From: an uncultured Phascolarctobacterium sp.
GTDB taxonomy: Bacteria > Bacillota > Negativicutes > Acidaminococcales > Acidaminococcaceae
Length of the DNA stretch: 64,000 nt
Assembly (NCBI GenBank): GCA_947629685.1
Contig: CANREP010000007.1
Coordinates: 1 to 64,000, forward strand
Direction: 5' to 3'
Translations under genes and position numbers: made by a program
Shown here: positions 1 through 64,000 of the stretch, piece after piece
Numbering within the stretch: the first letter of the stretch is position 1
Layout: every line of letters starts with the position of its first letter
The notes under the pieces: model-generated
What the model saw: only the letters and a program-made list of their open reading frames with translations
The model's database searches: none
What the model was told of the DNA's origin: nothing

Positions 1-78
1 GCCGTTTTTCACTACTGCCGCAGCCGTTTCATCACAACTGCTTTCTATCCCTAAAATATATACATCTTTATTCTTCAT
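1..78 (-). CDS. tsaD: tRNA t6A37 threonylcarbamoyltransferase TsaD, N-terminal fragment (cut by window edge)
   Basis: Only the first 26 codons are inside the window. The translation begins MKNKDVYILGIESSCDETAA, and GIESSCDETA is the invariant N-terminal signature of TsaD (Kae1/Gcp family). TsaD transfers the threonylcarbamoyl group to A37 of ANN-decoding tRNAs in a complex with TsaB and TsaE, both encoded just upstream. The ATG at 78 overlaps the end of rimI by 11 bases, so the genes are translationally coupled in the order tsaE-tsaB-rimI-tsaD. Confidence 0.93.
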   Translation of the reverse strand, partial: MKNKDVYILGIESSCDETAAAVVKNG

Positions 79-547
79 GTGCTGCTCCTTGCCTGTACAG
101 CCACATAATGACCGCATTTTCGTGATTATCTTCATAATAATTGGGACGCACACCCTCGCTGGCAAAGCCGCAGGTCAGGTAGGTTTTCTGGGCAGCGATA
201 TTGCTTTCCCTTACCTCCAGTGTCACAGCCTCGGCTCCCAGCTCCCAGGCCCTGTTGACCAGTGCCGCCGTCAGACGCACGCCGAAATTTTTGCCGCGTT
301 CCTGCTCGGCAATGGCAACACGGGTAATCTGCGCTTCTCCGGCTACCAGCCAAAAACCGGCATATCCAATCAGCTGCCCGGCATATTCCATAACGATATA
401 ATGAGTCAGATTATTATTTATTTCGTTTAAAAGCATACTTTCATTCCAGGCGTCATAAAAAGCTTCCGCTTCTATTTTCACTACGTCGGGAATATCAGCC
501 GCTTTCATTTCTCTGAAGCTGATAATTCTTTCTGTCGTTTCTCCCAT
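68..547 (-). CDS. rimI: Ribosomal protein bS18-alanine N-acetyltransferase RimI (GNAT family)
   Basis: 159-residue GNAT acetyltransferase. The GNAT fold is visible: a central ITRVAIAEQERGKNFGVRL acetyl-CoA-binding stretch (around residues 74-92), then LEVRESNIAAQKTY and the C-terminal GFASEGVRPNYY typical of RimI. RimI acetylates the N-terminal alanine of ribosomal protein S18; homologues may have other substrates. A strong Shine-Dalgarno (GGAGG) lies just before the ATG. It sits between tsaB and tsaD, overlapping both, the usual Firmicutes arrangement. Confidence 0.93.
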   Translation of the reverse strand: MGETTERIISFREMKAADIPDVVKIEAEAFYDAWNESMLLNEINNNLTHYIVMEYAGQLIGYAGFWLVAGEAQITRVAIAEQERGKNFGVRLTAALVNRAWELGAEAVTLEVRESNIAAQKTYLTCGFASEGVRPNYYEDNHENAVIMWLYRQGAAHEE

Positions 548-1215
548 AATTCCTCCGCCTCTGATCTGCGTATATAATAAGGCTCTAAGCCAAAAATCTT
601 TCGATCCGCTTCCGCGTCAAAACTGTCCAGCGCCGCCAGCGCTACGGAAGAAGCCTTAGGCATCCGCAGGTTCTGCGGCGCCAGCCTGAGCCAGCCCGGC
701 AGCTCCTGTCCGTCCAGCCGGCTGCATTCTCCTAAAAGCAGCGCAAGCGTACCATATACGGCAATCCGCTCCAGGAGCTGCTCTTTGCTTACCACCTCTG
801 TAGCTGCCAGCTTCGTCAGTCTGCCGTCCTGCCACTGGAACAACGCCTGATAATAATTGCCCTTCTGTGCATCCAGCACCGGCGACAGCACTATACCTTC
901 AAGCTGGATATTATAGGCCAACGCTTCCAGCGTATCCACGCCGTGCAGGCAGCACTGCCAGCTGTAAGCCATTGCTTCGGCAGTAGCCAGGCCTATGCGC
1001 AGCCCGGTAAACGAGCCTGGACCCATGCTTACCGCCAGCAAATCTATTTCGTTTTTCTGTACGCCGGTGCGCTGCAATAACTGCTCCAGCTGCGGCAGTA
1101 ATCCCTCGGAATGAGTCATCCCTGTATTTACATCATAAGCGGCAATGATTTCCCCGTCACGGCACAAGGCCGCGCTGCAAACCTTTGTCGCTGTTTCAAT
1201 GGCTAAAGTCAGCAC
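505..1215 (-). CDS. tsaB: tRNA threonylcarbamoyladenosine biosynthesis protein TsaB
   Basis: 236 residues, ASKHA-fold paralogue of TsaD that acts as its scaffold in t6A synthesis. N-terminal LAIETATKVCSAAL and the VSMGPGSFTGLRIGLATA motif (about residues 62-79) are diagnostic of TsaB. The start is a GTG at 1215 with AAGGAG nine bases upstream. The gene overlaps rimI (43 bases) and tsaE (20 bases), consistent with one translated unit. Confidence 0.95.
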   Translation of the reverse strand: MLTLAIETATKVCSAALCRDGEIIAAYDVNTGMTHSEGLLPQLEQLLQRTGVQKNEIDLLAVSMGPGSFTGLRIGLATAEAMAYSWQCCLHGVDTLEALAYNIQLEGIVLSPVLDAQKGNYYQALFQWQDGRLTKLAATEVVSKEQLLERIAVYGTLALLLGECSRLDGQELPGWLRLAPQNLRMPKASSVALAALDSFDAEADRKIFGLEPYYIRRSEAEELWEKRQKELSASEK

Positions 1216-1669
1216 AACGCTCCACTCCTTTGATTATTTCTTCGTATCTGCCGCCATAAGGTTCCAGTATCGCCTTACGCCCTTCGCCGTCATGCAGCAG
1301 CGTTATCTGAAGGTATGCTTCCGGCAGCTGCTCCGGGAACAGCTCCGCCCACTCAATCAACGTCACACCGTCGCCGCCGCAGTATTCGTCAAAGCCGATA
1401 TCTTCCAGCTCTTCGGCTCTGTTCAGACGGTACAGGTCAAAATGCCGTATCTCAAGCGTCCGCCCCTGATAAATATTCATGATGGTAAAGGTCGGACTGT
1501 TGACAGCGGCTGCGTCAGCCCCCAGTCCTTCAGCAATGCCGCGGCTCATCAGCGTCTTACCAGCACCAAGGTCGCCGGTAAAGCAGAAAACGTCGCCGCT
1601 TTGCGCCAGCGTACCTAAAAGCCTGCCCAGCTTCTCAGTTGCTTCACTGTTTGACAGATAGATTTCCAT
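1196..1669 (-). CDS. tsaE: tRNA threonylcarbamoyladenosine biosynthesis ATPase TsaE
   Basis: 157 residues. P-loop GDLGAGKT at residues 32-39, followed by NSPTF and HFDLYRL, the TsaE signature. TsaE is the ATPase that resets the TsaBD complex during t6A synthesis. A longer reading to 1705 is open, but it would begin inside the terminator of the preceding gene; the ATG at 1669 has AGAGG correctly spaced. First gene of the tsaE-tsaB-rimI-tsaD group. Confidence 0.95.
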   Translation of the reverse strand: MEIYLSNSEATEKLGRLLGTLAQSGDVFCFTGDLGAGKTLMSRGIAEGLGADAAAVNSPTFTIMNIYQGRTLEIRHFDLYRLNRAEELEDIGFDEYCGGDGVTLIEWAELFPEQLPEAYLQITLLHDGEGRKAILEPYGGRYEEIIKGVERCADFSH

Positions 1670-1684
1670 ACGATTCCTCTCTTT

Positions 1685-1718
1685 TAAAAAAGCAGTACCG
1701 ACCAAAGCCGGTACTGCT
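1685..1718 (-). terminator. Rho-independent terminator after the gerMN gene
   Basis: Nine-base stem AGCAGTACC/GGTACTGCT (1691-1699 with 1710-1718), followed on the minus strand by a T run. It separates the gerMN/amidase group from tsaE. Confidence 0.88.
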
Positions 1719-1722
1719 TGTA

Positions 1723-2256
1723 TTATTTCTGCAATAAAGTTTTGTTGCGTTTCAACGGATCTTCCAGATCCATATGCCCGCTTAAAGTAGTAACTTTTTC
1801 ACCCTCTACCAGAATCTGTACCTGCTTGATTTCAGGAAATTCCGTCAGAGTATTGACGATTGCACCGGTCAGCATAAACTCATTATACGACCCCTGGTCA
1901 CGTTTGGCAATTTCTTTGCTGAAATCAGCATAAGCCGTGCCGTCAGCTGCAATTTTCAGTCCTAATAGTCTGGTACCCGGCGGTACTATATCCGCCGCTT
2001 TATCGCTCTGTGGTTTTCTTTCGATAAACGCGCGCAGGGCGTTTTCCGGCAGGCTTTTGCCATTATCTTCCATTGTCACTTTTTCCGCCAGCAGTTTTTC
2101 ACTGCCGTCAGCAGTCGGGCGGTAAACGACAAAGCTGATCTTTTTTATCTCTACCTGCGCCGGCTGTTTATCATTGTTGCTTTCGCCGGACATATCGCAG
2201 CCTGCAACGCTCAGCAGACTGCAAAGCATCAGCAGCAACACAATAAGTTTTTTCAA
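1723..2256 (-). CDS. GerMN-domain lipoprotein
   Basis: About 177 residues. The N-terminus is a lipoprotein signal peptide with lipobox LSVAGC, so the mature protein should be lipid-anchored on the outer face of a membrane. The rest matches the GerMN domain (central LRAFIERKP, then GLKIAADGTAYADFS and a C-terminal VQILVEGEKVTTLSGHMD), found in GerM and in lipoproteins next to cell-wall amidases. The TTG at 2256 is preferred because GGAGG lies 8 bases before it; an ATG at 2271 lies inside that site. The amidase gene lies upstream (23-bp gap), suggesting a shared role in peptidoglycan remodelling; exact function unknown. Confidence 0.85.
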   Translation of the reverse strand: MKKLIVLLLMLCSLLSVAGCDMSGESNNDKQPAQVEIKKISFVVYRPTADGSEKLLAEKVTMEDNGKSLPENALRAFIERKPQSDKAADIVPPGTRLLGLKIAADGTAYADFSKEIAKRDQGSYNEFMLTGAIVNTLTEFPEIKQVQILVEGEKVTTLSGHMDLEDPLKRNKTLLQK

Positions 2257-2279
2257 TAGTTTATCCTCCATAACCGGTC

Positions 2280-3470
2280 TTATTTAAAATAATCTTCGAT
2301 ACCTTCGGCAATCATTTTGGCGGTCTTGTTTTTAAACCAGTTGCTGTTCATCAGCTTTTCTTCCTTAGGATTGCTGATGAAGCACAGTTCCAGCAAAGTA
2401 GCAGGCATACTGCAGCGTTTCACTACATAGAAATTAGCTTCACGCACGCCTAAATCATCGACGCCGAAATTTGCCGTCAGCTTATTTTGGATAGCTTTGG
2501 CAATCTTCAGGTCATACTGCGTTTTGGGATAATAGTAACTGCTGAAACCGCCAATCTTCTTATTAACAGAAGAATTGATATGCAGGCTGACAAAGAGGTC
2601 GGAATTATATTGCTCTGCCACATTTACCCTTGCCTGCAGCTCGTCTGCGTCTTTGGCATACGGTCCGCACACGTCTTTATCGGTAGTGCGTGTCATATAA
2701 ACTTTAGCGCCTTCTTTTTTCAGCAGCGCTTCCAGTTTTTTGGCAATATCCAGCGTTACATCCTTTTCCTTGGTACCGTCAGCCCCGACAGCGCCAGGAT
2801 CGCTGCCGCCATGACCAGGGTCAAGAGTGATGACCTTGCCTTTCAGACCGCCTTTAGTTTCAAATTTGCCGCTGCCTTTGACTGCGGCAGGGCTGACAGT
2901 CTGCTTTTCTTCCTGTTTTTTCTCCGACGTGCTTGCATTGCTTACCACCGGCTTGCTTTCCGTCTTAACAACAGTCGTCTTGCTTCCGCTTACCGGCTTA
3001 TTGCCCACTACGGGCCTGCTGCTGACCACAGTACCTGCAGCAGGTTTGCTGCTTACAGATGCAGCTTTTTTATCCGCCGTAATATCCAGTACCACGCGGT
3101 AAGGACGATTAGTCTTAGGGTCTTTCTTTAACGTAAACGATTTATAATCCGTAGCGGCAAGAGTCCTGCTGAGATGCACCTTGATAACGGTTTTATCGCC
3201 CATGGACACGGTCTGCATGGACGGAGCAAGCGAACTTCTTATTTTCTCCGTCTTATTGATATTTTCCTTATAGGGAGCATCGACAGTCAGCGTCAGCACG
3301 CCGCTGCCGTTTTCTACAGTATAATCAACAGGCTCGGTAGCGTCTACTACCAGACGCACCACATTTTCGGCATCGACGCCCCATTTGGCATCGGTTATCT
3401 GTGCCGCTCCGGCTATCGAGCTCAGCAGCAGGCAGCACAGCATCACTGCAAATGTAAAGATTCTGCGCAA
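2280..3470 (-). CDS. N-acetylmuramoyl-L-alanine amidase with AMIN domain
   Basis: About 396 residues: signal peptide ending near AGA-AQ, an AMIN domain (about 25-130) that targets peptidoglycan or septa, a Ser/Val/Pro-rich linker (about 135-205), and a C-terminal Amidase_3 catalytic domain. Zinc ligands and catalytic glutamate are visible in LDPGHGGSDPGA, LFVSLHINSS and LLELCFISN. It cleaves the bond between muramic acid and the stem peptide, acting outside the cytoplasmic membrane. A GTG at 3479 is open but sits almost on the GGAGAGG site; the TTG at 3470 has better spacing. Downstream partner is the GerMN lipoprotein. Confidence 0.93.
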   Translation of the reverse strand: MRRIFTFAVMLCCLLLSSIAGAAQITDAKWGVDAENVVRLVVDATEPVDYTVENGSGVLTLTVDAPYKENINKTEKIRSSLAPSMQTVSMGDKTVIKVHLSRTLAATDYKSFTLKKDPKTNRPYRVVLDITADKKAASVSSKPAAGTVVSSRPVVGNKPVSGSKTTVVKTESKPVVSNASTSEKKQEEKQTVSPAAVKGSGKFETKGGLKGKVITLDPGHGGSDPGAVGADGTKEKDVTLDIAKKLEALLKKEGAKVYMTRTTDKDVCGPYAKDADELQARVNVAEQYNSDLFVSLHINSSVNKKIGGFSSYYYPKTQYDLKIAKAIQNKLTANFGVDDLGVREANFYVVKRCSMPATLLELCFISNPKEEKLMNSNWFKNKTAKMIAEGIEDYFK

Positions 3471-3508
3471 TAAATTCACCTCTCCGAGTAGTTTTTACTG
3501 ATAATATT

Positions 3509-5104
3509 TTATTTTATCACGTTTAAAGCATAATTGTAAACGAATTCCTCTGAGGAACCTGTTTCCACCAGCTTGCGTGCCTGCGGTAAAAATTCGCCGA
3601 TCTGTCCGGCAGCCAGACCGATGCAGCCGCCTGATGCCAACTCGCCGGCCAAGCCATGCAGATATACGCCGCACAGCGCCGCCTCCTGCAAACTGATCTC
3701 CTGTCCGGCCAGCGCTGCAATAATACCCGTCAGCACATCGCCGCTGCCGCCTGTCGCCATGGCATTGCAGCCGGTAGTATTCACATAGACGCTGCCGTCC
3801 GGGCAGCCGATAACAGTAGGCGCACCTTTGATGACCAAGACGGCATCCCATGCGCGGGCATATTTTGCTGCCAGCGTCAGCCGTTCCCTGTCTACCTGCC
3901 CCGGCGTCATATCCAGCAAACGTGCAAGCTCGCCGGGATGAGGCGTAAGCACCTTAGGAGCCTGCATCCGGGGCAGGATATCAAGATGTCCCTGCAGCGC
4001 CGTCAACGCATCGGCATCAATAACCACCGGTACTTCGACCTTCTGCAAAACCTCGCGTACTACTTCCAGCGTACTTTCAGACGTGCCGAGCCCCGGCCCG
4101 ATAGCCAGCACATCAGCGCCGGCAGCGCGTTTGACAATATCTGCCGCCGCGCCGCCGCCGAGGATGCCCGGCATTCTTTCCAGTAAGCCGTGCACCATGA
4201 CTTCCGTAAGCTTAATACTCAGCACATCGCGGCAGCTAAGCGGCGTTACCAATGAAACAAGGCCACCCCCAGCCTTGACGGCGGCATGGGCGGATAATGC
4301 AGCCGCACCTGTATAGCCCTGGCTGCCTGCCGCTACGACCACCCTGCCGGCATCACCTTTATGGGCATTGCCTTTGCGCAGGGGCAGTAAGTTTTTAACG
4401 ATTATATCCGTCAGCAGATATTTACTGCTGCCGCATTCTTCTACCAAGCGTTCTGGAAAACCTATCTGCGCAACAAATAACTCTCCCGTATGCTCTTTGC
4501 CGGGATACAGCAAAAGTCCCGTTTTTACCAGTCCCATAGTAATCGTGCAGTCTGCCTGCACAGCGTCGACTGCTGCCGCACCGTTGTCGGCATCCACGCC
4601 TGTGGGTACATCGACGGCAGCAACATATTTGCCGCTGCTGTTGATAATACGGCACATATCGCGCAGCATACCATCCAGTTCGCCGTAAAAACCGGTACCA
4701 AGCAAGGCATCTACCAACACGTCTGCCTTTAAGCAGATGACTTCCGCCAGCTGCAGATCATTGGCGTCATTAACGCACTGCAGGCGGCCGCCGGCTTTTT
4801 GGAACATGGCCAGTTCAGACGCTGCATCGCCATGCAGATCTTCTTCCACAGCATTTACCAGCAGCACATGCACCTTCATTCCGTAGGCAGCCAGCCAGCG
4901 GGCAGCGCCGAATCCGTCGCCGCCGTTATTTCCCTTGCCGCAGACTACGACGACTTTTTCCCAGCCGTTTTCATCAGCAATATTTTTGATGACGTCAGCG
5001 ACAGCTTTAGACGCATGTTCCATTAACACAAGGCCGCTAACGGCAAACTCTTCCATCGCCTTTTTATCAATATCCCGCATTTCCTGAGCCGTTACCAGCT
5101 TCAT
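3509..5104 (-). CDS. nnrD: Bifunctional NAD(P)H-hydrate epimerase / ADP-dependent NAD(P)H-hydrate dehydratase
   Basis: 531 residues, two fused domains. The N-terminal YjeF_N epimerase (about 1-210) shows GKGNNGGDGFGAAR at 56-69. The C-terminal ribokinase-like dehydratase (about 225-525) shows the GSGDVLTG anion-hole motif at 453-460 and LTPHPGELARLL. Together they repair damaged hydrated NADH and NADPH. Length and order match the fused bacterial Nnr proteins. ATG at 5104 with GGAGG upstream; only one base separates it from acpS, so the two are cotranscribed, a common Firmicutes pairing. Confidence 0.96.
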   Translation of the reverse strand: MKLVTAQEMRDIDKKAMEEFAVSGLVLMEHASKAVADVIKNIADENGWEKVVVVCGKGNNGGDGFGAARWLAAYGMKVHVLLVNAVEEDLHGDAASELAMFQKAGGRLQCVNDANDLQLAEVICLKADVLVDALLGTGFYGELDGMLRDMCRIINSSGKYVAAVDVPTGVDADNGAAAVDAVQADCTITMGLVKTGLLLYPGKEHTGELFVAQIGFPERLVEECGSSKYLLTDIIVKNLLPLRKGNAHKGDAGRVVVAAGSQGYTGAAALSAHAAVKAGGGLVSLVTPLSCRDVLSIKLTEVMVHGLLERMPGILGGGAAADIVKRAAGADVLAIGPGLGTSESTLEVVREVLQKVEVPVVIDADALTALQGHLDILPRMQAPKVLTPHPGELARLLDMTPGQVDRERLTLAAKYARAWDAVLVIKGAPTVIGCPDGSVYVNTTGCNAMATGGSGDVLTGIIAALAGQEISLQEAALCGVYLHGLAGELASGGCIGLAAGQIGEFLPQARKLVETGSSEEFVYNYALNVIK

Positions 5105-5105
5105 A

Positions 5106-5477
5106 TTATCCCTCCATTACCACATAAGCCGCGGCGTTATCCCTGCTGTGCGTCAGGGACAAATGACATTTTCTCACGCCGCATTTTTCTGCAAGCTCTT
5201 TATAATACCCGGATAACTTTATCTCCGGTCTTCCCATCTCATCATTACAAACTTCGATTTCTGTCAGGCTGCCGCCGCGAAAGCCCGTTCCGAAAGCTTT
5301 CAGCACCGCTTCCTTGGCCGCAAACCGCGCGGCAAAGCTGGCATACTGCTGCTGTCCCCTATTGCTGCAGTAGGCTATCTCTCCGGCAGAAAACACCCTG
5401 CATTGAAAAGCCTGCCGCTGCACCGCTTTCTTTACCCGCGCAATTTCGATAATATCACAGCCAATACCAATAATCAT
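5106..5477 (-). CDS. acpS: Holo-[acyl-carrier-protein] synthase AcpS
   Basis: 123 residues, usual length. Begins MIIGIGCDIIEIARVKKA with the metal-binding aspartate of GCDI, and has RFAAKEAVLKAFGTG with the second metal ligand (Glu). It transfers 4'-phosphopantetheine from CoA to the acyl carrier protein for fatty acid synthesis. ATG at 5477 with GGAGC upstream. First gene of the acpS-nnrD pair. Confidence 0.97.
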   Translation of the reverse strand: MIIGIGCDIIEIARVKKAVQRQAFQCRVFSAGEIAYCSNRGQQQYASFAARFAAKEAVLKAFGTGFRGGSLTEIEVCNDEMGRPEIKLSGYYKELAEKCGVRKCHLSLTHSRDNAAAYVVMEG

Positions 5478-5564
5478 AATCTTGCTCCATTATTTATTAT
5501 AATTTTAGAATATTCTGCTGTCTGATGGCAAAATCCTTTTATTTCACATAATTTTCACGCAAGC

Positions 5565-5591
5565 AAAAAGATACAGCCTCAGCTGTATCTT
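5565..5591 (-). terminator. Rho-independent terminator after the CYTH/CHAD gene
   Basis: Ten-base stem AAGATACAGC/GCTGTATCTT around a CTCA loop, followed on the minus strand by TTTTT. It closes the TVP38-CYTH/CHAD pair before acpS. Confidence 0.85.
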
Positions 5592-5596
5592 CCGCA

Positions 5597-7018
5597 TTAT
5601 TTTTCCGCTATTTTATTTTTTGCCAACAGCCACCCGGTCAGGATACCGATATCACGGCTCAAAACCCTACTGTTGCTGCCATGACCCAAGCTGCGCAGTA
5701 ACCCGTTCAGCGCCTCGAGTCTGACAGCTTTGGCAGCAGCATCGTATTTCTTGCCTTTAGCAGCCAGTTTGAGCAGCGATTTATCCTGCACGCTCTTGCC
5801 GATATAAGCCATATTATCAGCAAGGCGCAGTTTTTCTGCAGCAGCTTCCATGTTTTCCAGTTCCTGCTGCCATTCCTGCAATCTGCAGCGCGCGGTACTG
5901 GTAGTCTGGAGATACTCTTCATTTTCCCAGTTCTTATTGTACAGCCAGCTGATGCTGCTGAAAACGGCACTGGTCAGACTGCCTTTGGCAATTTCCGTCT
6001 TTAAACCGCTGACTGCGTCCTTCTCCATTTCCTGCAACCGTTCAGCCAGAACGCTTTTCTCAAACAGCATACCGCCTGCCTGCATGATCTGCTGCCATAC
6101 CTGCTGCAGCTTCCATAACAGCAGCAAACTGCGCACCCGCTGCAGCAATCCTTCCGTAACGGCCAGCGCCTGCTGCGCCCGTACATCTTCGGCAAAGCTC
6201 ATACCAAAAGACAAATAACTGCGCAGATACAGCAATTCTTTCAGCAAATGCTTAACCAGGCCTCGGTCAGTTTCTTTCTGCAAGGCATTCTGAACATCCA
6301 GCAGCTTATCGCCATGCACCTGCGCTGCCTGCAGCATCTCCTGGCGGATATTGCCCTCGCCATCCATTTTAAATTTAACAGACTGTATATCAGGTTCAAT
6401 ACCAAGCAGCGCCAAGCCACGGGCAAATTTACTCCGCTTTTCAATAAACACCGGTACGATGCCGGCAATTACGGCGGCAAAATCCAGCAGCGCTCCCTTG
6501 TCGCCATCCAAAAGCTCTATTTCTATTTCGTCTATTCTGTCCTTATCTTTGCCGCGCCGGATATACCCTTTATCTATTGCCAGCTCGGCTACTGTACCAG
6601 CAAGCTCCAGGATATAAGTCGTCCGCTCAATCTCCGTAGTAAAAAGCTTTTCTACACCAGCCGGCGCAAGTTCCGTCAGTTCAAAGCCTAAGCCCAGCTC
6701 TTTAAAACCTGTCAGCACAGCCTCATTACTGCTCAGGTGCATATTAAGCTCCACTCTTTCACTAAGCCCGCCGCTGCTTTTACGGGAAGTCTTGACCGTC
6801 GCCTCAAAGCTGCCGTCACCTTTATCCCTTACCCGATAGGCAATACCATGCTTTTTAAAAGCAAAGTCCGCAGTATCATAATAACTGCTGCACAGCTGCA
6901 CCGTTTTTTCACTTCCTGCCTGGATAACAGACTGCATCTCTTTTGCCGCCAGCAGCTTTTTCACATCTTTTTTGTCTATCAAAAGTTTTAATTCTATTTC
7001 AACATTTTTCTTCATCAT
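5597..7018 (-). CDS. CYTH and CHAD domain-containing protein (inorganic triphosphatase-like)
   Basis: 473 residues. The N-terminal CYTH domain (about 1-205) has the defining ExExK motif in VEIELKL, plus YYDT and AYRVRDKGDGSFEATVK, expected of triphosphate-tunnel metalloenzymes acting on tripolyphosphate or similar substrates. The C-terminal half (about 225-470) is all helical and fits a CHAD domain, a proposed polyphosphate-binding helical domain, but few of the usual conserved histidines are visible, so it is divergent. Start overlaps the TVP38 gene by 20 bases, so the two are coupled. Substrate not determinable here. Confidence 0.87.
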   Translation of the reverse strand: MMKKNVEIELKLLIDKKDVKKLLAAKEMQSVIQAGSEKTVQLCSSYYDTADFAFKKHGIAYRVRDKGDGSFEATVKTSRKSSGGLSERVELNMHLSSNEAVLTGFKELGLGFELTELAPAGVEKLFTTEIERTTYILELAGTVAELAIDKGYIRRGKDKDRIDEIEIELLDGDKGALLDFAAVIAGIVPVFIEKRSKFARGLALLGIEPDIQSVKFKMDGEGNIRQEMLQAAQVHGDKLLDVQNALQKETDRGLVKHLLKELLYLRSYLSFGMSFAEDVRAQQALAVTEGLLQRVRSLLLLWKLQQVWQQIMQAGGMLFEKSVLAERLQEMEKDAVSGLKTEIAKGSLTSAVFSSISWLYNKNWENEEYLQTTSTARCRLQEWQQELENMEAAAEKLRLADNMAYIGKSVQDKSLLKLAAKGKKYDAAAKAVRLEALNGLLRSLGHGSNSRVLSRDIGILTGWLLAKNKIAEK

Positions 7019-7703
7019 TATTCTGCCTTTCCGTCATCTTTTTGCTTTCTCCGCAGCTGCGCCACCATACAAGCGGAACGCCGAAAGCCAGCACCGTAAC
7101 CGCTACAGCCGCATAAAACCTGCCCGTACCGAAAGCATCGGCCAGAAAATTATAGGCTATAGCTCCCGGCAGCATCCCCAGCAAAGTTGCCCCCGCATAG
7201 GTGTTCCAGGGCATCCGCACACTACCCGCCACAATGCTTACCGGGTCATAAGGGAAAATGGGCACCGTCCGCAGCCACAGCATCCGCACAAAGCCGTCGC
7301 TGTGCAGCAAGTAATCTTTTACCCGCGTACCGATGCTGCCGCCAAAATTCTGCAACAGCCAGCTGCCGCCGCCAAATCTGCCCAGCAGATAACAAAAGCT
7401 GGCACAGCCTAACCCGCCTGTCAGCAAGAACAGTACGCCCCACCAGGGTCCGAACAACACGCCTGCACTGAGATTCAAAAGCAGCGTAGGAAAAAGCAGC
7501 AGCGGTCTGAACGTATAGACAAGCACATACATCAGCGGCGCCCAAGTTCCAAAGCCAGCTACCCAGCGGCGGATATCTTCAGCCGAGGTAGGATGGGGAT
7601 TATACGGCGAAACATAGACGCCATACAAAATTGCCCCCAATACTGCCACATACAGCACTAACCGCACAAGCAAATATCTGATTTGTTTTTTCTTCATCTG
7701 CAT
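6999..7703 (-). CDS. TVP38/TMEM64 family membrane protein (DedA superfamily)
   Basis: 234 residues with about six hydrophobic segments. The VTT/SNARE-associated-type core is visible: PLLLFPTLLLNLSAGVLFGP, then LGRFGGG, and LRTVPIFPYDPVSIVAGSVRM with the FPYDxVS motif of this family. Members are inner-membrane proteins with proposed lipid scramblase or flippase-like activity; the exact role is unknown. It overlaps the CYTH/CHAD gene downstream. Confidence 0.88.
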   Translation of the reverse strand: MQMKKKQIRYLLVRLVLYVAVLGAILYGVYVSPYNPHPTSAEDIRRWVAGFGTWAPLMYVLVYTFRPLLLFPTLLLNLSAGVLFGPWWGVLFLLTGGLGCASFCYLLGRFGGGSWLLQNFGGSIGTRVKDYLLHSDGFVRMLWLRTVPIFPYDPVSIVAGSVRMPWNTYAGATLLGMLPGAIAYNFLADAFGTGRFYAAVAVTVLAFGVPLVWWRSCGESKKMTERQNNDEEKC

Positions 7704-7807
7704 TCTTTTTACCTGCCATTTCTCCTATGTATTATCATACTCTGCCAAAGAAAGATACGCAAGCGTCATCGATTGCTGCGACTTAAATCTTTCACATTTC
7801 ACAGCTA

Positions 7808-7836
7808 TTGACTTTTGTTGTAGGCAAGTGCATAAT
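7808..7836 (+). promoter_or_regulatory. Sigma-70-type promoter of the gamma carbonic anhydrase gene
   Basis: TTGACT (7808-7813), a 17-base spacer and CATAAT (7831-7836). Transcription would start about 70 bases before the gene at 7914. Confidence 0.7.
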
Positions 7837-7913
7837 TAAAGTATAAGCAGTTAACTCTTTAATTATTATAAATATAATTTCCTCTGATTTTATAAGAAAG
7901 TGGTGAACTTAAG

Positions 7914-8465
7914 ATGTTGTACAAATTTGAAGGACAATTACCCAAAGTAGACGAAAAAGCCTACGTTTTTAATGCTGCTACCGTTATCGGCAAAGTTGAA
8001 ATGAAAGAATACAGCAGCGTCTGGCCCAACGTAACCGTGCGCGGCGACGTCAACCGTATTGAAATCGGCCGCTATACCAATATCCAGGATAACAGCGTCC
8101 TCCACGTTGCAGATAATTACGCCTGCATCGTCGGCGATTATGTAACCGTAGGCCACAGCGCCCTGCTGCACGCCTGCACTGTTGAAGATCACTGCCTGAT
8201 TGGTATGCACGCTACCGTTTTAGACGGCGCAGTTATCGGCACCGGCTCTATCGTAGCTGCCGGCGCAGTTGTTACTAAAGGCACTATCGTGCCGCCTCAT
8301 TCTTTAGTTGCAGGCATTCCCGCCCGCGTCATCAAGACGCTGGATGAAAGCAACAAAGACAATATCCATGCACAGGCTATCAAATATAAAGACTTATGGA
8401 CTAAACGCTATGGCCTGCTGCCTGATAACGACGGCGAAACCTATCACGGCGAACAAATCGTTTAA
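7914..8465 (+). CDS. Gamma carbonic anhydrase family protein (left-handed beta-helix)
   Basis: 183 residues built from hexapeptide repeats ([LIV]GxxxxI type), e.g. VGDYVTVGHSALLHACTV and IGMHATVLDGAVIGTGSIV. The histidines of the trimeric metal site are visible in VLHVAD, VGHSALLH and IGMHA. Similar to YrdA/PaaY/CaiE-type proteins; some hydrate CO2, many are untested. It is monocistronic on the plus strand, with its own promoter (7808-7836) and terminator. Confidence 0.93.
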   Translation: MLYKFEGQLPKVDEKAYVFNAATVIGKVEMKEYSSVWPNVTVRGDVNRIEIGRYTNIQDNSVLHVADNYACIVGDYVTVGHSALLHACTVEDHCLIGMHATVLDGAVIGTGSIVAAGAVVTKGTIVPPHSLVAGIPARVIKTLDESNKDNIHAQAIKYKDLWTKRYGLLPDNDGETYHGEQIV

Positions 8466-8477
8466 CTGAAAACTAAG

Positions 8478-8515
8478 AAAAGTTCGGATGTATGTGCATC
8501 CGAACTTTTTTATTT
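8478..8515 (+). terminator. Terminator after the gamma carbonic anhydrase gene (probably bidirectional)
   Basis: Thirteen-base stem AAAAGTTCGGATG/CATCCGAACTTTT with a six-base loop, followed by T residues on the plus strand and also T-rich on the minus strand. It lies between two convergent genes and serves both. Confidence 0.9.
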
Positions 8516-8969
8516 AGTACCCCAAATATTTTATAAATCCCTCTAACCCAGCCATAATATCATCATACGTACTATCAAAATCACCCGTATACCAAGGATC
8601 GGCAATGCTTTGTCCCCTGCGTCCCGCGTAGTCCAGCAGCAAACTTACTTTACCAAGTCTGTCGCTGCCTATAATCCTGTTGATATTGCGCAAGTTATTG
8701 CTGTCCATAGCAATGATATAGTCAAATTCTGCATAATCTTTAATGGTAAGCTGTCGCGCATATTTTCCAGCCACGCTGATACCATATTGCGCCAGTTTAT
8801 TTTTAGTACCTCTATGCACAGGATTGCCAATTTCTTCCCTGCTGGTAGCACTGGACTGGATATAAAATTCATCCGCCTTGCCTAATTTCTGCACCATATC
8901 TTTCAGTAAAAACTCCGCCATCGGCGAGCGGCAGATATTGCCGTAGCACACGAACATGATTTTTGGCAT
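8514..8969 (-). CDS. Low-molecular-weight protein tyrosine phosphatase
   Basis: 151 residues, the usual length. Catalytic P-loop FVCYGNICRSP (C-X5-R-S) near the N-terminus, and the general-acid aspartate in the DPWYTGDFDSTYDDI segment near the C-terminus. It hydrolyses phosphotyrosine, perhaps on kinases of polysaccharide export, but no such partner is in this window. AAAGGAG precedes the ATG. It is the last normal-composition gene before the AT-rich island. Confidence 0.95.
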   Translation of the reverse strand: MPKIMFVCYGNICRSPMAEFLLKDMVQKLGKADEFYIQSSATSREEIGNPVHRGTKNKLAQYGISVAGKYARQLTIKDYAEFDYIIAMDSNNLRNINRIIGSDRLGKVSLLLDYAGRRGQSIADPWYTGDFDSTYDDIMAGLEGFIKYLGY

Positions 8970-9269
8970 AATTTTTAAACTCCTTTAAAACACTTATCTC
9001 CCTTACTTTACGGAATTTCTATGATATAAAACTAACACTAAATAATATACTTATTAATTATTATAACTACCGCTTACTACTTATTTTCTATTTCTTGGTT
9101 TTAATATTTCTTTTATTAATATTAAAGCACAAGAATGATTCAGGCTTTCTTTTATAACTTAATATAAACATTATTTAACTATTAACTATTTTTCTATGAA
9201 TAAACATGAGGCAATAAAATATGTATTGAGAGAATCCAAGCCATTAAAAATTTTACTAACCAGTAATAA
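8970..9269. other. AT-rich intergenic stretch, no gene found
   Basis: This non-coding stretch between the tyrosine phosphatase gene and the type III toxin locus is strongly AT-rich on both strands. No open frame with a ribosome site, no tRNA and no clear repeat is visible. It marks the left edge of the island. Only the promoter of the phosphatase gene is expected near 8985-9050, but no convincing -35/-10 pair stands out. Confidence 0.5.
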
Positions 9270-9275
9270 AGCAAA

Positions 9276-9322
9276 ACAAAATAAGCTTGTATTTCAAGTA
9301 ATCTATTTGTAACACAAGCTTA
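9276..9322 (-). terminator. Terminator after the type III toxin gene
   Basis: Nine-base stem TAAGCTTGT (9282-9290) with ACAAGCTTA (9314-9322) and a loop of 23 bases, followed on the minus strand by a T-rich tract. It ends the toxin-antitoxin transcript. Confidence 0.65.
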
Positions 9323-9331
9323 GATTTTATA

Positions 9332-9805
9332 TTATTTATCATTTATTTTTAATTTTTCTAAGATAGCCATTATATCTGGCTGAGTAGGAGTAAACTTTAT
9401 TCCCTTCTTTAACAGCCGCAAAACCTTATTAGCTTTCCGCTCAATTGTTCTGGCTATATGTTCACTTGTTACCATTAAATGATTTCCTGCAATAGTATAT
9501 TCTCGTTCTATATATTTCTCTGTAATAGGAAACATATCTTGTATAAGAAACGCACTTTCTCTACTGTCATCCAATTTTACAATATGTATAATATCACAAG
9601 GTTTACCTGCCTTTTCTTTACTTTCAATAATTTTTTTATATTTATCTATTCTGCTTGATAACGGTATCATCCAAAATATTTCCATTGCAGAATCCTTTAA
9701 ACAATAATAATGTGGTCTATTTCCATCTTTATTTCCTTTAAGATACGGTTCAGCCATATCTAAAAAAAATTGGTCTTTTATAATGTAGAATCCTGTTTTC
9801 TTCAT
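9332..9805 (-). CDS. cptN: Type III toxin-antitoxin system toxin, CptN-like endoribonuclease
   Basis: 157 residues of the ToxN/AbiQ superfamily, CptN branch by resemblance: PYLKGNKDGNRPHYYCLKDS, FWMIPLSSRIDKYKKII and the C-terminal KKGIKFTPTQPDIM. Toxins of this group cleave cellular RNA and are held inactive by a small pseudoknotted RNA made from tandem repeats just upstream. Exactly that is present here: two 45-nt repeats with a promoter, then a hairpin terminator, then this gene with AGGG before the ATG. The attenuator between repeats and toxin would keep antitoxin RNA in excess. Catalytic activity is inferred from the family. Confidence 0.93.
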   Translation of the reverse strand: MKKTGFYIIKDQFFLDMAEPYLKGNKDGNRPHYYCLKDSAMEIFWMIPLSSRIDKYKKIIESKEKAGKPCDIIHIVKLDDSRESAFLIQDMFPITEKYIEREYTIAGNHLMVTSEHIARTIERKANKVLRLLKKGIKFTPTQPDIMAILEKLKINDK

Positions 9806-9834
9806 TGTTTATATCCCTATCATAGTTTATATAG

Positions 9835-9860
9835 AAAAATCCCCCGCTTTACAGCGGAGG
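9835..9860 (-). terminator. Attenuating terminator between antitoxin RNA repeats and toxin gene
   Basis: On the minus strand an eight-pair stem (9853-9860 with 9841-9848) closes a GTAA tetraloop and is followed by ATTTTT. Its position, after the repeats and before the toxin, is the standard arrangement of type III systems. Confidence 0.88.
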
Positions 9861-9862
9861 AT

Positions 9863-9952
9863 TAAACTTTCAACCCAACCATTTATATACCGCATATTGG
9901 TCAGCGGTAAACTTTCAACCCAACCATTTATATACCGCATATTGGTCAGCGG
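9863..9952 (-). repeat. Two perfect 45-bp direct tandem repeats
   Basis: Unit 1 is 9863-9907 and unit 2 is 9908-9952, identical at every base. There are no spacers between them, so this is not a CRISPR array. They are the antitoxin RNA units of the type III system. Confidence 0.97.
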
Positions 9953-9964
9953 TAAACTTTCTTT
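9863..9964 (-). ncRNA. cptI: CptI-like antitoxin RNA (two 45-nt repeats plus a partial one)
   Basis: Two identical, directly adjacent 45-base units (9863-9907 and 9908-9952), plus nine bases of a third at the promoter-proximal end. Read on the minus strand, each unit can form an H-type pseudoknot: stem 1 ACCGC/GCGGU, with the stem-1 loop bases GACCA pairing with UGGUU further downstream. Type III toxins cut the precursor into single units and each unit binds and blocks the toxin; the 45-nt size fits CptI. Driven by the promoter at 9973-10001. Confidence 0.9.
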
Positions 9965-9972
9965 CCATATAT

Positions 9973-10001
9973 ATTTTAACAAGTACGAAAATAAAAGTCA
10001 A
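9973..10001 (-). promoter_or_regulatory. Sigma-70 promoter of the antitoxin RNA/toxin transcript
   Basis: On the minus strand TTGACT (9996-10001), a 17-base spacer and TAAAAT (9973-9978). Predicted start is at about 9965, immediately before the repeats. Confidence 0.85.
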
Positions 10002-10064
10002 TATAGTCTATCGCTATCATTCTCTGGCATTAATCATCAAATATTCCAACATACAATATTTGTA

Positions 10065-10958
10065 TTATACATCTAACGACCCAATATATTTACTATTATA
10101 TCTATCTAGTTTCTTTTTATTTTCAAGAAAATCTACCGAATAATTTTCATTAGAAACGTACACATCTACGATACCACTATTACAATCAAAAATAATATTT
10201 CCTGCTGTATTTTGTGTAATAGTGTTATATCCAGACAAATAATTTATTTTCTCTGACGGCGCTTCTCCAATTACCACGATTTTAGGATTTATCTTTTCCA
10301 TCCATTCTTTTGGTATTTTACCACTTTTGCGACCATGGTGAGGCGCAAATATAATATCCGCTTTTGGTAATTCAATTATATTTTTAATTTTTTCCATAAA
10401 TGTATTTTCTAAATCACCAAACCATAGTACTGTAACACCATCATGCAAAGAATACTTTATAATCGGAGATATATTATTAGGACTTTTTCCAGCTTTAACA
10501 TTAGATAATTCTGATATGTAATCTTCATTACTCGTTATTGGCCATAAAATATTAATTCCGGATGACCCATACTTTTTTTCATTATCATCTTTATTCATCC
10601 AACACCGAGAACACCCTCGATAAATATGAAACACTTTTTTCTTCGAATCTCTAAGCTCACAATAGCGCTTAAAATCTTCTGTTTCATCACTTTTTGTAGC
10701 TTCGTTAGCTACACAGTAAAAATTTAAGATTTTTATGTTGTCATCCAAATATTTTAAGCCATGAATGTGATCTTCATCAGGATGTGTAGATATAAACCTA
10801 TGGATATCTTTATACCTTGATTCAGATATTATTTCATCTGTGATTTCTTTTTTATTTGTGTCATCCATATTGCAATCAATAATTGTAAAATTACTGCTTC
10901 CATGTTTTATGTAGAACATATCTCCATTGCCGACAGATATAGATTTAATAATGCTCAT
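10065..10958 (-). CDS. ComEC-type MBL-fold metallohydrolase
   Basis: 297 residues. The metallo-beta-lactamase metal-binding motif is STHPDEDHIHGL (HxDxDH, about residues 59-64), with a later APHHGRKSGK as in the stand-alone hydrolase domains related to the ComEC C-terminus. No signal peptide, so cytoplasmic. It lies 17 bases after a membrane protein gene and is the last gene of the restriction-modification run. Enzymes of this type appear in defence gene neighbourhoods, but the substrate is unknown; a nuclease or nucleotide hydrolase role is inference. AGGTGG precedes the ATG. Confidence 0.85.
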   Translation of the reverse strand: MSIIKSISVGNGDMFYIKHGSSNFTIIDCNMDDTNKKEITDEIISESRYKDIHRFISTHPDEDHIHGLKYLDDNIKILNFYCVANEATKSDETEDFKRYCELRDSKKKVFHIYRGCSRCWMNKDDNEKKYGSSGINILWPITSNEDYISELSNVKAGKSPNNISPIIKYSLHDGVTVLWFGDLENTFMEKIKNIIELPKADIIFAPHHGRKSGKIPKEWMEKINPKIVVIGEAPSEKINYLSGYNTITQNTAGNIIFDCNSGIVDVYVSNENYSVDFLENKKKLDRYNSKYIGSLDV

Positions 10959-10975
10959 TTTATACCACCTCTTAT

Positions 10976-11542
10976 CTATTTCTCAGTTTGTTTTGATTTA
11001 ACATACTTTTCTACTCGTTCTCTGATATAATCTGTTTGTTTTTTATAACTGATTACAAACAATATAATAATTAATAAACAAGCAACAATAAAAACTATAT
11101 TATTCCCTGTAACTCCAAAATTATTTATACAGTCATACAGAAACCAATCATATACTTTTACTCCTATTACAGCAATGAGCATTGCTATAATTGTGCGATA
11201 AGTATTATTAGTTTCATTTAAAATTTTGATAAAAGAATTATTTTCAGATGCTTCTATATAATCACTGTACGGAGCAAAATTAAGAAAGGCTTCTTTTTCT
11301 TTTGTCTTTTTATTTTTTATCTTAATTGACTTCAGAAATTTTTCAATAAAAATTGAGCCAATACGGCTTATAATCATTCCTATAAAATAACAAAGAAATA
11401 ATTTTTCCCATATTTCTCCAGTTTGTAATGAAATTCTTGTAGTTTTCTCTACAATGCTACAAAAAATTATGCCCGGAAACAAATTATTAAAAATGTCATA
11501 AGAAGAAATTTTTACAAATAAGTTTTTAATAATATCTTCCAT
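10976..11542 (-). CDS. Putative membrane protein of the defence island, function unknown
   Basis: 188 residues; not recognised as a named family. Hydrophobic segments lie around residues 20-33, 47-65, 115-133 and 146-165, with a lysine-rich cytoplasmic loop (about 70-85) and a charged C-terminal tail. No signal peptide. It is directly upstream of the MBL hydrolase and the two are probably one unit; a membrane effector next to a soluble enzyme is a typical two-gene defence layout, but this is inference. AGGAG precedes the ATG. Confidence 0.75.
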   Translation of the reverse strand: MEDIIKNLFVKISSYDIFNNLFPGIIFCSIVEKTTRISLQTGEIWEKLFLCYFIGMIISRIGSIFIEKFLKSIKIKNKKTKEKEAFLNFAPYSDYIEASENNSFIKILNETNNTYRTIIAMLIAVIGVKVYDWFLYDCINNFGVTGNNIVFIVACLLIIILFVISYKKQTDYIRERVEKYVKSKQTEK

Positions 11543-11561
11543 TGCAAAGCTCCTATTTTAC

Positions 11562-11573
11562 TCAAATATTTGA
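11562..11573. promoter_or_regulatory. Perfect 12-bp palindrome upstream of the membrane protein gene
   Basis: TCAAATATTTGA in the 90-base gap between the methyltransferase gene and the membrane protein gene, ending about ten bases before the ribosome binding site. Possible operator; could be chance in AT-rich DNA. Confidence 0.3.
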
Positions 11574-11632
11574 CAACCTAAAAATATATCAATTCAATTT
11601 TTGCAAAATCATCATCTTACCCATCTTCCCCC

Positions 11633-13462
11633 CTACACATCCCAAACAGTTTCATCACCGCAGATATTACGGATTTTCAGGCGCAAAGGTTTTTCTTTGC
11701 ATAAGATTCTGCCATCCCAGAAATCTTTTGTTTTCTCACCGTTAACTATAATATAGCCGTTTTTATCAATTTTTATCTCACTGTCAGAATGCCATTCGCC
11801 ATCTTGCGCAGTGCAGTCAACACTCAGCATTTCTATCAGCTCCAAACCTTCTTCACTAATGGTAATGGGAGTAAATTCTTTCTTAGTATTCAGAAGATTT
11901 TTATCGTTAAATTCGGCAATTTTTCCCTGTACACGGTCGCTTACAAAGCTGTCAATACTTACAGCATAACCGCCAAACAAATCTTCATGTACTTCATCTA
12001 CATGAAATTCTGCATAATCTTCTATTACAACATCATCAAGAACTGTTTTTAGATCACGCAGCTCAATTTCAACGGTGGTGCTATCATCTTCAGCAATAAA
12101 TTTATTGATTTCATCTTCACTGGTAATATCTACATAATACACGATAACTTTTTTAATATCGCTGCTTAAATCCGGTATAGCCTGATGAATAATACGGTTC
12201 ATCAGTACCTTATCAAGCAGTTTGGTACTGCTGTCCATCAGGTTGGGAACATACACCGGAACAGTACCAAGCTTACTGTCTGTAATAATACCTTCCCAGA
12301 AAGAATCTAAAGAATCTTCATTTTTCAGACCGGGAATAAGTGTCTTAATTTTATCCATAGTCTGCACAGGATTGCGATACAGCTGCACGCCGTCTTTAAT
12401 TTCTAATACATCAAATTCTGCGCCATCAGCTCTTAAACGGTCACGGGTAGTCTGGATAGAATTAAGACCGACATCACAGTGAATAAATCTACGGCCAAGC
12501 TTATTGGCTACAGCAGCAGTAACACCACTGCCGCCAAAAAAGTCAGCTACAAGCATTTCTTGATTTGACGCAGATTTTATTACCTTTTCTAATAACGCTT
12601 CTGGCTTTTGCGTTGCATAATCCATTCGTTCTTTAGCAAATGGATTTATTATTGAAATTTCCCATACATCTTCTGGAAATTTTCCATCTTCATTTGGCTT
12701 ATAGTTTAATACTCTATCTGCACTTCCAGTATTACTATATTTATTTCTTGCAAGAGTTGTTGGGGAATATTCATCTCTTACATCATCATAATTAAAAATA
12801 TGTTTATCATCTATTTTACTATACCAAAATAATGTATCATGTTTTTTACCGAATGACCTCTTACTAGTTCTTGCTCCAGCATATTTCCATATTATTTCAT
12901 TAATAAAATTATCCTCCCCAAAAATTTCATCAAGCAATATTTTTACATAATGACCAATATGCCAATCTAAATGCACATAAATAGACGCTGTTTCACTCAT
13001 TACTGACTTAATCGCCATCAGATTTTCATACATCCAGTTCAGATATTTTTCTTTATCCCACACATCGCCATACATTTTTTCTTCAAAAGCTTTCAGCTCT
13101 TCAAGGTCAAGTTCCTGTTCTGCCCTGACAATAGCTTCTGCTACCTTGGGGTTACGGCGAATATATACCTTCTTAGCATAATCTGCGCCGCTGGCAAAAG
13201 GCGGGTCAATGTATACCAGGTCAACCTTAATTCCCTGCTCTTTTAAATAAGCGCAGGCGGAAACACATTCGCCGCGGATAATCATATTACCGTCTTTATT
13301 TTCACCTACTGTCTCCTGCTTTTCCATTTCATATAACGGCATTCCACGCTGCAAGGTCATAGAAACCTCGTCAGCACCTTTATACTTCAGTATTCTGTTA
13401 AAATTAAGTACTGCCTGCCCTTCAACAGGCTCCGGGATAAATGGTACATATTTTACAGGCAT
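11633..13462 (-). CDS. mod: Type III restriction-modification DNA methyltransferase (Mod)
   Basis: 609 residues. Methyltransferase motif IV (DPPF, residues 86-89) comes before motif I (DFFGGSG, residues 307-313), the beta-class order of type III Mod proteins that make N6-methyladenine. The region between (about 190-290) includes the variable target-recognition part, and [11 protein letters not shown] is motif X-like. It both protects host DNA and gives sequence specificity to the Res subunit encoded upstream. The ATG overlaps the stop of the 68-residue gene by one base (TGATG), so the genes are coupled. The recognition sequence cannot be read from the sequence. Confidence 0.95.
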
Positions 13463-13668
13463 CAGCGTTGTCCTCCGTTATGCATAAATCTTATAAATTG
13501 TTCAAGTAAAGCAATCATTCCTACGGATGCAGCAATTTCTTTTACTAATTGTTCTTGTTGTACTGGGTTTAATTTATTAAATGCGTCAAGGCACTCTATA
13601 AATTTCTTTTTTGCATCTATATATTTATCATCAAATTCAATACCAATTACCGGTCTAATTTCATTCAT
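13462..13668 (-). CDS. Small protein between Res and Mod, function unknown
   Basis: 68 residues, mostly helical, starting [14 protein letters not shown] and rich in charged residues; no known domain recognised. A GGAG site precedes the ATG. It begins two bases after the res stop codon and its stop overlaps the mod start, so it is translated as part of the restriction-modification operon. It may be a small subunit or regulator of the complex; this is inference from position only. Confidence 0.72.
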
Positions 13669-13670
13669 AC

Positions 13671-16532
13671 TCAGTTCTCCTTAAAAAACTCACAAATCTT
13701 TTTATGTGTCAGTTTAATCCTCTCATCTTCTGACATGCTATCTTCCAAATACAGATATTCAAATCTTTCATATCCGTACTGTGCATTATTCTGTCTGGTA
13801 AATTCTCTTTCCATAAAGCTGCGTTTATCCTGAAACTTGGGGTCATTAGCATAAATTTTGCCCTTTGTTTCAACGATAATAGCTTTATGGATTTTATTAT
13901 TTTTACGCTGAATAACCAAAAAGTCCGGCGTATACATCCCTATATAGATCCATTTATTACCGCTGTGCTTATAACATTTAATTTTAAATTCTGTCATGGC
14001 ACGGTCACCATTGTAATAAACTTCCAAATTTAATGTTTCTATTTCCTGCAAGGTAAGTGTTTCTGCTAAGAATCTCTGTTCAAAACTGCTGTCTGTACGA
14101 TAGGGCAGATAATGAAAAGAATGATTTTTCTGAGGATGAGATACCTTGGACGCTTTCAATTTTTCTGCCAGTTCAATATTACCTGTTTCTTCCAGCAGTT
14201 TTATTGCCTGAGCAGTCTTCTTATCCAGCTTCAGTTTGCCTTTATCGTCGGCGATTATATTTTCAACAACATTTTGAGCAGGATAATAGCTCTCAGTATC
14301 GTCTGTTGCAATTACAGGTGTAAAATTAGCTATGTTCAACAAACTTGCCTCATCAGGAATAAGTTCTTCTATAGTAGTAAAATCTCGTTTTTCATAAAAT
14401 GCCTTACGGATATTGGCTTCTACAAGTTTATGGTCATATAAAGAACTAAAATAACGTACATTATCTTTTGTATAAGTAATTTTATTAAAAACATCCTGTA
14501 AAAGCATACGTTTTGCATTTAGCTGCGTCATTGTAATAAAGCCAAAACTGTCTTTAACCATACCATACAGCCATGCGTTAAAAGTCGCAGGTGTTGTTCC
14601 TCTTTCCTCTGACAGTACCTCTGTCTTTTTTATTTGCATGGATAAATCTGTTGTTCTTATGATATTTTCTATATTAGCATTATCAGCAGAAATTTTTATT
14701 TCTGTATCCGTATCACGATTCTTATCAACCATTACCGTATTATAGTTAATTTTTAACTGATAATAATCTATTTTAGGTAATTTTAAATAATCGTTGCGAT
14801 TATAGCGTTTAATAATCGTTTTACTGTTATCCGCAGCAGAAAATTCCTGCAAAGAAATATGCTGTTGCTGCACCAGCTGTGTATTAAGTTTTTCTGCATT
14901 ATCTTTGTTAAGATAAATAAGTGCTGTTTCAGGCATATCTTTTACAACCTGACGCAAACAACGACAGGAAGTCTGTAAAACCATATTTTTAGGGCAGTCA
15001 CCCTCCTGTGAAAGGATAATACCAGTTAAGCTACGGCAATCCCAGCCTTCCTTACCAATCTGTACCAAAAGTATAACTCGTATTTTAGAAATCGGATTGT
15101 CAAGAGTATCAAACTGCATTTGACTATCTGCAGGCTGAGGGTACTTTTTATTACCCTTGTGAAATTTAAGGATTACATCATTATTCAAACCATAATCGCT
15201 AAGAATACGAGAAACTAAAGGATAAACCAATTCTTCACATTTTTCGATAGTACCGCAATAAATGCCAAGTTTAGCAGTTAAACCATCTTGATAAACAGTA
15301 TCTTTGTAAGTATCAAAAAACTGCCTTACACCTTGCTCAATGATTAAACTGCTATCGGCAATATCAGCAATTTTAACTGTAGGACGTTTCAGAAAATTGC
15401 CAATCCCTTCAATAAGCGGATAATAATAAACGATATTTGTAATTTCTGCTGTACCGACAGTCAATTTATCTTCTACTTTTATTTTTTCTGCCTTTTCCAG
15501 ATAAGGTGTACCGGAAAAACCGATAACAGAATTTACAGTTTTATTTTGCGCCCATTTGCTTACAACGGCGCGAAGCTTTATTTCATCACTGACAGCATGA
15601 TGTACTTCATCAATAAAAATCGCTAATGAAGGTAATTTACCAAGCAGGTTCCGCAATTCATTAGCTTTTCTGTCTTTTTCATCATCACTTTCTTCAAAAA
15701 GTTCTATCTGTCCGTCTTTTTCTTTAATACGGTCAAGAATAACTTTTTCTGCATTAGTTACCGCCACTAAGCCAAAAAGCTCTGATAACGGCTGATGATT
15801 AGCAATTTTTTGTACATTGGGATTCTTAACTTTATTAGATTTATTGGCAGTTTTCTGCTGGTCTAAAACCTCAAAAGCAATCATCCTTTTAATATCTGTT
15901 GCCGCTGGTTCCGGTATTATCCAGGCAGGATTAAACTTTTGGATAGTCTTTAAACTTGGCACTACAGAAGATTTTAATCCTGATGGCGCAAAGATAATAA
16001 AGTTATGAGCAAAAGCCGGATTATTGGGCTCATTAGCAGCAAAATACAAATCAAGATAAATAAAAGCTGCCATCAAATAAGTTTTGCCTGCACCCATAGG
16101 AAGGCTAAATAAATAATCTGTATATGAAACTCCATAAAAAGCTTTATTAAAAAATTCGGCATAATTTATACTTGTCGGATCTTTTTTTATTTGCTTTTCA
16201 ATTTTTGCAGAAATCTGCTCACCTCTATCATTTTTAAGGCAGGCATACTCAAATAAAGCAGCAGCAGCAGGATTATTTTTCAAGTAATCGCGAATATTGG
16301 TAGATAACTCTATAACATCTAAATTTATAGAGTTGAATTTACCATTTACAAACAGCGTTTCTAAAGGTTTACATCCACACGCTATTTTCAGAAAAAGATA
16401 AATCTTTATTCCTTCAATTTGAGCATCACGCATTTGCCCTGTTTTCTCAATGTATTCAATTAAATTTTTTACAGTGCATAAATCTGATTTATACCACTCA
16501 TTGCACTTTTTTTCTATCATTTTATAAAACAT
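13671..16532 (-). CDS. res: Type III restriction enzyme Res subunit (DEAD/DEAH helicase plus nuclease)
   Basis: About 953 residues. Walker A LPMGAGKTYL (GAGKT at about 147-151), Walker B IFIDEVHHA (DEVH at about 308-311), a C-terminal helicase lobe with QIGKEGWDC and LQTSCRCLRQ, and a C-terminal PD-ExK nuclease core: PDFLV at about 869 and VETKGK with Glu at about 888 and Lys at about 890. This is the translocating endonuclease that works with Mod. The start at 16532 (MFYKMIEKK) follows AAGGAG; an upstream TTG reading to 16559 has no ribosome site. Located 16 bases after fic. Confidence 0.94.
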   Translation of the reverse strand: MFYKMIEKKCNEWYKSDLCTVKNLIEYIEKTGQMRDAQIEGIKIYLFLKIACGCKPLETLFVNGKFNSINLDVIELSTNIRDYLKNNPAAAALFEYACLKNDRGEQISAKIEKQIKKDPTSINYAEFFNKAFYGVSYTDYLFSLPMGAGKTYLMAAFIYLDLYFAANEPNNPAFAHNFIIFAPSGLKSSVVPSLKTIQKFNPAWIIPEPAATDIKRMIAFEVLDQQKTANKSNKVKNPNVQKIANHQPLSELFGLVAVTNAEKVILDRIKEKDGQIELFEESDDEKDRKANELRNLLGKLPSLAIFIDEVHHAVSDEIKLRAVVSKWAQNKTVNSVIGFSGTPYLEKAEKIKVEDKLTVGTAEITNIVYYYPLIEGIGNFLKRPTVKIADIADSSLIIEQGVRQFFDTYKDTVYQDGLTAKLGIYCGTIEKCEELVYPLVSRILSDYGLNNDVILKFHKGNKKYPQPADSQMQFDTLDNPISKIRVILLVQIGKEGWDCRSLTGIILSQEGDCPKNMVLQTSCRCLRQVVKDMPETALIYLNKDNAEKLNTQLVQQQHISLQEFSAADNSKTIIKRYNRNDYLKLPKIDYYQLKINYNTVMVDKNRDTDTEIKISADNANIENIIRTTDLSMQIKKTEVLSEERGTTPATFNAWLYGMVKDSFGFITMTQLNAKRMLLQDVFNKITYTKDNVRYFSSLYDHKLVEANIRKAFYEKRDFTTIEELIPDEASLLNIANFTPVIATDDTESYYPAQNVVENIIADDKGKLKLDKKTAQAIKLLEETGNIELAEKLKASKVSHPQKNHSFHYLPYRTDSSFEQRFLAETLTLQEIETLNLEVYYNGDRAMTEFKIKCYKHSGNKWIYIGMYTPDFLVIQRKNNKIHKAIIVETKGKIYANDPKFQDKRSFMEREFTRQNNAQYGYERFEYLYLEDSMSEDERIKLTHKKICEFFKEN

Positions 16533-16548
16533 AAAATACTCCTTAAAT

Positions 16549-17439
16549 TCAATGCTCAATCCTGAAATAATCTAAATACGCTTTATATTTATCCTGTGCG
16601 GAAAGACAAGTATCTTTCAGATAACCTTTTTCCCTGTCCCATTCTTTTAAACCTCGATAATAGAAAAGTTTCAGATTATCCTCAATGATAAAAGGCACTA
16701 TATTATATTTAAGACACTCTTTAAACATAATCAGCCTGCCCACACGGCCATTGCCATCCTGAAATGGATGTATTTTTTCAAACTTCACATGAAAATCCAG
16801 TATGTCATCTAAAGTTTTGTCATGCTTAGAATTGTATTCTCGCAGCAATTCTTTTATTTTACCCGCAACTTCTTCCGGTAATACAGCTTGCATACCGCCT
16901 ACTTCATTTGGCAGTTTTTTATAATCACCTGCTGCAAACCAGTCTTTTCTCGCATCACTGATACCATTTTTTAATGTCAGATGCAGCTCCTTAATGAATT
17001 TTTCCGTTAAGCTTGCTTTCGCATTGTCTATAATCATATCGATGCAGCGAAAATGATTGGCGGTTTCAATTATATCGTCTACATTAAGTACTTCATTTTC
17101 TATACCGATAGTGTTAGTTTCAAAAATATACCTTGTCTGCTCATGGGTTAAACGACTGCCCTCCATATGGTTGGAGTTATAAGTCAGCTCAATCTGTGTT
17201 TTATGATAAATTCCTCCGGGATACTTATTCTTTTTTTCCGAGCGTAAAATATCCAATAGCATAACTGGCAGCTTTTGTCGTTTATTGCTTCGTTCAGGTT
17301 TTTTAGCATTTGCAGGAATTTTCCATGTTTTTCCCTCCAAAAATGCACTGTCCACACGACCACTGGCACAATAGTTTCGTACGCTGCGCTCTGATATATC
17401 CCATTTTTTAGCTATGTCAGCAACTGAAAGATATTTCAT
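16549..17439 (-). CDS. Fic-domain protein with N-terminal helix-turn-helix
   Basis: 296 residues. Residues 1-45 look like an excisionase/MerR-type winged helix (SVADIAKKWDISERSVRNYC). The Fic core has the catalytic loop HPFQDGNGR at 224-232. An inhibitory-helix motif S-x-x-x-E-G (S89 to G94) lies N-terminal to it, as in self-inhibited class II Fic proteins. Fic enzymes transfer AMP or other groups to proteins. First gene of the res-mod run, sharing its promoter; it may act as a regulator or as a second toxin-like defence layer (inference). Confidence 0.92.
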   Translation of the reverse strand: MKYLSVADIAKKWDISERSVRNYCASGRVDSAFLEGKTWKIPANAKKPERSNKRQKLPVMLLDILRSEKKNKYPGGIYHKTQIELTYNSNHMEGSRLTHEQTRYIFETNTIGIENEVLNVDDIIETANHFRCIDMIIDNAKASLTEKFIKELHLTLKNGISDARKDWFAAGDYKKLPNEVGGMQAVLPEEVAGKIKELLREYNSKHDKTLDDILDFHVKFEKIHPFQDGNGRVGRLIMFKECLKYNIVPFIIEDNLKLFYYRGLKEWDREKGYLKDTCLSAQDKYKAYLDYFRIEH

Positions 17440-17476
17440 CTGTATCCCCCATAAAAAATCATAGTAAACTTATTCT

Positions 17477-17504
17477 ATTTTATAGTATATTACATTATCG
17501 GCAA
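17477..17504 (-). promoter_or_regulatory. Promoter of the fic-res-mod operon
   Basis: On the minus strand TTGCCG (17499-17504), a 16-base spacer and TAAAAT (17477-17482), about 40 bases before the fic start, which has a GGGGGA ribosome site. Confidence 0.6.
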
Positions 17505-17573
17505 TAATTCTATTATCAGCACAGCAAATTATATATTTTTTGCCGCAATGTATTAACTGATGAGCTATACAAA

Positions 17574-17618
17574 ATAAAAACTGGATTTTACCACATAATG
17601 ATAAAATCCAGTTTTTAT
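17574..17618 (-). terminator. Terminator after sstT (likely bidirectional)
   Basis: Ten-base stem CTGGATTTTA (17581-17590) with TAAAATCCAG (17602-17611), flanked by T-rich tracts on both strands. Marks the right boundary of the island. Confidence 0.88.
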
Positions 17619-17627
17619 TTTCAATTT

Positions 17628-18857
17628 TTACTTGTCAGCAAGCACTTGCTTCCCACTTCTAAAACCTTCGTCAGCTATCGCGGTAAACAACACGTCGGTA
17701 GAGGAATTAAGAGCAGTTTCGGTAGAATCCTGCAAAATACCGATGATGAAGCCGACTGCTACAACCTGCATGGAGATATCATCAGAAATACCAAACAAAG
17801 AGCAGGCCATCGGCACCAAAAGCAGGGAACCGCCGGCAACGCCGGAAGCGCCGCAGGCGCCGATAGTCGCCATGATGCTGAGCAGCAACGCAGTAGGCAT
17901 ATCAACAGGTATTCCCAGAGTATGCACTGCCGACAGCGCCAGAATGGTAATAGTAATAGCCGCACCCATCATATTGATAGTAGCGCCCAGCGGAATAGAA
18001 ACGGCATAAGTATCAGGATTCAAACCCAGTTTTCTGCACAACGCCATATTCACCGGGATATTGGCAGCGCTGCTGCGGGTGCAGAATGCATAAATGCCGC
18101 TTTCTTTCAGGCAGGTAAATACCAGCGGGAAAGGATTACGACGAATCATCAAAAAGACGATAATCGGATTAACAACTAAAGCCATAAAGAGCATGGTACC
18201 GAGTAAGACGGTAAGCAGTTTAGCATAACCAACCAGCGCATACAGACCGTTAGCAGAAATAGAGCTTGCCACCAGGCCAAAGATACCAAGCGGTGCAAGA
18301 TGGATTACCCAACGGATTATTTTAGAGATAGCTACGGCAAAATGGAAAATTACATCCTTGGCGTTTTCCGGGCTGTTGCGGAAAGCAATACCCAGCAGGA
18401 TGCTCCAGGTCAGGATGCCGATGTAATTGGCATTTACCAGTGCGTCAACAGGATTAGCCACCATATTCATTACCAAGGTCAGCAAAACCTCAGCAATATT
18501 TCCAGGCGGTTTTAACGTATCGCCGCCCACTACCAAACTAAGCGTCGTGGGAAAGCTGAAAGATACAAACACCGCGGTCAGCGCTGCCAGGAAAGTACCG
18601 CTGAGATACAGGAAAATAATTTTCGTCATATTGGTCTTAGTACCTTCCTGATGCCGCGAAATAGAAGCAATAACCAGGAAAAATACCAAGATAGGCGCAA
18701 CCGCTTTCAAAGCGCCTACAAACAGGCTGCCCAGCAACGTAAAATAAGCTGCCAGTCCCGGAGCGGTCAGCGCCACTACTACACCCAAAACAAAACCGAT
18801 AAAAATCTGCACCACCAGGCTTACGCTATTGATAGCATCAAATAGCCCTCGCAACAT
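17628..18857 (-). CDS. sstT: Sodium-dependent serine/threonine transporter SstT
   Basis: 409 residues of the dicarboxylate/amino acid:cation symporter family, closely resembling Sst[21 protein letters not shown], then [15 protein letters not shown] and [12 protein letters not shown], and [20 protein letters not shown]. It imports serine and threonine with sodium across the inner membrane. AGGAAG precedes the ATG at 18857. Monocistronic, with a terminator at 17574-17618 and a leader of up to 200 bases containing a perfect inverted repeat. Confidence 0.95.
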
Positions 18858-18908
18858 GAATGAACACTTCCTTTGCCATAAATTCCGTCAACAAGGCGGT
18901 AAAAGCAA

Positions 18909-18938
18909 AAAATAAATCATGTTTACATGATTTATTTT
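18909..18938. promoter_or_regulatory. Perfect 13-bp inverted repeat in the sstT leader
   Basis: AAAATAAATCATG (18909-18921), loop TTTA, CATGATTTATTTT (18926-18938). About 50 bases upstream of the sstT start. It could be an operator for a dimeric regulator or a hairpin acting in the leader RNA; on either strand it is followed by only a short T run. Confidence 0.55.
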
Positions 18939-19082
18939 CTAAAACATTATGTGCAATATTCTAACACCTGAAAATCCATCCTGTAAAGTCTTTTGTTTCA
19001 TGGTGTAGTCCATCCAGGAAGGACACACAAAAGTTTTTTATTAGTATGCAGCTAAATTTAACATTTATACAGTAATGCAATC

Positions 19083-19113
19083 AAAAAAGCCGTCAGCAAT
19101 TATACTGACGGCT
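19083..19113 (-). terminator. Terminator after the MBL-fold hydrolase gene
   Basis: Nine-base stem AGCCGTCAG (19088-19096) with CTGACGGCT (19105-19113), followed on the minus strand by TTTTTT. The stretch 18939-19082 between it and the sstT leader repeat contains no recognised gene. Confidence 0.9.
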
Positions 19114-19134
19114 GCTGATAGCAATATAGTTAAT

Positions 19135-20013
19135 TTATGCCTGCCTCCAAAGCAGCTTATTATCTTCAAAAGAAACGGCCAGCTTGCCATTGTCTTTCAA
19201 CCATGAAAGATAAGAACGCACCGTACTGCCGACGAGCACATACTGCTCAAAATTCATGGTCAGACTGTAGTCGGCAAAAACTTTCTGCAAAATTGCCTCA
19301 AAGCAAAGCGGAGACACACATAAAGCAAGTATATGTTCTGCTACTGCATGTACTTTGTCGATATTATACTGCGCTAATTCCGCAATATCTTCCGTTGCTT
19401 CGGCATGGGAAGGCACAAAAAGTTTTGCCTGCATCTGTTGCACTTTTTCCAAGGTAGCAAGATAAGCTTCTACATCATAAATAAACCCAAGCTGATATTT
19501 ATCTAATATTTCCCGGCTTGACAGGCAATCTGCCAAAAAGACGACATCATCAGGAGTGCGGTAGCCAACCATGTCAAAAAAATGCCCTGGCAGTTCTATG
19601 CTTTTAAAACCGGGCGGCAAACATTGTCCGGTCAAAATCTCGGCATCGCTTTCCTGCGCCATAAGGAATTTATGACGTAATTCGCGGCAGGGATAACCGC
19701 CGTATAAAAAGGACGGCTCCAGTATCGGTTTCCTGGTAAACGCGCATTCTACTCCCGGCGCATAAACTTTGCAGCCAGTCTGCCCCTGCAGATACCTGCT
19801 GCCGCCGATATGGTCGGCATTGGAATGAGTAATATAAATAGCTTTCAGCTGCCAGCAATTTTTATCTAATATCTGCCTTACCTTACGCCCGGCGTCTTTA
19901 TCATTGCCGCTGTCAATCAGGCATACCTCGTTATCGTTAAGCTTTACCAGTCCAATCTTGGCCGGACTTTCAATATAATAACTATGTTCCGCAACCTGAA
20001 CCAGTTCAAACAT
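19135..20013 (-). CDS. MBL-fold metallohydrolase (glyoxalase II-like)
   Basis: 292 residues. The metal motif is THSNADHIGG (HxNxDH, with Asn in the position often occupied by Ala or Gly), then ELPGHFFDMVGY and VPSHAEATED with further ligands. The C-terminal part (about 210-290) is helical, ending in a short winged-helix-like segment. Substrate unknown; cytoplasmic. GGGAGG precedes the ATG. Followed by its own terminator. Confidence 0.85.
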   Translation of the reverse strand: MFELVQVAEHSYYIESPAKIGLVKLNDNEVCLIDSGNDKDAGRKVRQILDKNCWQLKAIYITHSNADHIGGSRYLQGQTGCKVYAPGVECAFTRKPILEPSFLYGGYPCRELRHKFLMAQESDAEILTGQCLPPGFKSIELPGHFFDMVGYRTPDDVVFLADCLSSREILDKYQLGFIYDVEAYLATLEKVQQMQAKLFVPSHAEATEDIAELAQYNIDKVHAVAEHILALCVSPLCFEAILQKVFADYSLTMNFEQYVLVGSTVRSYLSWLKDNGKLAVSFEDNKLLWRQA

Positions 20014-20092
20014 ACAATTTCCCTCCCTTGAGCATCAACAGTCCCCTGCAGTTCTTACTGCAAATTTACGTTTAAAGCATATAATTCTATTC

Positions 20093-20953
20093 TTACTTGA
20101 GTTCATTCCATAAAGTAAAGCCTAAAATCAGCACGCCGCCGATAACCTGTGAAACGGTCATCGTCTCTCCCAGTATGGTGACAGAAATAAGCACGGCCAC
20201 CAGCGGGTCGATGTAGCTGAGGATAGCAACTTTCTGTCCTGGTAATTCTTTAAGCGACGAAAAATACATACAATAGGTTATGCCCGTATGTACTAAGCCC
20301 ACAATCAGCAAGTTTAGCCAGCCTACGCTGTTTAAACTGCCCAACATGATGCCGCTCGTGCAGACCACATACGGTGTCAGGGTGACGATAGCCGCAATAA
20401 ACTGCAGAAAAGTTCTGTGAATACCTTCCACATTTTTGATAAATTTATTCAGCAAGATAACCGTGGCGTAAAAAACAGCCGCGCCCAAGCCAAAAAGGAT
20501 GCCGACAATATTGCTGCCGCCCCTCATATCGCCAATGCCGATAATCAGTACCAAACCAACAGTGGACATGATAAAACAGATAATCTGTCTGGCAGTCAGC
20601 TTTTCCCGAAACAGGAAAGGACAGACGACAGTAACGATAACGGGTGCAAAATAATAGCTTAGGGTAGCGGCAGAAACTGTTGTATATTTATAGGCCTGAA
20701 AAAGCAGTATCCAGTTAATCCCCATGGCTACGCCCGAAGCCAAAAGCAGCGGCACCTCTCTTTTGACCCGCGCCCAAGGAATACGCTGCTTACTGATAAC
20801 GAAAAAAACCGTCAGGAGCAGCGCTGCCAAAACAGCACGGTACAGCGCCAATTCGCCGGAAGATACGGCAATATTGCGCACAAACAGCCCCAAAGTACCG
20901 AAAATAGTCATGGAAGCGACAAGCATAAGTCTGGGGTCTAAAAATTTTTCCAT
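20093..20953 (-). CDS. DMT-superfamily transporter (EamA family)
   Basis: 286 residues with about ten membrane segments in two EamA repeats (about 5-135 and 148-285). The second repeat shows the typical YIDPLVAVLISVTILGE. Such proteins export amino acids or metabolites; the substrate is not predictable. Expressed from a strong promoter at 20995-21023. Confidence 0.88.
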   Translation of the reverse strand: MEKFLDPRLMLVASMTIFGTLGLFVRNIAVSSGELALYRAVLAALLLTVFFVISKQRIPWARVKREVPLLLASGVAMGINWILLFQAYKYTTVSAATLSYYFAPVIVTVVCPFLFREKLTARQIICFIMSTVGLVLIIGIGDMRGGSNIVGILFGLGAAVFYATVILLNKFIKNVEGIHRTFLQFIAAIVTLTPYVVCTSGIMLGSLNSVGWLNLLIVGLVHTGITYCMYFSSLKELPGQKVAILSYIDPLVAVLISVTILGETMTVSQVIGGVLILGFTLWNELK

Positions 20954-20994
20954 AATTATCTCTCGCTATCTTTGTAAATTTCTTGAATGAATAA

Positions 20995-21023
20995 AATATA
21001 GCATTTTTGACATTTTTAGTCAA
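20995..21023 (-). promoter_or_regulatory. Sigma-70 promoter of the EamA transporter gene
   Basis: On the minus strand TTGACT (21018-21023), a 17-base spacer and TATATT (20995-21000). Confidence 0.75.
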
Positions 21024-21056
21024 TTTGTAAGATAGCAGGAACATTATTGCAAGCAC

Positions 21057-21136
21057 AAAAAAGTCTGCATAATGAACCGCCCTCCAATCATTAGATTTTA
21101 GTCTAACTTTTGTGTTGGGGTCACCAGTGCAGACTC
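21057..21136 (-). terminator. Long-looped terminator after the MFS gene
   Basis: Outer eight-base stem AGTCTGCA (21062-21069) with TGCAGACT (21128-21135), enclosing an inner hairpin TTAGA/TCTAA (21091-21106). The minus-strand product ends in a T run. The 58-base enclosed region is unusual for a simple terminator. Confidence 0.6.
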
Positions 21137-21143
21137 TTTAATT

Positions 21144-22322
21144 TTATTTACAGCAGCTAAACTGAGTTATTTTTTCACCAGCTGCAGACCTGCCGATATA
21201 TAAGATTACCAACGCAGGCCCTGCCATGGCAATACCTGCCAGAAAAACTGCATAAAGTCCTATGTTTTGAATAAACATACCTCCTATAAAAGTTCCGACC
21301 ACATAGCCGGTATTGGCAGCAGTAAGAAAAAGACCGTTACCAAAATCAGGAGCGTCTTGCGTAACCTTGGCAACCAGATATTGATTGATATTGGCATTGA
21401 TACCGCCTAAGATGCCCCACAAGACTATGACTGCTGCAACCACAGCAACGCCGTAAGCAGCATAAGTGTAGAGCAGGCAGTACAATAATGCTACTGCTAT
21501 CGGAAAAGCCATGATAGTCTTGCCGGCCTGCCTCGATAAAAGAAAGCCTGCCAGCCAGCTTCCCAAAACATTCATCATACCAAATACCAAAAGCAGGAAT
21601 GCACCTGTTTCATTTTCTACGCCTGCCACACGTTCAAGATACTCTGCCAGATAATTATACACTCCAAAGATAGAACCGTTTAAAAATACTACTGCGCTGA
21701 CAGCCAGCCATACCTGCACTCTGCGCAGAACACTAAATTGCTCACCATAGCTTTTTTGCTCTCCGGCAAATTTATCAGGTACAAAAATCAGCGTAGCTAT
21801 AAACATAATGCCTGTTACCATGGCAAAAAAGCTCATTGCCTCACGAAAGCCAAACTGACCAGCCAGGAAATTACTTACCGGCACCCCGATGACCATTCCT
21901 GCTGCTACGCCCATATTAATACGCGCCACCGCTTTTGGTATATCTTCCGCTGCAACAAAAGCTGCTGCCATACTGAAAGCCATAGCGCAGTATATCGGGT
22001 GGAAAAAAGCCGGTATTACCCGCGCCAGTAATAACACTTCAAAGGAAGAAGCAAACACAGCCGCCAGATTACAAGCTGTAAAAACTCCTAATACTGACAG
22101 CATAACAGGCTTCCGTCTGAATCTTGAACATAAAAGCGGCATCGTCGGTCCGGCAAGAGCAACCCCCAGGGCAAACATACTCACTAAAAGCCCAGCCCTC
22201 ACTATATCAATATCATAATATGCCGACACAGCCGGTAAGAGGCCTATGATACCCATTTCGGTATTTAAAATGCTGAATACGCCGCCTGCCAATATGAAGA
22301 TTAGCAATCCCGATTTTTCCAT
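21144..22322 (-). CDS. Major facilitator superfamily transporter (AraJ/PbuE-like, DHA1)
   Basis: 392 residues with 12 predicted membrane helices. The loop after helix 2 has CSRFRRKPVM, a version of the MFS signature, and helix 5 carries GMVIGVPVSNFLAG, as in sugar-efflux or nucleoside-efflux MFS members. Substrate unknown. AAGGAG precedes the ATG. Confidence 0.87.
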   Translation of the reverse strand: MEKSGLLIFILAGGVFSILNTEMGIIGLLPAVSAYYDIDIVRAGLLVSMFALGVALAGPTMPLLCSRFRRKPVMLSVLGVFTACNLAAVFASSFEVLLLARVIPAFFHPIYCAMAFSMAAAFVAAEDIPKAVARINMGVAAGMVIGVPVSNFLAGQFGFREAMSFFAMVTGIMFIATLIFVPDKFAGEQKSYGEQFSVLRRVQVWLAVSAVVFLNGSIFGVYNYLAEYLERVAGVENETGAFLLLVFGMMNVLGSWLAGFLLSRQAGKTIMAFPIAVALLYCLLYTYAAYGVAVVAAVIVLWGILGGINANINQYLVAKVTQDAPDFGNGLFLTAANTGYVVGTFIGGMFIQNIGLYAVFLAGIAMAGPALVILYIGRSAAGEKITQFSCCK

Positions 22323-22371
22323 ATAACTCCTTCCCTGTTATGAAAAAGATGTATCAAGGTAACGTAAAATC

Positions 22372-23529
22372 TCAATGCAGATTTTCATTGAAAAATTTTA
22401 CAATCTTAGCAAAAGGTATTTTGTCCATCTGATCATAAAGGTCTGTATGAGTAGCCCCAGCTACGACTATTTTCTCTTTAGGTTCTGCTGCCTTGTTATA
22501 AACAGCATCTGTAAAATATTTGGAATGCGCTTTATCGCCGGTAATCAACAGCAGTGGACGCGGCGACAACTCCTTAATATTCTCCATTAAAGAAAAATTA
22601 AAAAATCCATAAGGCGTCGTGGCATCCCAAGCCAAAGTATTGGAATTAATAGCGCGGTGATGATAAGCGCGTCCAACATAATAATTATAAAATTCCTGTA
22701 TTACCGCCGGAGCATTTTCCGGCAGCTTAGCAGGGAACATGGTAGAAAAAGTCTGCACCTTACCATCCTCATCTACAGCAATTTCATGCGCGCCGCTGAT
22801 TTCTCCGCCCTTACGCGCTTCTTCCAAACGCATCTGAGCAAGATATTTTTTCACCGTTTCTCTTTGCTGCAGCGTATAATATGCGCCTTGATAATGGTCG
22901 CTGATGCTTTCAGACATATCATACATAGCCGAGGTAACAACTGCTTTAATACGTGTATCATTAGAAGCAGCGGTAATAGCCATACCAGACAAGCCGCAGA
23001 TACCTACGGCGCCAATCTGCTCAGGATTAACAAAATCCAGCAGACTGATAAAGTCCACAGCCGCACTGTAATCTTCAGTAAATATTTCCGGTGAGCCCAT
23101 ATTCCTGCGCACACCGCTGCTTTCTCCTGTCATGGACTGATCGAAAGCCAATGTTACAAAGCCGTTTTTTGCCAGTTCCTGCGCATAAAGCCCGGACGCC
23201 TGTTCCTTAACTGCTCCAAAAGGACCGCTGATTACGACCGCCTTATAGCTGCCACCCTTATCAAAATTTTGCGGCAGATAAAGATGTCCAACCACATCAA
23301 AACCATATCTGTTTTGAAAGCTTACTTTTTTTACATCTATTCTGCGATCAATATTAAATACTCTGCTATCATCCTTCAATTCGCTTATTGACGACTGTTT
23401 CATATGAGAAACTCCTGCCAGGGTTTTTGCTGTTACCGCAGCCTGTACATGACAACTGCCGCCGAAAGCAAACAACCCCATCAGCATAGCCATCGCTATG
23501 ATTTTTGTATTTTTATTTTTCTTGCCCAT
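22372..23529 (-). CDS. Exported alpha/beta hydrolase
   Basis: About 385 residues with a signal peptide ending VQA-AV. An alpha/beta-hydrolase core follows: oxyanion region VVISGPFGAVKEQ, nucleophile-elbow region AVGICGLSGMAI (near residue 180, an unusual GxCGxS form seen in YcjY-like hydrolases), a helical cap, then LLITGDKAHS and the catalytic His in VAGATHTDLYD. The substrate is unknown. Start at 23529 follows GGAGG; an in-frame start further upstream at 23544 lies on that site. Confidence 0.83.
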   Translation of the reverse strand: MGKKNKNTKIIAMAMLMGLFAFGGSCHVQAAVTAKTLAGVSHMKQSSISELKDDSRVFNIDRRIDVKKVSFQNRYGFDVVGHLYLPQNFDKGGSYKAVVISGPFGAVKEQASGLYAQELAKNGFVTLAFDQSMTGESSGVRRNMGSPEIFTEDYSAAVDFISLLDFVNPEQIGAVGICGLSGMAITAASNDTRIKAVVTSAMYDMSESISDHYQGAYYTLQQRETVKKYLAQMRLEEARKGGEISGAHEIAVDEDGKVQTFSTMFPAKLPENAPAVIQEFYNYYVGRAYHHRAINSNTLAWDATTPYGFFNFSLMENIKELSPRPLLLITGDKAHSKYFTDAVYNKAAEPKEKIVVAGATHTDLYDQMDKIPFAKIVKFFNENLH

Positions 23530-23642
23530 GAAAAAGACCTCCATTTACTTAATTATCAGCTTATTTTGCTAACTAATTATAAAATGGAGGCGGCTATAAT
23601 TACCAATACTTAGTTTTTATATTCTTTTATGCTTTTTAGGCA

Positions 23643-24521
23643 TCATTTATTCTCTGATATCTTGTCAAAACAATCTCTCACAAGGCTTGCTGCCCTGGAA
23701 AAAGCCTTGTCTTTACGCCAGATAATATAGTTGGACGAATGCAGCGGCGGCTCTAACGGTCTAAAAACCAGCCTCTCATAGCTTGTCGGAATAATCCGCT
23801 CAAAGCATAAGACGCTGCCCATTCCCTGCTCTGCTAAAAAAATAGTGTTATGCAGCAAATTATATGAAGCAACAATATTAAGCTCCTGCAGCGGTCTACC
23901 CAGCCAATGGTCGAATTCCTGGCTATCCATCAGCTGGCGCGAAACAATTAGCGGTTCCTGTGATAAATCATCTTTAGTAATTACAATCTGCTGTGCTAAC
24001 GGATTTGTACTTTTCATAAGCAATCCCCATGTATCCAGATGCTGCAAGCGCCGATATACGTATTCCACCGGCGGTGTTTCACGGCACACCAGTCCAAAAT
24101 CCAGCAGGCCTTTTTTCAGCTTCTCCGTTATCGAAGCCTCGTTGCCGCTAATAAGATGAAACCGCAGATCATGATAACGTCTTTTAAGTTGAGCTACAAC
24201 GCCGATAACCTCGCGCATGGCTTCCGTTTCACCGCAGCCGATAAAAATATCGCCGGAAACCGTTTCATCCTGCGAAAGGGCGGCAGCCGTACTGTCTGCC
24301 AGCGTAATTATTTCTGCAGCTCTCGCCTTAAGAAACTCGCCCTCCTCTGTCAGCGTTATCCTTCGTTTACCGCGGATAAATAACTGCCTGCCCAGCTCTG
24401 TTTCCAGTTCGTTTAACTGACGTGACAAGGTAGGCTGCGTCAAATGCAGTTCTTCTGCCGCCTTGGTTATATTGCCATATCTGGCTACCGCCAGAAAATA
24501 TTTTAATACTCTTATTTCCAT
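23643..24521 (-). CDS. LysR-family transcriptional regulator
   Basis: 292 residues. The N-terminal winged helix is diagnostic (KYFLAVARYGNITKAAEELH followed by LTQPTLSRQLNELE), and residues about 90-290 form the substrate-binding domain. It is 24 bases downstream of the membrane iron-sulfur gene and may be cotranscribed with it, or may control the exported hydrolase gene that follows. Confidence 0.94.
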   Translation of the reverse strand: MEIRVLKYFLAVARYGNITKAAEELHLTQPTLSRQLNELETELGRQLFIRGKRRITLTEEGEFLKARAAEIITLADSTAAALSQDETVSGDIFIGCGETEAMREVIGVVAQLKRRYHDLRFHLISGNEASITEKLKKGLLDFGLVCRETPPVEYVYRRLQHLDTWGLLMKSTNPLAQQIVITKDDLSQEPLIVSRQLMDSQEFDHWLGRPLQELNIVASYNLLHNTIFLAEQGMGSVLCFERIIPTSYERLVFRPLEPPLHSSNYIIWRKDKAFSRAASLVRDCFDKISENK

Positions 24522-24545
24522 ATTTTCACCGATTATGCAGAAAAG

Positions 24546-25121
24546 TTATTCCTGATTCTTCCATTTACAGATAAGCTGCGTCATGGTGCCCATGGGACAA
24601 TACACACACCAGCCACGAGGTTTGGTAAGCAGCAGCGTGATAATCCCCATGATAGTAGAAGTCAGCATAATGCTGTAAAAGCCGAAAGCAAACTGCGCCA
24701 GCCACGGCGCTGTACTGCCGTCATACGCCCATTGCCACGGCAGGCGCAGCAACCAGAGAATGCTTATGCTCTGTCTAAGTACCTGCGTGCCGTCAAAGAC
24801 CAGATAAGTAGTCAGCAGCATATTGGCAAACATCAGCATAAAAAAGGTCAGAAAGCCATAGCGGAAAGCTTTACTGCGCAGCCACGTCGGCGCCGGCCTG
24901 TTTGGCGAAAGCCTGAATCTGCCGCCGAGGATGTCAAACAACTGGCTGCGCCCGCAGTATTTATTGCAGTAATGCTTGTTGCCGCCGATAATGGCAAACA
25001 GCAGCGGAATCATAAAACACAGCATCCCCAGCCAGGCAAACATAATATTAAAAAAGCCCAAAGTAAAATACAGCAGCGACGCTATCCACAGATAGTCGTA
25101 CCAGTGTTTTTGCTTATTCAT
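24546..25121 (-). CDS. NapH/NosR-like membrane iron-sulfur protein
   Basis: 191 residues, about five membrane segments. Two cysteine motifs, CNKYCGRSQL (about 52-61) and CVYCPMGTM (near residue 173), resemble the CxxxC(P) motifs on the cytoplasmic face of NapH/NosR/CcoG-type electron-transfer proteins. There is no ferredoxin domain of its own; a separate two-cluster ferredoxin is encoded immediately upstream with an 8-base overlap, so the two likely work together in membrane electron transfer. The electron acceptor is unknown. Confidence 0.8.
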   Translation of the reverse strand: MNKQKHWYDYLWIASLLYFTLGFFNIMFAWLGMLCFMIPLLFAIIGGNKHYCNKYCGRSQLFDILGGRFRLSPNRPAPTWLRSKAFRYGFLTFFMLMFANMLLTTYLVFDGTQVLRQSISILWLLRLPWQWAYDGSTAPWLAQFAFGFYSIMLTSTIMGIITLLLTKPRGWCVYCPMGTMTQLICKWKNQE

Positions 25122-25308
25122 CAGCTGTCACCACCGTAATTACCGAAGCAGGACAAGTCCTGGCGCATAGTCCGCAGCCGATACATTTTTCTTTTGCCAC
25201 CCGGGCATACATTCCTTTATAGACAGCAATAGCTCCGCGCGGGCATACCTTGGCGCAGGCGCCGCAGGAAACGCATAGTTCTTTGCTGACAACAGCTGTT
25301 CTTTTCAT
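25114..25308 (-). CDS. Two-[4Fe-4S] ferredoxin
   Basis: 64 residues. Two complete motifs, CVSCGACAKVCPRG and CIGCGLCARTCPAS, each able to bind one cubane cluster. The ATG at 25308 has GGAGG in front. Its stop overlaps the start of the NapH-like gene, suggesting it passes electrons to or from that membrane protein. Confidence 0.94.
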   Translation of the reverse strand: MKRTAVVSKELCVSCGACAKVCPRGAIAVYKGMYARVAKEKCIGCGLCARTCPASVITVVTADE

Positions 25309-25390
25309 CTTCTGCCTCCAATCCATATTTCTTCCATTATAAACTATACGGTCTAAAGAGCAATATTTTTCTAAAACACCGGCTGTAATA

Positions 25391-25419
25391 TTTTCTTCTG
25401 TCCGGCTTCATGCTACAAT
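25391..25419 (+). promoter_or_regulatory. Extended -10 promoter of the nat-cca group
   Basis: TGC-TACAAT (25411-25419), an extended -10 element, with a poor -35 (TTTTCT, 25391-25396) at 17 bases. Confidence 0.6.
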
Positions 25420-25449
25420 TAAAAAAGCAAGACATGGGGAGATGAAGTT

Positions 25450-26277
25450 TTGAAACAGGAAAGCAAACTTATGACGCCGCTGCAGATACGGCAATACCTT
25501 CATAAGCTGCAGCTTGGGGACCTGCAGCCAGCGGCAGATTTAAAAACTTTACAACAACTGCAGGAGACGCATCTAAAATATGTGCCTTATGAGAATTTCG
25601 ACTGTCTGAACGGCCGGATTACTTCCCTGCAGCACGAAGATATGTTCCATAAAATCATCCTGCATAACCGCGGCGGAATCTGTTTTGAATTGAACGGACT
25701 GTATAACTGGCTTTTAGAATCACTGGGCTTTCAGGTAACCAGTTTTGCCGGCCGCTTTATCGATAAACTGGAAGTTTACCAGCTGCGCCGTCATCGCAAT
25801 ATGTGCATAGCCCTCAACGGTAAACGCTACATCACCGACGTGGGCGTCAACAGCGAAAGCCCCCGTCAGCCGCTGGAGCTGACGGAAAACCTTATTCAAA
25901 GTGACGGCATCAGCCAGTATAAATTCACCCGGGATGAATTTTGGGGCTGGCTGCTGTGGCAGAAGGAAAAAGGCAAGCCCTGGAAAAGGATGCTGGGATT
26001 TACGGAAGAACCGCAGCTGGACAAGGATTATGTCCTGCCTTCCTTCTGGTGCGACGCACATCCCGATTCGCCTTTTAATAAGAATAAGAATCTTTCCATT
26101 TTCCGGGAAGACTGCAATATTACTATCCGCAAAAACTATCTGAAATTTTATCTGGGCGGCAGAGTAAAATACCGCTACAATATCCGCACCGGCGCCGAAC
26201 TCAAGGAAATCCTCTGGGAATATTTCGGCATCAACGTGGAGTATCCCCTGAAAGACGAAGGTATAGATTTTGATTAA
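25450..26277 (+). CDS. Arylamine N-acetyltransferase (NAT)
   Basis: 275 residues. Catalytic triad regions are visible: Cys in NRGGICFELNGLY, His in RRHRNMC and Asp in YITDVGV. NAT enzymes move acetyl groups from acetyl-CoA to aromatic amines, hydrazines or related compounds. Two starts are possible: TTG at 25450 with GGGGAG, or the ATG at 25480, which gives the usual family start and also has AGGAAAG upstream. Its end overlaps cca by 8 bases. Confidence 0.93.
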   Translation: MKQESKLMTPLQIRQYLHKLQLGDLQPAADLKTLQQLQETHLKYVPYENFDCLNGRITSLQHEDMFHKIILHNRGGICFELNGLYNWLLESLGFQVTSFAGRFIDKLEVYQLRRHRNMCIALNGKRYITDVGVNSESPRQPLELTENLIQSDGISQYKFTRDEFWGWLLWQKEKGKPWKRMLGFTEEPQLDKDYVLPSFWCDAHPDSPFNKNKNLSIFREDCNITIRKNYLKFYLGGRVKYRYNIRTGAELKEILWEYFGINVEYPLKDEGIDFD

Positions 26278-27778
26278 AGGTAAATACGCTGACTGTATAC
26301 CACCCTATATCAAAAAAATAATGCATTCTCTGCTTACTTCCGGCTACCAGGCATATGTTGTCGGCGGCGCAGTGCGCGACCTGCTGCTCGGAATCTGCCC
26401 CGGCGACTTTGATATCGCCACCGATGCACGGCCGGCAGATACCCTGGCTATCTGCCGTCAAAACGGTTGGAAAACGGTCGACAAGCTGGGCGGTAACTTT
26501 GGCTGCGTAGTAGCTGTAGTAGAGCATACGGCCGTCGAAATAACTACTTTCCGCGGCGAAGGTTACGGCAGCGACGCCCACCGCCCTGAGCAGATCTGGT
26601 ACTGCGACAGCCTGCAGGATGACCTCAGCCGCCGTGATTTTACGGTCAACGCTATGGCTATGGATATTGACGGTACTATCTATGATTATTTTGGCGGCCA
26701 GCAAGACCTGGCGCACAAATTGCTGCGCACTGTAGGTAATGCCTGGCAGCGCTACGAAGAAGACGCGCTGCGGATGCTGCGCGCCTGCCGCTTTGTCGGC
26801 CAGCTTGGCTTTACCTATATCCAAACAGATAGACTACTGCCATCATTTGGCCAGCAGCAGACTCCTTATTATCTGCCGGTCAATTTTTCTTTCCCGACGG
26901 ACCACTGCGCCGGTCTTTCCCTGGAACGGGTAAAAAAAGAACTGGACAAGCTGCTGCTCACTGAACACGCCGGTCATGGCTTGATGCTACTTATGTCTAC
27001 GGGTCTTACGGATGCTATTTGCCGCGTAAAAGAGCACGGCAGCTACACAGAAACGGCCATCCTGCCTGAGCTGCGGCACTTAGCCGGGCTGAAGCAGAAC
27101 ACGCGCTTTCATTGTTACGATGCCTGGGAGCACACACTCCAAGCCGTAGATAACAGCCGGCGCGACCTTGCCATCCGCTGGGCCCTGCTGCTGCACGACA
27201 TCGGCAAGGGTTTACCAGGAATCCGCTGCATAAACAAAGAAGGCCAGCCCGGCGACCACGGCCACGAAGCTAAAAGCGCGGTCATGGCAGAGACGATATT
27301 ACGCAGGCTGCGCTACCCCGAAAAATTTATCAGAGAAGTAGTCTGGCTGGTTGCCCGTCATATGCGCTTTGCCCCCATGCTCATTACCGGCCGCAAAACG
27401 CTACTGCACTGGGTACGCACGGAAGCAGCTTCCGGCTATTTCCGTACCGGCAGCGATATGGAAGCCGCTTTCACCAAACTGGTAGAAGTTTTTCTAGCTG
27501 ACATGGGCGCCACCCACGCCAAAAATAACCCTTCCCTCATGGAATCCGGCCGACAGCTGGGCAGACAAGTCATAGAACTTGCCGCCAGTTATCCCATCCA
27601 TACTTCGGAACTTGCAGTCAACGGACAGGCAATAAGCCAGCTCTGTCCTCCTCATACTGTCGGCAAACTGCTCAATTACCTGCTGCAGCGCGTACAGAGC
27701 GGTAATCTTCCCAACGATAAAGAAACCCTGCTCGCAGCTTTACAGAAATATCTCAGCAAACAACAGGAGGATTTATGA
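26270..27778 (+). CDS. cca: CCA tRNA nucleotidyltransferase with HD domain
   Basis: 502 residues. Class II nucleotidyltransferase head: VVGGAVRDLLLG and DFDIATDA, then DFTVNAMAMD and the nucleotide-binding YEEDALRMLRACRF. The C-terminal region has an HD-type motif LLHDIGKG (near residue 313), as in the longer bacterial CCA enzymes. It adds or repairs the 3' CCA of tRNAs. TTG start at 26270 with GAAGG 8 bases upstream. Coupled to nat before it and to the C39-like gene after it (ATGA overlap). Confidence 0.94.
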   Translation: MIKGKYADCIPPYIKKIMHSLLTSGYQAYVVGGAVRDLLLGICPGDFDIATDARPADTLAICRQNGWKTVDKLGGNFGCVVAVVEHTAVEITTFRGEGYGSDAHRPEQIWYCDSLQDDLSRRDFTVNAMAMDIDGTIYDYFGGQQDLAHKLLRTVGNAWQRYEEDALRMLRACRFVGQLGFTYIQTDRLLPSFGQQQTPYYLPVNFSFPTDHCAGLSLERVKKELDKLLLTEHAGHGLMLLMSTGLTDAICRVKEHGSYTETAILPELRHLAGLKQNTRFHCYDAWEHTLQAVDNSRRDLAIRWALLLHDIGKGLPGIRCINKEGQPGDHGHEAKSAVMAETILRRLRYPEKFIREVVWLVARHMRFAPMLITGRKTLLHWVRTEAASGYFRTGSDMEAAFTKLVEVFLADMGATHAKNNPSLMESGRQLGRQVIELAASYPIHTSELAVNGQAISQLCPPHTVGKLLNYLLQRVQSGNLPNDKETLLAALQKYLSKQQEDL

Positions 27779-28530
27779 AAGATTTTAAAACCGTCTTGCT
27801 TATCGCGCTCTGCGGCGCCATCCTGACGGGAATCTGGACCTTAAAGGACAATTTCAGCGAAGTCGCGGATGGTTACTCAGCTGCCGCAGGCTGCGGAGCA
27901 GCGCAGTTTATCGGCAAGCATGACATTATAAACTCTCCCTACTTCGCTCATCCCGATATCTACAATATGCAGCCTAACGACCATTTACTGCTGCTGCCAA
28001 AATTCCAAACCATGCAGCAAAGCACCGAGTATACCTGCGGTCCCGTTGCCGCCAACATGGTCGTAAATTATTTTCTCGGACAGCCGCTGCACACGGAAAT
28101 GCAGATTGCAGAAATTATGGGCACCAGCTCCTATAAAGGCACCAACACCAAAGGTATGTGCCGTTATTTTAAAGAAATAGGCTGGCAGGTAAAATCCTCC
28201 GGCGATACAGCTTCGCCCAAAAATTACGATGCTTTCCTGCAATTCGTCCATGCTAACCTCTCGGAAGGAACTCCCATCATCGTCGAAAACATTGACTGGG
28301 GCGGACACTGGCGCGTCATTATCGGCTACGACAGTATGGGCACCGAATATGCCGGCGACGATGTACTGCTGCTGGCAGATCCCTACGATTTGGCCGACCA
28401 GCTGCAGGACGGTTATAACATCGTACCGGCGGAAAAATTCTTTTATATGTGGTTTGACGCCCAGCTTTTCGATAAAAGCGAGCAGAAAAAACAGTGGCTG
28501 ACGGCAAAGCCTGCTAAAAACGGTAAATAA
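27775..28530 (+). CDS. Exported C39-like papain-fold peptidase
   Basis: 251 residues. The N-terminal hydrophobic stretch (about 5-23) is a signal anchor or signal peptide. The peptidase core has the catalytic Cys in EYTCGPVAANMVV, the His in GGHWRVIIGYD and the Asp in LLADPYD. No ABC transporter is attached, unlike bacteriocin-processing C39 peptidases. Its substrate is unknown. AGGAGG precedes the ATG. Confidence 0.86.
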   Translation: MKDFKTVLLIALCGAILTGIWTLKDNFSEVADGYSAAAGCGAAQFIGKHDIINSPYFAHPDIYNMQPNDHLLLLPKFQTMQQSTEYTCGPVAANMVVNYFLGQPLHTEMQIAEIMGTSSYKGTNTKGMCRYFKEIGWQVKSSGDTASPKNYDAFLQFVHANLSEGTPIIVENIDWGGHWRVIIGYDSMGTEYAGDDVLLLADPYDLADQLQDGYNIVPAEKFFYMWFDAQLFDKSEQKKQWLTAKPAKNGK

Positions 28531-28534
28531 TATT

Positions 28535-28708
28535 ATGCTTAATTTATTGTTCGCCTGTTTTCTCTTCGGCCTGCTTTGCGCCGTCTGCCTGCGCGGATTA
28601 TATCGCGTCCTGAAATACCGACAGGCCTTTACTGCCGGTGACTACGCCCTTTTAACCGCTCTTTTTATCGGTACGCTGCTGTCCGCCTATATTGCGCTGA
28701 AAAATTAA
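28535..28708 (+). CDS. Small two-helix membrane protein, function unknown
   Basis: 57 residues, too short for most gene callers. Begins MLNLLFACFLFGLLCAVCL (first membrane helix), has a basic turn (about 20-31) and a second helix ALLTALFIGTLLSAYIAL. Four bases after the C39-like stop and directly before a strong terminator, so it is the last gene of this transcript. The ribosome site is weak (CGGTAAA), so translation would depend on coupling. Codon use is like its neighbours, which supports it being real. Confidence 0.6.
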   Translation: MLNLLFACFLFGLLCAVCLRGLYRVLKYRQAFTAGDYALLTALFIGTLLSAYIALKN

Positions 28709-28741
28709 AAGCATCTTACACACCGTGTAAGATGCTTTTTG
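28707..28741. terminator. Strong bidirectional terminator
   Basis: Eleven-base perfect stem GCATCTTACAC/GTGTAAGATGC with a three-base loop, flanked by A and T runs. It ends the plus-strand nat-cca-C39 group and the convergent MFS gene. Confidence 0.95.
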
Positions 28742-28743
28742 TT

Positions 28744-29982
28744 TTAATACTCTATATGGGCCGCCTTACCGCGCACCCTGGTAAAGAAAGTGTACAGAGA
28801 AACTGAAATCAGGATGCAGCCAGTAGTTACGAGCACGAATCTCGTCGGCAGATGATTGCCTAAGATACCGCCCAGCAGCGGTCCTACTACGCCGCCAAAC
28901 TGCTGCGCCGAAGTTACCAATCCGAAAGCCTTGCCGCGCATGGACTGATCCGTAACCTCCACCAGGTTGGCGTTAATATTGGGGATTGCTCCCGCCAAGA
29001 ACAAACCGTAAACAAACTGGATACCGGCAAACTGCCACACATCCTGTACAAACATCTGGAACAGATTGACAAAACCAGCGCCAAAAGATACCAGACAGAA
29101 AATGCGGATATAGCCGAAACGCTGTCCTCGCTTGCCCCAGAACGGAGCCGCAATAATGCCCGCTATTCCGGCCAGTGAGAAGATAATGCCTGCCGTCTTG
29201 ACCGTATCGTCGTTCATTACGCCCATAAGCCGGCTTACGTACATGGTAATCAAGGGCTGGATAATCATAACGCAGACCTGGATAAGAAAGAACATGCACA
29301 TAATGTACAGCAGGTTTTTATTGGACAGAGCGCCTTTCAGATCGCGGATCAGATTGATTTCCGCTTTCTGTCTTTCGGCGCTGATGGGAACGTCATGGAC
29401 GAAGAATACTACCAGCAGAGCTCCCAAAAACAAACAGCCGCTGCTGACGAAAAACGACATCCGCATACCGAACCAGCTGCTGAGATAACCGCCCAGCAAA
29501 GGCCCTAAAATACTGCCGCTGGCGACTGCCGTCTGCATCAGCCCCATGCCCCAGCCCATACGCCTTTCCGGCAGCGTCGAAGATATCAAAGACATGGAGG
29601 CAGGCACAAACCCGCTGATCAAGCCGGTCAGAGAACGCACTATCAGCAGCTGGGTAGCATTCTGCGAAACGCCTGCCAGCCAATATGTCATAGCCAGGCC
29701 CAGGCCGGCGCGAATCGCCATTTTCCGCTGCCCTACCTTGTCGGCACGCGCTCCCCAGTAAGGCGCCATCAAGGCCGCTCCCAAGAATGTTACAGAGTAG
29801 ACCAGGCCGCTCCAGAAATTAACATTATCCTGCGGTACATGCAGCTCATGCAGCAGGTAAATAGGCAGAAACGGTACGACCATAGTATAGCTGGCGCAGG
29901 CAAAAAATACCCCCACCCATAAAACAGCCAGGTTGACCTTCCAGTTTACTTTTTTCTCTCCATGCTCGTCAAAAAGAGCCAT
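28744..29982 (-). CDS. Major facilitator superfamily transporter (multidrug-type, DHA1)
   Basis: 412 residues with 12 predicted membrane helices. The loop 2-3 signature is WGARADKVGQRKM, and helix 5 motif C is visible in ASGSILGPLLGGYLSS, characteristic of drug:proton antiporters. Substrate unknown. GGGGAG precedes the ATG. A GTACAG inverted repeat (30084-30102) lies upstream. Confidence 0.88.
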   Translation of the reverse strand: MALFDEHGEKKVNWKVNLAVLWVGVFFACASYTMVVPFLPIYLLHELHVPQDNVNFWSGLVYSVTFLGAALMAPYWGARADKVGQRKMAIRAGLGLAMTYWLAGVSQNATQLLIVRSLTGLISGFVPASMSLISSTLPERRMGWGMGLMQTAVASGSILGPLLGGYLSSWFGMRMSFFVSSGCLFLGALLVVFFVHDVPISAERQKAEINLIRDLKGALSNKNLLYIMCMFFLIQVCVMIIQPLITMYVSRLMGVMNDDTVKTAGIIFSLAGIAGIIAAPFWGKRGQRFGYIRIFCLVSFGAGFVNLFQMFVQDVWQFAGIQFVYGLFLAGAIPNINANLVEVTDQSMRGKAFGLVTSAQQFGGVVGPLLGGILGNHLPTRFVLVTTGCILISVSLYTFFTRVRGKAAHIEY

Positions 29983-30083
29983 ACCATCATCTCCCCATTT
30001 ACTGCTGTTTTAAATTTTGCAGATATATTTATACTATACTGTAATTTTATAATTTACTGTGCATACAGGAAAAATTTTTTAGA

Positions 30084-30102
30084 GTACAGTTGCCATCTGT
30101 AC
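30084..30102. promoter_or_regulatory. Inverted repeat GTACAG-N7-CTGTAC (possible operator)
   Basis: A perfect six-base inverted repeat with 7-base spacing in the 463-base gap between two divergent genes (29983-30445), about 100 bases from the MFS start. The rest of that gap is AT-rich and shows no gene. Confidence 0.4.
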
Positions 30103-30404
30103 AGCTATTCTTACAGACCTTATCCACTATATATGTTACATAATAATTATAACATATCCTCGGTTATGTTTTTTTGTTACATTTTTACAAGCCGCCGCCA
30201 ATTTACAATTTTTGTATTTTTATAAATTTTTTTGTGGTTTTAGAGTTATAAAATGCATAATACTGTTTTTTTATAATATAAATTCACATATTATTCACAA
30301 TACTTACTGCCTGCTACAAAGACGCTCGCCGCTGTATATTCTGAAGCAGTTGACAGCATTGTGAATTTTTTCCCGTAGCCATCTTTATGTCACAAAAATT
30401 TTAC

Positions 30405-30438
30405 TGTATAATAAAATAGATATTGTAATAAAAGGATG
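30405..30438 (+). promoter_or_regulatory. Probable -10 element and ribosome site of the 359-residue gene
   Basis: TATAAT at 30407-30412 (no good -35 seen), followed by the ribosome site AAAGGATG at 30431-30438 before the TTG start at 30446. Confidence 0.5.
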
Positions 30439-30445
30439 TGTAAAT

Positions 30446-31525
30446 TTGAAACCTTATGTTCAACAAGAAATAAAATCCTGCGGATTTTTTTCCAAATTGA
30501 TAAACGGCAAACCCACAGAAAATTCCTGGGCAGAAATAAACAATATCCTGGCAGCAGCAGCCGATGTACATGAACTGACCGCAGAAAAAATGCAGTCAGC
30601 ACTGAAAAAATGGGGCGGCAAACTTGACGAAAGCAGCTTTGAACAACGTTCCGGGATGTACAGGAAGTTTGCCGACATCGCCTATACGGACGCGCAGAGC
30701 TGTGAAGACAGCCTGCTTACCGACTGCAGCTATCTGGCTGACATATTGCAGCTGCCGCCGCATCTGAAAAAAATGGCTGATAAAGGCGCTAAACAAGCCG
30801 CTTATTTTACCCGCTGCGGCAAATTGTTAAAGCACGAAGAAACTATCGACATCACCGCCATCAATAAGATTTTCGGCTATGACTATGAAGACGGGCTGAA
30901 AATCCGTAAGCAGGTCTTCCAGGAGCATTTCAATGCGCTTTTTGACGGTATCAGCGAGCGTCAGCGCTTCTCTCCCGACGAAGAAGCTTCTTTGCGCCAA
31001 GACTGCGTCACTCTCGATATTCCCTATGAATTTAAGAATAATATCGTCAACGCGCTCAAACGCTATCGTGACCTCTGGAATGCCGAACACAATAAACTGG
31101 GCAATATCCAGGTAGATATACCTCTGCAGCAGGGCGAAGTCTGCCACGCAGCAGCGCAGGCAGGTCTGTGCCAGCATAAAGTCGTAGAAAAAGAAGACAA
31201 CTATTTTGAACTGACCCGCAAATTCAACATTGATGAGACCGTAACCTTTAAAGGCGAAAAGCTGGAACATCCTAAAATGAAAGAAGAAATAACCGCGCTG
31301 CTTGATATCGGCTACTTCTTCCTCACTAACCAACGCATCATCTATTTAAGCAAGAAAACTGCTCAGACCGTAGAACTGGAGCAGATTGCGTCTGCCACAC
31401 TGGATGTGAATATCATTACTTTCCATACCAAAAATAACGGTGATTTTATGTACAAATTCAGCGACGAAGCTGCTGGCGTAATGTACATCCTCTTTAACCG
31501 CACCTATCAGGAAAATGTAAAATAA
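30446..31525 (+). CDS. Protein of unknown function with possible PH/GRAM-like C-terminus
   Basis: 359 residues, cytoplasmic, no signal or membrane segment. The first 220 residues are helical and charged; an Asp-Glu-rich region around 160-200 resembles calcium-sensor or TerB-like helical bundles, but I cannot assign it. Residues about 280-355 look like a bacterial PH-like beta-barrel (YFFLTNQRIIYLSKK followed by repeated short strands). TTG start with AAAGGATG. It stands alone, between a divergent transporter and a convergent CAP-domain gene. Confidence 0.7.
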   Translation: MKPYVQQEIKSCGFFSKLINGKPTENSWAEINNILAAAADVHELTAEKMQSALKKWGGKLDESSFEQRSGMYRKFADIAYTDAQSCEDSLLTDCSYLADILQLPPHLKKMADKGAKQAAYFTRCGKLLKHEETIDITAINKIFGYDYEDGLKIRKQVFQEHFNALFDGISERQRFSPDEEASLRQDCVTLDIPYEFKNNIVNALKRYRDLWNAEHNKLGNIQVDIPLQQGEVCHAAAQAGLCQHKVVEKEDNYFELTRKFNIDETVTFKGEKLEHPKMKEEITALLDIGYFFLTNQRIIYLSKKTAQTVELEQIASATLDVNIITFHTKNNGDFMYKFSDEAAGVMYILFNRTYQENVK

Positions 31526-31529
31526 TCTA

Positions 31530-31583
31530 AATAAAAAACAGCACTTTCAAAGATTAAGATTCTTTAAAAGTGCTGTTTTTTTA
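31530..31583. terminator. Bidirectional terminator between the 359-residue gene and the exported-protein cluster
   Basis: Eleven-base stem AACAGCACTTT (31537-31547) with AAAGTGCTGTT (31567-31577) flanked by A and T runs; ends transcripts from both sides. Confidence 0.9.
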
Positions 31584-32342
31584 TCCTCTAAATATTTGAA
31601 CCCAGTAATGTCTATAACCACCTACACCATATAAATCATAACAATATCCAACACCTAATTCTCTAAAAGATTTATTTAAAATATTACTTCTGTGCCCTGG
31701 AGACTCCATCCAACCTTTCATTACATCTTCTGGAGTTCGTGAACCGGCAGCAATATTCTCTCCTAAACCTTTATTTTGTCTTTTGCCTAAAACGGTAAAA
31801 CACTTTTCCCCATTAGGCCTTTCATGCGAAAACACTTGCGTTAATTCTTGAACACGTATGTAAGCCCCTTTTTGCAAATCATCAGCCAATCGCAATGGTT
31901 TTGCACCAACTTTAGCTCGCTCAATATTAACTAACTCTAAAATTTTTACGTCAAAATTAGCAATTTCCTCATTAGTTAATAAATCATTATCAACTTGTTC
32001 CTCCCACCCTGCTGAACCTAAATTATCTTGTGTCACTACATGTACTAAAAAACACAAACGCTCACATATAGGAGGATTAAAACACACAGGATACAAAACT
32101 TTTAAAACAGTGTCTCCCGTATTTTTAAAAAGCAGTTTTTCTTTATTTTCTACAGTAACTTGCTCAGCAAACGCATGATCAAATTCATACGTAACTGCAG
32201 GAACATCTACAAAAAAATAACTATTGACAGGCAAACATATTTCCTGATCGAAAATTTCGTTATTTGCTGCTGAACAAACACCAGAACATACACAACCTGC
32301 AATAATTACACAAAAAATATATTTCATAAAATTTTTTAACAT
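31581..32342 (-). CDS. CAP-domain (SCP/PR1-like) exported protein
   Basis: 253 residues. The N-terminus is an export signal; it may be a lipoprotein (lipobox IIAGC at about 13-17) or may be cleaved further on. The middle region (about 30-110) is beta-rich and unassigned. The C-terminal CAP domain (about 125-250) shows LVNIERAKVGAKPL, VFSHERPNG, GENIAAGSRTPEDVMKGWM and SPGHRSNIL, the core CAP signatures including conserved His and Glu. Last gene of the exported cluster. Confidence 0.9.
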   Translation of the reverse strand: MLKNFMKYIFCVIIAGCVCSGVCSAANNEIFDQEICLPVNSYFFVDVPAVTYEFDHAFAEQVTVENKEKLLFKNTGDTVLKVLYPVCFNPPICERLCFLVHVVTQDNLGSAGWEEQVDNDLLTNEEIANFDVKILELVNIERAKVGAKPLRLADDLQKGAYIRVQELTQVFSHERPNGEKCFTVLGKRQNKGLGENIAAGSRTPEDVMKGWMESPGHRSNILNKSFRELGVGYCYDLYGVGGYRHYWVQIFRG

Positions 32343-32369
32343 TAAAACTCCCGCCTTATTATTTTTCTT

Positions 32370-33443
32370 CTACCATACTGCAATCATCAGCCTATTATAA
32401 GAACTGGAACGCAATTCTACATGACATTCTATATTACTCTCTATTTGTGCAAATAATGTTTGCGGAGAACCTGCATAATTCATAGAATACGTTCCCCTAC
32501 CATCCTTATAAGCTAAATTGATATTCTTAACGTCTTTTATTTTATGAAGCGCATTCTCAACCGCCATAATTTTATCATACCCTGCTCCTACAACTATTAC
32601 TTCTATTCTCTGACGGTTACCAGCTGCCAATTCCAATAACTTGCTTGACAAATACGTGCCCATTTCTTTCCCCGCGACTTTTGAAGCCTTTTGGGCGGCT
32701 ACTTCCACAGAACTATCTACAGCAGCTCCGTCTTTACTGCCTGACGCTATAATCTGCCCTGTAGCTTCAACATACATCTTAGCATCTAAGCATATACGAC
32801 AGCTCAACGTCCCAGTCTTTTTTTTGCCAGGTAAAAATTTGCCAATATCTCCAATATTTTCACAGGTTGCATTGCCTACTACCAGAATATCTGCCTGCAT
32901 AGATTGCGCCACCAAATGCAATTTTTCACTATTTAAATTAAATGCATTACTGTATTCGGACCTATACCGGCCTATATCCAGCATATTATCAAAACCAGCA
33001 TCATTAAAAGCTTTAACAACAGCTGTTTCCGCAGTAAAGTCTGACGGAATAAGAACCGCAATTTTAGGATTGCGTAATTTATTATCAATCAATCCCAATT
33101 TTGTCAGCTCATCCATCAATTGAGATTCAGGATGTAAATCAACTTCTGCATTTATCACTACACGCCAGCCGTTAGTATCTTCTTCAGATTCTATAACATC
33201 ATATTTACTGATGAAACCTTTACTGACAGCATATATTTTATCTTCTAACACAACATTTTTATCTACCATAGTTTTGGAATCAATTAAAACTCCAACTGCA
33301 GTTTCCACTGCATTGCGCAAAGCATCGTTCATAGCCTCATTATGAGTTACTCCTACTCCCGTTGCAGTAATATTTTCGGCACTAACATTTTGGCAGGTTA
33401 TTACAGATAACACCAGAAAAAAAAGTACGATAAATTTTTTCAT
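32370..33443 (-). CDS. Exported FlgT-N/LPP20-like protein
   Basis: 357 residues with a signal peptide ending VSA-EN. Residues about 25-105 form a FlgT N-terminal/LPP20-like domain: ATGVGVTHNEAMNDALRNAV, GVLIDSKTMV, SKGFISKYDVIE. A second alpha/beta domain (about 120-240) contains IAVLIPSDF and ADILVVGNATC, a CsgG/TolB-N-like fold. Clear paralogue of the gene at 40898-41974 over its first 100 residues and the same layout. FlgT-type proteins build rings under the outer membrane; no flagellar genes are seen here. Confidence 0.8.
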   Translation of the reverse strand: MKKFIVLFFLVLSVITCQNVSAENITATGVGVTHNEAMNDALRNAVETAVGVLIDSKTMVDKNVVLEDKIYAVSKGFISKYDVIESEEDTNGWRVVINAEVDLHPESQLMDELTKLGLIDNKLRNPKIAVLIPSDFTAETAVVKAFNDAGFDNMLDIGRYRSEYSNAFNLNSEKLHLVAQSMQADILVVGNATCENIGDIGKFLPGKKKTGTLSCRICLDAKMYVEATGQIIASGSKDGAAVDSSVEVAAQKASKVAGKEMGTYLSSKLLELAAGNRQRIEVIVVGAGYDKIMAVENALHKIKDVKNINLAYKDGRGTYSMNYAGSPQTLFAQIESNIECHVELRSSSYNRLMIAVW

Positions 33444-33447
33444 AATA

Positions 33448-34284
33448 TCAACCCCGTTTTACATAACACCCTTCAGTAATCTTATCATTTTCTTTAATAA
33501 TCTTACATACTGAATATTCCTCGCTTGTATTTTCTACCTTCAGTTTCCCCAAAACTACTTCTTCTACTGTAATAATTTCACCACTTACAGGATGTCTAAT
33601 CACTTTTCCTTCTTTATAAACAATAAGGGTATCGTTTATATGTACTCCATTATCACTGCCAATATCAATATATACTTTATCATTACTTACGCTGACAATC
33701 ATCCCTGTAACAGGATTATGCTTGTCAATAATCTTCTTTACTTTCTCAGCAACATCACCAGCCGCATTAGCAATCATAATATCTTTATCAGGATATTTAT
33801 TTTCATATTCGCTTACTGTATCAGAACCTTCAACCAATTCAGCAATGTCAATAAGCCCTGTCTTATTATCAATAAATTTAAAATTAAATTTTATTTTCGC
33901 TTTGTATCCCTTATATAAATAGTTATTAAAACGTTCATATTCTGCCAAAGTTACATTGCCAACAATTGTATAATCTGCTCCCAATATATCACCAAATTTA
34001 ATAGCTGTTTCACTATTTATAAGGCCGCTGCTATGCAAATTAAGCTCACTCAATACATGCTCCAACTGTGCTCGTTCTACAACATTATAATTTCCGCTCT
34101 GCACTAATATAGTATTCAGAGCCGCTTCTAAATCTTGGGCAGCCTTTCTGCCATAACTGTTTTTTACGCCATTTTCCACTTTAGTTACCGCAACTGTTTT
34201 TTTGGCCGCTTCACAACTGATATTTCCTATCATCATTATTGTAAATAGCAAAAAAGACAATATTATTCTTAATATATTTTTCAT
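33448..34284 (-). CDS. Exported CsgG-like protein with FlgT C-terminal domain
   Basis: About 278 residues. Signal peptide, then a CsgG-like domain (about 30-190): YNVVERAQLEHVLSELNLH, SSGLINSETAIKFGDILGAD, YTIVGNVTLAEY. The C-terminal 80 residues (VTGMIVSVSNDKVYIDIGSD to the end) fit the FlgT C-terminal SH3-like domain. The ATG at 34284 has AAGGAG in front; a GTG reading begins earlier without a site. The combination of CsgG- and FlgT-type parts ties the whole cluster together. Confidence 0.82.
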   Translation of the reverse strand: MKNILRIILSFLLFTIMMIGNISCEAAKKTVAVTKVENGVKNSYGRKAAQDLEAALNTILVQSGNYNVVERAQLEHVLSELNLHSSGLINSETAIKFGDILGADYTIVGNVTLAEYERFNNYLYKGYKAKIKFNFKFIDNKTGLIDIAELVEGSDTVSEYENKYPDKDIMIANAAGDVAEKVKKIIDKHNPVTGMIVSVSNDKVYIDIGSDNGVHINDTLIVYKEGKVIRHPVSGEIITVEEVVLGKLKVENTSEEYSVCKIIKENDKITEGCYVKRG

Positions 34285-34318
34285 TTTCAAAACTCCTTTT
34301 TCCTCAATCACAGTTACT

Positions 34319-35071
34319 TTACCTACTTAAATCACATAAATAGAATAATAAGAATTCATTTTGTAAATATTTCTCTGCAACAGGCCACAACCATTTCTTC
34401 TTCATTACCGTATCGTTATACAAATCTAAATAAAACTTACTCGTCCCATAATTATCAATGCAATTAGCGCTTTTTTGAAGTAATTCTAAAAATTTATCTT
34501 CATTTCCTAATACTAAATTGGCCATAGCCAAAATCCGCAAATTATCCGATTGTTCATCTTTATTTAATAAAAAGCATATTTCTTTCGCCAATAATTGTCC
34601 TTTTTGATAGTATACCTCTTTTTCAGGCCTATAAGCCATATCACCAGCATGGCATAGAATAGCATAATCGAGTAACAATCTTACATTATTATTACTCAAT
34701 AGTTCATTTTGCAAAAACTTTTCTGCTTGTAAAAATGCACTTTTGGCATACGGAAGTACTCCTTTACCACGATATATCTGCATGGAAAGAATAACATAAG
34801 AAATATTACTATCATCTATAATCCTGGCTTTCGCTATATCAGAAATAGCAGTTGCATAAAGAGTTCCTCTTTCCGCAGCTACATTAGTATTTTTAGCCGC
34901 ATAATATGCTTCATACGCCTGATTAAAGTACTTTATACTCTGAGGTACGGTATCAATAAAATCTTTCTCTGCGCTGACATATTCAAAATTTTGTTCTTCA
35001 CAGTCAGCCTTTGCGACTATCAACAGCATAAATATAAAAAAAATATTTAACAATAACCGAGCAAACTTCAT
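34319..35071 (-). CDS. Exported protein of unknown function in the CsgG-like cluster
   Basis: About 250 residues with a signal peptide ending AKA-DC. The mature part is entirely helical, with regularly spaced aromatic and alanine residues suggesting TPR-like or other helical repeats (about 60-230), though no repeat consensus is clear. Position between a terminator upstream and the CsgG/FlgT gene downstream suggests a periplasmic adaptor role; this is inference. Confidence 0.65.
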   Translation of the reverse strand: MKFARLLLNIFFIFMLLIVAKADCEEQNFEYVSAEKDFIDTVPQSIKYFNQAYEAYYAAKNTNVAAERGTLYATAISDIAKARIIDDSNISYVILSMQIYRGKGVLPYAKSAFLQAEKFLQNELLSNNNVRLLLDYAILCHAGDMAYRPEKEVYYQKGQLLAKEICFLLNKDEQSDNLRILAMANLVLGNEDKFLELLQKSANCIDNYGTSKFYLDLYNDTVMKKKWLWPVAEKYLQNEFLLFYLCDLSR

Positions 35072-35090
35072 TCTCCACCTCATGACTTAA

Positions 35091-35129
35091 TAAAAAAGAG
35101 GAATATACCTAAAATATAAGTATATTCCT
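35091..35129 (-). terminator. Internal terminator within the exported-protein cluster
   Basis: Ten-base stem AGGAATATAC (35099-35108) with GTATATTCCT (35120-35129), followed on the minus strand by TTTTTT. It lies after the LPP20-like gene and before the next gene, which starts only about 20 bases later, so it likely acts as a partial terminator setting gene dosage. Confidence 0.82.
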
Positions 35130-35146
35130 GTCTCCTTAAAATAAAT

Positions 35147-36079
35147 TTATTTTACAAAAACAACAGAACATTGATTAAATATATTATTTTTTTCATTAGC
35201 AAGCAAAATTTTATCACCATCTTCTACTGATACAACAACATTTACAGGATTGACAGAATTCACCCCGCCTTTAACAGTAACAGCTTTCACAACCAAAGGA
35301 TTTACACCTGCTCTTGTGTTGCCGCCAGCAGCAGTTTGGACGTCCACTGCATATTCTACCATCCCTTTAGAAATAGCAAAATCTTTATCAATATTCTGTA
35401 CACCGTAAATAGCTCTGCCGTTCTCATCAAAAATTACTGGCGCAAAAGTAGCCTCCAAACCAAGCCCTGATGCATCGACAATAACACCTGTATAATTTAC
35501 AGCTCTTACTTCCTGTATTACCTCTTTAGTTAGAACGGTATTACTTTCGTCAATCTTTATAGCAGGTTTAGTATCAATATTTTTCATTACTTCCGGCATT
35601 ACTGCGTTTGCAAGGCTATTGCCAGTGCCAAACAAAGGTACTCTCATTTTTACAAAATAACTACCATCTTCATTAGCACCTTCTTCAATTACGCGAGCCC
35701 CCTTAATTAAAGCCTTTACCCTTGCGTTAACAGTATCGCTCTGCAGTACTAAAGACTCAACAGTAGTTTCTGAATCAATCTGCACACCCTCAATAGTTTC
35801 AGCAAGCAAACGATAAGCATCAACAATTGCTGCACGCCTTGCAAGAACACTACCACGATTGCCAACATTTTCCGGCGGATAACCTACACCTACAGTAACA
35901 ATATCAGATTCACTCCCTTTAGTCCAGTTCACCGCACCGTTTTGCTGCACATTGACATTAACTGCAACACTTGTTTCGGCAGATGCAACAGCCATCGCAG
36001 GAATAACATTACTTCCTCCAAAAGATAATGCCAATCCTAAAAATACTGCTGTTGCCATTTTTTTACTATTCATTTTCAT
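35147..36079 (-). CDS. Exported LPP20-family-like protein
   Basis: About 310 residues, signal peptide ending near ASA-ET. The LPP20/FlgT-N fold (about 60-155) is the clearest in the window: GSVLARRAAIVDAYRLLAET, GVQIDSETTVES, VKALIKGARVIEEG. The C-terminal half (about 170-310) is beta-rich with GxxVxA repeats and may be a second domain. LPP20 lipoproteins such as FlgP form outer-membrane-associated rings, but here no lipobox cysteine is seen. The ATG at 36079 has AAAGGTGG upstream; the earlier ATG at 36103 does not. Confidence 0.8.
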   Translation of the reverse strand: MKMNSKKMATAVFLGLALSFGGSNVIPAMAVASAETSVAVNVNVQQNGAVNWTKGSESDIVTVGVGYPPENVGNRGSVLARRAAIVDAYRLLAETIEGVQIDSETTVESLVLQSDTVNARVKALIKGARVIEEGANEDGSYFVKMRVPLFGTGNSLANAVMPEVMKNIDTKPAIKIDESNTVLTKEVIQEVRAVNYTGVIVDASGLGLEATFAPVIFDENGRAIYGVQNIDKDFAISKGMVEYAVDVQTAAGGNTRAGVNPLVVKAVTVKGGVNSVNPVNVVVSVEDGDKILLANEKNNIFNQCSVVFVK

Positions 36080-36140
36080 TTTTCTTCCACCTTTCTTATA
36101 CATGTTTTATTTACATTACAAAAACAAACATTTAAAAAAT

Positions 36141-36812
36141 CTATATTTTATCTTTTGGCTCATTAAACAATTTGAATATAATATCATCTACAGCTGCATA
36201 TGCCGCTTTTTGAATAGCATTATGTACACTGTCTTGAGTTACCTTTACAGACCCTATCTCAATGACTTTTATATTCATCCAATCTCTGCCTGCCGCAAGA
36301 TTAACAAAACTGCTCTTAGATTTACCTTCGCCTTTTGCTACTGTGATAATAGTTCCAGTATCTATATCCATCATCCTAGCTATTATACGGGCTTTAACTG
36401 TGCAAATATTAACTCCACCACCTATGGCACCCAAAATCTCAGTACCTGTATCACTTACGCTCACATTTGCAACATTACCATAAATCAAATACTTCACATG
36501 CAATATTTCACCTATTCGTTTAGCAGTATCCGGATCAATAATACCTGTAACATTTAAATCTTCATCTGCAGCAACTTTAAGAGCAAAGTCTTTTTCTATA
36601 ACATTAAAACAATTACGATTTACTAAACGGGTAATTATATAATCGTTAGAAGTATGTTCTGCATTATTTATATTAATTTCAGCGGTAGTAGCTCCTGGAC
36701 GTGTACCGAAATCCATAACAGCAACATTAGCATTTCTATCAATTGCATAACCTGCTAAAGTGCATGCTGGAATATGAAACAAAAATAAGCATATAAAGAA
36801 AACTATTCTCAT
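36141..36812 (-). CDS. CsgG-like outer-membrane pore protein (shortest, best match to CsgG)
   Basis: 223 residues. After an export signal (possible lipobox IPAC at 14-17) it shows VAVMDFGTRPG, NVIEKDFALKVAADEDLNVT, GIIDPDTAKRIGEIL and YLIYGNVANV. Two stretches rich in alternating hydrophobic residues follow (about 130-155 and 172-200), where CsgG has its two membrane hairpins TM1 and TM2, then a C-terminal helix AIQKAAYAAVDDIIF. This matches the whole CsgG layout, so it may form a beta-barrel pore in the outer membrane. That it forms a ring is inference. Confidence 0.8.
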   Translation of the reverse strand: MRIVFFICLFLFHIPACTLAGYAIDRNANVAVMDFGTRPGATTAEININNAEHTSNDYIITRLVNRNCFNVIEKDFALKVAADEDLNVTGIIDPDTAKRIGEILHVKYLIYGNVANVSVSDTGTEILGAIGGGVNICTVKARIIARMMDIDTGTIITVAKGEGKSKSSFVNLAAGRDWMNIKVIEIGSVKVTQDSVHNAIQKAAYAAVDDIIFKLFNEPKDKI

Positions 36813-36825
36813 ATTTAATTACGAC

Positions 36826-37656
36826 CTACTTTAAAAAGAGAGTTCCATTTTCCAAATCTGTAATCAATGTATCAGAAATCAACTGTGCTGTAGCATCCAT
36901 GGCTTTATAATACATCTCATTATTTAATTTATCACTGCCAACTTTAATAAATCCAATATTTGTTTGGCTTTGCAAGTCAGACCCAACTACACATTTATGC
37001 CATACAACCTCGCCTGTTTTTGCCTTTATCAATCTCAAGTCAGCCTGAACGCCTACCCCAGTCTTTTTCACTGATAGATTATTTGCCAACATACCAACAG
37101 GCCCCAGCAAATTACCAACTCCTGCATTACCCATCACAGCCGTTGCTATATTAGCTCCGCGAATAATATTTTCAACTTTTTCGTCCATCCAATTCCCAGT
37201 TCCAAGATTAATAATAGTTCCTTGGATTAAATAATCAACTTTATTTGCCAACCCAATAGCAGCAATAATATCAGGAGATACAAATTGTCCAACTGTTGCT
37301 GTAGCAATAGATTGTGCTTTATTTTCGTTAAATCCTCTACCTTCAAAAAGTACACTGTAATTACCATTTGTCATTGCCCAACGAGCATTGGCAAACTCCT
37401 CAACACGTTCATCGTACAATCTTTTCTCTAAATTTTCATCAATAACCTTAGTTTCCTTAAAATTAAATTTACCACTCGTTAAAAGCTTTTCTAATACTAA
37501 ATCTGACAAAGTACCTGTAGATTCAATTTTGTCAAAACGGGTATCATCAGTAAATTTCATCAGCGCGCATGAAGGTAAATCATTAGCAAAAACAGAGGTT
37601 ACCTGCAAACACATATACATTATCAGTGTAAATAATAATGCTGTTATTTTACTCAT
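36826..37656 (-). CDS. Exported CsgG-like protein
   Basis: 276 residues with signal peptide ending VFA-ND. CsgG-type core: LPSCALMKFTDDTRF, then VDYLIQGTIINLGTGNW and a long glycine-rich segment (about 150-200) in the place of membrane hairpin 1, followed by VQADLRLIKAKTGEVVWHK and a C-terminal helix AMDATAQLISDTLI. Diverged in sequence from the other three CsgG-like proteins, suggesting different subunits of one assembly. GGAGG precedes the ATG. Confidence 0.75.
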   Translation of the reverse strand: MSKITALLFTLIMYMCLQVTSVFANDLPSCALMKFTDDTRFDKIESTGTLSDLVLEKLLTSGKFNFKETKVIDENLEKRLYDERVEEFANARWAMTNGNYSVLFEGRGFNENKAQSIATATVGQFVSPDIIAAIGLANKVDYLIQGTIINLGTGNWMDEKVENIIRGANIATAVMGNAGVGNLLGPVGMLANNLSVKKTGVGVQADLRLIKAKTGEVVWHKCVVGSDLQSQTNIGFIKVGSDKLNNEMYYKAMDATAQLISDTLITDLENGTLFLK

Positions 37657-37674
37657 TTTATATTCCTCCGTTGT

Positions 37675-38466
37675 TTATTTCTTCTTAGCGTTTACTTTTA
37701 CACCTTGAGGAACCTGCAGATATGATTGATCAGGTGTTGGCGAAAATTCATTAATCTTAATAATAGTTTTATTACCTTCCATAATACCAGAAGCATTAGT
37801 CCAATATTGTACTGCTGCTATTTTTACCATATTATAACCATTAAAGTAATATCTTACAGCCTCAAAGATACCTTGTGCATCAGACTTGTAATCCTCATAA
37901 TTCAAGCCATTATCAAGCCATCCTGATCCAACATACCTAAATGAAGGCATATCCATGCTTTTCTCATCATTCGGCAATAAGGCATTTAAATATCTGGTCA
38001 TTTGGCTACTACCATAAGATGCTCCCTGCATCTTATATGCAAGTTCATTTATATTATCAGCCGTAATGCTTCCTTTTTTATTACCATATATGTCTACTTT
38101 CTTACCATTAAAATACTTTACAAAAGTATATTGATCAGTTCCAATCTGCAAACGGCACTGTGTAAAATCTCCACATTTAATTTCTTCATACCTATTATTT
38201 CCATCTGCAACTGCAACGCTCTCAGTCTGACTATTCAATAAAAACGAAGACTGACTCGTATCCATACTATTCTTTCCGTACATATGGATTTTATCTTTAT
38301 TAGTAATACGTGGTTCCGGAGTAATATCAACATATTTTATCGTATACGTTTTATTTTTTAATAAATTTCGATAAGTATCTGAGTTTCTTGCTTCAGCATT
38401 TTCTGACACTGAACAACTTATTCCGGTTATAAGCAACAATAATATTAAAAACGTACTTAATTTCAT
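37675..38466 (-). CDS. Exported protein with LolA-like fold features, paralogue of the next gene
   Basis: 263 residues, signal peptide. Beta-rich with a final segment INEFSPTPDQSYLQVPQGVK that resembles the C-termini of LolA/outer-membrane-lipoprotein-sorting-type proteins, where a P-x-G-x-K-V strand ends the domain. It shares N-terminal YRNLLKNKTYTIKYVD and C-terminal features with the gene at 38482-39306, so the two are diverged copies. Function unknown; carriers of hydrophobic cargo in the periplasm are one possibility. Confidence 0.62.
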   Translation of the reverse strand: MKLSTFLILLLLITGISCSVSENAEARNSDTYRNLLKNKTYTIKYVDITPEPRITNKDKIHMYGKNSMDTSQSSFLLNSQTESVAVADGNNRYEEIKCGDFTQCRLQIGTDQYTFVKYFNGKKVDIYGNKKGSITADNINELAYKMQGASYGSSQMTRYLNALLPNDEKSMDMPSFRYVGSGWLDNGLNYEDYKSDAQGIFEAVRYYFNGYNMVKIAAVQYWTNASGIMEGNKTIIKINEFSPTPDQSYLQVPQGVKVNAKKK

Positions 38467-38481
38467 AAAAACCTACCTCCA

Positions 38482-39306
38482 TTAATATTCTTCTATCAAT
38501 ACCGGTTTATCAAGCAAATCGTTCATATCGCCTATTCCCGCAGCATATACTTTACATCCTTTTGGTATTTTTAGAATATTTTCCGGTAACTCCTGCGTAA
38601 TTTTCTTGATTTCCATTTTTTGCAATATTATATCTATTCCAGTTCCGTCGTTCATACGCGTATAAATATACTTTAACTCACCTTTATCGTAATAAAAATA
38701 ATAATCTTTATTGAATAAAATCTTCCCAGTTTTACTCTTTATACCTGCAGAATATTTATCATAAGTAAATTCTTTTTTATCAAGAATCTCTTTTCCGCTT
38801 TCTACATAAACTGGAATTGAAGAACCTGAAAGTCTTTCACTAAACATATCTTCAGGTGCTAAGACAGCAAGTTCTTCAGGCAATGCCAATTTGTATTTTA
38901 CACTGCCCCAGCCTTCCATTGGATCTAAATTGGGATTATTAAGCTGATCCCATGTAGCCATAACAGCCTTTTTTTTGCCTTCAAATTGATAAAATTTTCC
39001 TGCTTCATAATATGTTGTAGGAGTCTTTTGTTCGTTTGTCATAAAAAGAGACCCGATAGCTAAAAAAGGATTAATTAAAGAAAGGCCCATTGCGGCAAAA
39101 GAGTTGTCTTTTTTGTATACCGTATAATCCATTCTTCTATTATCTTGAACAGCTAAAATTTTCTTTGCATAATTCAATTCATACTCAACATAATATGTGC
39201 CAGATTGCAAAATATTTCTTAATTCAGTAGCCTGCGGTTGTTCAGCGTACACATTAGCCGCCAAAGTACTCAAAGTCAATGCCAAAGCGACAATTTTCAT
39301 TTTCAC
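38482..39306 (-). CDS. Exported protein with LolA-like fold features
   Basis: About 274 residues, signal peptide ending VYA-EQ. LRNILQSGTYYVEYELNY at the N-terminus, an alternating strand pattern, and PENILKIPKGCKVYAAG at the C-terminus match the layout of its neighbour at 37675-38466. A hydrophobic stretch at about 73-92 could be a buried loop. The GTG at 39306 is preferred because AGGAG is 8 bases before it. Confidence 0.62.
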   Translation of the reverse strand: MKMKIVALALTLSTLAANVYAEQPQATELRNILQSGTYYVEYELNYAKKILAVQDNRRMDYTVYKKDNSFAAMGLSLINPFLAIGSLFMTNEQKTPTTYYEAGKFYQFEGKKKAVMATWDQLNNPNLDPMEGWGSVKYKLALPEELAVLAPEDMFSERLSGSSIPVYVESGKEILDKKEFTYDKYSAGIKSKTGKILFNKDYYFYYDKGELKYIYTRMNDGTGIDIILQKMEIKKITQELPENILKIPKGCKVYAAGIGDMNDLLDKPVLIEEY

Positions 39307-39341
39307 AATAACCACTCCTATAAAATGATATGCGCTAAAAT

Positions 39342-40886
39342 TTAGAATCCAGTTTTTATTTTTAACTGTTTTCCATTATTTAAAACAGTCATAATACCTG
39401 TTTTTCCGTATATGGCATCTCTGACGGCTTTGCTAATAGCATTAAGCACCTGTACATCAGACACTTCCACGGTACCAATAACAATGTTATAGTTAATATT
39501 GTCTCTTTCATAATAAATATTTTTATTACTTGACGAAACTGTACTTTGAGTATTATTTTTTTGAATACTTTCATTTTCATATTTATCATAATAATTCTCA
39601 TTAGTATTTACGGTCATACTATTATTTGAAGTTTTTTGACTTATATCCTCTATATTATATTCATTTCTATCTTCTGCATTGACTTTAACAATGCCATGTG
39701 TCGTATTATAATCTTTATATTTTTGAGGTACTAGATGATATAGTACACTCTTCATAATACTTTGAGTTTCCCCTTTTTCAACAATGTTTTTTAATATAGA
39801 TAAATCAGTTAACGTAATATACCCATCACCATTCAAATCAGCTTCTAATATATTTATATATTTATCTCTATTTCCTACCAGATAGTACTTTAATCTCTCG
39901 ACATCGTTCTCATCAACCTTTCCATGTATATCGCCACTATCAACATCACCTCTAATATGTTTATAGGTAAGATAATATAAACCATTAACTATTTCTCTCA
40001 ATTTCCAAGCATCTTTTATTGTTATTTCTCCATCACCATCTATATCTGCATTTTTTTCACAAAAATGTCCATTTTTTTCCCCGTGCATGAAGTAATATTC
40101 TATAGCTTTAAAATCATGTTCATCTATCTGCCCATCTTCATTTATATCGCCTTCGATACTAACAAATTTTACATCTACATTATTATTATCAATTTCACCT
40201 TTAGTATTGTTTTTCTCGTTTTCTAAATATGCCATATTTTTTTCATATTCATAGGATCTATCATTAATTTCATATCCAGAACTGTTCCTATATTCATCTG
40301 AGACATTATTGACTACACTATTATAAATATTCTCTGTTTCTACTTTTCTATTTCTATATTTAGTAAATCCTATTTCCGTTATAGTACTTGTCGAACTGCC
40401 TTTGCCAATACCAGCTGCAACAATACGACCAGTTTCTATATCTACAATACGAACAGTTACATTTGCACTAACAACATGTTGTGCATTCCCTGCCTTTGCA
40501 TTATACGCATGTATTCCGGCAATGTTTTCTTTAGTTGTCAGACCAGTAACATTACCAATAACCATAAACTGAGCTCCTGCAATTTTACCCATTTGAACTG
40601 CGGTTCCCTGATCAATAAGGCCTGACATATTTATTTTATGCATTTGAGCAATAGAATTAAGTTGCTCATAATCAATCAAGTCAAACCATCCACAGGCAGA
40701 AAGCTGATAAATAGCATATTCCGTAGCCATAGTTATATCATGCTGTCTAAGTCCCTGACTCATTATAGCCTTATTACCAAAATCCATTACTGCAACACGC
40801 GGATAATCTTTAATATTAGCGGCGCTGGCAAAATTAGCAATTATGCACAACATCGGCATTAATAAATATTGAAAAAATTTATTCAT
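39342..40886 (-). CDS. CsgG-like protein with two inserted dockerin modules
   Basis: 514 residues. Signal peptide ending ASA-AN, then CsgG core: VAVMDFGNKAI (31-41), WFDLIDYEQLNSIAQMHKIN, SGLIDQGTAVQMGKIAGAQ and FMVIGNVTGL. Residues 113-145 and 161-190 correspond to the two CsgG membrane hairpins; the sequence leaves the second hairpin near residue 190 and returns only at about 465 (INYNIVIGTVEVSDVQVL), ending with the usual C-terminal helix. Within the gap lie two dockerin modules (247-302 and 313-372), each with a pair of calcium loops such as DINEDGQIDEHD, DIDGDGEITIKD and DLNGDGYITLTD; one loop (DVDSGDIHGKVDEND) is altered. Flanking segments are Asn/Tyr-rich linkers. Confidence 0.87.
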   Translation of the reverse strand: MNKFFQYLLMPMLCIIANFASAANIKDYPRVAVMDFGNKAIMSQGLRQHDITMATEYAIYQLSACGWFDLIDYEQLNSIAQMHKINMSGLIDQGTAVQMGKIAGAQFMVIGNVTGLTTKENIAGIHAYNAKAGNAQHVVSANVTVRIVDIETGRIVAAGIGKGSSTSTITEIGFTKYRNRKVETENIYNSVVNNVSDEYRNSSGYEINDRSYEYEKNMAYLENEKNNTKGEIDNNNVDVKFVSIEGDINEDGQIDEHDFKAIEYYFMHGEKNGHFCEKNADIDGDGEITIKDAWKLREIVNGLYYLTYKHIRGDVDSGDIHGKVDENDVERLKYYLVGNRDKYINILEADLNGDGYITLTDLSILKNIVEKGETQSIMKSVLYHLVPQKYKDYNTTHGIVKVNAEDRNEYNIEDISQKTSNNSMTVNTNENYYDKYENESIQKNNTQSTVSSSNKNIYYERDNINYNIVIGTVEVSDVQVLNAISKAVRDAIYGKTGIMTVLNNGKQLKIKTGF

Positions 40887-40897
40887 AATTTTGTCTC

Positions 40898-41974
40898 CTA
40901 AATACTTATTTCTAAAACGTTTTCAGAACTGCTTTCTAAAAATACATTCATATGTTCCCTAAGCGCCTTATAAAGCTGAACTGGCTTTAAAACTGTTTCT
41001 ACTTCAATAAATCCTTTCCCCGCACTAAAAGAACGTATCTGGACATTATGAACTCCGGAAATTTTTCTGATAGTTTGTTCTATTTTTAAAAAGTCATCGT
41101 TGCTGTCCGTTTTGATGATAACGTTTACATAATTATCAATATTAGAAGCTTTCAACGCAAAAATTTTCCGTAAACTTTCTGCTGCGTTAATGCCGAGTTT
41201 TTCTACCGCTTTAGTTTCAGCAACTTTTTTATCACTTTGCAGTATAGATTCTTCTACTCTAAATTGACCTATTATTTCCTGCGTATCGGCTTTCATAACT
41301 TTAACTTCCAAAGTCGCCAAAGATTTTAATAAACCTGTATTTACCTCAGAAACTTCCTCACCGCTTGTCATCCTTCTGTAATTTGGTAATGTTATATCTT
41401 TTGTATGAATATCCAATATTCCTAATACAATATAGTCAGTATCTATATTATTAAAATTTTTATTATCTGGATAAGCTTTTATTTTTTCTGCATCCAATAC
41501 ATGATTAAAGCCCAATTTTATAAGTTTGTTATTCATATATGATTCACATATTGTAGAATATTGATTATTTCTTTCATTCCTATCATTATAGTCATCAATT
41601 ATTACAGTAATCCTTGGATCGTTAAGTGCCATAATCATACTTAATTCATCTATTAAACGAGCATTTGGCTCAGCATCAACATCTATCTGGGCAGTTATTC
41701 TGTAAAAATCTCCTTTCTGCATTTCATTTAATATTTTTATATTTTTCACAAAACCTTGAGATTTCGCATATATATCATCTAAAGCTACAATAGACTTATC
41801 AACAAGAGTCCTTGAATCTATAAAAATTCCTACAATACTTTCTACAGCATTTCTCATGGCGTCCTTTAATGCTGCGTCCTTATCATGTCCCACGCCGTCC
41901 ACCGTCACAGTCTGTGCAAAGGCGGCATTATGTATAATAATTATCAACAAAAATGCTATAAACTGTTTTTTCAT
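40898..41974 (-). CDS. Exported FlgT-N/LPP20-like protein, first gene of the cluster
   Basis: 358 residues, signal peptide ending AFA-QT. N-terminal FlgT-N/LPP20 domain: VDGVGHDKDAALKDAMRNAV, GIFIDSRTLV, YAKSQGFVKNIKILNE (about 22-105), then a second alpha/beta domain with ITVIIDDYND and TDYIVLGILDIH, and a C-terminal part VNVIIKTDSNDDFLKIEQT. Strong paralogy with the gene at 32370-33443, near the other end of the cluster. AAGGGA precedes the ATG. Transcribed from a near-consensus promoter at 42136-42164 with a leader of about 155 bases. Confidence 0.8.
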   Translation of the reverse strand: MKKQFIAFLLIIIIHNAAFAQTVTVDGVGHDKDAALKDAMRNAVESIVGIFIDSRTLVDKSIVALDDIYAKSQGFVKNIKILNEMQKGDFYRITAQIDVDAEPNARLIDELSMIMALNDPRITVIIDDYNDRNERNNQYSTICESYMNNKLIKLGFNHVLDAEKIKAYPDNKNFNNIDTDYIVLGILDIHTKDITLPNYRRMTSGEEVSEVNTGLLKSLATLEVKVMKADTQEIIGQFRVEESILQSDKKVAETKAVEKLGINAAESLRKIFALKASNIDNYVNVIIKTDSNDDFLKIEQTIRKISGVHNVQIRSFSAGKGFIEVETVLKPVQLYKALREHMNVFLESSSENVLEISI

Positions 41975-42135
41975 TTCTTTGTTCCCTTTCTATTGATTTA
42001 AAGAAAACTATTATGCCCTGTTATTTTTCTAAAAATACTCTGTTAACGTCAATAAAAGCCAATTTTTAGTATGCTTAAATAGTTTTATATAAACATTCGT
42101 TATACATTTACAATTCAAAATACTTTATATGTAAA

Positions 42136-42164
42136 ACTATACAACTTTTAGCATTTTAAGTCAA
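42136..42164 (-). promoter_or_regulatory. Sigma-70 promoter of the exported-protein cluster
   Basis: On the minus strand TTGACT (42159-42164), a 17-base spacer and TATAGT (42136-42141). Start near 42129 gives a leader of about 155 bases before the first gene. Confidence 0.85.
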
Positions 42165-42185
42165 TAAAACATACATTTTTTTATG

Positions 42186-42216
42186 TTGTATTTATTCTCA
42201 TTGTATATCATATAAT
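42186..42216 (+). promoter_or_regulatory. Possible promoter of the XRE regulator gene
   Basis: TATAAT at 42211-42216 with TTGTAT at 42186-42191; the spacing is 19 bases, longer than ideal. It lies back to back with the cluster promoter. Confidence 0.45.
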
Positions 42217-42239
42217 TATTTATATGGAGGTCTCCTGCT

Positions 42240-42572
42240 ATGTATGAAGATTTTGTAGCAAACAGAATTATACAACTGAGACAAGAAAAGAAAGTTTCAG
42301 CCCGCGAGATGAGCATAGCGATCGGACAAAATGTAAATTACATTAATCGCATTGAAAATAAACGAAATTTACCATCACTTCAGGGATTATTTTACATATG
42401 TGAGTATTTCAACATTACTCCACAAGAATTTTTTGAAGGAACAAAAGCATCTCCTGCATCACTAAATCAAATGGATGAAGCAATACATATTTTATCTACT
42501 CTTGATGAAAATCAACTTTCTCTTGTTGTTTCTGTTGCAAAAGCCATACAAAATAAAAATAACCAGCCATAG
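42240..42572 (+). CDS. SinR-like XRE-family transcriptional regulator
   Basis: 110 residues. N-terminal HTH_3 domain (about 9-64): RIIQLRQEKKVSAREMSIAI and NVNYINRIENKRNLPSL. The C-terminal 40 residues form two helices (MDEAIHILSTLDENQLSLVV), which could be a dimerisation region. GGAGG precedes the ATG. Divergent from the exported cluster with 265 bases between, so it is the obvious candidate for its regulator, although no operator could be proven. Confidence 0.9.
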   Translation: MYEDFVANRIIQLRQEKKVSAREMSIAIGQNVNYINRIENKRNLPSLQGLFYICEYFNITPQEFFEGTKASPASLNQMDEAIHILSTLDENQLSLVVSVAKAIQNKNNQP

Positions 42573-42610
42573 CTAATAAGAAAATCAAGCAATGGTTGGT
42601 TATTTTTTAT
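42561..42610 (+). terminator. Terminator after the XRE gene
   Basis: Ten-base stem AACCAGCCAT (42561-42570, overlapping the end of the gene) with ATGGTTGGTT (42592-42601), followed by T-rich bases. One G-T pair in the stem. Confidence 0.65.
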
Positions 42611-42643
42611 TATCTAATTTAAATTTTTTATTATAAATATATA

Positions 42644-42677
42644 AAAACGCACCTCTAAAAATACATTACGAGGTGCG
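42644..42677 (-). terminator. Terminator after the aminotransferase gene
   Basis: Stem CGCACCTC/GAGGTGCG (42648-42655 with 42670-42677), followed on the minus strand by TTTTTAT. Confidence 0.8.
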
Positions 42678-42694
42678 ACAAAAATACTTTTATT

Positions 42695-43879
42695 TTACAT
42701 ACATTCTTTAATTGCTTTAGCCATACGTTTGATGCCTTCGATAATTCTATCGTCCGGCATATTGGAATAATTGATGCGCATACTGCGGTCAGTTTTTTGG
42801 TTGGGATAGAAAGCGTCGCCGATAACGGCAGCTACTTTCATCTCGATACATTTATTGAAAACTTTGCGCGCGCTTACGCCTTCCGGCAGCGTCAGCCACA
42901 GGAACAGGCCGCCTTCAGGATGAGTCCATTCTACTCCTGCCGGGAATTCTTCCTGCATACATTGCAGGATCAGGTCACGACGGTGTTTATAGAGAGCCAC
43001 GATTTGTTTTACATGCTCGTCAAGGTCGCAGTTATCCATATAGGCATCGGCAACACCTTGGTCAAAATTGGAAGTATGCAGGTCGGCGCTTTGTTTGATT
43101 TTTACAAACTCACCCAGCAGTTTCTTTTCTGCTGCTACCCAGCCAAGACGCAGGCCCGGGCAGAAGATTTTAGAGAAAGTACCAAGAAACATTACCAGCC
43201 CTTTGGTATCCAGAGATTTCAAAGACGGCAGGATGGTACCTTCATAACGCAGTTCGCCATACGGATTATCTTCCAGTACCGGCAGGTCATATTTATTTAC
43301 TACTTCCATAAATTTTTTACGGCGTTCCAACGACCAGGTACGGCCGGTCGGATTCTGGAAGTCGGGAATAACGTAGATAAATTTGCATTTCGGCGTAGTA
43401 GCCAAAATTTTATCCAGTTCTTCAGGAATCAGGCCGCCTTCATCAGTCGGCACTTCTACAAATTCCGGCTCATAAGCATTGAATGCGTTCAAAGCGCCCA
43501 GATAAGACGGGCTTTCGCACAAAACAACATCGCCGGGGTCAAGGAACAGTTTGCCGGCAAAATCAAGGCACTGCTGCGAGCCGGTGGTAATCAGGATTTC
43601 ATCTGCGTCAACATTGGCATGATATTTTTCAGCCATACGTTTGGCAATTTTTGCACGCAAAGACGGGCGTCCTTCAGTAGTAGCATATTGCAGCAGCTGA
43701 CGTCCTTCCTTTAATACCAGGTCATGGGATACCTTGGCAATCTCTTCTACCGGGAACAACTCCGGCGCGGGCAGACCTCCGGCAAAGGAAATAATATCAG
43801 GCTGTGCGGTAAGCTTTAAAAGCTCACGGATTTCTGATGCCTGCATACGTTCCATACGTTTTGAAAATTTCATAAACAA
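42695..43879 (-). CDS. PLP-dependent aminotransferase (LysN/2-aminoadipate type, class I/II)
   Basis: About 394 residues. PLP lysine in GTFSKIFCPGLRLGW, the cofactor-binding DFQNPTGRTWS and EDNPYGELRYEG, and the N-terminal DIISFAGGLPAPELFPVE typical of the 2-aminoadipate/KAT-II/MocR-related group. It transfers amino groups between amino acids and 2-oxo acids; substrate range is often broad. The start may be the TTG at 43879 or the ATG at 43873. Expressed from its own promoter (43933-43961) with two GTATAC palindromes. Confidence 0.92.
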   Translation of the reverse strand: MFMKFSKRMERMQASEIRELLKLTAQPDIISFAGGLPAPELFPVEEIAKVSHDLVLKEGRQLLQYATTEGRPSLRAKIAKRMAEKYHANVDADEILITTGSQQCLDFAGKLFLDPGDVVLCESPSYLGALNAFNAYEPEFVEVPTDEGGLIPEELDKILATTPKCKFIYVIPDFQNPTGRTWSLERRKKFMEVVNKYDLPVLEDNPYGELRYEGTILPSLKSLDTKGLVMFLGTFSKIFCPGLRLGWVAAEKKLLGEFVKIKQSADLHTSNFDQGVADAYMDNCDLDEHVKQIVALYKHRRDLILQCMQEEFPAGVEWTHPEGGLFLWLTLPEGVSARKVFNKCIEMKVAAVIGDAFYPNQKTDRSMRINYSNMPDDRIIEGIKRMAKAIKECM

Positions 43880-43898
43880 ATCATCTCTCCCTCATTTG

Positions 43899-43908
43899 CT
43901 GTATACAG
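43899..43908. promoter_or_regulatory. Palindrome CTGTATACAG in the aminotransferase leader
   Basis: Perfect ten-base palindrome; a related TGTATACTGT lies over the -35 element (about 43951-43961). Two GTATAC-centred sites about 50 bases apart suggest an operator pair. Confidence 0.5.
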
Positions 43909-43932
43909 TAGCTTATTTTTGTATGATTTTTA

Positions 43933-43961
43933 ATTGTAGCACTTTGACAGACAGTATACAA
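43933..43961 (-). promoter_or_regulatory. Promoter of the aminotransferase gene
   Basis: On the minus strand TTGTAT (43956-43961), a 17-base spacer, and an extended -10 TGC-TACAAT (TACAAT at 43933-43938). Confidence 0.7.
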
Positions 43962-44019
43962 GCAAAATGTGACACTTTAAATTTATCCGATTAGTTTTCT
44001 CTAATAAGTGTTAATTTAT

Positions 44020-44463
44020 TTACGCTTTTATCAGGCCTTTTTCTTCCAGATAAACTGCTAAAAGCTGCGCAATCCTGTTCGTAAGTTTCAGGCAGTTTTT
44101 CAGATGATCCCTGGTATCAAATTCATAAGGCATCAGGTCTTTACACATAGTTGAGCCAAATTCCTTGGCAAAACGATCGTGAAACTCCTTGCTTACAGGA
44201 TAGATGTCTTTTAAAGCCTTTTCAGAAGGATGATTACGTCCTGCCAAAGTACTGATTACCATAGTGCAGCCTACCAGCGCGCCGCAGATATTAGCTGCAT
44301 GGCCGATACCGCCCCCAAAGCCGGAGCACAGGCGGAACGCGTTATCATTGATTTCTACGCCGGCTTCCTTTCTGAAAGTTTCTACAATCGCTTCGCAGCA
44401 GTTAAAGCCTTGTTTAAAATTATTGCCTGCCGCCATGCCTATTCTTTCGCTAAATTCACTCAT
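44020..44463 (-). CDS. C-GCAxxG-C-C family protein (putative redox protein)
   Basis: 147 residues. The family motif is recognisable: FNCCEAI near the N-terminus, then GFGGGIGHAANICGALVGCTM, and further conserved cysteines at STMCKDL and LKNCLKL. These cysteines may bind a cluster or act as redox-active pairs; the function of the family is unknown. It lies in a run of redox genes. GGAGG precedes the ATG. Confidence 0.85.
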   Translation of the reverse strand: MSEFSERIGMAAGNNFKQGFNCCEAIVETFRKEAGVEINDNAFRLCSGFGGGIGHAANICGALVGCTMVISTLAGRNHPSEKALKDIYPVSKEFHDRFAKEFGSTMCKDLMPYEFDTRDHLKNCLKLTNRIAQLLAVYLEEKGLIKA

Positions 44464-44478
44464 GATACTGCCTCCTTT

Positions 44479-44805
44479 TTACCATTCCCTTTCACGGACC
44501 GCCGTCTCCACTGGTATATCAATCTTGAACCAGTGCAGAATATAGTCCAGGGAAGCAATAATACTTTCACGGGCTACCGTGTCTATCTCACTGTCATGTT
44601 CTGTAAATTCCTGCTGCAGACTGTTGACAAACAGCGTAAATTCATCAAATTTTTCCTGCAGAATATGCTTATCGCGCTCATCCGTTTCCAAAAACTCAAT
44701 AAGATTGATTAACTGCCATTTCAGTTTATCTGTCAGATACTGCGGAAAAAAGCTGTCCTCATACATACTCTGCAGCAGGATATATCGGTCGTCAAATTTA
44801 TCCAT
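44479..44805 (-). CDS. DUF5713-family protein, function unknown
   Basis: 108 residues, all helical, acidic. LQSMYEDSFFPQYLTDKLKW and EFTEHDSEIDTVARESI match the DUF5713 layout as I know it, with the C-terminal REREW. It has no signal peptide. Placed 6 bases after the CoA-disulfide reductase-like gene and before the C-GCAxxG-C-C gene, so it is probably in the same transcript. Confidence 0.75.
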   Translation of the reverse strand: MDKFDDRYILLQSMYEDSFFPQYLTDKLKWQLINLIEFLETDERDKHILQEKFDEFTLFVNSLQQEFTEHDSEIDTVARESIIASLDYILHWFKIDIPVETAVREREW

Positions 44806-44811
44806 CAGCCA

Positions 44812-46524
44812 TCAACGCTCCTGTTTGTCGCGGTCGCTTTCTGTTGCATACGGCCAGGCGCTCATGCCGCCCTCAAGACTGTATACATCCTTGCAGCCGG
44901 CACTGCGCAGGATTACCTCCGCTTCATAACCGCGCAGGTCAATCTGGCAAGACGTTATAATCCTGCCTTCTGTCTCCTGCAATTCAGCGCCTCGCTCCCG
45001 CAGCTCTCCCAGTTGTATATTGACGATATTTTTAATACCGGCAATACGGTTCCTGCTGAATTCTGCCGGAGTACGCACATCGACAAACAAATAGTCTTCC
45101 TGCTGTTTCTGCGCTTCAAAATCTTTAGGATTGATACCGCGCATCTGTCCTGTCAATTTATTATGCAGTACGTTGGCTGCTGTAGCAATATTGTCGATAG
45201 GCCCGTTAAACGGCGGCGCATAGGCAATATCCAGATTGGAGAGATCCTGCAGCGTCGCTCCCAGGGAAATTGCCGCTACCAGCGTATCAATACGTTTATC
45301 CACACCGCCGCGGCCCACTGCCTGCACGCCCAGCACTCTTTCTGTACCTTCTTCTGCCAGCAGCTTTAAAATAATGTTTTTTACACCCGGCATATAAGCC
45401 AGTCTGTCGTTGCCTGGTACGATGACGCTCTTGAACTTCAACCCGGCAGCTGCTGCCGTGCGTTCATTCAGGCCGGTACTGCCCGCCTGCCAGTCTAAAA
45501 TCTGGCAGATGCCGGTAGTAAGTACGCCCGGATATTTCAGTCCGTCGCCGCAGATATTGTCGGCAATCAAACGTCCGTGTTTATTAGCGGTAGACCCCAT
45601 CGGCGTAAAAAGTTTAGCGCCGCTGACACGGTGCGTATTTTCTGCACAGTCGCCGCCGGCATAAATGGCCGGGTCGCTGGTCTGCAGATATTCGTTGACA
45701 GCGATAGCGCCGCTGGGCCCTATCTCCAAACCGGCGGCACGTGCCAGTTCCACATTGGGACGCACGCCTACAGCTACGATTACCAGCTGGGCCGGAATAA
45801 CTCTTTTATCCGTCGTAACCGCGGTGACAATACCGTCGGCAGCCTCAAATCCCAGTGTTTTTTCTTCCAGATACAGCTGGATACCTGCTTTTAAGAGCGG
45901 TTTCTTAATAATATCCGCCATCTCTTTATCCAACATCTGCGGCAGTACTCTGTCCTGCATTTCTACGATGCTGGTCTTTAAGCCGCGCTTATAAAAAGCT
46001 TCTGCCAGTTCCATACCGATAAAGCCTGCGCCGATGATGACCACGTCAGTAACATTGCGTTCCCTGATTTCCCTATCCACTGCCTCTACAACCCAAGGGA
46101 ACCAGAAGCTGTGAATACCTACTGCATCAGCATTGGGCAAAGGTAATTTTACTGGTGTAGAACCAGTCCCCAATACCAGCACATCATAGGGCAATACCTG
46201 CTCTTTGCCTGTAGCCAGCTCCGTATAGACAACGGTCTTGGCCGCCCGGTCAATAGCAGTCACGTTGCAGCCAGTCCGGGCATCGATTGCCTTATAATTT
46301 TTAAAATAAACAGCATCACGCGCCACACCCTGAGGGGTATGGTCAAATTCCGCAAAATTCTTGACGTCGCCGCCGATAAAATACGGAAAACCGCAAGCGC
46401 CGTAACTAAGCTGAGGGCCGCGTTCCAGAACGATGATTTCAGCGTCCTTGTCGCGCCGACGCAGACGTGAAGCCGTCTTCATACCTGTTGCCACGCCGCC
46501 GATGATCACTACTTTTTTACCCAT
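44812..46524 (-). CDS. CoA-disulfide reductase-like oxidoreductase with C-terminal rhodanese domain
   Basis: 570 residues. FAD-binding GGVATGMKTASRLRR, redox Cys in YGACGFPYFIGG, NAD-binding VVIIGAGFIGMELAEAF, and AIYAGGDCAEN for FAD. The C-terminal rhodanese domain (about 455-560) has FVDVRTPAEF and the active-site Cys in IITSCQIDLRGYEA. Such fusions reduce CoA disulfides or CoA persulfides, linking thiol redox to sulfur handling. No exact substrate can be named. Confidence 0.93.
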   Translation of the reverse strand: MGKKVVIIGGVATGMKTASRLRRRDKDAEIIVLERGPQLSYGACGFPYFIGGDVKNFAEFDHTPQGVARDAVYFKNYKAIDARTGCNVTAIDRAAKTVVYTELATGKEQVLPYDVLVLGTGSTPVKLPLPNADAVGIHSFWFPWVVEAVDREIRERNVTDVVIIGAGFIGMELAEAFYKRGLKTSIVEMQDRVLPQMLDKEMADIIKKPLLKAGIQLYLEEKTLGFEAADGIVTAVTTDKRVIPAQLVIVAVGVRPNVELARAAGLEIGPSGAIAVNEYLQTSDPAIYAGGDCAENTHRVSGAKLFTPMGSTANKHGRLIADNICGDGLKYPGVLTTGICQILDWQAGSTGLNERTAAAAGLKFKSVIVPGNDRLAYMPGVKNIILKLLAEEGTERVLGVQAVGRGGVDKRIDTLVAAISLGATLQDLSNLDIAYAPPFNGPIDNIATAANVLHNKLTGQMRGINPKDFEAQKQQEDYLFVDVRTPAEFSRNRIAGIKNIVNIQLGELRERGAELQETEGRIITSCQIDLRGYEAEVILRSAGCKDVYSLEGGMSAWPYATESDRDKQER

Positions 46525-46655
46525 ATTCTCACATCCCTTGCTGATTTATTTTCTCGTCTACCTGCCGTCAGCTGACAGCGGCACATTATTTCCAACCAGG
46601 TCTTCCTGCAGCAAAAATATTGCAGAAAAACCATTATTTTATATTTCTGTACTAA

Positions 46656-46680
46656 ATAAAAAAAACCTGCTTGTGCAGGT
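46656..46680 (-). terminator. Second of two terminators after the rubredoxin gene
   Basis: Six-base stem ACCTGC/GCAGGT with a TTGT-type loop, followed on the minus strand by eight T residues. Confidence 0.88.
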
Positions 46681-46685
46681 ACAAA

Positions 46686-46723
46686 TAAAAAGACTTAGTC
46701 CAAGAAAACCCTGAACTAAGTCC
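46686..46723 (-). terminator. First of two terminators after the rubredoxin gene
   Basis: Stem GACTTAG (46692-46698) with CTAAGTC (46716-46722), followed on the minus strand by TTTTT. Two terminators in tandem strictly isolate the rubredoxin gene. Confidence 0.8.
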
Positions 46724-46756
46724 AATACGATAGACTGATATATTTTGACGCACTTT

Positions 46757-47404
46757 TTACTGCTGTTTTTTAAACATACTCTTAGGCTGCTTGCATACCG
46801 GGCAGACAAAATCTGCAGCCTCCTGCTCCAGATTGCCTTCATACACATAGCCGCAGACGCTGCAAACCCATTTTTCCTTACCGTCGGTTTCAGCTTCTGG
46901 CGCCTGATAAGTAGGAGCATTCTTAGGCGCACGTCCCTTGATTACTTCATGATAATATTTATAAGTCATAGGCTGCGCTTCACCAAGCACGTCAGCATCA
47001 AGTACGCGGGCCAGGATGACAAAATGGGTCTCCATCTCATAGCTGCCCAGCACCTCCGCCGTAATATAAGCGCTGGTCTTGTCAGTAATAACAGGCAGTT
47101 CCCCGCGCATTTCCCAGGCAAACTCCGCAGCAGCAAATTTATCCGTATCACGGCCGGAGCAGAAGCCCAGTCTGGCAATAACGTTCTGCGGCGTCTGTTC
47201 GGAAAGGACGGATAAAGCAAATCTGCCGGATTTTTTTATCACGTCGTAAGTATAATTGTTCCTGTTCAAACTGATGGCAATAGTAGGATTCTGACTGGTT
47301 ACCTGTACCGCAGTATTGATGATGCAACCTGTGGGACGACTGTCATCCATGGCGGTAAGAGCGTACATTCCATAACTAAGCTTCCATAAAGCGGACATAT
47401 TCAT
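46757..47404 (-). CDS. High-molecular-weight rubredoxin (flavin reductase/rubredoxin fusion)
   Basis: 215 residues. The N-terminal flavin reductase-like domain (about 1-155) binds FMN; it shows PTGCIINTAVQVTSQNP and GRFALSVLSE. The C-terminal rubredoxin domain has both iron-binding motifs, CSVCGYVYEG and CPVCKQPKSMF. Such Hrb proteins pass electrons from NAD(P)H to partners such as A-type flavoproteins in protection from oxygen or nitric oxide. GGAGGG precedes the ATG. Confidence 0.95.
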   Translation of the reverse strand: MNMSALWKLSYGMYALTAMDDSRPTGCIINTAVQVTSQNPTIAISLNRNNYTYDVIKKSGRFALSVLSEQTPQNVIARLGFCSGRDTDKFAAAEFAWEMRGELPVITDKTSAYITAEVLGSYEMETHFVILARVLDADVLGEAQPMTYKYYHEVIKGRAPKNAPTYQAPEAETDGKEKWVCSVCGYVYEGNLEQEAADFVCPVCKQPKSMFKKQQ

Positions 47405-47462
47405 CCTGCATCCCTCCGTTTGTTTTTATTATCATCTATTATTTAATTATAACAGAAAATAA

Positions 47463-48668
47463 TTATTTATACAATAAATATGGACGTATCTCCCGCGCAA
47501 AAGCCGCGTCCTCACTGCGCCAGCGGGCAAAAACAGTCTCCGGCGCTTCATTGAGACGCAGGCTGTCTTCCCCAAGAGCAATATCAGCCTTATAGCCGTC
47601 TACATATCCGCGTTCAGGAAATAACACCTGCTCCGGGTAAAGCTGGTGCAGCTTATAGACGATAAGATAACCCAGCTCAGCAGTATTCACCTTATCCGGC
47701 TCCGTCAGATATATTTCCACGCCTTTAACCAGTTCGTCCTTGTATTTGCCGTAACGTGGAATAAAAGCGGCCGGCCGGAACAATACATAAGGTAAATTCA
47801 GCTCGGTCAAAGCTGCATAAACCTGTTCTTCATCAGCAAAGGGCGCACCCACATAATAAAACGGCTTTGCTGTCCCTACGCCCACAGAAAGGCTCGTATC
47901 GCCGGCAACTCCCGTAACCGCATACAGAAAAGCCGTATCCGCCGTCGGAATCAGCGGCGACGTCCCAACCCACAGCAGCCCGGTATCCTGCCACAGCATA
48001 GAGCGCTTCCAGTTCTTCATCGGGATTACCGTCAGCTGACAGCCAATACCATAATGTCCATTGATATACGCCGCATACTCGCCTATCGTCAGACCGTGCC
48101 GCAGCGGCATGGCATACAGTCCGATAAAGCTTTCATAACCAGGTTTCAGTACCGGCCCTTCTATTTTGCCGCCTAAGGGATTAGGCCGGTCAAATACCAC
48201 TACCGGCTTACCAGCCTTGGCGCAAGCTTCCATAGCATAGGCCATAGAAGACACATAAGTATAATGACGCACGCCAATATCCTGCAAATCTACGCATAAA
48301 ACGTCAATCTCCTGCAGCATTTCATCTGACGGTCGTTTACTGTCGCCGTACAGGCTGAAAACTTCCAGACCATGGAAATCATCATCACTGAATTCTTCAC
48401 CTGCCTTGATAGCGCCATAAAAGCCATGCTCAGGTACAAAAAGCGCCGTCAGATGATAACGCTCCCACAAGATATCGACAGTGCTGCGTAATTTACTGTC
48501 TACGCCGGTCTGATTGGTCAGCAGCCCAACCCGCTTTCCCTGCAGCAGTCCGTCGTATTCCGCTACCCGTTCCACGCCGGGAACGACCCGCGCAGCAGTT
48601 TCTGCGGCCGGCTGGTTACTAAGCAGCAGCAATAGTGCAAAAACAATTCCCTTGAATAAAAATTTCAT
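47463..48668 (-). CDS. Exported exo-beta-N-acetylmuramidase NamZ-like (DUF1343)
   Basis: 401 residues with a signal peptide ending AAETAA. DUF1343 signatures: RVGLLTNQTGVD, VPEHGFYGAIKAGE, DLQDIGVRHYTYVSSM and VFDRPNPLGG. The founding family member NamZ releases N-acetylmuramic acid from peptidoglycan fragments; here it would act in the periplasm on cell-wall turnover products. A strong hairpin lies in its leader (48693-48719). Confidence 0.93.
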   Translation of the reverse strand: MKFLFKGIVFALLLLLSNQPAAETAARVVPGVERVAEYDGLLQGKRVGLLTNQTGVDSKLRSTVDILWERYHLTALFVPEHGFYGAIKAGEEFSDDDFHGLEVFSLYGDSKRPSDEMLQEIDVLCVDLQDIGVRHYTYVSSMAYAMEACAKAGKPVVVFDRPNPLGGKIEGPVLKPGYESFIGLYAMPLRHGLTIGEYAAYINGHYGIGCQLTVIPMKNWKRSMLWQDTGLLWVGTSPLIPTADTAFLYAVTGVAGDTSLSVGVGTAKPFYYVGAPFADEEQVYAALTELNLPYVLFRPAAFIPRYGKYKDELVKGVEIYLTEPDKVNTAELGYLIVYKLHQLYPEQVLFPERGYVDGYKADIALGEDSLRLNEAPETVFARWRSEDAAFAREIRPYLLYK

Positions 48669-48692
48669 ATCTACCCCTCTTTAGCTTTATCC

Positions 48693-48719
48693 CTGCCGCC
48701 ATTATCAAAATGGCGGCAG
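48693..48719. other. Strong hairpin in the namZ-like leader
   Basis: Perfect 11-base stem CTGCCGCCATT/AATGGCGGCAG with a five-base loop, about 25 bases before the start codon. On the minus strand it is not followed by T residues, so it is not a terminator; it may stabilise the mRNA or block RNA polymerase or exonuclease. Confidence 0.6.
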
Positions 48720-48731
48720 CAGAAATACAAG

Positions 48732-48759
48732 AAAAAGGCTCCTCTCCAGGAGCCTTTTT
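48732..48759 (-). terminator. Terminator at the end of the secA-to-spx run
   Basis: Twelve-base stem AAAAAGGCTCCT/AGGAGCCTTTTT with a four-base loop, followed on the minus strand by TTTTTC-type residues within the stem. It closes the long cell-envelope transcript. Confidence 0.93.
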
Positions 48760-49110
48760 CTATAATCCTTGTGCCTGCCATTCGGCTTCTTTGAATCCCA
48801 CCAGCACAAATTTTTCTGTTATAACTAACGGACGTTTTACCAGCATCCCGTCAGAAGCAAGCAGCGCTAACTGTTCCTGTTCGGACATCTGCGGCAGTTT
48901 GTCTTTCAGCTGCATATTTTTATACAGATTACCGCTGGTATTGAAAAATCTTTTCAACGGCAAACCGCTCCTTTTATACCATTCAGTCAGCTCCTGCAAA
49001 GTAGGATTGCTGCCCTTAATATCGCGCTTAGTAAAAGCCAGGCCTTTTTCCTGTAAATATTTTTCTGCTTTCTTGCAGGTACCGCATTTTTCATAGCATA
49101 TAAAAAGCAT
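48760..49110 (-). CDS. Spx/ArsC-family protein (thioredoxin-like fold)
   Basis: About 116 residues. MLFICYEKCGTCKKAEKYL with the CxxC redox pair, then DIKGSNPTLQELTEWY and MLVKRPLVITE. The family includes both arsenate reductases and Spx-type RNA-polymerase-binding regulators; the CxxC pair resembles Spx/MgsR, but the sequence does not decide. The true start is the ATG at 49110 with GGAGAG; longer readings run into the protease gene. Confidence 0.88.
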   Translation of the reverse strand: MLFICYEKCGTCKKAEKYLQEKGLAFTKRDIKGSNPTLQELTEWYKRSGLPLKRFFNTSGNLYKNMQLKDKLPQMSEQEQLALLASDGMLVKRPLVITEKFVLVGFKEAEWQAQGL

Positions 49111-49120
49111 TTCTTCTCTC

Positions 49121-50269
49121 CTATTTCTGCTGCAATTCACGCTGCAGATATTCCTCAGCAGCCTGCAGCTGTACATCTGTTTCCGCTCCGTCCGGCAGCT
49201 CGATATTGACATCCGGCTCTATGCCGACATTATGTATGGATACGCCGGAAGGAGTATAATATCTGGCCGTAGTTATCTTGACAGCCGTATCGTCGTCAAT
49301 ACGGTATACTCCTTGCACGCTGCCCTTGCCGAAAGTTTTAACACCAAAAAGACGTCCGGCGCCGGTATCCTTGACCGCTCCAGCTACTATCTCAGCCGCA
49401 CTGGCCGTACCATGATCCACCAGCACCGCCAGAGGGTATTTCACCTGCTCCAGCGAGGAATTTTCTACATATCTGTCGCCGTTTTTATATACCAGCGAAA
49501 CGATAGGCCCTTTCGGCACCAGCATCCCAGCCACAGCTACGCCGTCATCCAGGATGCCGCCCGGATTGCCTCGCAGATCCAGGATAGTCGCTGCCATCCC
49601 TTCCTCTTGCAGTTTGGTATAGGTTTTCTTGAAATCTTCGCCGGTAGCCTCATTGAATACCGTGATTCTGATATAGCCTATCTTCGTACCCGGCAACAGC
49701 TGCCCTCCCACTGACGGAGCTTTGATATCCTGGCGCACGACTTTGACGTCTTTTTCTTCGCCGTCTTTATTCCGCAGCCGCAACACCACTTCTGTACCCT
49801 GCTTACCGCGGATTTTTTCAGCAACATCCGTCATATTCATCTTAGCTGTTTCCATACCGTCTACAGCCAGAATAATATCGCCGCTCTTAATACCGGCCAA
49901 AGCGCCTGGATGTTCCGGCAAGGCAGAGATAACCACATAATCATCGCCGCGTTTGCCAAAAACAATACCTATCCCGCCGAAACTGCCTTCCGTCATCTCA
50001 CTGAGCTTGGCAAAATCTTCCTTATCAAGATAAACGGAATAAGGGTCGTCAAGCGAATGCACCATCCCTTCGATAGCGCCGTCAAATAACATCCTGTTAT
50101 CCGTTTTACCGTCAAAATTATTTTTCACAATACTCATAGCACGCAGAAACCGCAGCGCGCCGACAGCATCGCCGGTAATCTCCTGCACTTTCCAGGTAAC
50201 TGCGCCCAGAGTAACTGCTACAGATAATAGGCAGCAAGTTAAAAGCTTTATATTTTTTCTACTGAACAA
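49121..50269 (-). CDS. C-terminal processing protease (S41, CtpA-like) with PDZ domain
   Basis: 382 residues. Signal anchor near residues 8-25, a PDZ domain (about 85-170) with GIGIVFGKRGDDYVVISALP, and the S41 catalytic core: ILDLRGNPGGIL, nucleophile Ser in HGTASAAEIV and the Lys in KTFGKGSVQ. It acts in the periplasm on cell-wall or secreted proteins. TTG start with GGGAGG upstream. It is immediately downstream of the envC-like gene; in several bacteria such proteases process cell-wall hydrolase activators. Confidence 0.95.
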   Translation of the reverse strand: MFSRKNIKLLTCCLLSVAVTLGAVTWKVQEITGDAVGALRFLRAMSIVKNNFDGKTDNRMLFDGAIEGMVHSLDDPYSVYLDKEDFAKLSEMTEGSFGGIGIVFGKRGDDYVVISALPEHPGALAGIKSGDIILAVDGMETAKMNMTDVAEKIRGKQGTEVVLRLRNKDGEEKDVKVVRQDIKAPSVGGQLLPGTKIGYIRITVFNEATGEDFKKTYTKLQEEGMAATILDLRGNPGGILDDGVAVAGMLVPKGPIVSLVYKNGDRYVENSSLEQVKYPLAVLVDHGTASAAEIVAGAVKDTGAGRLFGVKTFGKGSVQGVYRIDDDTAVKITTARYYTPSGVSIHNVGIEPDVNIELPDGAETDVQLQAAEEYLQRELQQK

Positions 50270-50289
50270 AATCTGACTGCCTCCCTAAA

Positions 50290-51432
50290 TCAGGGTAAAT
50301 AATCCAAAGGCTCCGTCACATCGCCATGCAGACGCACTTCAAAGTGACAGTGCGGACCTGTTGACCAGCCTGTACTGCCCGCATAGGCAATAACGGTACC
50401 CTTGCTCACATACTGACCTTCGCTTACATTCAGCGACTGATTATGTCCATACAGCGTTACCAGACCGCCGCCATGGTCAATCATGACCGCGTTGCCATAA
50501 CCGCCCAGCCAGCCGCTGTAGATGACAGTGCCTGAATCGGCAGCATGGATAGGTGTGCCATAATCCACGGCAATATCCATACCAGAATGATACCTTGTCG
50601 TACCAAATACCGGATGGGTACGCCAGCCATAATAAGAAGTGATTTCACCGCTGCACGGCCACATAAACCGGCCCGTACCGCCGCTGCCGGCAGGAGCATA
50701 GCCGCCGCTTTCCATATTACGGAGCATGGCCGCGATATTCTCGGAAATCGCCAGCAGGCGGTCGTACTCTTCCTCGCTGTCGTGCTTAGCTTCTTCAGCC
50801 TTATACAGGATCTGTGCCCTGCGTTCGCGTACTTCGTCGACTTTGGCTTTCTTGGCATCCAGTTCAGCCTTTGTAACCTGGATTTCCTTCATTTCCTTGT
50901 CCAGCACTTCCCGCTGCTTTTTGATTTCTTCTGTTGATTTCTTGATATCTTCTAACATCGCCACATCGCGGGCAATAATTTTCTGCAGCAGATACATACG
51001 CGAGGAAAATTCTGTAAAATCCGTCGCACCTAAAAGGATATCAAGGTAGTTAAGCTGGCCGTTCATGTAGATGTTGCGCAGCCTGCGTCCATAAATCTGC
51101 ATTCTTTCATCAAGCTCGCGCTGTTTAGCTTCCAGCTGAGCCTGGTTTTCATCAATACTGCTCTGCAGCGCATCGCTCTTACGAGTCAGCTCGTCAGACT
51201 GAGACTGCAGCTCACGCAGCTGGCCCATAACTTCATCCAGATTGGCGCTTGCAGCTTCTGCTTCTTCTCTGGCCGCAGCCCTGCGCGTCTCCATCTCCTG
51301 CATTTTCTGCTGTACTTCGCTAAGCTCCGCCCGTTTATCGTCAATCTCACTGGCAAAACTGAAATTCACACATACAGGCAGCAGTACCAGCCATAAAGCC
51401 AGCAGACTGCTAACTAAATCCTTTTTCTTCAT
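50290..51432 (-). CDS. EnvC-like murein hydrolase activator with intact M23 (LytM) domain
   Basis: 380 residues. Signal peptide ending SFA-SE, a long coiled coil (about 30-250) with heptads such as AELSEVQQKMQEMETRR, and a C-terminal LytM domain: HSGMD (His/Asp zinc ligands), DHGGGLVTLYGH and GPHCHFEV (HxH). Unlike E. coli EnvC, the zinc-binding residues are all present, so it may cut peptidoglycan directly. Encoded next to FtsEX, which normally controls such factors. Confidence 0.92.
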   Translation of the reverse strand: MKKKDLVSSLLALWLVLLPVCVNFSFASEIDDKRAELSEVQQKMQEMETRRAAAREEAEAASANLDEVMGQLRELQSQSDELTRKSDALQSSIDENQAQLEAKQRELDERMQIYGRRLRNIYMNGQLNYLDILLGATDFTEFSSRMYLLQKIIARDVAMLEDIKKSTEEIKKQREVLDKEMKEIQVTKAELDAKKAKVDEVRERRAQILYKAEEAKHDSEEEYDRLLAISENIAAMLRNMESGGYAPAGSGGTGRFMWPCSGEITSYYGWRTHPVFGTTRYHSGMDIAVDYGTPIHAADSGTVIYSGWLGGYGNAVMIDHGGGLVTLYGHNQSLNVSEGQYVSKGTVIAYAGSTGWSTGPHCHFEVRLHGDVTEPLDYLP

Positions 51433-51443
51433 ACTGCGCCACC

Positions 51444-52337
51444 TTATACACGTAAAAATTTACGCAGCGAGATATAACTGCCTAAAGCGCCGATGCCGGT
51501 ACCAGCCACCAGCAGGAAGAACGAAACATAAGTAAGCAGCGGATACGCAGGTAAAAGCGGCAGAAAGGCCAGCGTCGCATAAATCTTGGTCTGCAGTCCG
51601 CTATAAATAATATTGATCAGCAGCGCGGCGACTATGGCTCCGAAAAAGCCCAGCGTCATGCCTTCCAGCAAGAAAGGCCAACGGATAAACCAGTCCGTCG
51701 CACCTACATATTTCATAATGACTACTTCCTTACGTCTGGCAAAAACAGTCAGTCGTATAGTATTGGAAATAATAAATAATGTTGCCATGGACAGGAAGAC
51801 TACCAGCATGATACCGCCAAAGCGCAGTATCCTGGTCAGCTGGAATAAGTTTTCCACCACTTCCTGACCAAATTTAGCCGTTTCTACTTGCGGCAGCTCA
51901 CTGATCTGCGGCGTAAGCTGCTGAATACGTTCAGGGCTATCTACCTGCACATCAAAATAATTAGGAAAAGGATTATCGCTGCCCAACGAATCTAACAGCT
52001 GCTGCTGATCGCCCAAACGCTCGCGGAATTTTTCTAACGCTTCATCCTTGCTGATGAAAGTTACTTTTTCCACGCCTTCCATTTCACTCAGACGTTTCCC
52101 GACTGACTCTAACTCCTCGTTATCCGCTTCATCCAGCATATAGACGGAAATCTGTACCTGACTTTCCAGGTACTTAGCCAGATTATTGGTATTGAGGAAA
52201 ATCAGCAGGAACATTCCCAGCACCAGCAGAGAAACAGCTACGGTAGAAATAGAGGCAAAACTCATAAAGCCGTTACGGCGTATAGATTTATATGTTTCTC
52301 TGACAAAATATTCTTTCGTACTAAAGCTCATATCCAT
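51444..52337 (-). CDS. ftsX: Cell-division ABC transporter permease FtsX
   Basis: 297 residues. First membrane helix at about 25-47 (STVAVSLLVLGMFLLIFLN), a periplasmic domain (about 50-165) with VEKVTFISKDEALEKFRERL, then three further helices, the standard FtsX topology. It overlaps ftsE by 17 bases. With FtsE it transmits a cytoplasmic signal to a periplasmic hydrolase such as the EnvC-like protein encoded next. Confidence 0.96.
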   Translation of the reverse strand: MDMSFSTKEYFVRETYKSIRRNGFMSFASISTVAVSLLVLGMFLLIFLNTNNLAKYLESQVQISVYMLDEADNEELESVGKRLSEMEGVEKVTFISKDEALEKFRERLGDQQQLLDSLGSDNPFPNYFDVQVDSPERIQQLTPQISELPQVETAKFGQEVVENLFQLTRILRFGGIMLVVFLSMATLFIISNTIRLTVFARRKEVVIMKYVGATDWFIRWPFLLEGMTLGFFGAIVAALLINIIYSGLQTKIYATLAFLPLLPAYPLLTYVSFFLLVAGTGIGALGSYISLRKFLRV

Positions 52338-53007
52338 ATACCCCGTTTTTCTCGTCTCTTACAATCCTGCCCTTTTCAATGGCAATGACGCGCTTACCCA
52401 TAGCATCAACGATTTCCTTATCATGCGTCGCCATGACGATCGTCGTACCGCTGGCATTGATTTCCTTGAAGATCTCCATAATATCCCAGCTGGTTTCAGG
52501 GTCAAGATTGCCAGTAGGTTCATCGGCAATTACCAGCAGCGGGTCGTTGACTATTGCCCGGGCAATAGCGATACGCTGCTGTTCGCCGCCGCTCAGCTCA
52601 TTCGGATAGGAGTTGCAGCGGTTACGCAGCCCTACCAGCTCCAGCACATTCATTACCCGCCGTTTGATTTTTCTGTGCGGCGCTTCAATTACCTGCATGG
52701 CAAAAGCCACATTTTCATAAACCGTCCTGTCAGGCAGCAGCCGGTAATCCTGAAAAATGATGCCCAGCTGCCTGCGCATATAGGGAATTTCTTTCTCCTG
52801 CAGCTTTAAAATATCTATACCATTGACAAAAATGCTGCCCGTTGTAGGAATAACTTCACGGAACAGCATTTTAATAAAAGTAGATTTGCCTGCACCGCTC
52901 GGGCCAACCACGAAGACAAATTCACCTGGCTCTATATGAATATTAACGTCCTGTAAAGCAGTCGATCCTCCGGGATAAATTTTGCTCACATTCGACATCA
53001 AAAGCAT
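52321..53007 (-). CDS. ftsE: Cell-division ABC transporter ATPase FtsE
   Basis: About 228 residues. Walker A GPSGAGKSTFIK, signature LSGGEQQRIAIARAI, Walker B LLVIADEPTGNLD, H-loop VMATHDKE. The FtsE-type loop YENVAFAMQVIEAPHRKIK is present. The ATG at 53007 follows AAGGGAG; a GTG at 53016 overlaps the csaB stop. It pairs with FtsX in the divisome. Confidence 0.96.
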   Translation of the reverse strand: MLLMSNVSKIYPGGSTALQDVNIHIEPGEFVFVVGPSGAGKSTFIKMLFREVIPTTGSIFVNGIDILKLQEKEIPYMRRQLGIIFQDYRLLPDRTVYENVAFAMQVIEAPHRKIKRRVMNVLELVGLRNRCNSYPNELSGGEQQRIAIARAIVNDPLLVIADEPTGNLDPETSWDIMEIFKEINASGTTIVMATHDKEIVDAMGKRVIAIEKGRIVRDEKNGVYGYEL

Positions 53008-53012
53008 AATCT

Positions 53013-54122
53013 TCACTCTCCCTTCAGATGCTTTTGGGAAACAGGCAGCAATGAAAAAGCCATGCTGACGTTTTCCATTGCCTTACTGCGCAAATCATCC
53101 AGCCTCTGCCAGCTTTCCTTGCTGCCCTGCAGCGCCTTTTCCGCCGCAGCAACAACAGCCTGTGCAGTAAGCCCGTCTATCTTCCCGGCATTTACTCCGG
53201 CTACTTCTTTAATAAATCCGTCTATCTTGGGGTCATAGGAAACACCAACAAATGGAATCCGCATAACTGACGCAAAAATCAGCGCGTGCAGACGCATACC
53301 GATCAATAAAGAAAAATTACCGATCAGCGACAAGAACTGCTCCGTATCACAGGCCGCATCCAGCACCGTACAAGCTTCGCCATGACTGATATACTGGCGC
53401 ACTTTCCGGCATACTCCTATATCAACAGGGTACTGTAACGGCAGCAAAACTACATGGGCATCGTATTTTTCAATAAGTCCATCCGCAGCTTCGGCAAGCA
53501 CTTTGAGATAATTTCCTCCGTCCTGCCATTTACGGACCGAAACGGCAATCAGTCTTTTATCTGCCGGTACTCCAAACTGCCGCAGCAATTCTCTGCCCTG
53601 CGTTATTTCTGCCTGCGGCAGCGTCAGTACAGCATCGGCAGTCAGCACAACCTTTTCCCCGGGAATGCCTATCCGCCTGAGCTCCTGCAAAGAATCAGTA
53701 TCGCGCACCGTTATGAGGTCAGCACTGCTGCAGACAAAACGGGTCAGCCTGCGCAGCAAACATGACCTTATCGGCCCAATCCCCTGCGCAAACAGCATTA
53801 CTTTTTTTCCGCACCATTTTCCCAGGGCCAGCACCGAAAGATAATACAGTAAGCTCTTTCTGCTGGTGACATCCTGGAGCAGGCTGCCGCCGCCGCTGAT
53901 AAGCAGGTCGCTTTTCTGCAGGGCGGTAATGATAGCCAGCGGATTGAATCTGTGGATGGAGTTTACCTTGTGCCGGGCAGCCGTAGCTTCAGGATGACCG
54001 GAGATAACCGTTAATTCTGCCGTTGCTTCCCTGCTGCGCAGAGCTTTGATAATAGCAGTCAGCATCGCTTCATCTCCGGCATTAGCAAAGCCATAATACC
54101 CGGAAATTACTATTTTACTCAT
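53013..54122 (-). CDS. csaB: Polysaccharide pyruvyl transferase CsaB
   Basis: 369 residues. GYYGFANAGDEAMLTAIIKAL at the N-terminus, then LLISGGGSLLQDVTS and FAQGIGPI, characteristic of CsaB. It adds pyruvate ketals to the secondary cell-wall polymer that anchors S-layer proteins through SLH domains in Firmicutes. Its start overlaps the stop of the DUF5693 gene (TAATG), a pairing seen in Negativicutes. Confidence 0.95.
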   Translation of the reverse strand: MSKIVISGYYGFANAGDEAMLTAIIKALRSREATAELTVISGHPEATAARHKVNSIHRFNPLAIITALQKSDLLISGGGSLLQDVTSRKSLLYYLSVLALGKWCGKKVMLFAQGIGPIRSCLLRRLTRFVCSSADLITVRDTDSLQELRRIGIPGEKVVLTADAVLTLPQAEITQGRELLRQFGVPADKRLIAVSVRKWQDGGNYLKVLAEAADGLIEKYDAHVVLLPLQYPVDIGVCRKVRQYISHGEACTVLDAACDTEQFLSLIGNFSLLIGMRLHALIFASVMRIPFVGVSYDPKIDGFIKEVAGVNAGKIDGLTAQAVVAAAEKALQGSKESWQRLDDLRSKAMENVSMAFSLLPVSQKHLKGE

Positions 54123-56242
54123 TACTCAAGGTATCTCCTTCTCAATCTTTCCCAATAAGGCAACAGCAGCATCACTACGGTTACCGCAATAATACCCAGC
54201 GCCGCTCCGGCAACGTAACCGTCAACGGCACGCATTACGCTCATCCATACGGGTGTACGCATATGGCAGAAAGTCTGTACTAACGAACCCTGTCCAATAA
54301 CGGCAGCACAAGCCAGTACAAACTGCCACAAACGCGGCGCGCCTTTATAAGCGGCTAAAACAGCCAGGAAAAACGCAGGATGCCCCACCAGGAACTCCTT
54401 ACCGCGCGGGCGGGCATACATCAGCTGCTCCAACAGCGCACGCATCTTCAATTCGGCTGCAGTAACCGGCACTCCGTCAGTATGACCGCTGCGGCCGACA
54501 AAATAATATGCTACAAATAACAGGATACCTAAGATAAGCAAATGCTTCAGGGTTATCTCTGTATTGACAAAATCTTTGAATTTCCAGACAACGGTGCGGA
54601 TACCCCGTCCCATTATCTGCAATAAATCGTATTTTTTTATATACAGCAGCGCCGTCATCAGCACCGGCAGGATAAAGGTAATCTTAACGCCGCGGTAAAT
54701 ATCTATTTCCAGCAGGAAACGGCTGTCCGTGAGTACCGCAGACAAAAGCATCGCGCCTACCAACGAAAGTATGATGGCAAAAGCCAGCTGCCACAGGGCA
54801 TTACCGATGATGCCGGACCATTTTTTCGTTCTCTCACGGCAGTTATCCCAAATATTGAAGATCACGCTCATTGAAAGTACCGGGAAAGTTACAGCCGCCG
54901 CCAAAGCCAAAAGCTGCCTTGTCAACAGTCCGCGACCAGCCATCAGCACAACGGCTGCCGCTAAGCTCAGCACAGCCCACACTATCAACTGTCTGCGTCT
55001 AGTAATATTTACCAGCAGAGACAAATATAAAACGACCGCAGCCATAATGGCACCGATAAGCGGCAGATAGACCATCTTGTCCGGGAAATAAGGCCCGGAA
55101 TAAATATTGCCGTTGTTATTACCAGCAGCTTCAAAAACACCCGCCTCGCCAATTTTAAATCCGCGAGCCTTGACGCTCTTGACAATATTCTGGACATATT
55201 CCAGGTTCATACTCATCAGGTCTTTTCCGTCTTTAGGCATCATAAACGGCCTGATATAGTTGACACGGATATTACGTTCTTCATCCGTCAAAGCCCACCG
55301 GCGCAGCGCTTCATCAACAGAGATTTTCTTCTGCTCCGTAGGGTCTATAACATAAGAACGAGCAGCATCATATTCTACGCCAGCTGCCAACGGCAGCAGC
55401 CCGTCAATCTTAGCAAACTGCAACTGGGTATAATGTTCCATCATGATCAGCTTCATACCCTGCTCTTTCATCTTCGCAGCCATATAATCCAGCATATCAG
55501 GATAACCTACAGCCTGAGTACCGCAAGGCATATAAGCATTGACTTTTACATTTGCTTTTTTGATGCGTCTGAAAATACCGTCTACCTGTTCAGCGCTGAT
55601 ATCAGTATAATTCTGCGGGCGCACAATAACATGGAAGCCCATGGCTGCCACCCTGCGCATATCCGCTGCCGGCAGTCCCAACGGAGCCTGCAGCAGGCCA
55701 AGCGGCTCATCGTATTTATCCTCTGGCACAAGCGCCGTGCTTCCCAATACCTCTATGATGCGCGGCCCGTTAGCAATAACCCTGATGCGTTCGCTGCCAT
55801 AACGTAAACGCAGATCTTCTATAACATCGTTAAAAGTTTCCTTGTCATTGCCTTCAGCCACATAGACAGCATTGGCCTGCAGATTTTTCTGTGCCAGCAC
55901 CGGCGCAAAGATACCTGCATCCGTACCAAGGGCAGCCGATTTACGTAATTCTTCGCCAGTAGCGACAGTAATAACGCCATTTTTGTTCAGTCGTTCCAGC
56001 GTAGTATCAAAAATCATCAGCGAAGTGATACCAGCAGCTTTAAATCTTTCCAGAACGGTTTCCTCAGGAAGGCCTTCCAGCGCCGCCAGTTTGCGCAGAT
56101 TTTCGTATTCCATAGCCATCTCTACGGTATCATTATTCTGTTCAATTCCATGGCGTACCACGTTCAGCCACAAAGCGCAGCAGAAACCCACCAGCACTAT
56201 GGCTAAAAGTATCGGATTATAACGGCTCTTCATTGATTTCAC
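54122..56242 (-). CDS. DUF5693-family membrane protein
   Basis: 706 residues. One N-terminal membrane helix, an extracytoplasmic domain (about 35-390) resembling a TIM-barrel hydrolase: RFKAAGITSLMIFDTTLE, FHVIVRPQNYTD and EHYTQLQFAKIDGLLP. About eight hydrophobic segments follow (390-690). Usually encoded with csaB, so it is probably involved in secondary cell-wall polymer assembly or modification; the reaction is unknown. AAGGG precedes the ATG. Confidence 0.88.
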   Translation of the reverse strand: MKSMKSRYNPILLAIVLVGFCCALWLNVVRHGIEQNNDTVEMAMEYENLRKLAALEGLPEETVLERFKAAGITSLMIFDTTLERLNKNGVITVATGEELRKSAALGTDAGIFAPVLAQKNLQANAVYVAEGNDKETFNDVIEDLRLRYGSERIRVIANGPRIIEVLGSTALVPEDKYDEPLGLLQAPLGLPAADMRRVAAMGFHVIVRPQNYTDISAEQVDGIFRRIKKANVKVNAYMPCGTQAVGYPDMLDYMAAKMKEQGMKLIMMEHYTQLQFAKIDGLLPLAAGVEYDAARSYVIDPTEQKKISVDEALRRWALTDEERNIRVNYIRPFMMPKDGKDLMSMNLEYVQNIVKSVKARGFKIGEAGVFEAAGNNNGNIYSGPYFPDKMVYLPLIGAIMAAVVLYLSLLVNITRRRQLIVWAVLSLAAAVVLMAGRGLLTRQLLALAAAVTFPVLSMSVIFNIWDNCRERTKKWSGIIGNALWQLAFAIILSLVGAMLLSAVLTDSRFLLEIDIYRGVKITFILPVLMTALLYIKKYDLLQIMGRGIRTVVWKFKDFVNTEITLKHLLILGILLFVAYYFVGRSGHTDGVPVTAAELKMRALLEQLMYARPRGKEFLVGHPAFFLAVLAAYKGAPRLWQFVLACAAVIGQGSLVQTFCHMRTPVWMSVMRAVDGYVAGAALGIIAVTVVMLLLPYWERLRRRYLE

Positions 56243-56266
56243 CCTTCTTACAAAATTATACGGAAA

Positions 56267-57374
56267 TTATATCTTTTTTTGCAGACTGCGCAGATAGCTT
56301 TCCACAAAACTCATCAAATCGCCGTCCATCACAGCCTGGATATTACCCGTCTCCGTGCCGGTACGGTGATCTTTGACCAGTGTATAGGGCTGGAATACAT
56401 AGGAACGTATCTGGCTGCCCCATTCGATAGCCTGATAATCGCCGGCCAGATCACTGATCATGGCATCCTGCTTCTGTTTCTCGTACTCATACAGTTTAGC
56501 ACGCAGCAGCTGCAGACAGCGTTCTCTGTTTTGAATCTGCGAACGTTCATTCTGACATTGTACGACTATGCCTGTCGGTTCATGCGTCATACGTACTGCA
56601 GACGAAGTCTTATTGACGTGCTGTCCGCCGGCGCCGCTGGCGCGATAGGTATCAACACGTACTTCATCCATATTGATGTTGACTTCGATATTATCGTCAA
56701 TTTCCGGCATAACGTCCACTGCCGCAAAAGAAGTATGCCTGCGGGCATTAGCATCAAAAGGCGAAATACGCACCAGTCTGTGCACGCCTTTCTCGGACTT
56801 CATAAAGCCATAAGCATTATGCCCGTTAATCTGGATTGTCGCACTTTTTACGCCGGCTTCATCACCTGGCTGAAAATCCAGTGTTTCCACAGCAAAATTA
56901 TTCTTTTCTGCAAAACGTACAAACATGCGCAGCAGCATGGAAGTCCAGTCCTGCGCCTCTGTACCGCCGGCTCCGGCGTGCAGGGTAAGAATGGCGTTAT
57001 TGGCGTCAAATTCCCCGCTCAGCAGCATCCCGAGTTCCAGGTGTTCAAGCTCTTCCTTGCTGCGCTGCAGCAGCTCATCCATCTCCGGCAGCAGGCTTTC
57101 GTCATTTTCTTCCGTAGCCATTTCCCACAGCGCTTCCAAATCATCGATATTGGCAGCAAGCTTATGGAACCCATCCACTTCTTCTTTCAGCGCATTGACA
57201 TCCTGCGCCGTTTTCTGCGCTTTCTCCGGGTCGTCCCAAAACGTAGGATCCCCCATTTTATGTTCTAATTCTGCAATGCGGTCCTCTTTGACAACGATGT
57301 CAAAGAGATCCCCTCATTTCCTCTAATTTTGCCTGCAGATTAGTTATTTCCGGTTTAAATTCTTCAATCAGCAA
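56267..57374 (-). CDS. prfB: Peptide chain release factor 2, with programmed +1 frameshift
   Basis: The second frame reads through the GGQ motif (GAGGQHVNKTSSAV) with the RF2 stop-recognition region upstream. The first 24 codons (TTG at 57374, AAAGG before it) give MLIEEFKPEITNLQAKLEE and end CTT-TGA. Slipping one base at the TGA (57300-57302) continues as DIVVKEDRIAELEHKMGDP. An internal AGGGGA stands at the right distance before CTTTGAC, exactly like the classic prfB autoregulation site. RF2 recognises UGA and UAA; low RF2 allows the shift. Confidence 0.96.
57295..57315 (-). promoter_or_regulatory. prfB programmed frameshift site (SD-like element plus CTT TGA C)
   Basis: On the minus strand AGGGGATCTCTTTGAC: an internal Shine-Dalgarno, a three-base spacer and the shift codons. 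The TGA in frame is at 57300-57302. Confidence 0.94.
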
Positions 57375-57417
57375 ATCATTCACAACCTTTCATAGCAAAC
57401 TTAGTTATTTACGGACC

Positions 57418-59937
57418 TTATTTATCCTTACCGCAGCAATTTTTGTATTTTTTGCCGCTGCCGCAGGGACACGGCTCATTGCGGCCGATTTCGTCCTTTT
57501 TGACGGTCGGCTGCTGCGGGCCGTCGTCTCCGGCAGGATTATTCATAGAAGCATTTTCCAGATGATCTTCTACTTTAGGCTGAGTAATAACATTTACTCT
57601 GTAAATATAACGTACCACATCGTCCTGGATAGCGTCTATCATCGCCTCGAACATATCATAAGCTTCAAACTTATATTCCACCAGCGGGTCTTTCTGCCCG
57701 TAAGCGCGCAGGCCGACGCCTTCACGCAGCATATCCATGGCATCCAGATGTTCCATCCAGTGATTATCTACGACCTTGAGCATAACCAGATTTTCCAGTT
57801 CACGCATCAGTTCAGGCCCGATAGCTTCTTCACGCTGTTGATAATGTTCTACCGCAACCTTATGCAAGAATTCACTTAATTCCTCACGGCTCAGATTCTG
57901 CAGGTATTCCACAGTAAGCAGACCGCGGGGAGCATAAAATTCTTCCGCATAATTGATCAGCGATTTCAGATCCCAGTCTTCGGAATATACTTCCGGCGGC
58001 GCATACATGGCCAGGGTACGGTCTACGACCTTTTCTACCATTTCCATGATATTATCGCGCAGATTAGCCTGATGCAGGATCTTTTTACGCTGAGCATAGA
58101 TTACTTCACGTTGCTGATTCATAACATCGTCATATTCCAGGACATGTTTACGGATGCTGAAGTTACGCGCTTCAACTTTCTTCTGAGCATTTTCAATGGA
58201 TTTGGTTACCAGAGAATGCTCGATAGGCTCATCATCATCCATACCCAGCTTATCCATGATACCGGCAATATTATCGCTGCCGAAAAGACGCATCAGATCA
58301 TCTTCCAAAGACAGGAAGAATTTGGAAGAACCAGGGTCGCCCTGACGTGCGCAGCGTCCGCGCAGCTGGTTATCAATACGGCGGCTTTCGTGACGTTCCG
58401 TACCGATGATATGCAAGCCACCCAGCTCGGGTACGCCTTCGCCCAGCACGATATCCGTACCGCGTCCGGCCATATTGGTAGCAATGGTAACGGCTCCGTA
58501 CTGACCTGCACCGGAAATGATTTCCGCTTCTTTTTCATGGTATTTGGCATTCAATACATTATGGGGAATACCGCGGCGTTTCAGCATTGCCGACAGCTCT
58601 TCGGACTGAGAAATAGACGTAGTGCCCACAAGCACAGGCCGTCCTGATTTATGGCATTCCTCAATCTCATTGACGGCAGCCTTGTATTTAGCCAGCTTAG
58701 TCTTATAAATAACATCCGGCGCATCCACACGGATCATGGGTTTATTGGTAGGAATTACCACTACGCTGAGATTGTAAATCTTCTGGAATTCCTGTTCCTC
58801 CGTTTTAGCGGTACCAGTCATGCCGGACAGCTTCTGATACATACGGAAATAGTTCTGGAAAGTAATAGTTGCCAAAGTCTGGCTTTCGCGCTCTACCTTT
58901 ACGCCTTCCTTAGCTTCGATAGCCTGATGCAGACCTTCGGAGAAACGTCGGCCAAACATCAAACGACCAGTAAATTCATCGACGATGATGACCTGTCCGT
59001 CCTTAACCACGTAATCGCGGTCACGATGCATCAGCGCTTTTGCTTTCAAAGCGCACATCAGCTGATGAGAAAAATCTACGCCATGCTCGTTATCATACAT
59101 ATTGCTGATGCCCAGCATTTTTTCGGCTTTTGCAATACCTGCTTCCGTAGGCGCAACCTGTTTCTGCTTTTCATCAACAGTATAATCTTCGCCTTCAGTC
59201 ATATTGGCTACTACATGTGCCAGCACACGGTATAAATCGGTAGATTTTTCACCAGGGCCGGAAATGATCAACGGGGTACGCGCTTCATCGATCAGGATAC
59301 TGTCGACTTCGTCGACGATACAGTAATTCAGTTCGCGCTGCACCATTTGGTCTTCGCTGACCACCATGTTATCACGCAGATAATCAAAACCGAATTCATT
59401 ATTGGTACCGTAGGTAATATCGGCAGCATAAGCGGCGCGGCGGGCAGGAAAATCCATGTCATGGACAATCAGGCCTACGGACAGGCCCAGGAATTTATAA
59501 ACACGTCCCATTTCTTCACTGTCGCGTTTTGCCAGATAATCATTGACAGTAACTACATGCACACCTTTGCCGGTCAGTGCGTTCAGATAGGCCGGCAGCG
59601 TAGCCACCAGCGTCTTGCCTTCGCCGGTACGCATCTCTGCAATTTTGCCGCGGTGCAGTACGCAGCCGCCAATCAGCTGTACATCAAAATGACGCATACC
59701 CAGAACGCGTTTGGAAGCTTCACGTACTACAGCAAATGCTTCCGGCAGGATATCATCCAGCGTCTCGCCTTTTTGCAGGCGCACTTTGAACTCGCCTGTC
59801 TTGGCAGCCAGATTGGCAGAGCTTAAAGATTCTACGCTTTTCTCCAGACTGTTTATCTTATCTACAATAACACGAATCTGCTTTAATTCTTTTTCATTAG
59901 GATCACCGAAAATCTTCTTTAAAATGTTTTCGAGCAA
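57418..59937 (-). CDS. secA: Preprotein translocase ATPase SecA
   Basis: About 839 residues. [20 protein letters not shown] (Walker A), [20 protein letters not shown] (DEAD-like), helicase motif [14 protein letters not shown], and the C-terminal zinc-binding SEC-C motif [15 protein letters not shown]. It drives protein export through SecYEG. The TTG at 59937 lies 8 bases after AAGGAG and gives the usual start; longer ATG/GTG starts are possible. Single SecA in view; 43 bases before prfB. Confidence 0.97.
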
Positions 59938-60012
59938 AATCATCACTCCTTAAAAATATGGTGCGTAAAAACACTACACCTAATATACAATTATAGCAGA
60001 AATATTTTTGAA

Positions 60013-60044
60013 AATCAAAAAGCACAGGACTAAAGTCCTGTGCT
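60013..60044 (-). terminator. Terminator after hpf
   Basis: Ten-base stem AGCACAGGAC (60021-60030) with GTCCTGTGCT (60035-60044), followed on the minus strand by TTTT. Separates hpf from secA. Confidence 0.93.
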
Positions 60045-60072
60045 TTTTGTGAAGTTTGAGTAAAACTTGTGC

Positions 60073-60606
60073 TTATTTAAATTCGGGAGAAAGCAGACCA
60101 TATTTACCGTCTTTACGACGATATACAACATTGGTGCTGCCGAGGTCAGGATCATAGAATACGAAGAAATCATGATTCAGCAAATTCATTTGCAGAATAG
60201 CTTCTTCTACATTCATGGGATGCAGAACAAACTTCTTGTTCTTGATGATTTCAAATTCACCGTCATCTTCAGCAGGAGCCGCTGCCGGAGCTGCAGGAAC
60301 ATCTGCAAAGTTGCTGTATTTTCTCTTCATAAGACGAGTTTTATATTTATGAATCTGACGTTCAATTTTTTCAACAACCAGATCGATGGAAGAATACATA
60401 TCTTTGGTTGTTTCCTGTGCTCTCAGTAAGATACCACTTGCCGGAACAGTAATTTCTACAATATGATTGCCTTTTTCCACTTTCAATACTGCAGAAATGT
60501 CGCCTACTGTTTTAAACTGTCTGGTAACTTTCGTAATTTTCTTTTCGACATACTCTTTGAGAGCCGGAGTTACATCGATGTTTATACCTTTTACATTAAC
60601 GTTCAT
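60073..60606 (-). CDS. hpf: Ribosome hibernation promoting factor, long form (Hpf)
   Basis: 177 residues. The N-terminal S30AE domain (about 1-95; NVNVKGINIDVTPALKEYVE and IERQIHKYKTRLMKRKY) binds the 30S subunit; the C-terminal domain (about 118-177; VLHPMNVEEAILQMNLLNHD and YRRKDGKYGLL) drives dimerisation of two 70S ribosomes. This is the long form of Firmicutes. GGAGG precedes the ATG, partly in a hairpin. A sigma-H-like element lies upstream. Confidence 0.96.
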   Translation of the reverse strand: MNVNVKGINIDVTPALKEYVEKKITKVTRQFKTVGDISAVLKVEKGNHIVEITVPASGILLRAQETTKDMYSSIDLVVEKIERQIHKYKTRLMKRKYSNFADVPAAPAAAPAEDDGEFEIIKNKKFVLHPMNVEEAILQMNLLNHDFFVFYDPDLGSTNVVYRRKDGKYGLLSPEFK

Positions 60607-60669
60607 AAATCATTCCTCCTTGATATTTCAAGGTATTTATTTGGTATCTCTACCTTTGTTGCTATTAGA

Positions 60670-60697
60670 TTTCGCTATTTACTGAAAATTCTCCTGC
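60670..60697 (-). promoter_or_regulatory. Possible sigma-H-type promoter of hpf
   Basis: On the minus strand GCAGGAGAA (60689-60697), 12 bases, AGCGAAA (60670-60676). This resembles the sigma-H consensus (RnAGGAwWW and RnnGAAT), which controls hpf in Bacillus. One mismatch in each half. Confidence 0.4.
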
Positions 60698-60752
60698 CAA
60701 ACTTTGCATTTTGCAGTTATTTTTTTATTTTCGCTTAAATAGTGTAACATTC

Positions 60753-61484
60753 TTACAAAATCTTTGACAGGAAACTTCTGGTTCTTTCTTCTTTGGCATT
60801 GCTGAAGATTTCTTCCGGCGTGCCTTCTTCCAAGATATTACCGCCGTCAACAAAGATTACCCTGTCGCCAACCTCGCGGGCAAAACCCATTTCGTGTGTT
60901 ACCACGACCATGGTCATACCTTCGTTGGCAAGACTTTTCATAACGTCCAGTACTTCGTTGATCATTTCCGGGTCAAGCGCAGAAGTCGGTTCGTCAAACA
61001 GCAGCGCTTTCGGCTTCATGCACAGCGCGCGGGCAATAGCGACACGCTGCTGCTGGCCGCCGGAAAGCTGCTCAGGATAAGCGGAAGCCTTATCTGCCAG
61101 ACCTACCTTGGTCAGATAGGTCAGCGCAGTTTTTTCTGCTTCTTCTTTCTTAATGCCGCGTACCTTCATCGGCGCCAGCATCAGGTTCTCCAGCACCGTC
61201 ATATGCGGAAAAAGATTGAAACGCTGGAATACCATGCCCACTTCCTTGCGGATCTCATTGATATTGGCCTCGCTGTTCAGCGGAATACCGTCAATGACGA
61301 TGCTGCCGCTGCTGGGCTCTTCCAGATAATTCATACAGCGCAGCAAAGTGCTTTTGCCACTGCCGGACGGGCCGATGATAACGACTACTTCCTTTTCCGC
61401 CACAGACAGATTGATGCCTTTAAGCACCTGCAGCTCACCGAAGTTTTTCTTTACATCAGTAAGTTTAATCATTTCCTTGGTCAT
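60753..61484 (-). CDS. Polar amino acid ABC transporter ATPase (GlnQ-like)
   Basis: 243 residues. Walker [16 protein letters not shown], signature [15 protein letters not shown], Walker [16 protein letters not shown]-loop [12 protein letters not shown]. The family resembles GlnQ/ArtP/HisP of the polar amino acid uptake group. Its start overlaps the permease stop by four bases (ATGA). No strong terminator follows; the next gene hpf has its own promoter. Confidence 0.94.
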
Positions 61485-62137
61485 TTCTTATCGTACCTCC
61501 GCTCCAGCATACCGACGAATCTTGCCACGGCAAAAGTCATTACCAGATAGATAATTGCAACAGCCATCCAGATTTCAAAAGAAGCATAGGTGCGGGCAAT
61601 AATCAGCTGACCGCGGCGGGTAAGCTCTTCGAAACCAATGACGGATACCAGCGAAGAATCCTTCAGCATAGCAATGAATTCATTGCCCAAAGGCGGGATA
61701 ATACGTTTGAAAGCCTGCGGCATAATAATATACCGCATGGTTTGAGCCCAGCTCATGCCCAGGCTGCGTCCGGCTTCCATCTGCCCTTTATCAATGGACT
61801 GAATGCCGGCACGGAAAATTTCGGCAATATAAGCGCCGCTGTTAATCGAGCAGGCAGAAATTGCCGCAAAGAAAGGATCTACACGCTCGCCAATCAACCC
61901 CGGCAAGGCGAAATAAACCAGGAAAATCTGTACCAAAAGCGGCGTACCGCGGATAAAGTCTACATAAATATTAGCCAGATACCGCAGCGGTTTAATATTA
62001 CATAAACGTGCAATGCCGATCAGACAACCAATCAAAAGACCGAAGCTGACGCTTAATGCCGTAATTTCCACAGTAATGGCAGCACCTGCCATCAGCAGGG
62101 GAAATGAATCCGCCATCAGACTAAAATTAAACTCCAT
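61481..62137 (-). CDS. Polar amino acid ABC transporter permease
   Basis: About 218 residues, five membrane helices and the HisMQ signature: [20 protein letters not shown] near the N-terminus, [21 protein letters not shown], and the EAA loop [20 protein letters not shown]. The start at 62137 is chosen because AAGGG is 10 bases upstream; ATG at 62146 is too close. Forms the membrane part with the ATPase encoded next. Confidence 0.94.
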
Positions 62138-62190
62138 TATTTCCATCCCTTCTATGATGTTGGGTCGTAATCAGTAAAACCTGAGGAAGA

Positions 62191-62961
62191 TTATTTATCC
62201 TCGCCAAACCAGGTTTTGTAAATCTTGTCAAATTCGCCGTTCTTTTTCAGTTCGGCCATGGCCTTGTTGATTTCAGCGGCAAGTTTGGCGTTATCCTTTT
62301 TCACAGCGATACCATAATCTTCCGCTTCCATCTTTTCACCGACAGTCTTTGCAGATTCGCTGCCGCCCTGCTGCAGATAGTAAGCCACAACCGGCGCATC
62401 ATTGATGACTGCGTCAGCGCCGCCGTTTTTCAGTTCCAGAGAAGCTTCGCTCTGGGTATTGAAAGCGGTAACCTGCGCTCCCGGGATAGAACGGGATTTC
62501 TTTTCACCAGTGGTGCCAATCTGGCAGGCAATGCGTTTGCCTTCAAGATCTTTCAGACTCTTGATATCATTGTTATCCTTATTGACCATAATAATCAAAC
62601 CGGAAGTATAATACGGATCAGAGAATTCTACAACTTTCTTACGTTCATCCGTAATGCTCATACCGGCAATAGCAACGTCGATATTACCAGCGTTCAGCGC
62701 AGGAATCAGCGCGTCAAAGCCCATGTTCTGCACTTCAACCTTATAACCCATCTGTTTGCCTATAGCGCGGATTAAGTCAATATCAAAGCCGGTAAATTCT
62801 TTGCTGCCTTCTTTTTGGAATTCAAACGGAGCAAAGCTCGGCTCCGTACCTACACGCAGCACCTTTTCGGCAGCCTCTTTCTTATCGCCGCCGCAGCCTG
62901 CCAGCAGCATCGCGCAGGCAGTAAGCATCATCATTACCAACATCAAAAATTTTTTCATCAT
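62191..62961 (-). CDS. Amino acid-binding lipoprotein of ABC transporter (second copy)
   Basis: 256 residues. Lipoprotein signal with lipobox LLAGCGG, then type 3 periplasmic binding protein fold: VLRVGTEPSFAPFEF, GFDIDLIRAIGKQMGYKVE, GMSITDERKKVVEFSDPYY and GADAVINDAPVVAYYL. GlnH/FliY type, binding a polar amino acid. Clear paralogue (over 70 per cent identical by eye) of the gene just upstream. GAGGGG precedes the start. Confidence 0.94.
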   Translation of the reverse strand: MMKKFLMLVMMMLTACAMLLAGCGGDKKEAAEKVLRVGTEPSFAPFEFQKEGSKEFTGFDIDLIRAIGKQMGYKVEVQNMGFDALIPALNAGNIDVAIAGMSITDERKKVVEFSDPYYTSGLIIMVNKDNNDIKSLKDLEGKRIACQIGTTGEKKSRSIPGAQVTAFNTQSEASLELKNGGADAVINDAPVVAYYLQQGGSESAKTVGEKMEAEDYGIAVKKDNAKLAAEINKAMAELKKNGEFDKIYKTWFGEDK

Positions 62962-62992
62962 TCATTCCCCTCACTTCTTATAAAATAAATAC

Positions 62993-63025
62993 GGAGCACA
63001 GGCTATTTCCAGCGCATTGTGCCCC
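62993..63025 (-). terminator. Possible attenuating hairpin between the two binding-protein genes
   Basis: On the minus strand GGGGCACA/TGTGCTCC (63018-63025 with 62993-63000; one G-T pair) and a 17-base loop, followed by a T-rich stretch. Could reduce transcription of the downstream genes, or stabilise the upstream mRNA. Confidence 0.5.
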
Positions 63026-63044
63026 GCAAGCAAAACCCGAAAGA

Positions 63045-63815
63045 TTATTTTTTCACTTCGCCAAACCAGGTTTTATAGATCTTATCATATTCGCCGTTCT
63101 TCTTCAGTTCAGCAAGAGCTTTGTTGATATCAGCAGCAAGTTTGTCATTGCCTTTTTTAACAGCAAGACCATACTGTTCAGCTTCCATAACCTCGCCAAC
63201 TGTCTTAGCGGTCTTATTGCCGCCCTGGGCCAGATAATAACCTACGACAGGACTGTCGTTGATAACTGCGTCAACACCGTTATTGGTAAGTTCCATTGCG
63301 GCTTCGGTATTAGTATTAAATGCCGTTACCTTAGCACCGGCAACGCTTCTTGCCTTGCCTTCGCCAGTAGTGCCGATCTGGCAGGCAATACGTTTGCCTT
63401 CCAGGTCTTTCAGACTCTTGATTGTATTATTATCTTTGTTCACCATGATGATCAGGCCGGAAGTATAGTACGGTTCAGAGAAAGTAACAGCCTGTTTACG
63501 TTCGTCGGTAATGCTCATACCGGCAGCAACAACATCGATATTGCCCGCGTTCAGAGCGGGAATCAGAGCGTCGAAGCCCATGTTCTGGATTTCAACCTTG
63601 TAACCCATCTGTTTGCCCACAGCACGGATAAGGTCCATATCAAATCCGTCATACTCCTTGCTGCCTTCCTTTTGGAACTCAAACGGAGCAAAGGTCGGTT
63701 CGGTACCAACGCGCAGAATTTTCTCAGCCGCTTCCTTCTTTTCTCCGCCGCAGCCGGCAACCAGCATTACAGCAGCTGCCGTCAAAGCCATGATCATAAT
63801 CAGTATTTTTTTCAC
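63045..63815 (-). CDS. Amino acid-binding lipoprotein of ABC transporter (first copy)
   Basis: About 256 residues. Lipoprotein signal with lipobox MLVAGCGG, then VLRVGTEPTFAPFEF, GFDMDLIRAVGKQMGYKVE and VDAVINDSPVVGYYL. Same type as the following gene. The GTG at 63815 is chosen because AAAGGAG lies 9 bases before it. First gene of the transport operon, expressed from the promoter at 63870-63898. Confidence 0.94.
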   Translation of the reverse strand: MKKILIMIMALTAAAVMLVAGCGGEKKEAAEKILRVGTEPTFAPFEFQKEGSKEYDGFDMDLIRAVGKQMGYKVEIQNMGFDALIPALNAGNIDVVAAGMSITDERKQAVTFSEPYYTSGLIIMVNKDNNTIKSLKDLEGKRIACQIGTTGEGKARSVAGAKVTAFNTNTEAAMELTNNGVDAVINDSPVVGYYLAQGGNKTAKTVGEVMEAEQYGLAVKKGNDKLAADINKALAELKKNGEYDKIYKTWFGEVKK

Positions 63816-63869
63816 CTTATACAGCTCCTTTCGTATTTTAAACACTAATCCTGCATAAAATTTACATTT

Positions 63870-63898
63870 ATTATATAACTATTTATTTGAAACAGCAA
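63870..63898 (-). promoter_or_regulatory. Sigma-70 promoter of the amino acid ABC transporter operon
   Basis: On the minus strand TTGCTG (63893-63898), a 17-base spacer and TATAAT (63870-63875), about 55 bases before the first gene. Confidence 0.85.
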
Positions 63899-63943
63899 TA
63901 TAAAATCCATGTATTTTTTTGAATATTTCAAACGCAAGATTAT

Positions 63944-64000
63944 GCAGTCCAGCTGACCTGGTCTTCGCCCCCACACTCGCCTGCTGGGAGGTTCGCTCCT
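63944..64000 (-). other. GC-rich edge segment: end of a gene or structured RNA
   Basis: The last 57 bases are much richer in GC than the preceding 90 and can fold into short hairpins (GGAG-N5-CTCC near 63986-64000). Read on the minus strand one frame gives GANLPAGECGGEDQVSWTA then stop. I recognise neither an RNA family nor a protein family; the segment continues outside the window. Confidence 0.3.

Follow-up and report, generated by a model that had tools for sequence, protein, structure and literature searches.

We find that a dockerin recurs in a conserved operon of CsgG-type genes in the Negativicutes. In one genome of this class, that of an uncultured Phascolarctobacterium sp., the gene slot that usually holds the dockerin protein is empty, and two dockerins are instead carried by a CsgG-fold subunit itself. 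The gene for this subunit, here referred to as gene B, lies in the window, i.e. the whole stretch of 64,000 nucleotides that was analysed, and is listed with its parts and neighbours in Table 1. Its coordinates, strand and length are those given in a preliminary description of this DNA. Based on these data, we suggest, at a confidence just short of even, that gene B encodes a CsgG-fold and probably ring-forming protein in which flexible arms would present the double dockerin for calcium-dependent docking to a partner that is not a recognisable cohesin.

Table 1. Gene B, its parts and the surrounding operon (positions are those of the window; residues are those of gene B)
Feature	Positions	Strand	Basis
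Promoter-like site upstream of gene A, TTGACT-17-TATAGT	42136..42164	-	consensus match only
Gene A, first gene, LPP20/FlgT_N/LipL46-like secreted protein, 358 aa	40898..41974	-	Pfam
Gene B, whole ORF, 514 aa, CsgG-fold subunit into which a double dockerin is inserted	39342..40886	-	ORF list, Pfam, AF2
Gene B, signal peptide, residues 1-22, MNKFFQYLLMPMLCIIANFASA	40821..40886	-	sequence reading; AF2 helix 3-20
Gene B, N-terminal part of CsgG core, residues 24-178, hairpin 1 and rising strand of hairpin 2	40353..40817	-	Pfam, HHalign, AF2
Gene B, linker 1, residues 179-245, low complexity	40152..40352	-	sequence, AF2
Gene B, dockerin 1, residues 246-303, calcium loops 1 (247-258, DINEDGQIDEHD) and 2 (281-292, DIDGDGEITIKD)	39978..40151	-	Pfam
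Gene B, dockerin 2, residues 313-373, calcium loops 3 (314-328, expanded, DVDSGDIHGKVDEND) and 4 (350-361, DLNGDGYITLTD)	39768..39950	-	Pfam
Gene B, linker 2, residues 374-461, low complexity	39504..39767	-	sequence, AF2
Gene B, C-terminal part of CsgG core, residues 462-514, returning strand of hairpin 2 and C-terminal helix	39345..39503	-	orthologue alignments, AF2
Gene C, secreted, 277 aa, conserved in operon, no Pfam family	38482..39315	-	Pfam, operon comparison
Gene D, secreted, no Pfam family over cut-off, 263 aa, conserved in operon	37675..38466	-	Pfam, operon comparison
Gene E, secreted, LpoB/CsgG-like, 276 aa; matches to Pfam stay under cut-off	36826..37656	-	Pfam, operon comparison
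Gene F, second CsgG-family protein, 223 aa, without insertion	36141..36812	-	Pfam, alignment
F-G junction, 37 bp, empty slot; dockerin-bearing secreted gene sits here in relatives	36104..36140	-	operon comparison
Gene G, LPP20-type secreted protein, 318 aa	35147..36103	-	Pfam, operon comparison
Gene H, 254 aa, without Pfam family	34319..35083	-	Pfam, operon comparison
Gene I, CsgG domain and FlgT_C-like tail, 287 aa	33448..34311	-	Pfam
Gene J, LPP20/LipL46-like, 357 aa	32370..33443	-	Pfam
Gene K, CAP-domain secreted protein, 253 aa	31581..32342	-	Pfam
Terminator-like hairpin directly after gene K, 20 pairs, T-rich tail	31534..31580	-	consensus match only

By its Pfam profile, gene B is a member of the CsgG family, with a match at residues 28-178 (PF03783; hmmscan, 1.7e-15, 57.3 bits against a curated cut-off of 20.8). 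It also contains two type I dockerin repeats, each with paired EF-hand-like loops (PF00404; hmmscan, two stretches, 4.1e-16, 59.4 bits against a cut-off of 22.9); scored singly, the repeats reach 38.8 and 33.1 bits, and each exceeds the curated cut-off. Pfam and the sequence itself thus confirm the two dockerins and four calcium loops that the preliminary description had placed in residues 247-372, with the qualification that the third loop is aberrant (15 residues instead of 12), while the other three are canonical and keep their ligands. The linkers on either side are rich in Asn, Ser and Glu. In a profile search of the 1.78-Mb genome, this pair was the only occurrence of dockerins. It is extremely improbable that the arrangement is an artefact of assembly or gene prediction; apart from its rarity, nothing was found in favour of this, while gene B is a single open frame within a 74-kb contig, completeness and contamination of the assembly are rated at 100% and 0.06%, and the operon is intact on both sides, with the consecutive genes A-K (31581-41974) separated by gaps of 4-63 bp.

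The CsgG fold previously claimed for gene B, here with two long hairpins, is supported by Pfam, by HHalign and by an AlphaFold2 model of an insert-free orthologue from a Phascolarctobacterium MAG (L035, pLDDT 87). In this model, the hairpins span residues 106-124/130-149 and 154-185/191-208, and the second hairpin turns at 186-190. The gene B core, modelled mostly at pLDDT 85-95, has the same long strands (107-127, 130-149 and 155-174) up to the loop, which lies below pLDDT 50 from about residue 188 to 462. The dockerin region was modelled at low confidence and has no aligned rows; because dockerin fragments were unalignable to the insert in the folding alignment, the model of gene B is uninformative for the dockerins. 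HHalign pairs A158 of gene B with S189 of the E. coli CsgG precursor, so that the middle of E. coli TM2, the limits of which we take from established knowledge, corresponds to about residue 179, the start of the loop. What has been inserted amounts to some 283 residues of loop (about 179-461), the centre of which is occupied by the dockerins (246-373); as modelled, the insert sits at the tip of hairpin 2, i.e. at the end that faces outwards in the CsgG pore. The earlier claim that the dockerins split the CsgG fold exactly where TM2 turns is borne out by homology, with the refinement that the dockerins form the middle of a much longer loop.

Within the operon, the products of genes A, G and J resemble LPP20/FlgT/LipL46 proteins, those of B, F and I are CsgG-family proteins and that of E is LpoB/CsgG-like. 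A Pfam scan of all operon proteins found no CsgE, CsgF, curlin or other csgA/B/E/F-type neighbour. The same gene order, A-B-C-D-E-F-G, is seen again in Selenomonadaceae and in further members of the Acidaminococcaceae. In the window, the operon has a G+C content of 0.33 (31534-42240) versus 0.449 for the rest, and gene B finds no match in the one other genome of its genus; together, these two observations suggest acquisition by transfer, or loss in relatives, and the A-K operon may have been acquired horizontally. A divergent gene for an HTH_3 regulator (42240-42572) upstream of gene A is a candidate regulator of the operon. The window has a second stretch of low G+C (8001-16000, 0.33-0.35), which comprises a DNA methylase (11633-13462) and a match to a type III restriction subunit (13671-16559) and is probably a restriction-modification island.

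Relatives repeatedly keep a dockerin in this operon. A separate dockerin gene is present within the operon in 12 other genomes (G019, G109, G164, G168, G171, G206, G216, G222, G223, G224, G231 and G271). It mostly lies between F and G, and in G019 and G109 it directly follows B; the dockerin of G168 was located between G and F by genome search, and G216 is a contig fragment with gene G only. Several of these separate proteins combine dockerins with ricin-type lectin, C-type lectin, SH3, peptidase M23, NlpC/P60 or C39 domains (Pfam), and those of G271, G164 and G216 are bare double dockerins with a spacing of about 60 residues, like the insert in gene B. Of 20 dockerin-bearing contigs that were retrieved, 14, that of the window included, have the whole operon or pieces of it close by. 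If 4.5% per contig is taken as the background, P is ~4e-15, a value that is indicative only because the background is assumed and the genomes are related. One dockerin, in L111, was missed by the Pfam scan, probably as an effect of the bias filter, and was revealed by genome search and sequence. The nearest in sequence to dockerin 2 of gene B are the dockerins in the operons of G019 (50%) and L034 (45%), a similarity that would fit a move within the operon without proving it. The more general finding is the recurrence of a dockerin in a conserved CsgG-type operon.

The F-G slot is also occupied in dockerin-less genomes. In G032 (L027, 8151-11989), it holds two secreted proteins with a barrel-like C-terminal region in common, of which the second also has a long passenger at its N-terminus, and in G017 (L028, 8409-9866) an SH3/M23 peptidase; across L027, L028, L159 and L160, the slot resembles a polymorphic site for cargo. 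Separately, Selenomonadaceae-type genomes encode proteins with at least five tandem dockerin repeats (L120, 6620-8692; L121, 459-5882; L124, 10449-11489; L125, 4388-6427), of which that in L121 also has a phage-lysozyme domain. These proteins have no cohesin, and no operon gene was found nearby.

The hairpin 2 loop that holds the dockerins in gene B varies widely among orthologues, from 38 (G019) and 43 residues (G223, G224 and G287) to 96, 115, 151, 167, 355 and 370 residues, and is mostly of low complexity. The long-loop orthologues G017, G032, G068, G109, L033 and L034 have no dockerin in the loop, and dockerins occur within the CsgG frame in one of the 86 genomes of the class with a match to the B profile, namely that of the window. 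This variability in length and composition, the low complexity of loops in dockerin-less orthologues, the singular arrangement, the aberrant calcium loop and the genome's lack of a cohesin are all compatible with the dockerins being a partnerless, calcium-folded spacer that landed in a permissive loop, where it is tolerated and possibly stabilising. We regard this as unlikely: three of the four loops retain canonical ligands, and the only dockerin pair of the genome lies in the very operon in which relatives keep theirs and which, here, lacks the separate dockerin gene. Such a coincidence is not what random insertion would lead one to expect.

The preliminary description had proposed that the dockerins capture cohesin-bearing proteins of the same cell, and had called for a search of the genome for cohesins. 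A profile search with the cohesin family (PF00963) gave no match in the genome, and across the genome, family and class it returned weak sub-threshold matches and a single foreign-looking one. This match, the only one over the cut-off among 380 Negativicutes genomes, is in G010 (L119, 4255-11925) and is a protein of 2556 aa with a dockerin of its own and a C-terminal sorting signal of the Gram-positive type. Its neighbours on a contig of 12 kb are a mobilisation protein and a site-specific recombinase (both named by eye), and this contig is probably a mobile element or a contaminant. In the other 20 genomes of the class with dockerins, PF00963 never exceeded the cut-off. The unusual architecture and the placement of the dockerins as originally read stand. 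Capture of the cell's own cohesin-bearing proteins is not supported and fails by the criterion that the preliminary description had set for it, and the genome encodes no recognised cohesin with which gene B could form a cohesin-dockerin system. Searches of the PDB by sequence, with genes C and D as well as with the CsgG alignment, found no relative and thus name no cohesin-like partner.

A cohesin unlike those in Pfam, or one from another species, is possible as a partner. In the latter case, the dockerins would capture scaffoldin cohesins of fibre-degrading gut neighbours and so mediate adhesion to these cells or to fibre-bound complexes. Operon-bearing relatives were obtained from the rumen and caecum of roe deer, dockerins are present here in cells that have no cohesins of their own, and cohesins are numerous in the rumen species Ruminococcus flavefaciens (PMC6118326). 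Even so, we consider capture across species very unlikely.

A separate question is on which side of the outer membrane the dockerins would lie. In CsgG, the hairpin tip is extracellular, and by analogy the dockerins of gene B could be exposed outside the cell around the pore mouth. Two observations weaken the transfer of this topology. First, CsgG is a lipoprotein (PMC6957492), while gene B, read by eye, has no lipobox cysteine at the cleavage region ANFASA-ANIKDYP; nor was a lipobox seen by eye in orthologues L030-L035. Second, the rising TM2 strand (TM2a) of gene B is only weakly hydrophobic even on its best alternating face, with 1.04 versus 2.54 in E. coli CsgG (0.7 to 2.4 in insert-free orthologues), values that are compatible with a pore as well as with a soluble ring. 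Because the hairpin of gene B has no strong lipid-facing side, its tip may lie in the periplasm.

Like PelC or FlgT, gene B might accordingly assemble into a ring that is soluble or apposed to the membrane instead of a pore inserted in it, with periplasmic dockerins tethering operon partners or peptidoglycan-acting proteins. The absent lipobox and the polar hairpin strands agree with this, as do the LPP20/FlgT/LpoB-like operon neighbours and the M23/NlpC/SH3 proteins of peptidoglycan type among the slot proteins. Against the PDB, the model of L035 has the pore form of CsgG on top (E 1.5e-10; Z 13.8, rmsd 3.6 over 175 residues), followed by FlgT (Z 13.4), PelC (13.2) and the LPHT ring (12.9). 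Since all three are less than 1 below CsgG, a ring that does not insert into the membrane is compatible with the fold. By contrast, the alignment to CsgG is longer (156-179 residues) than those to PelC, LpoB and TolB (112-137), pore-form CsgG outscores pre-pore CsgG, and the lectin domains of slot proteins are better suited to the outside. We hold the periplasmic arrangement to be fairly unlikely.

In the model that we favour, gene B is an envelope protein of CsgG fold that probably forms rings, and from the tip of its second extended hairpin a folded tandem dockerin is suspended in a long disordered tether. This tether is a loop that varies between species and tolerates insertions, in a protein of a conserved Negativicutes operon with the order A-B-C-D-E-F-slot-G. 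In other species, the dockerins of the operon are supplied by a separate secreted slot protein, whereas here they are part of the probable ring subunit; folded with Ca2+, they would hold a partner around the mouth of the ring or pore. This partner would be something other than a recognisable cohesin, perhaps an operon product, a surface component or the cohesin of another species. More broadly, we speculate that diderm Firmicutes may have a previously unrecognised, calcium-dependent docking system in which dockerins on slot proteins or, in this case, on a CsgG-type ring bind a receptor other than a cohesin and thereby recruit secreted lectins and wall hydrolases to a secretion or display complex of CsgG-like type, an improbable scheme in our estimation. 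Acidaminococcaceae such as Phascolarctobacterium consume succinate. In a bolder variant of this scheme, the dockerins would attach to cohesins of fibre-degrading neighbours that produce this succinate.

A link between dockerins and CsgG was not found in the literature beyond an unrelated annotation study, in a search that covered few of the subscription papers. Gene B shares with E. coli CsgG, the curli secretion channel (PF03783), the fold, the two long hairpins and the order of elements, and CsgG is the top PDB match of its insert-free orthologue. However, gene B has neither the lipobox nor the neighbours of a curli secretion channel; its hydrophobic face is weaker, and its hairpin 2 loop is extended to about 283 residues with two dockerins. 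It provides a naturally occurring case of a large, folded insertion at a CsgG hairpin tip, which is relevant to the engineering of CsgG nanopores, and it makes testable whether CsgG-type rings outside curli systems display or gather proteins by means of insertions at hairpin tips. FlgT/LPHT ring, PelC, LpoB and the TolB N-domain, which are of the same fold superfamily and serve as rings, activators or periplasmic adaptors, share the core fold at tied Z-scores and resemble the operon neighbours of gene B, which are FlgT/LPP20/LpoB-like; we know of no dockerins in any of them.

Dockerins are usually seen as parts of cellulosomes, and those without cohesins as curiosities without context. The dockerins of gene B have the Pfam family and the duplicated calcium loops of cellulosomal type I dockerins. 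They differ in that they form an internal tandem between two linkers, on a CsgG-fold protein, in a genome that has no cohesin. The earlier statement that dockerins normally end enzymes holds for cellulosomes, while in the Negativicutes analysed here they are mainly found on secreted proteins of the operon of gene B. Their recurring place in a conserved envelope operon, with one case on the probable ring subunit, now provides a context and makes it testable what dockerins bind where no cohesin exists. The non-cellulosomal dockerins of Peer et al. (2009, cited in PMC2930009) are, as far as that citation describes them, similarly few and similarly without cohesins; those reported here are, by contrast, tied to a conserved operon and to a mostly fixed gene slot.
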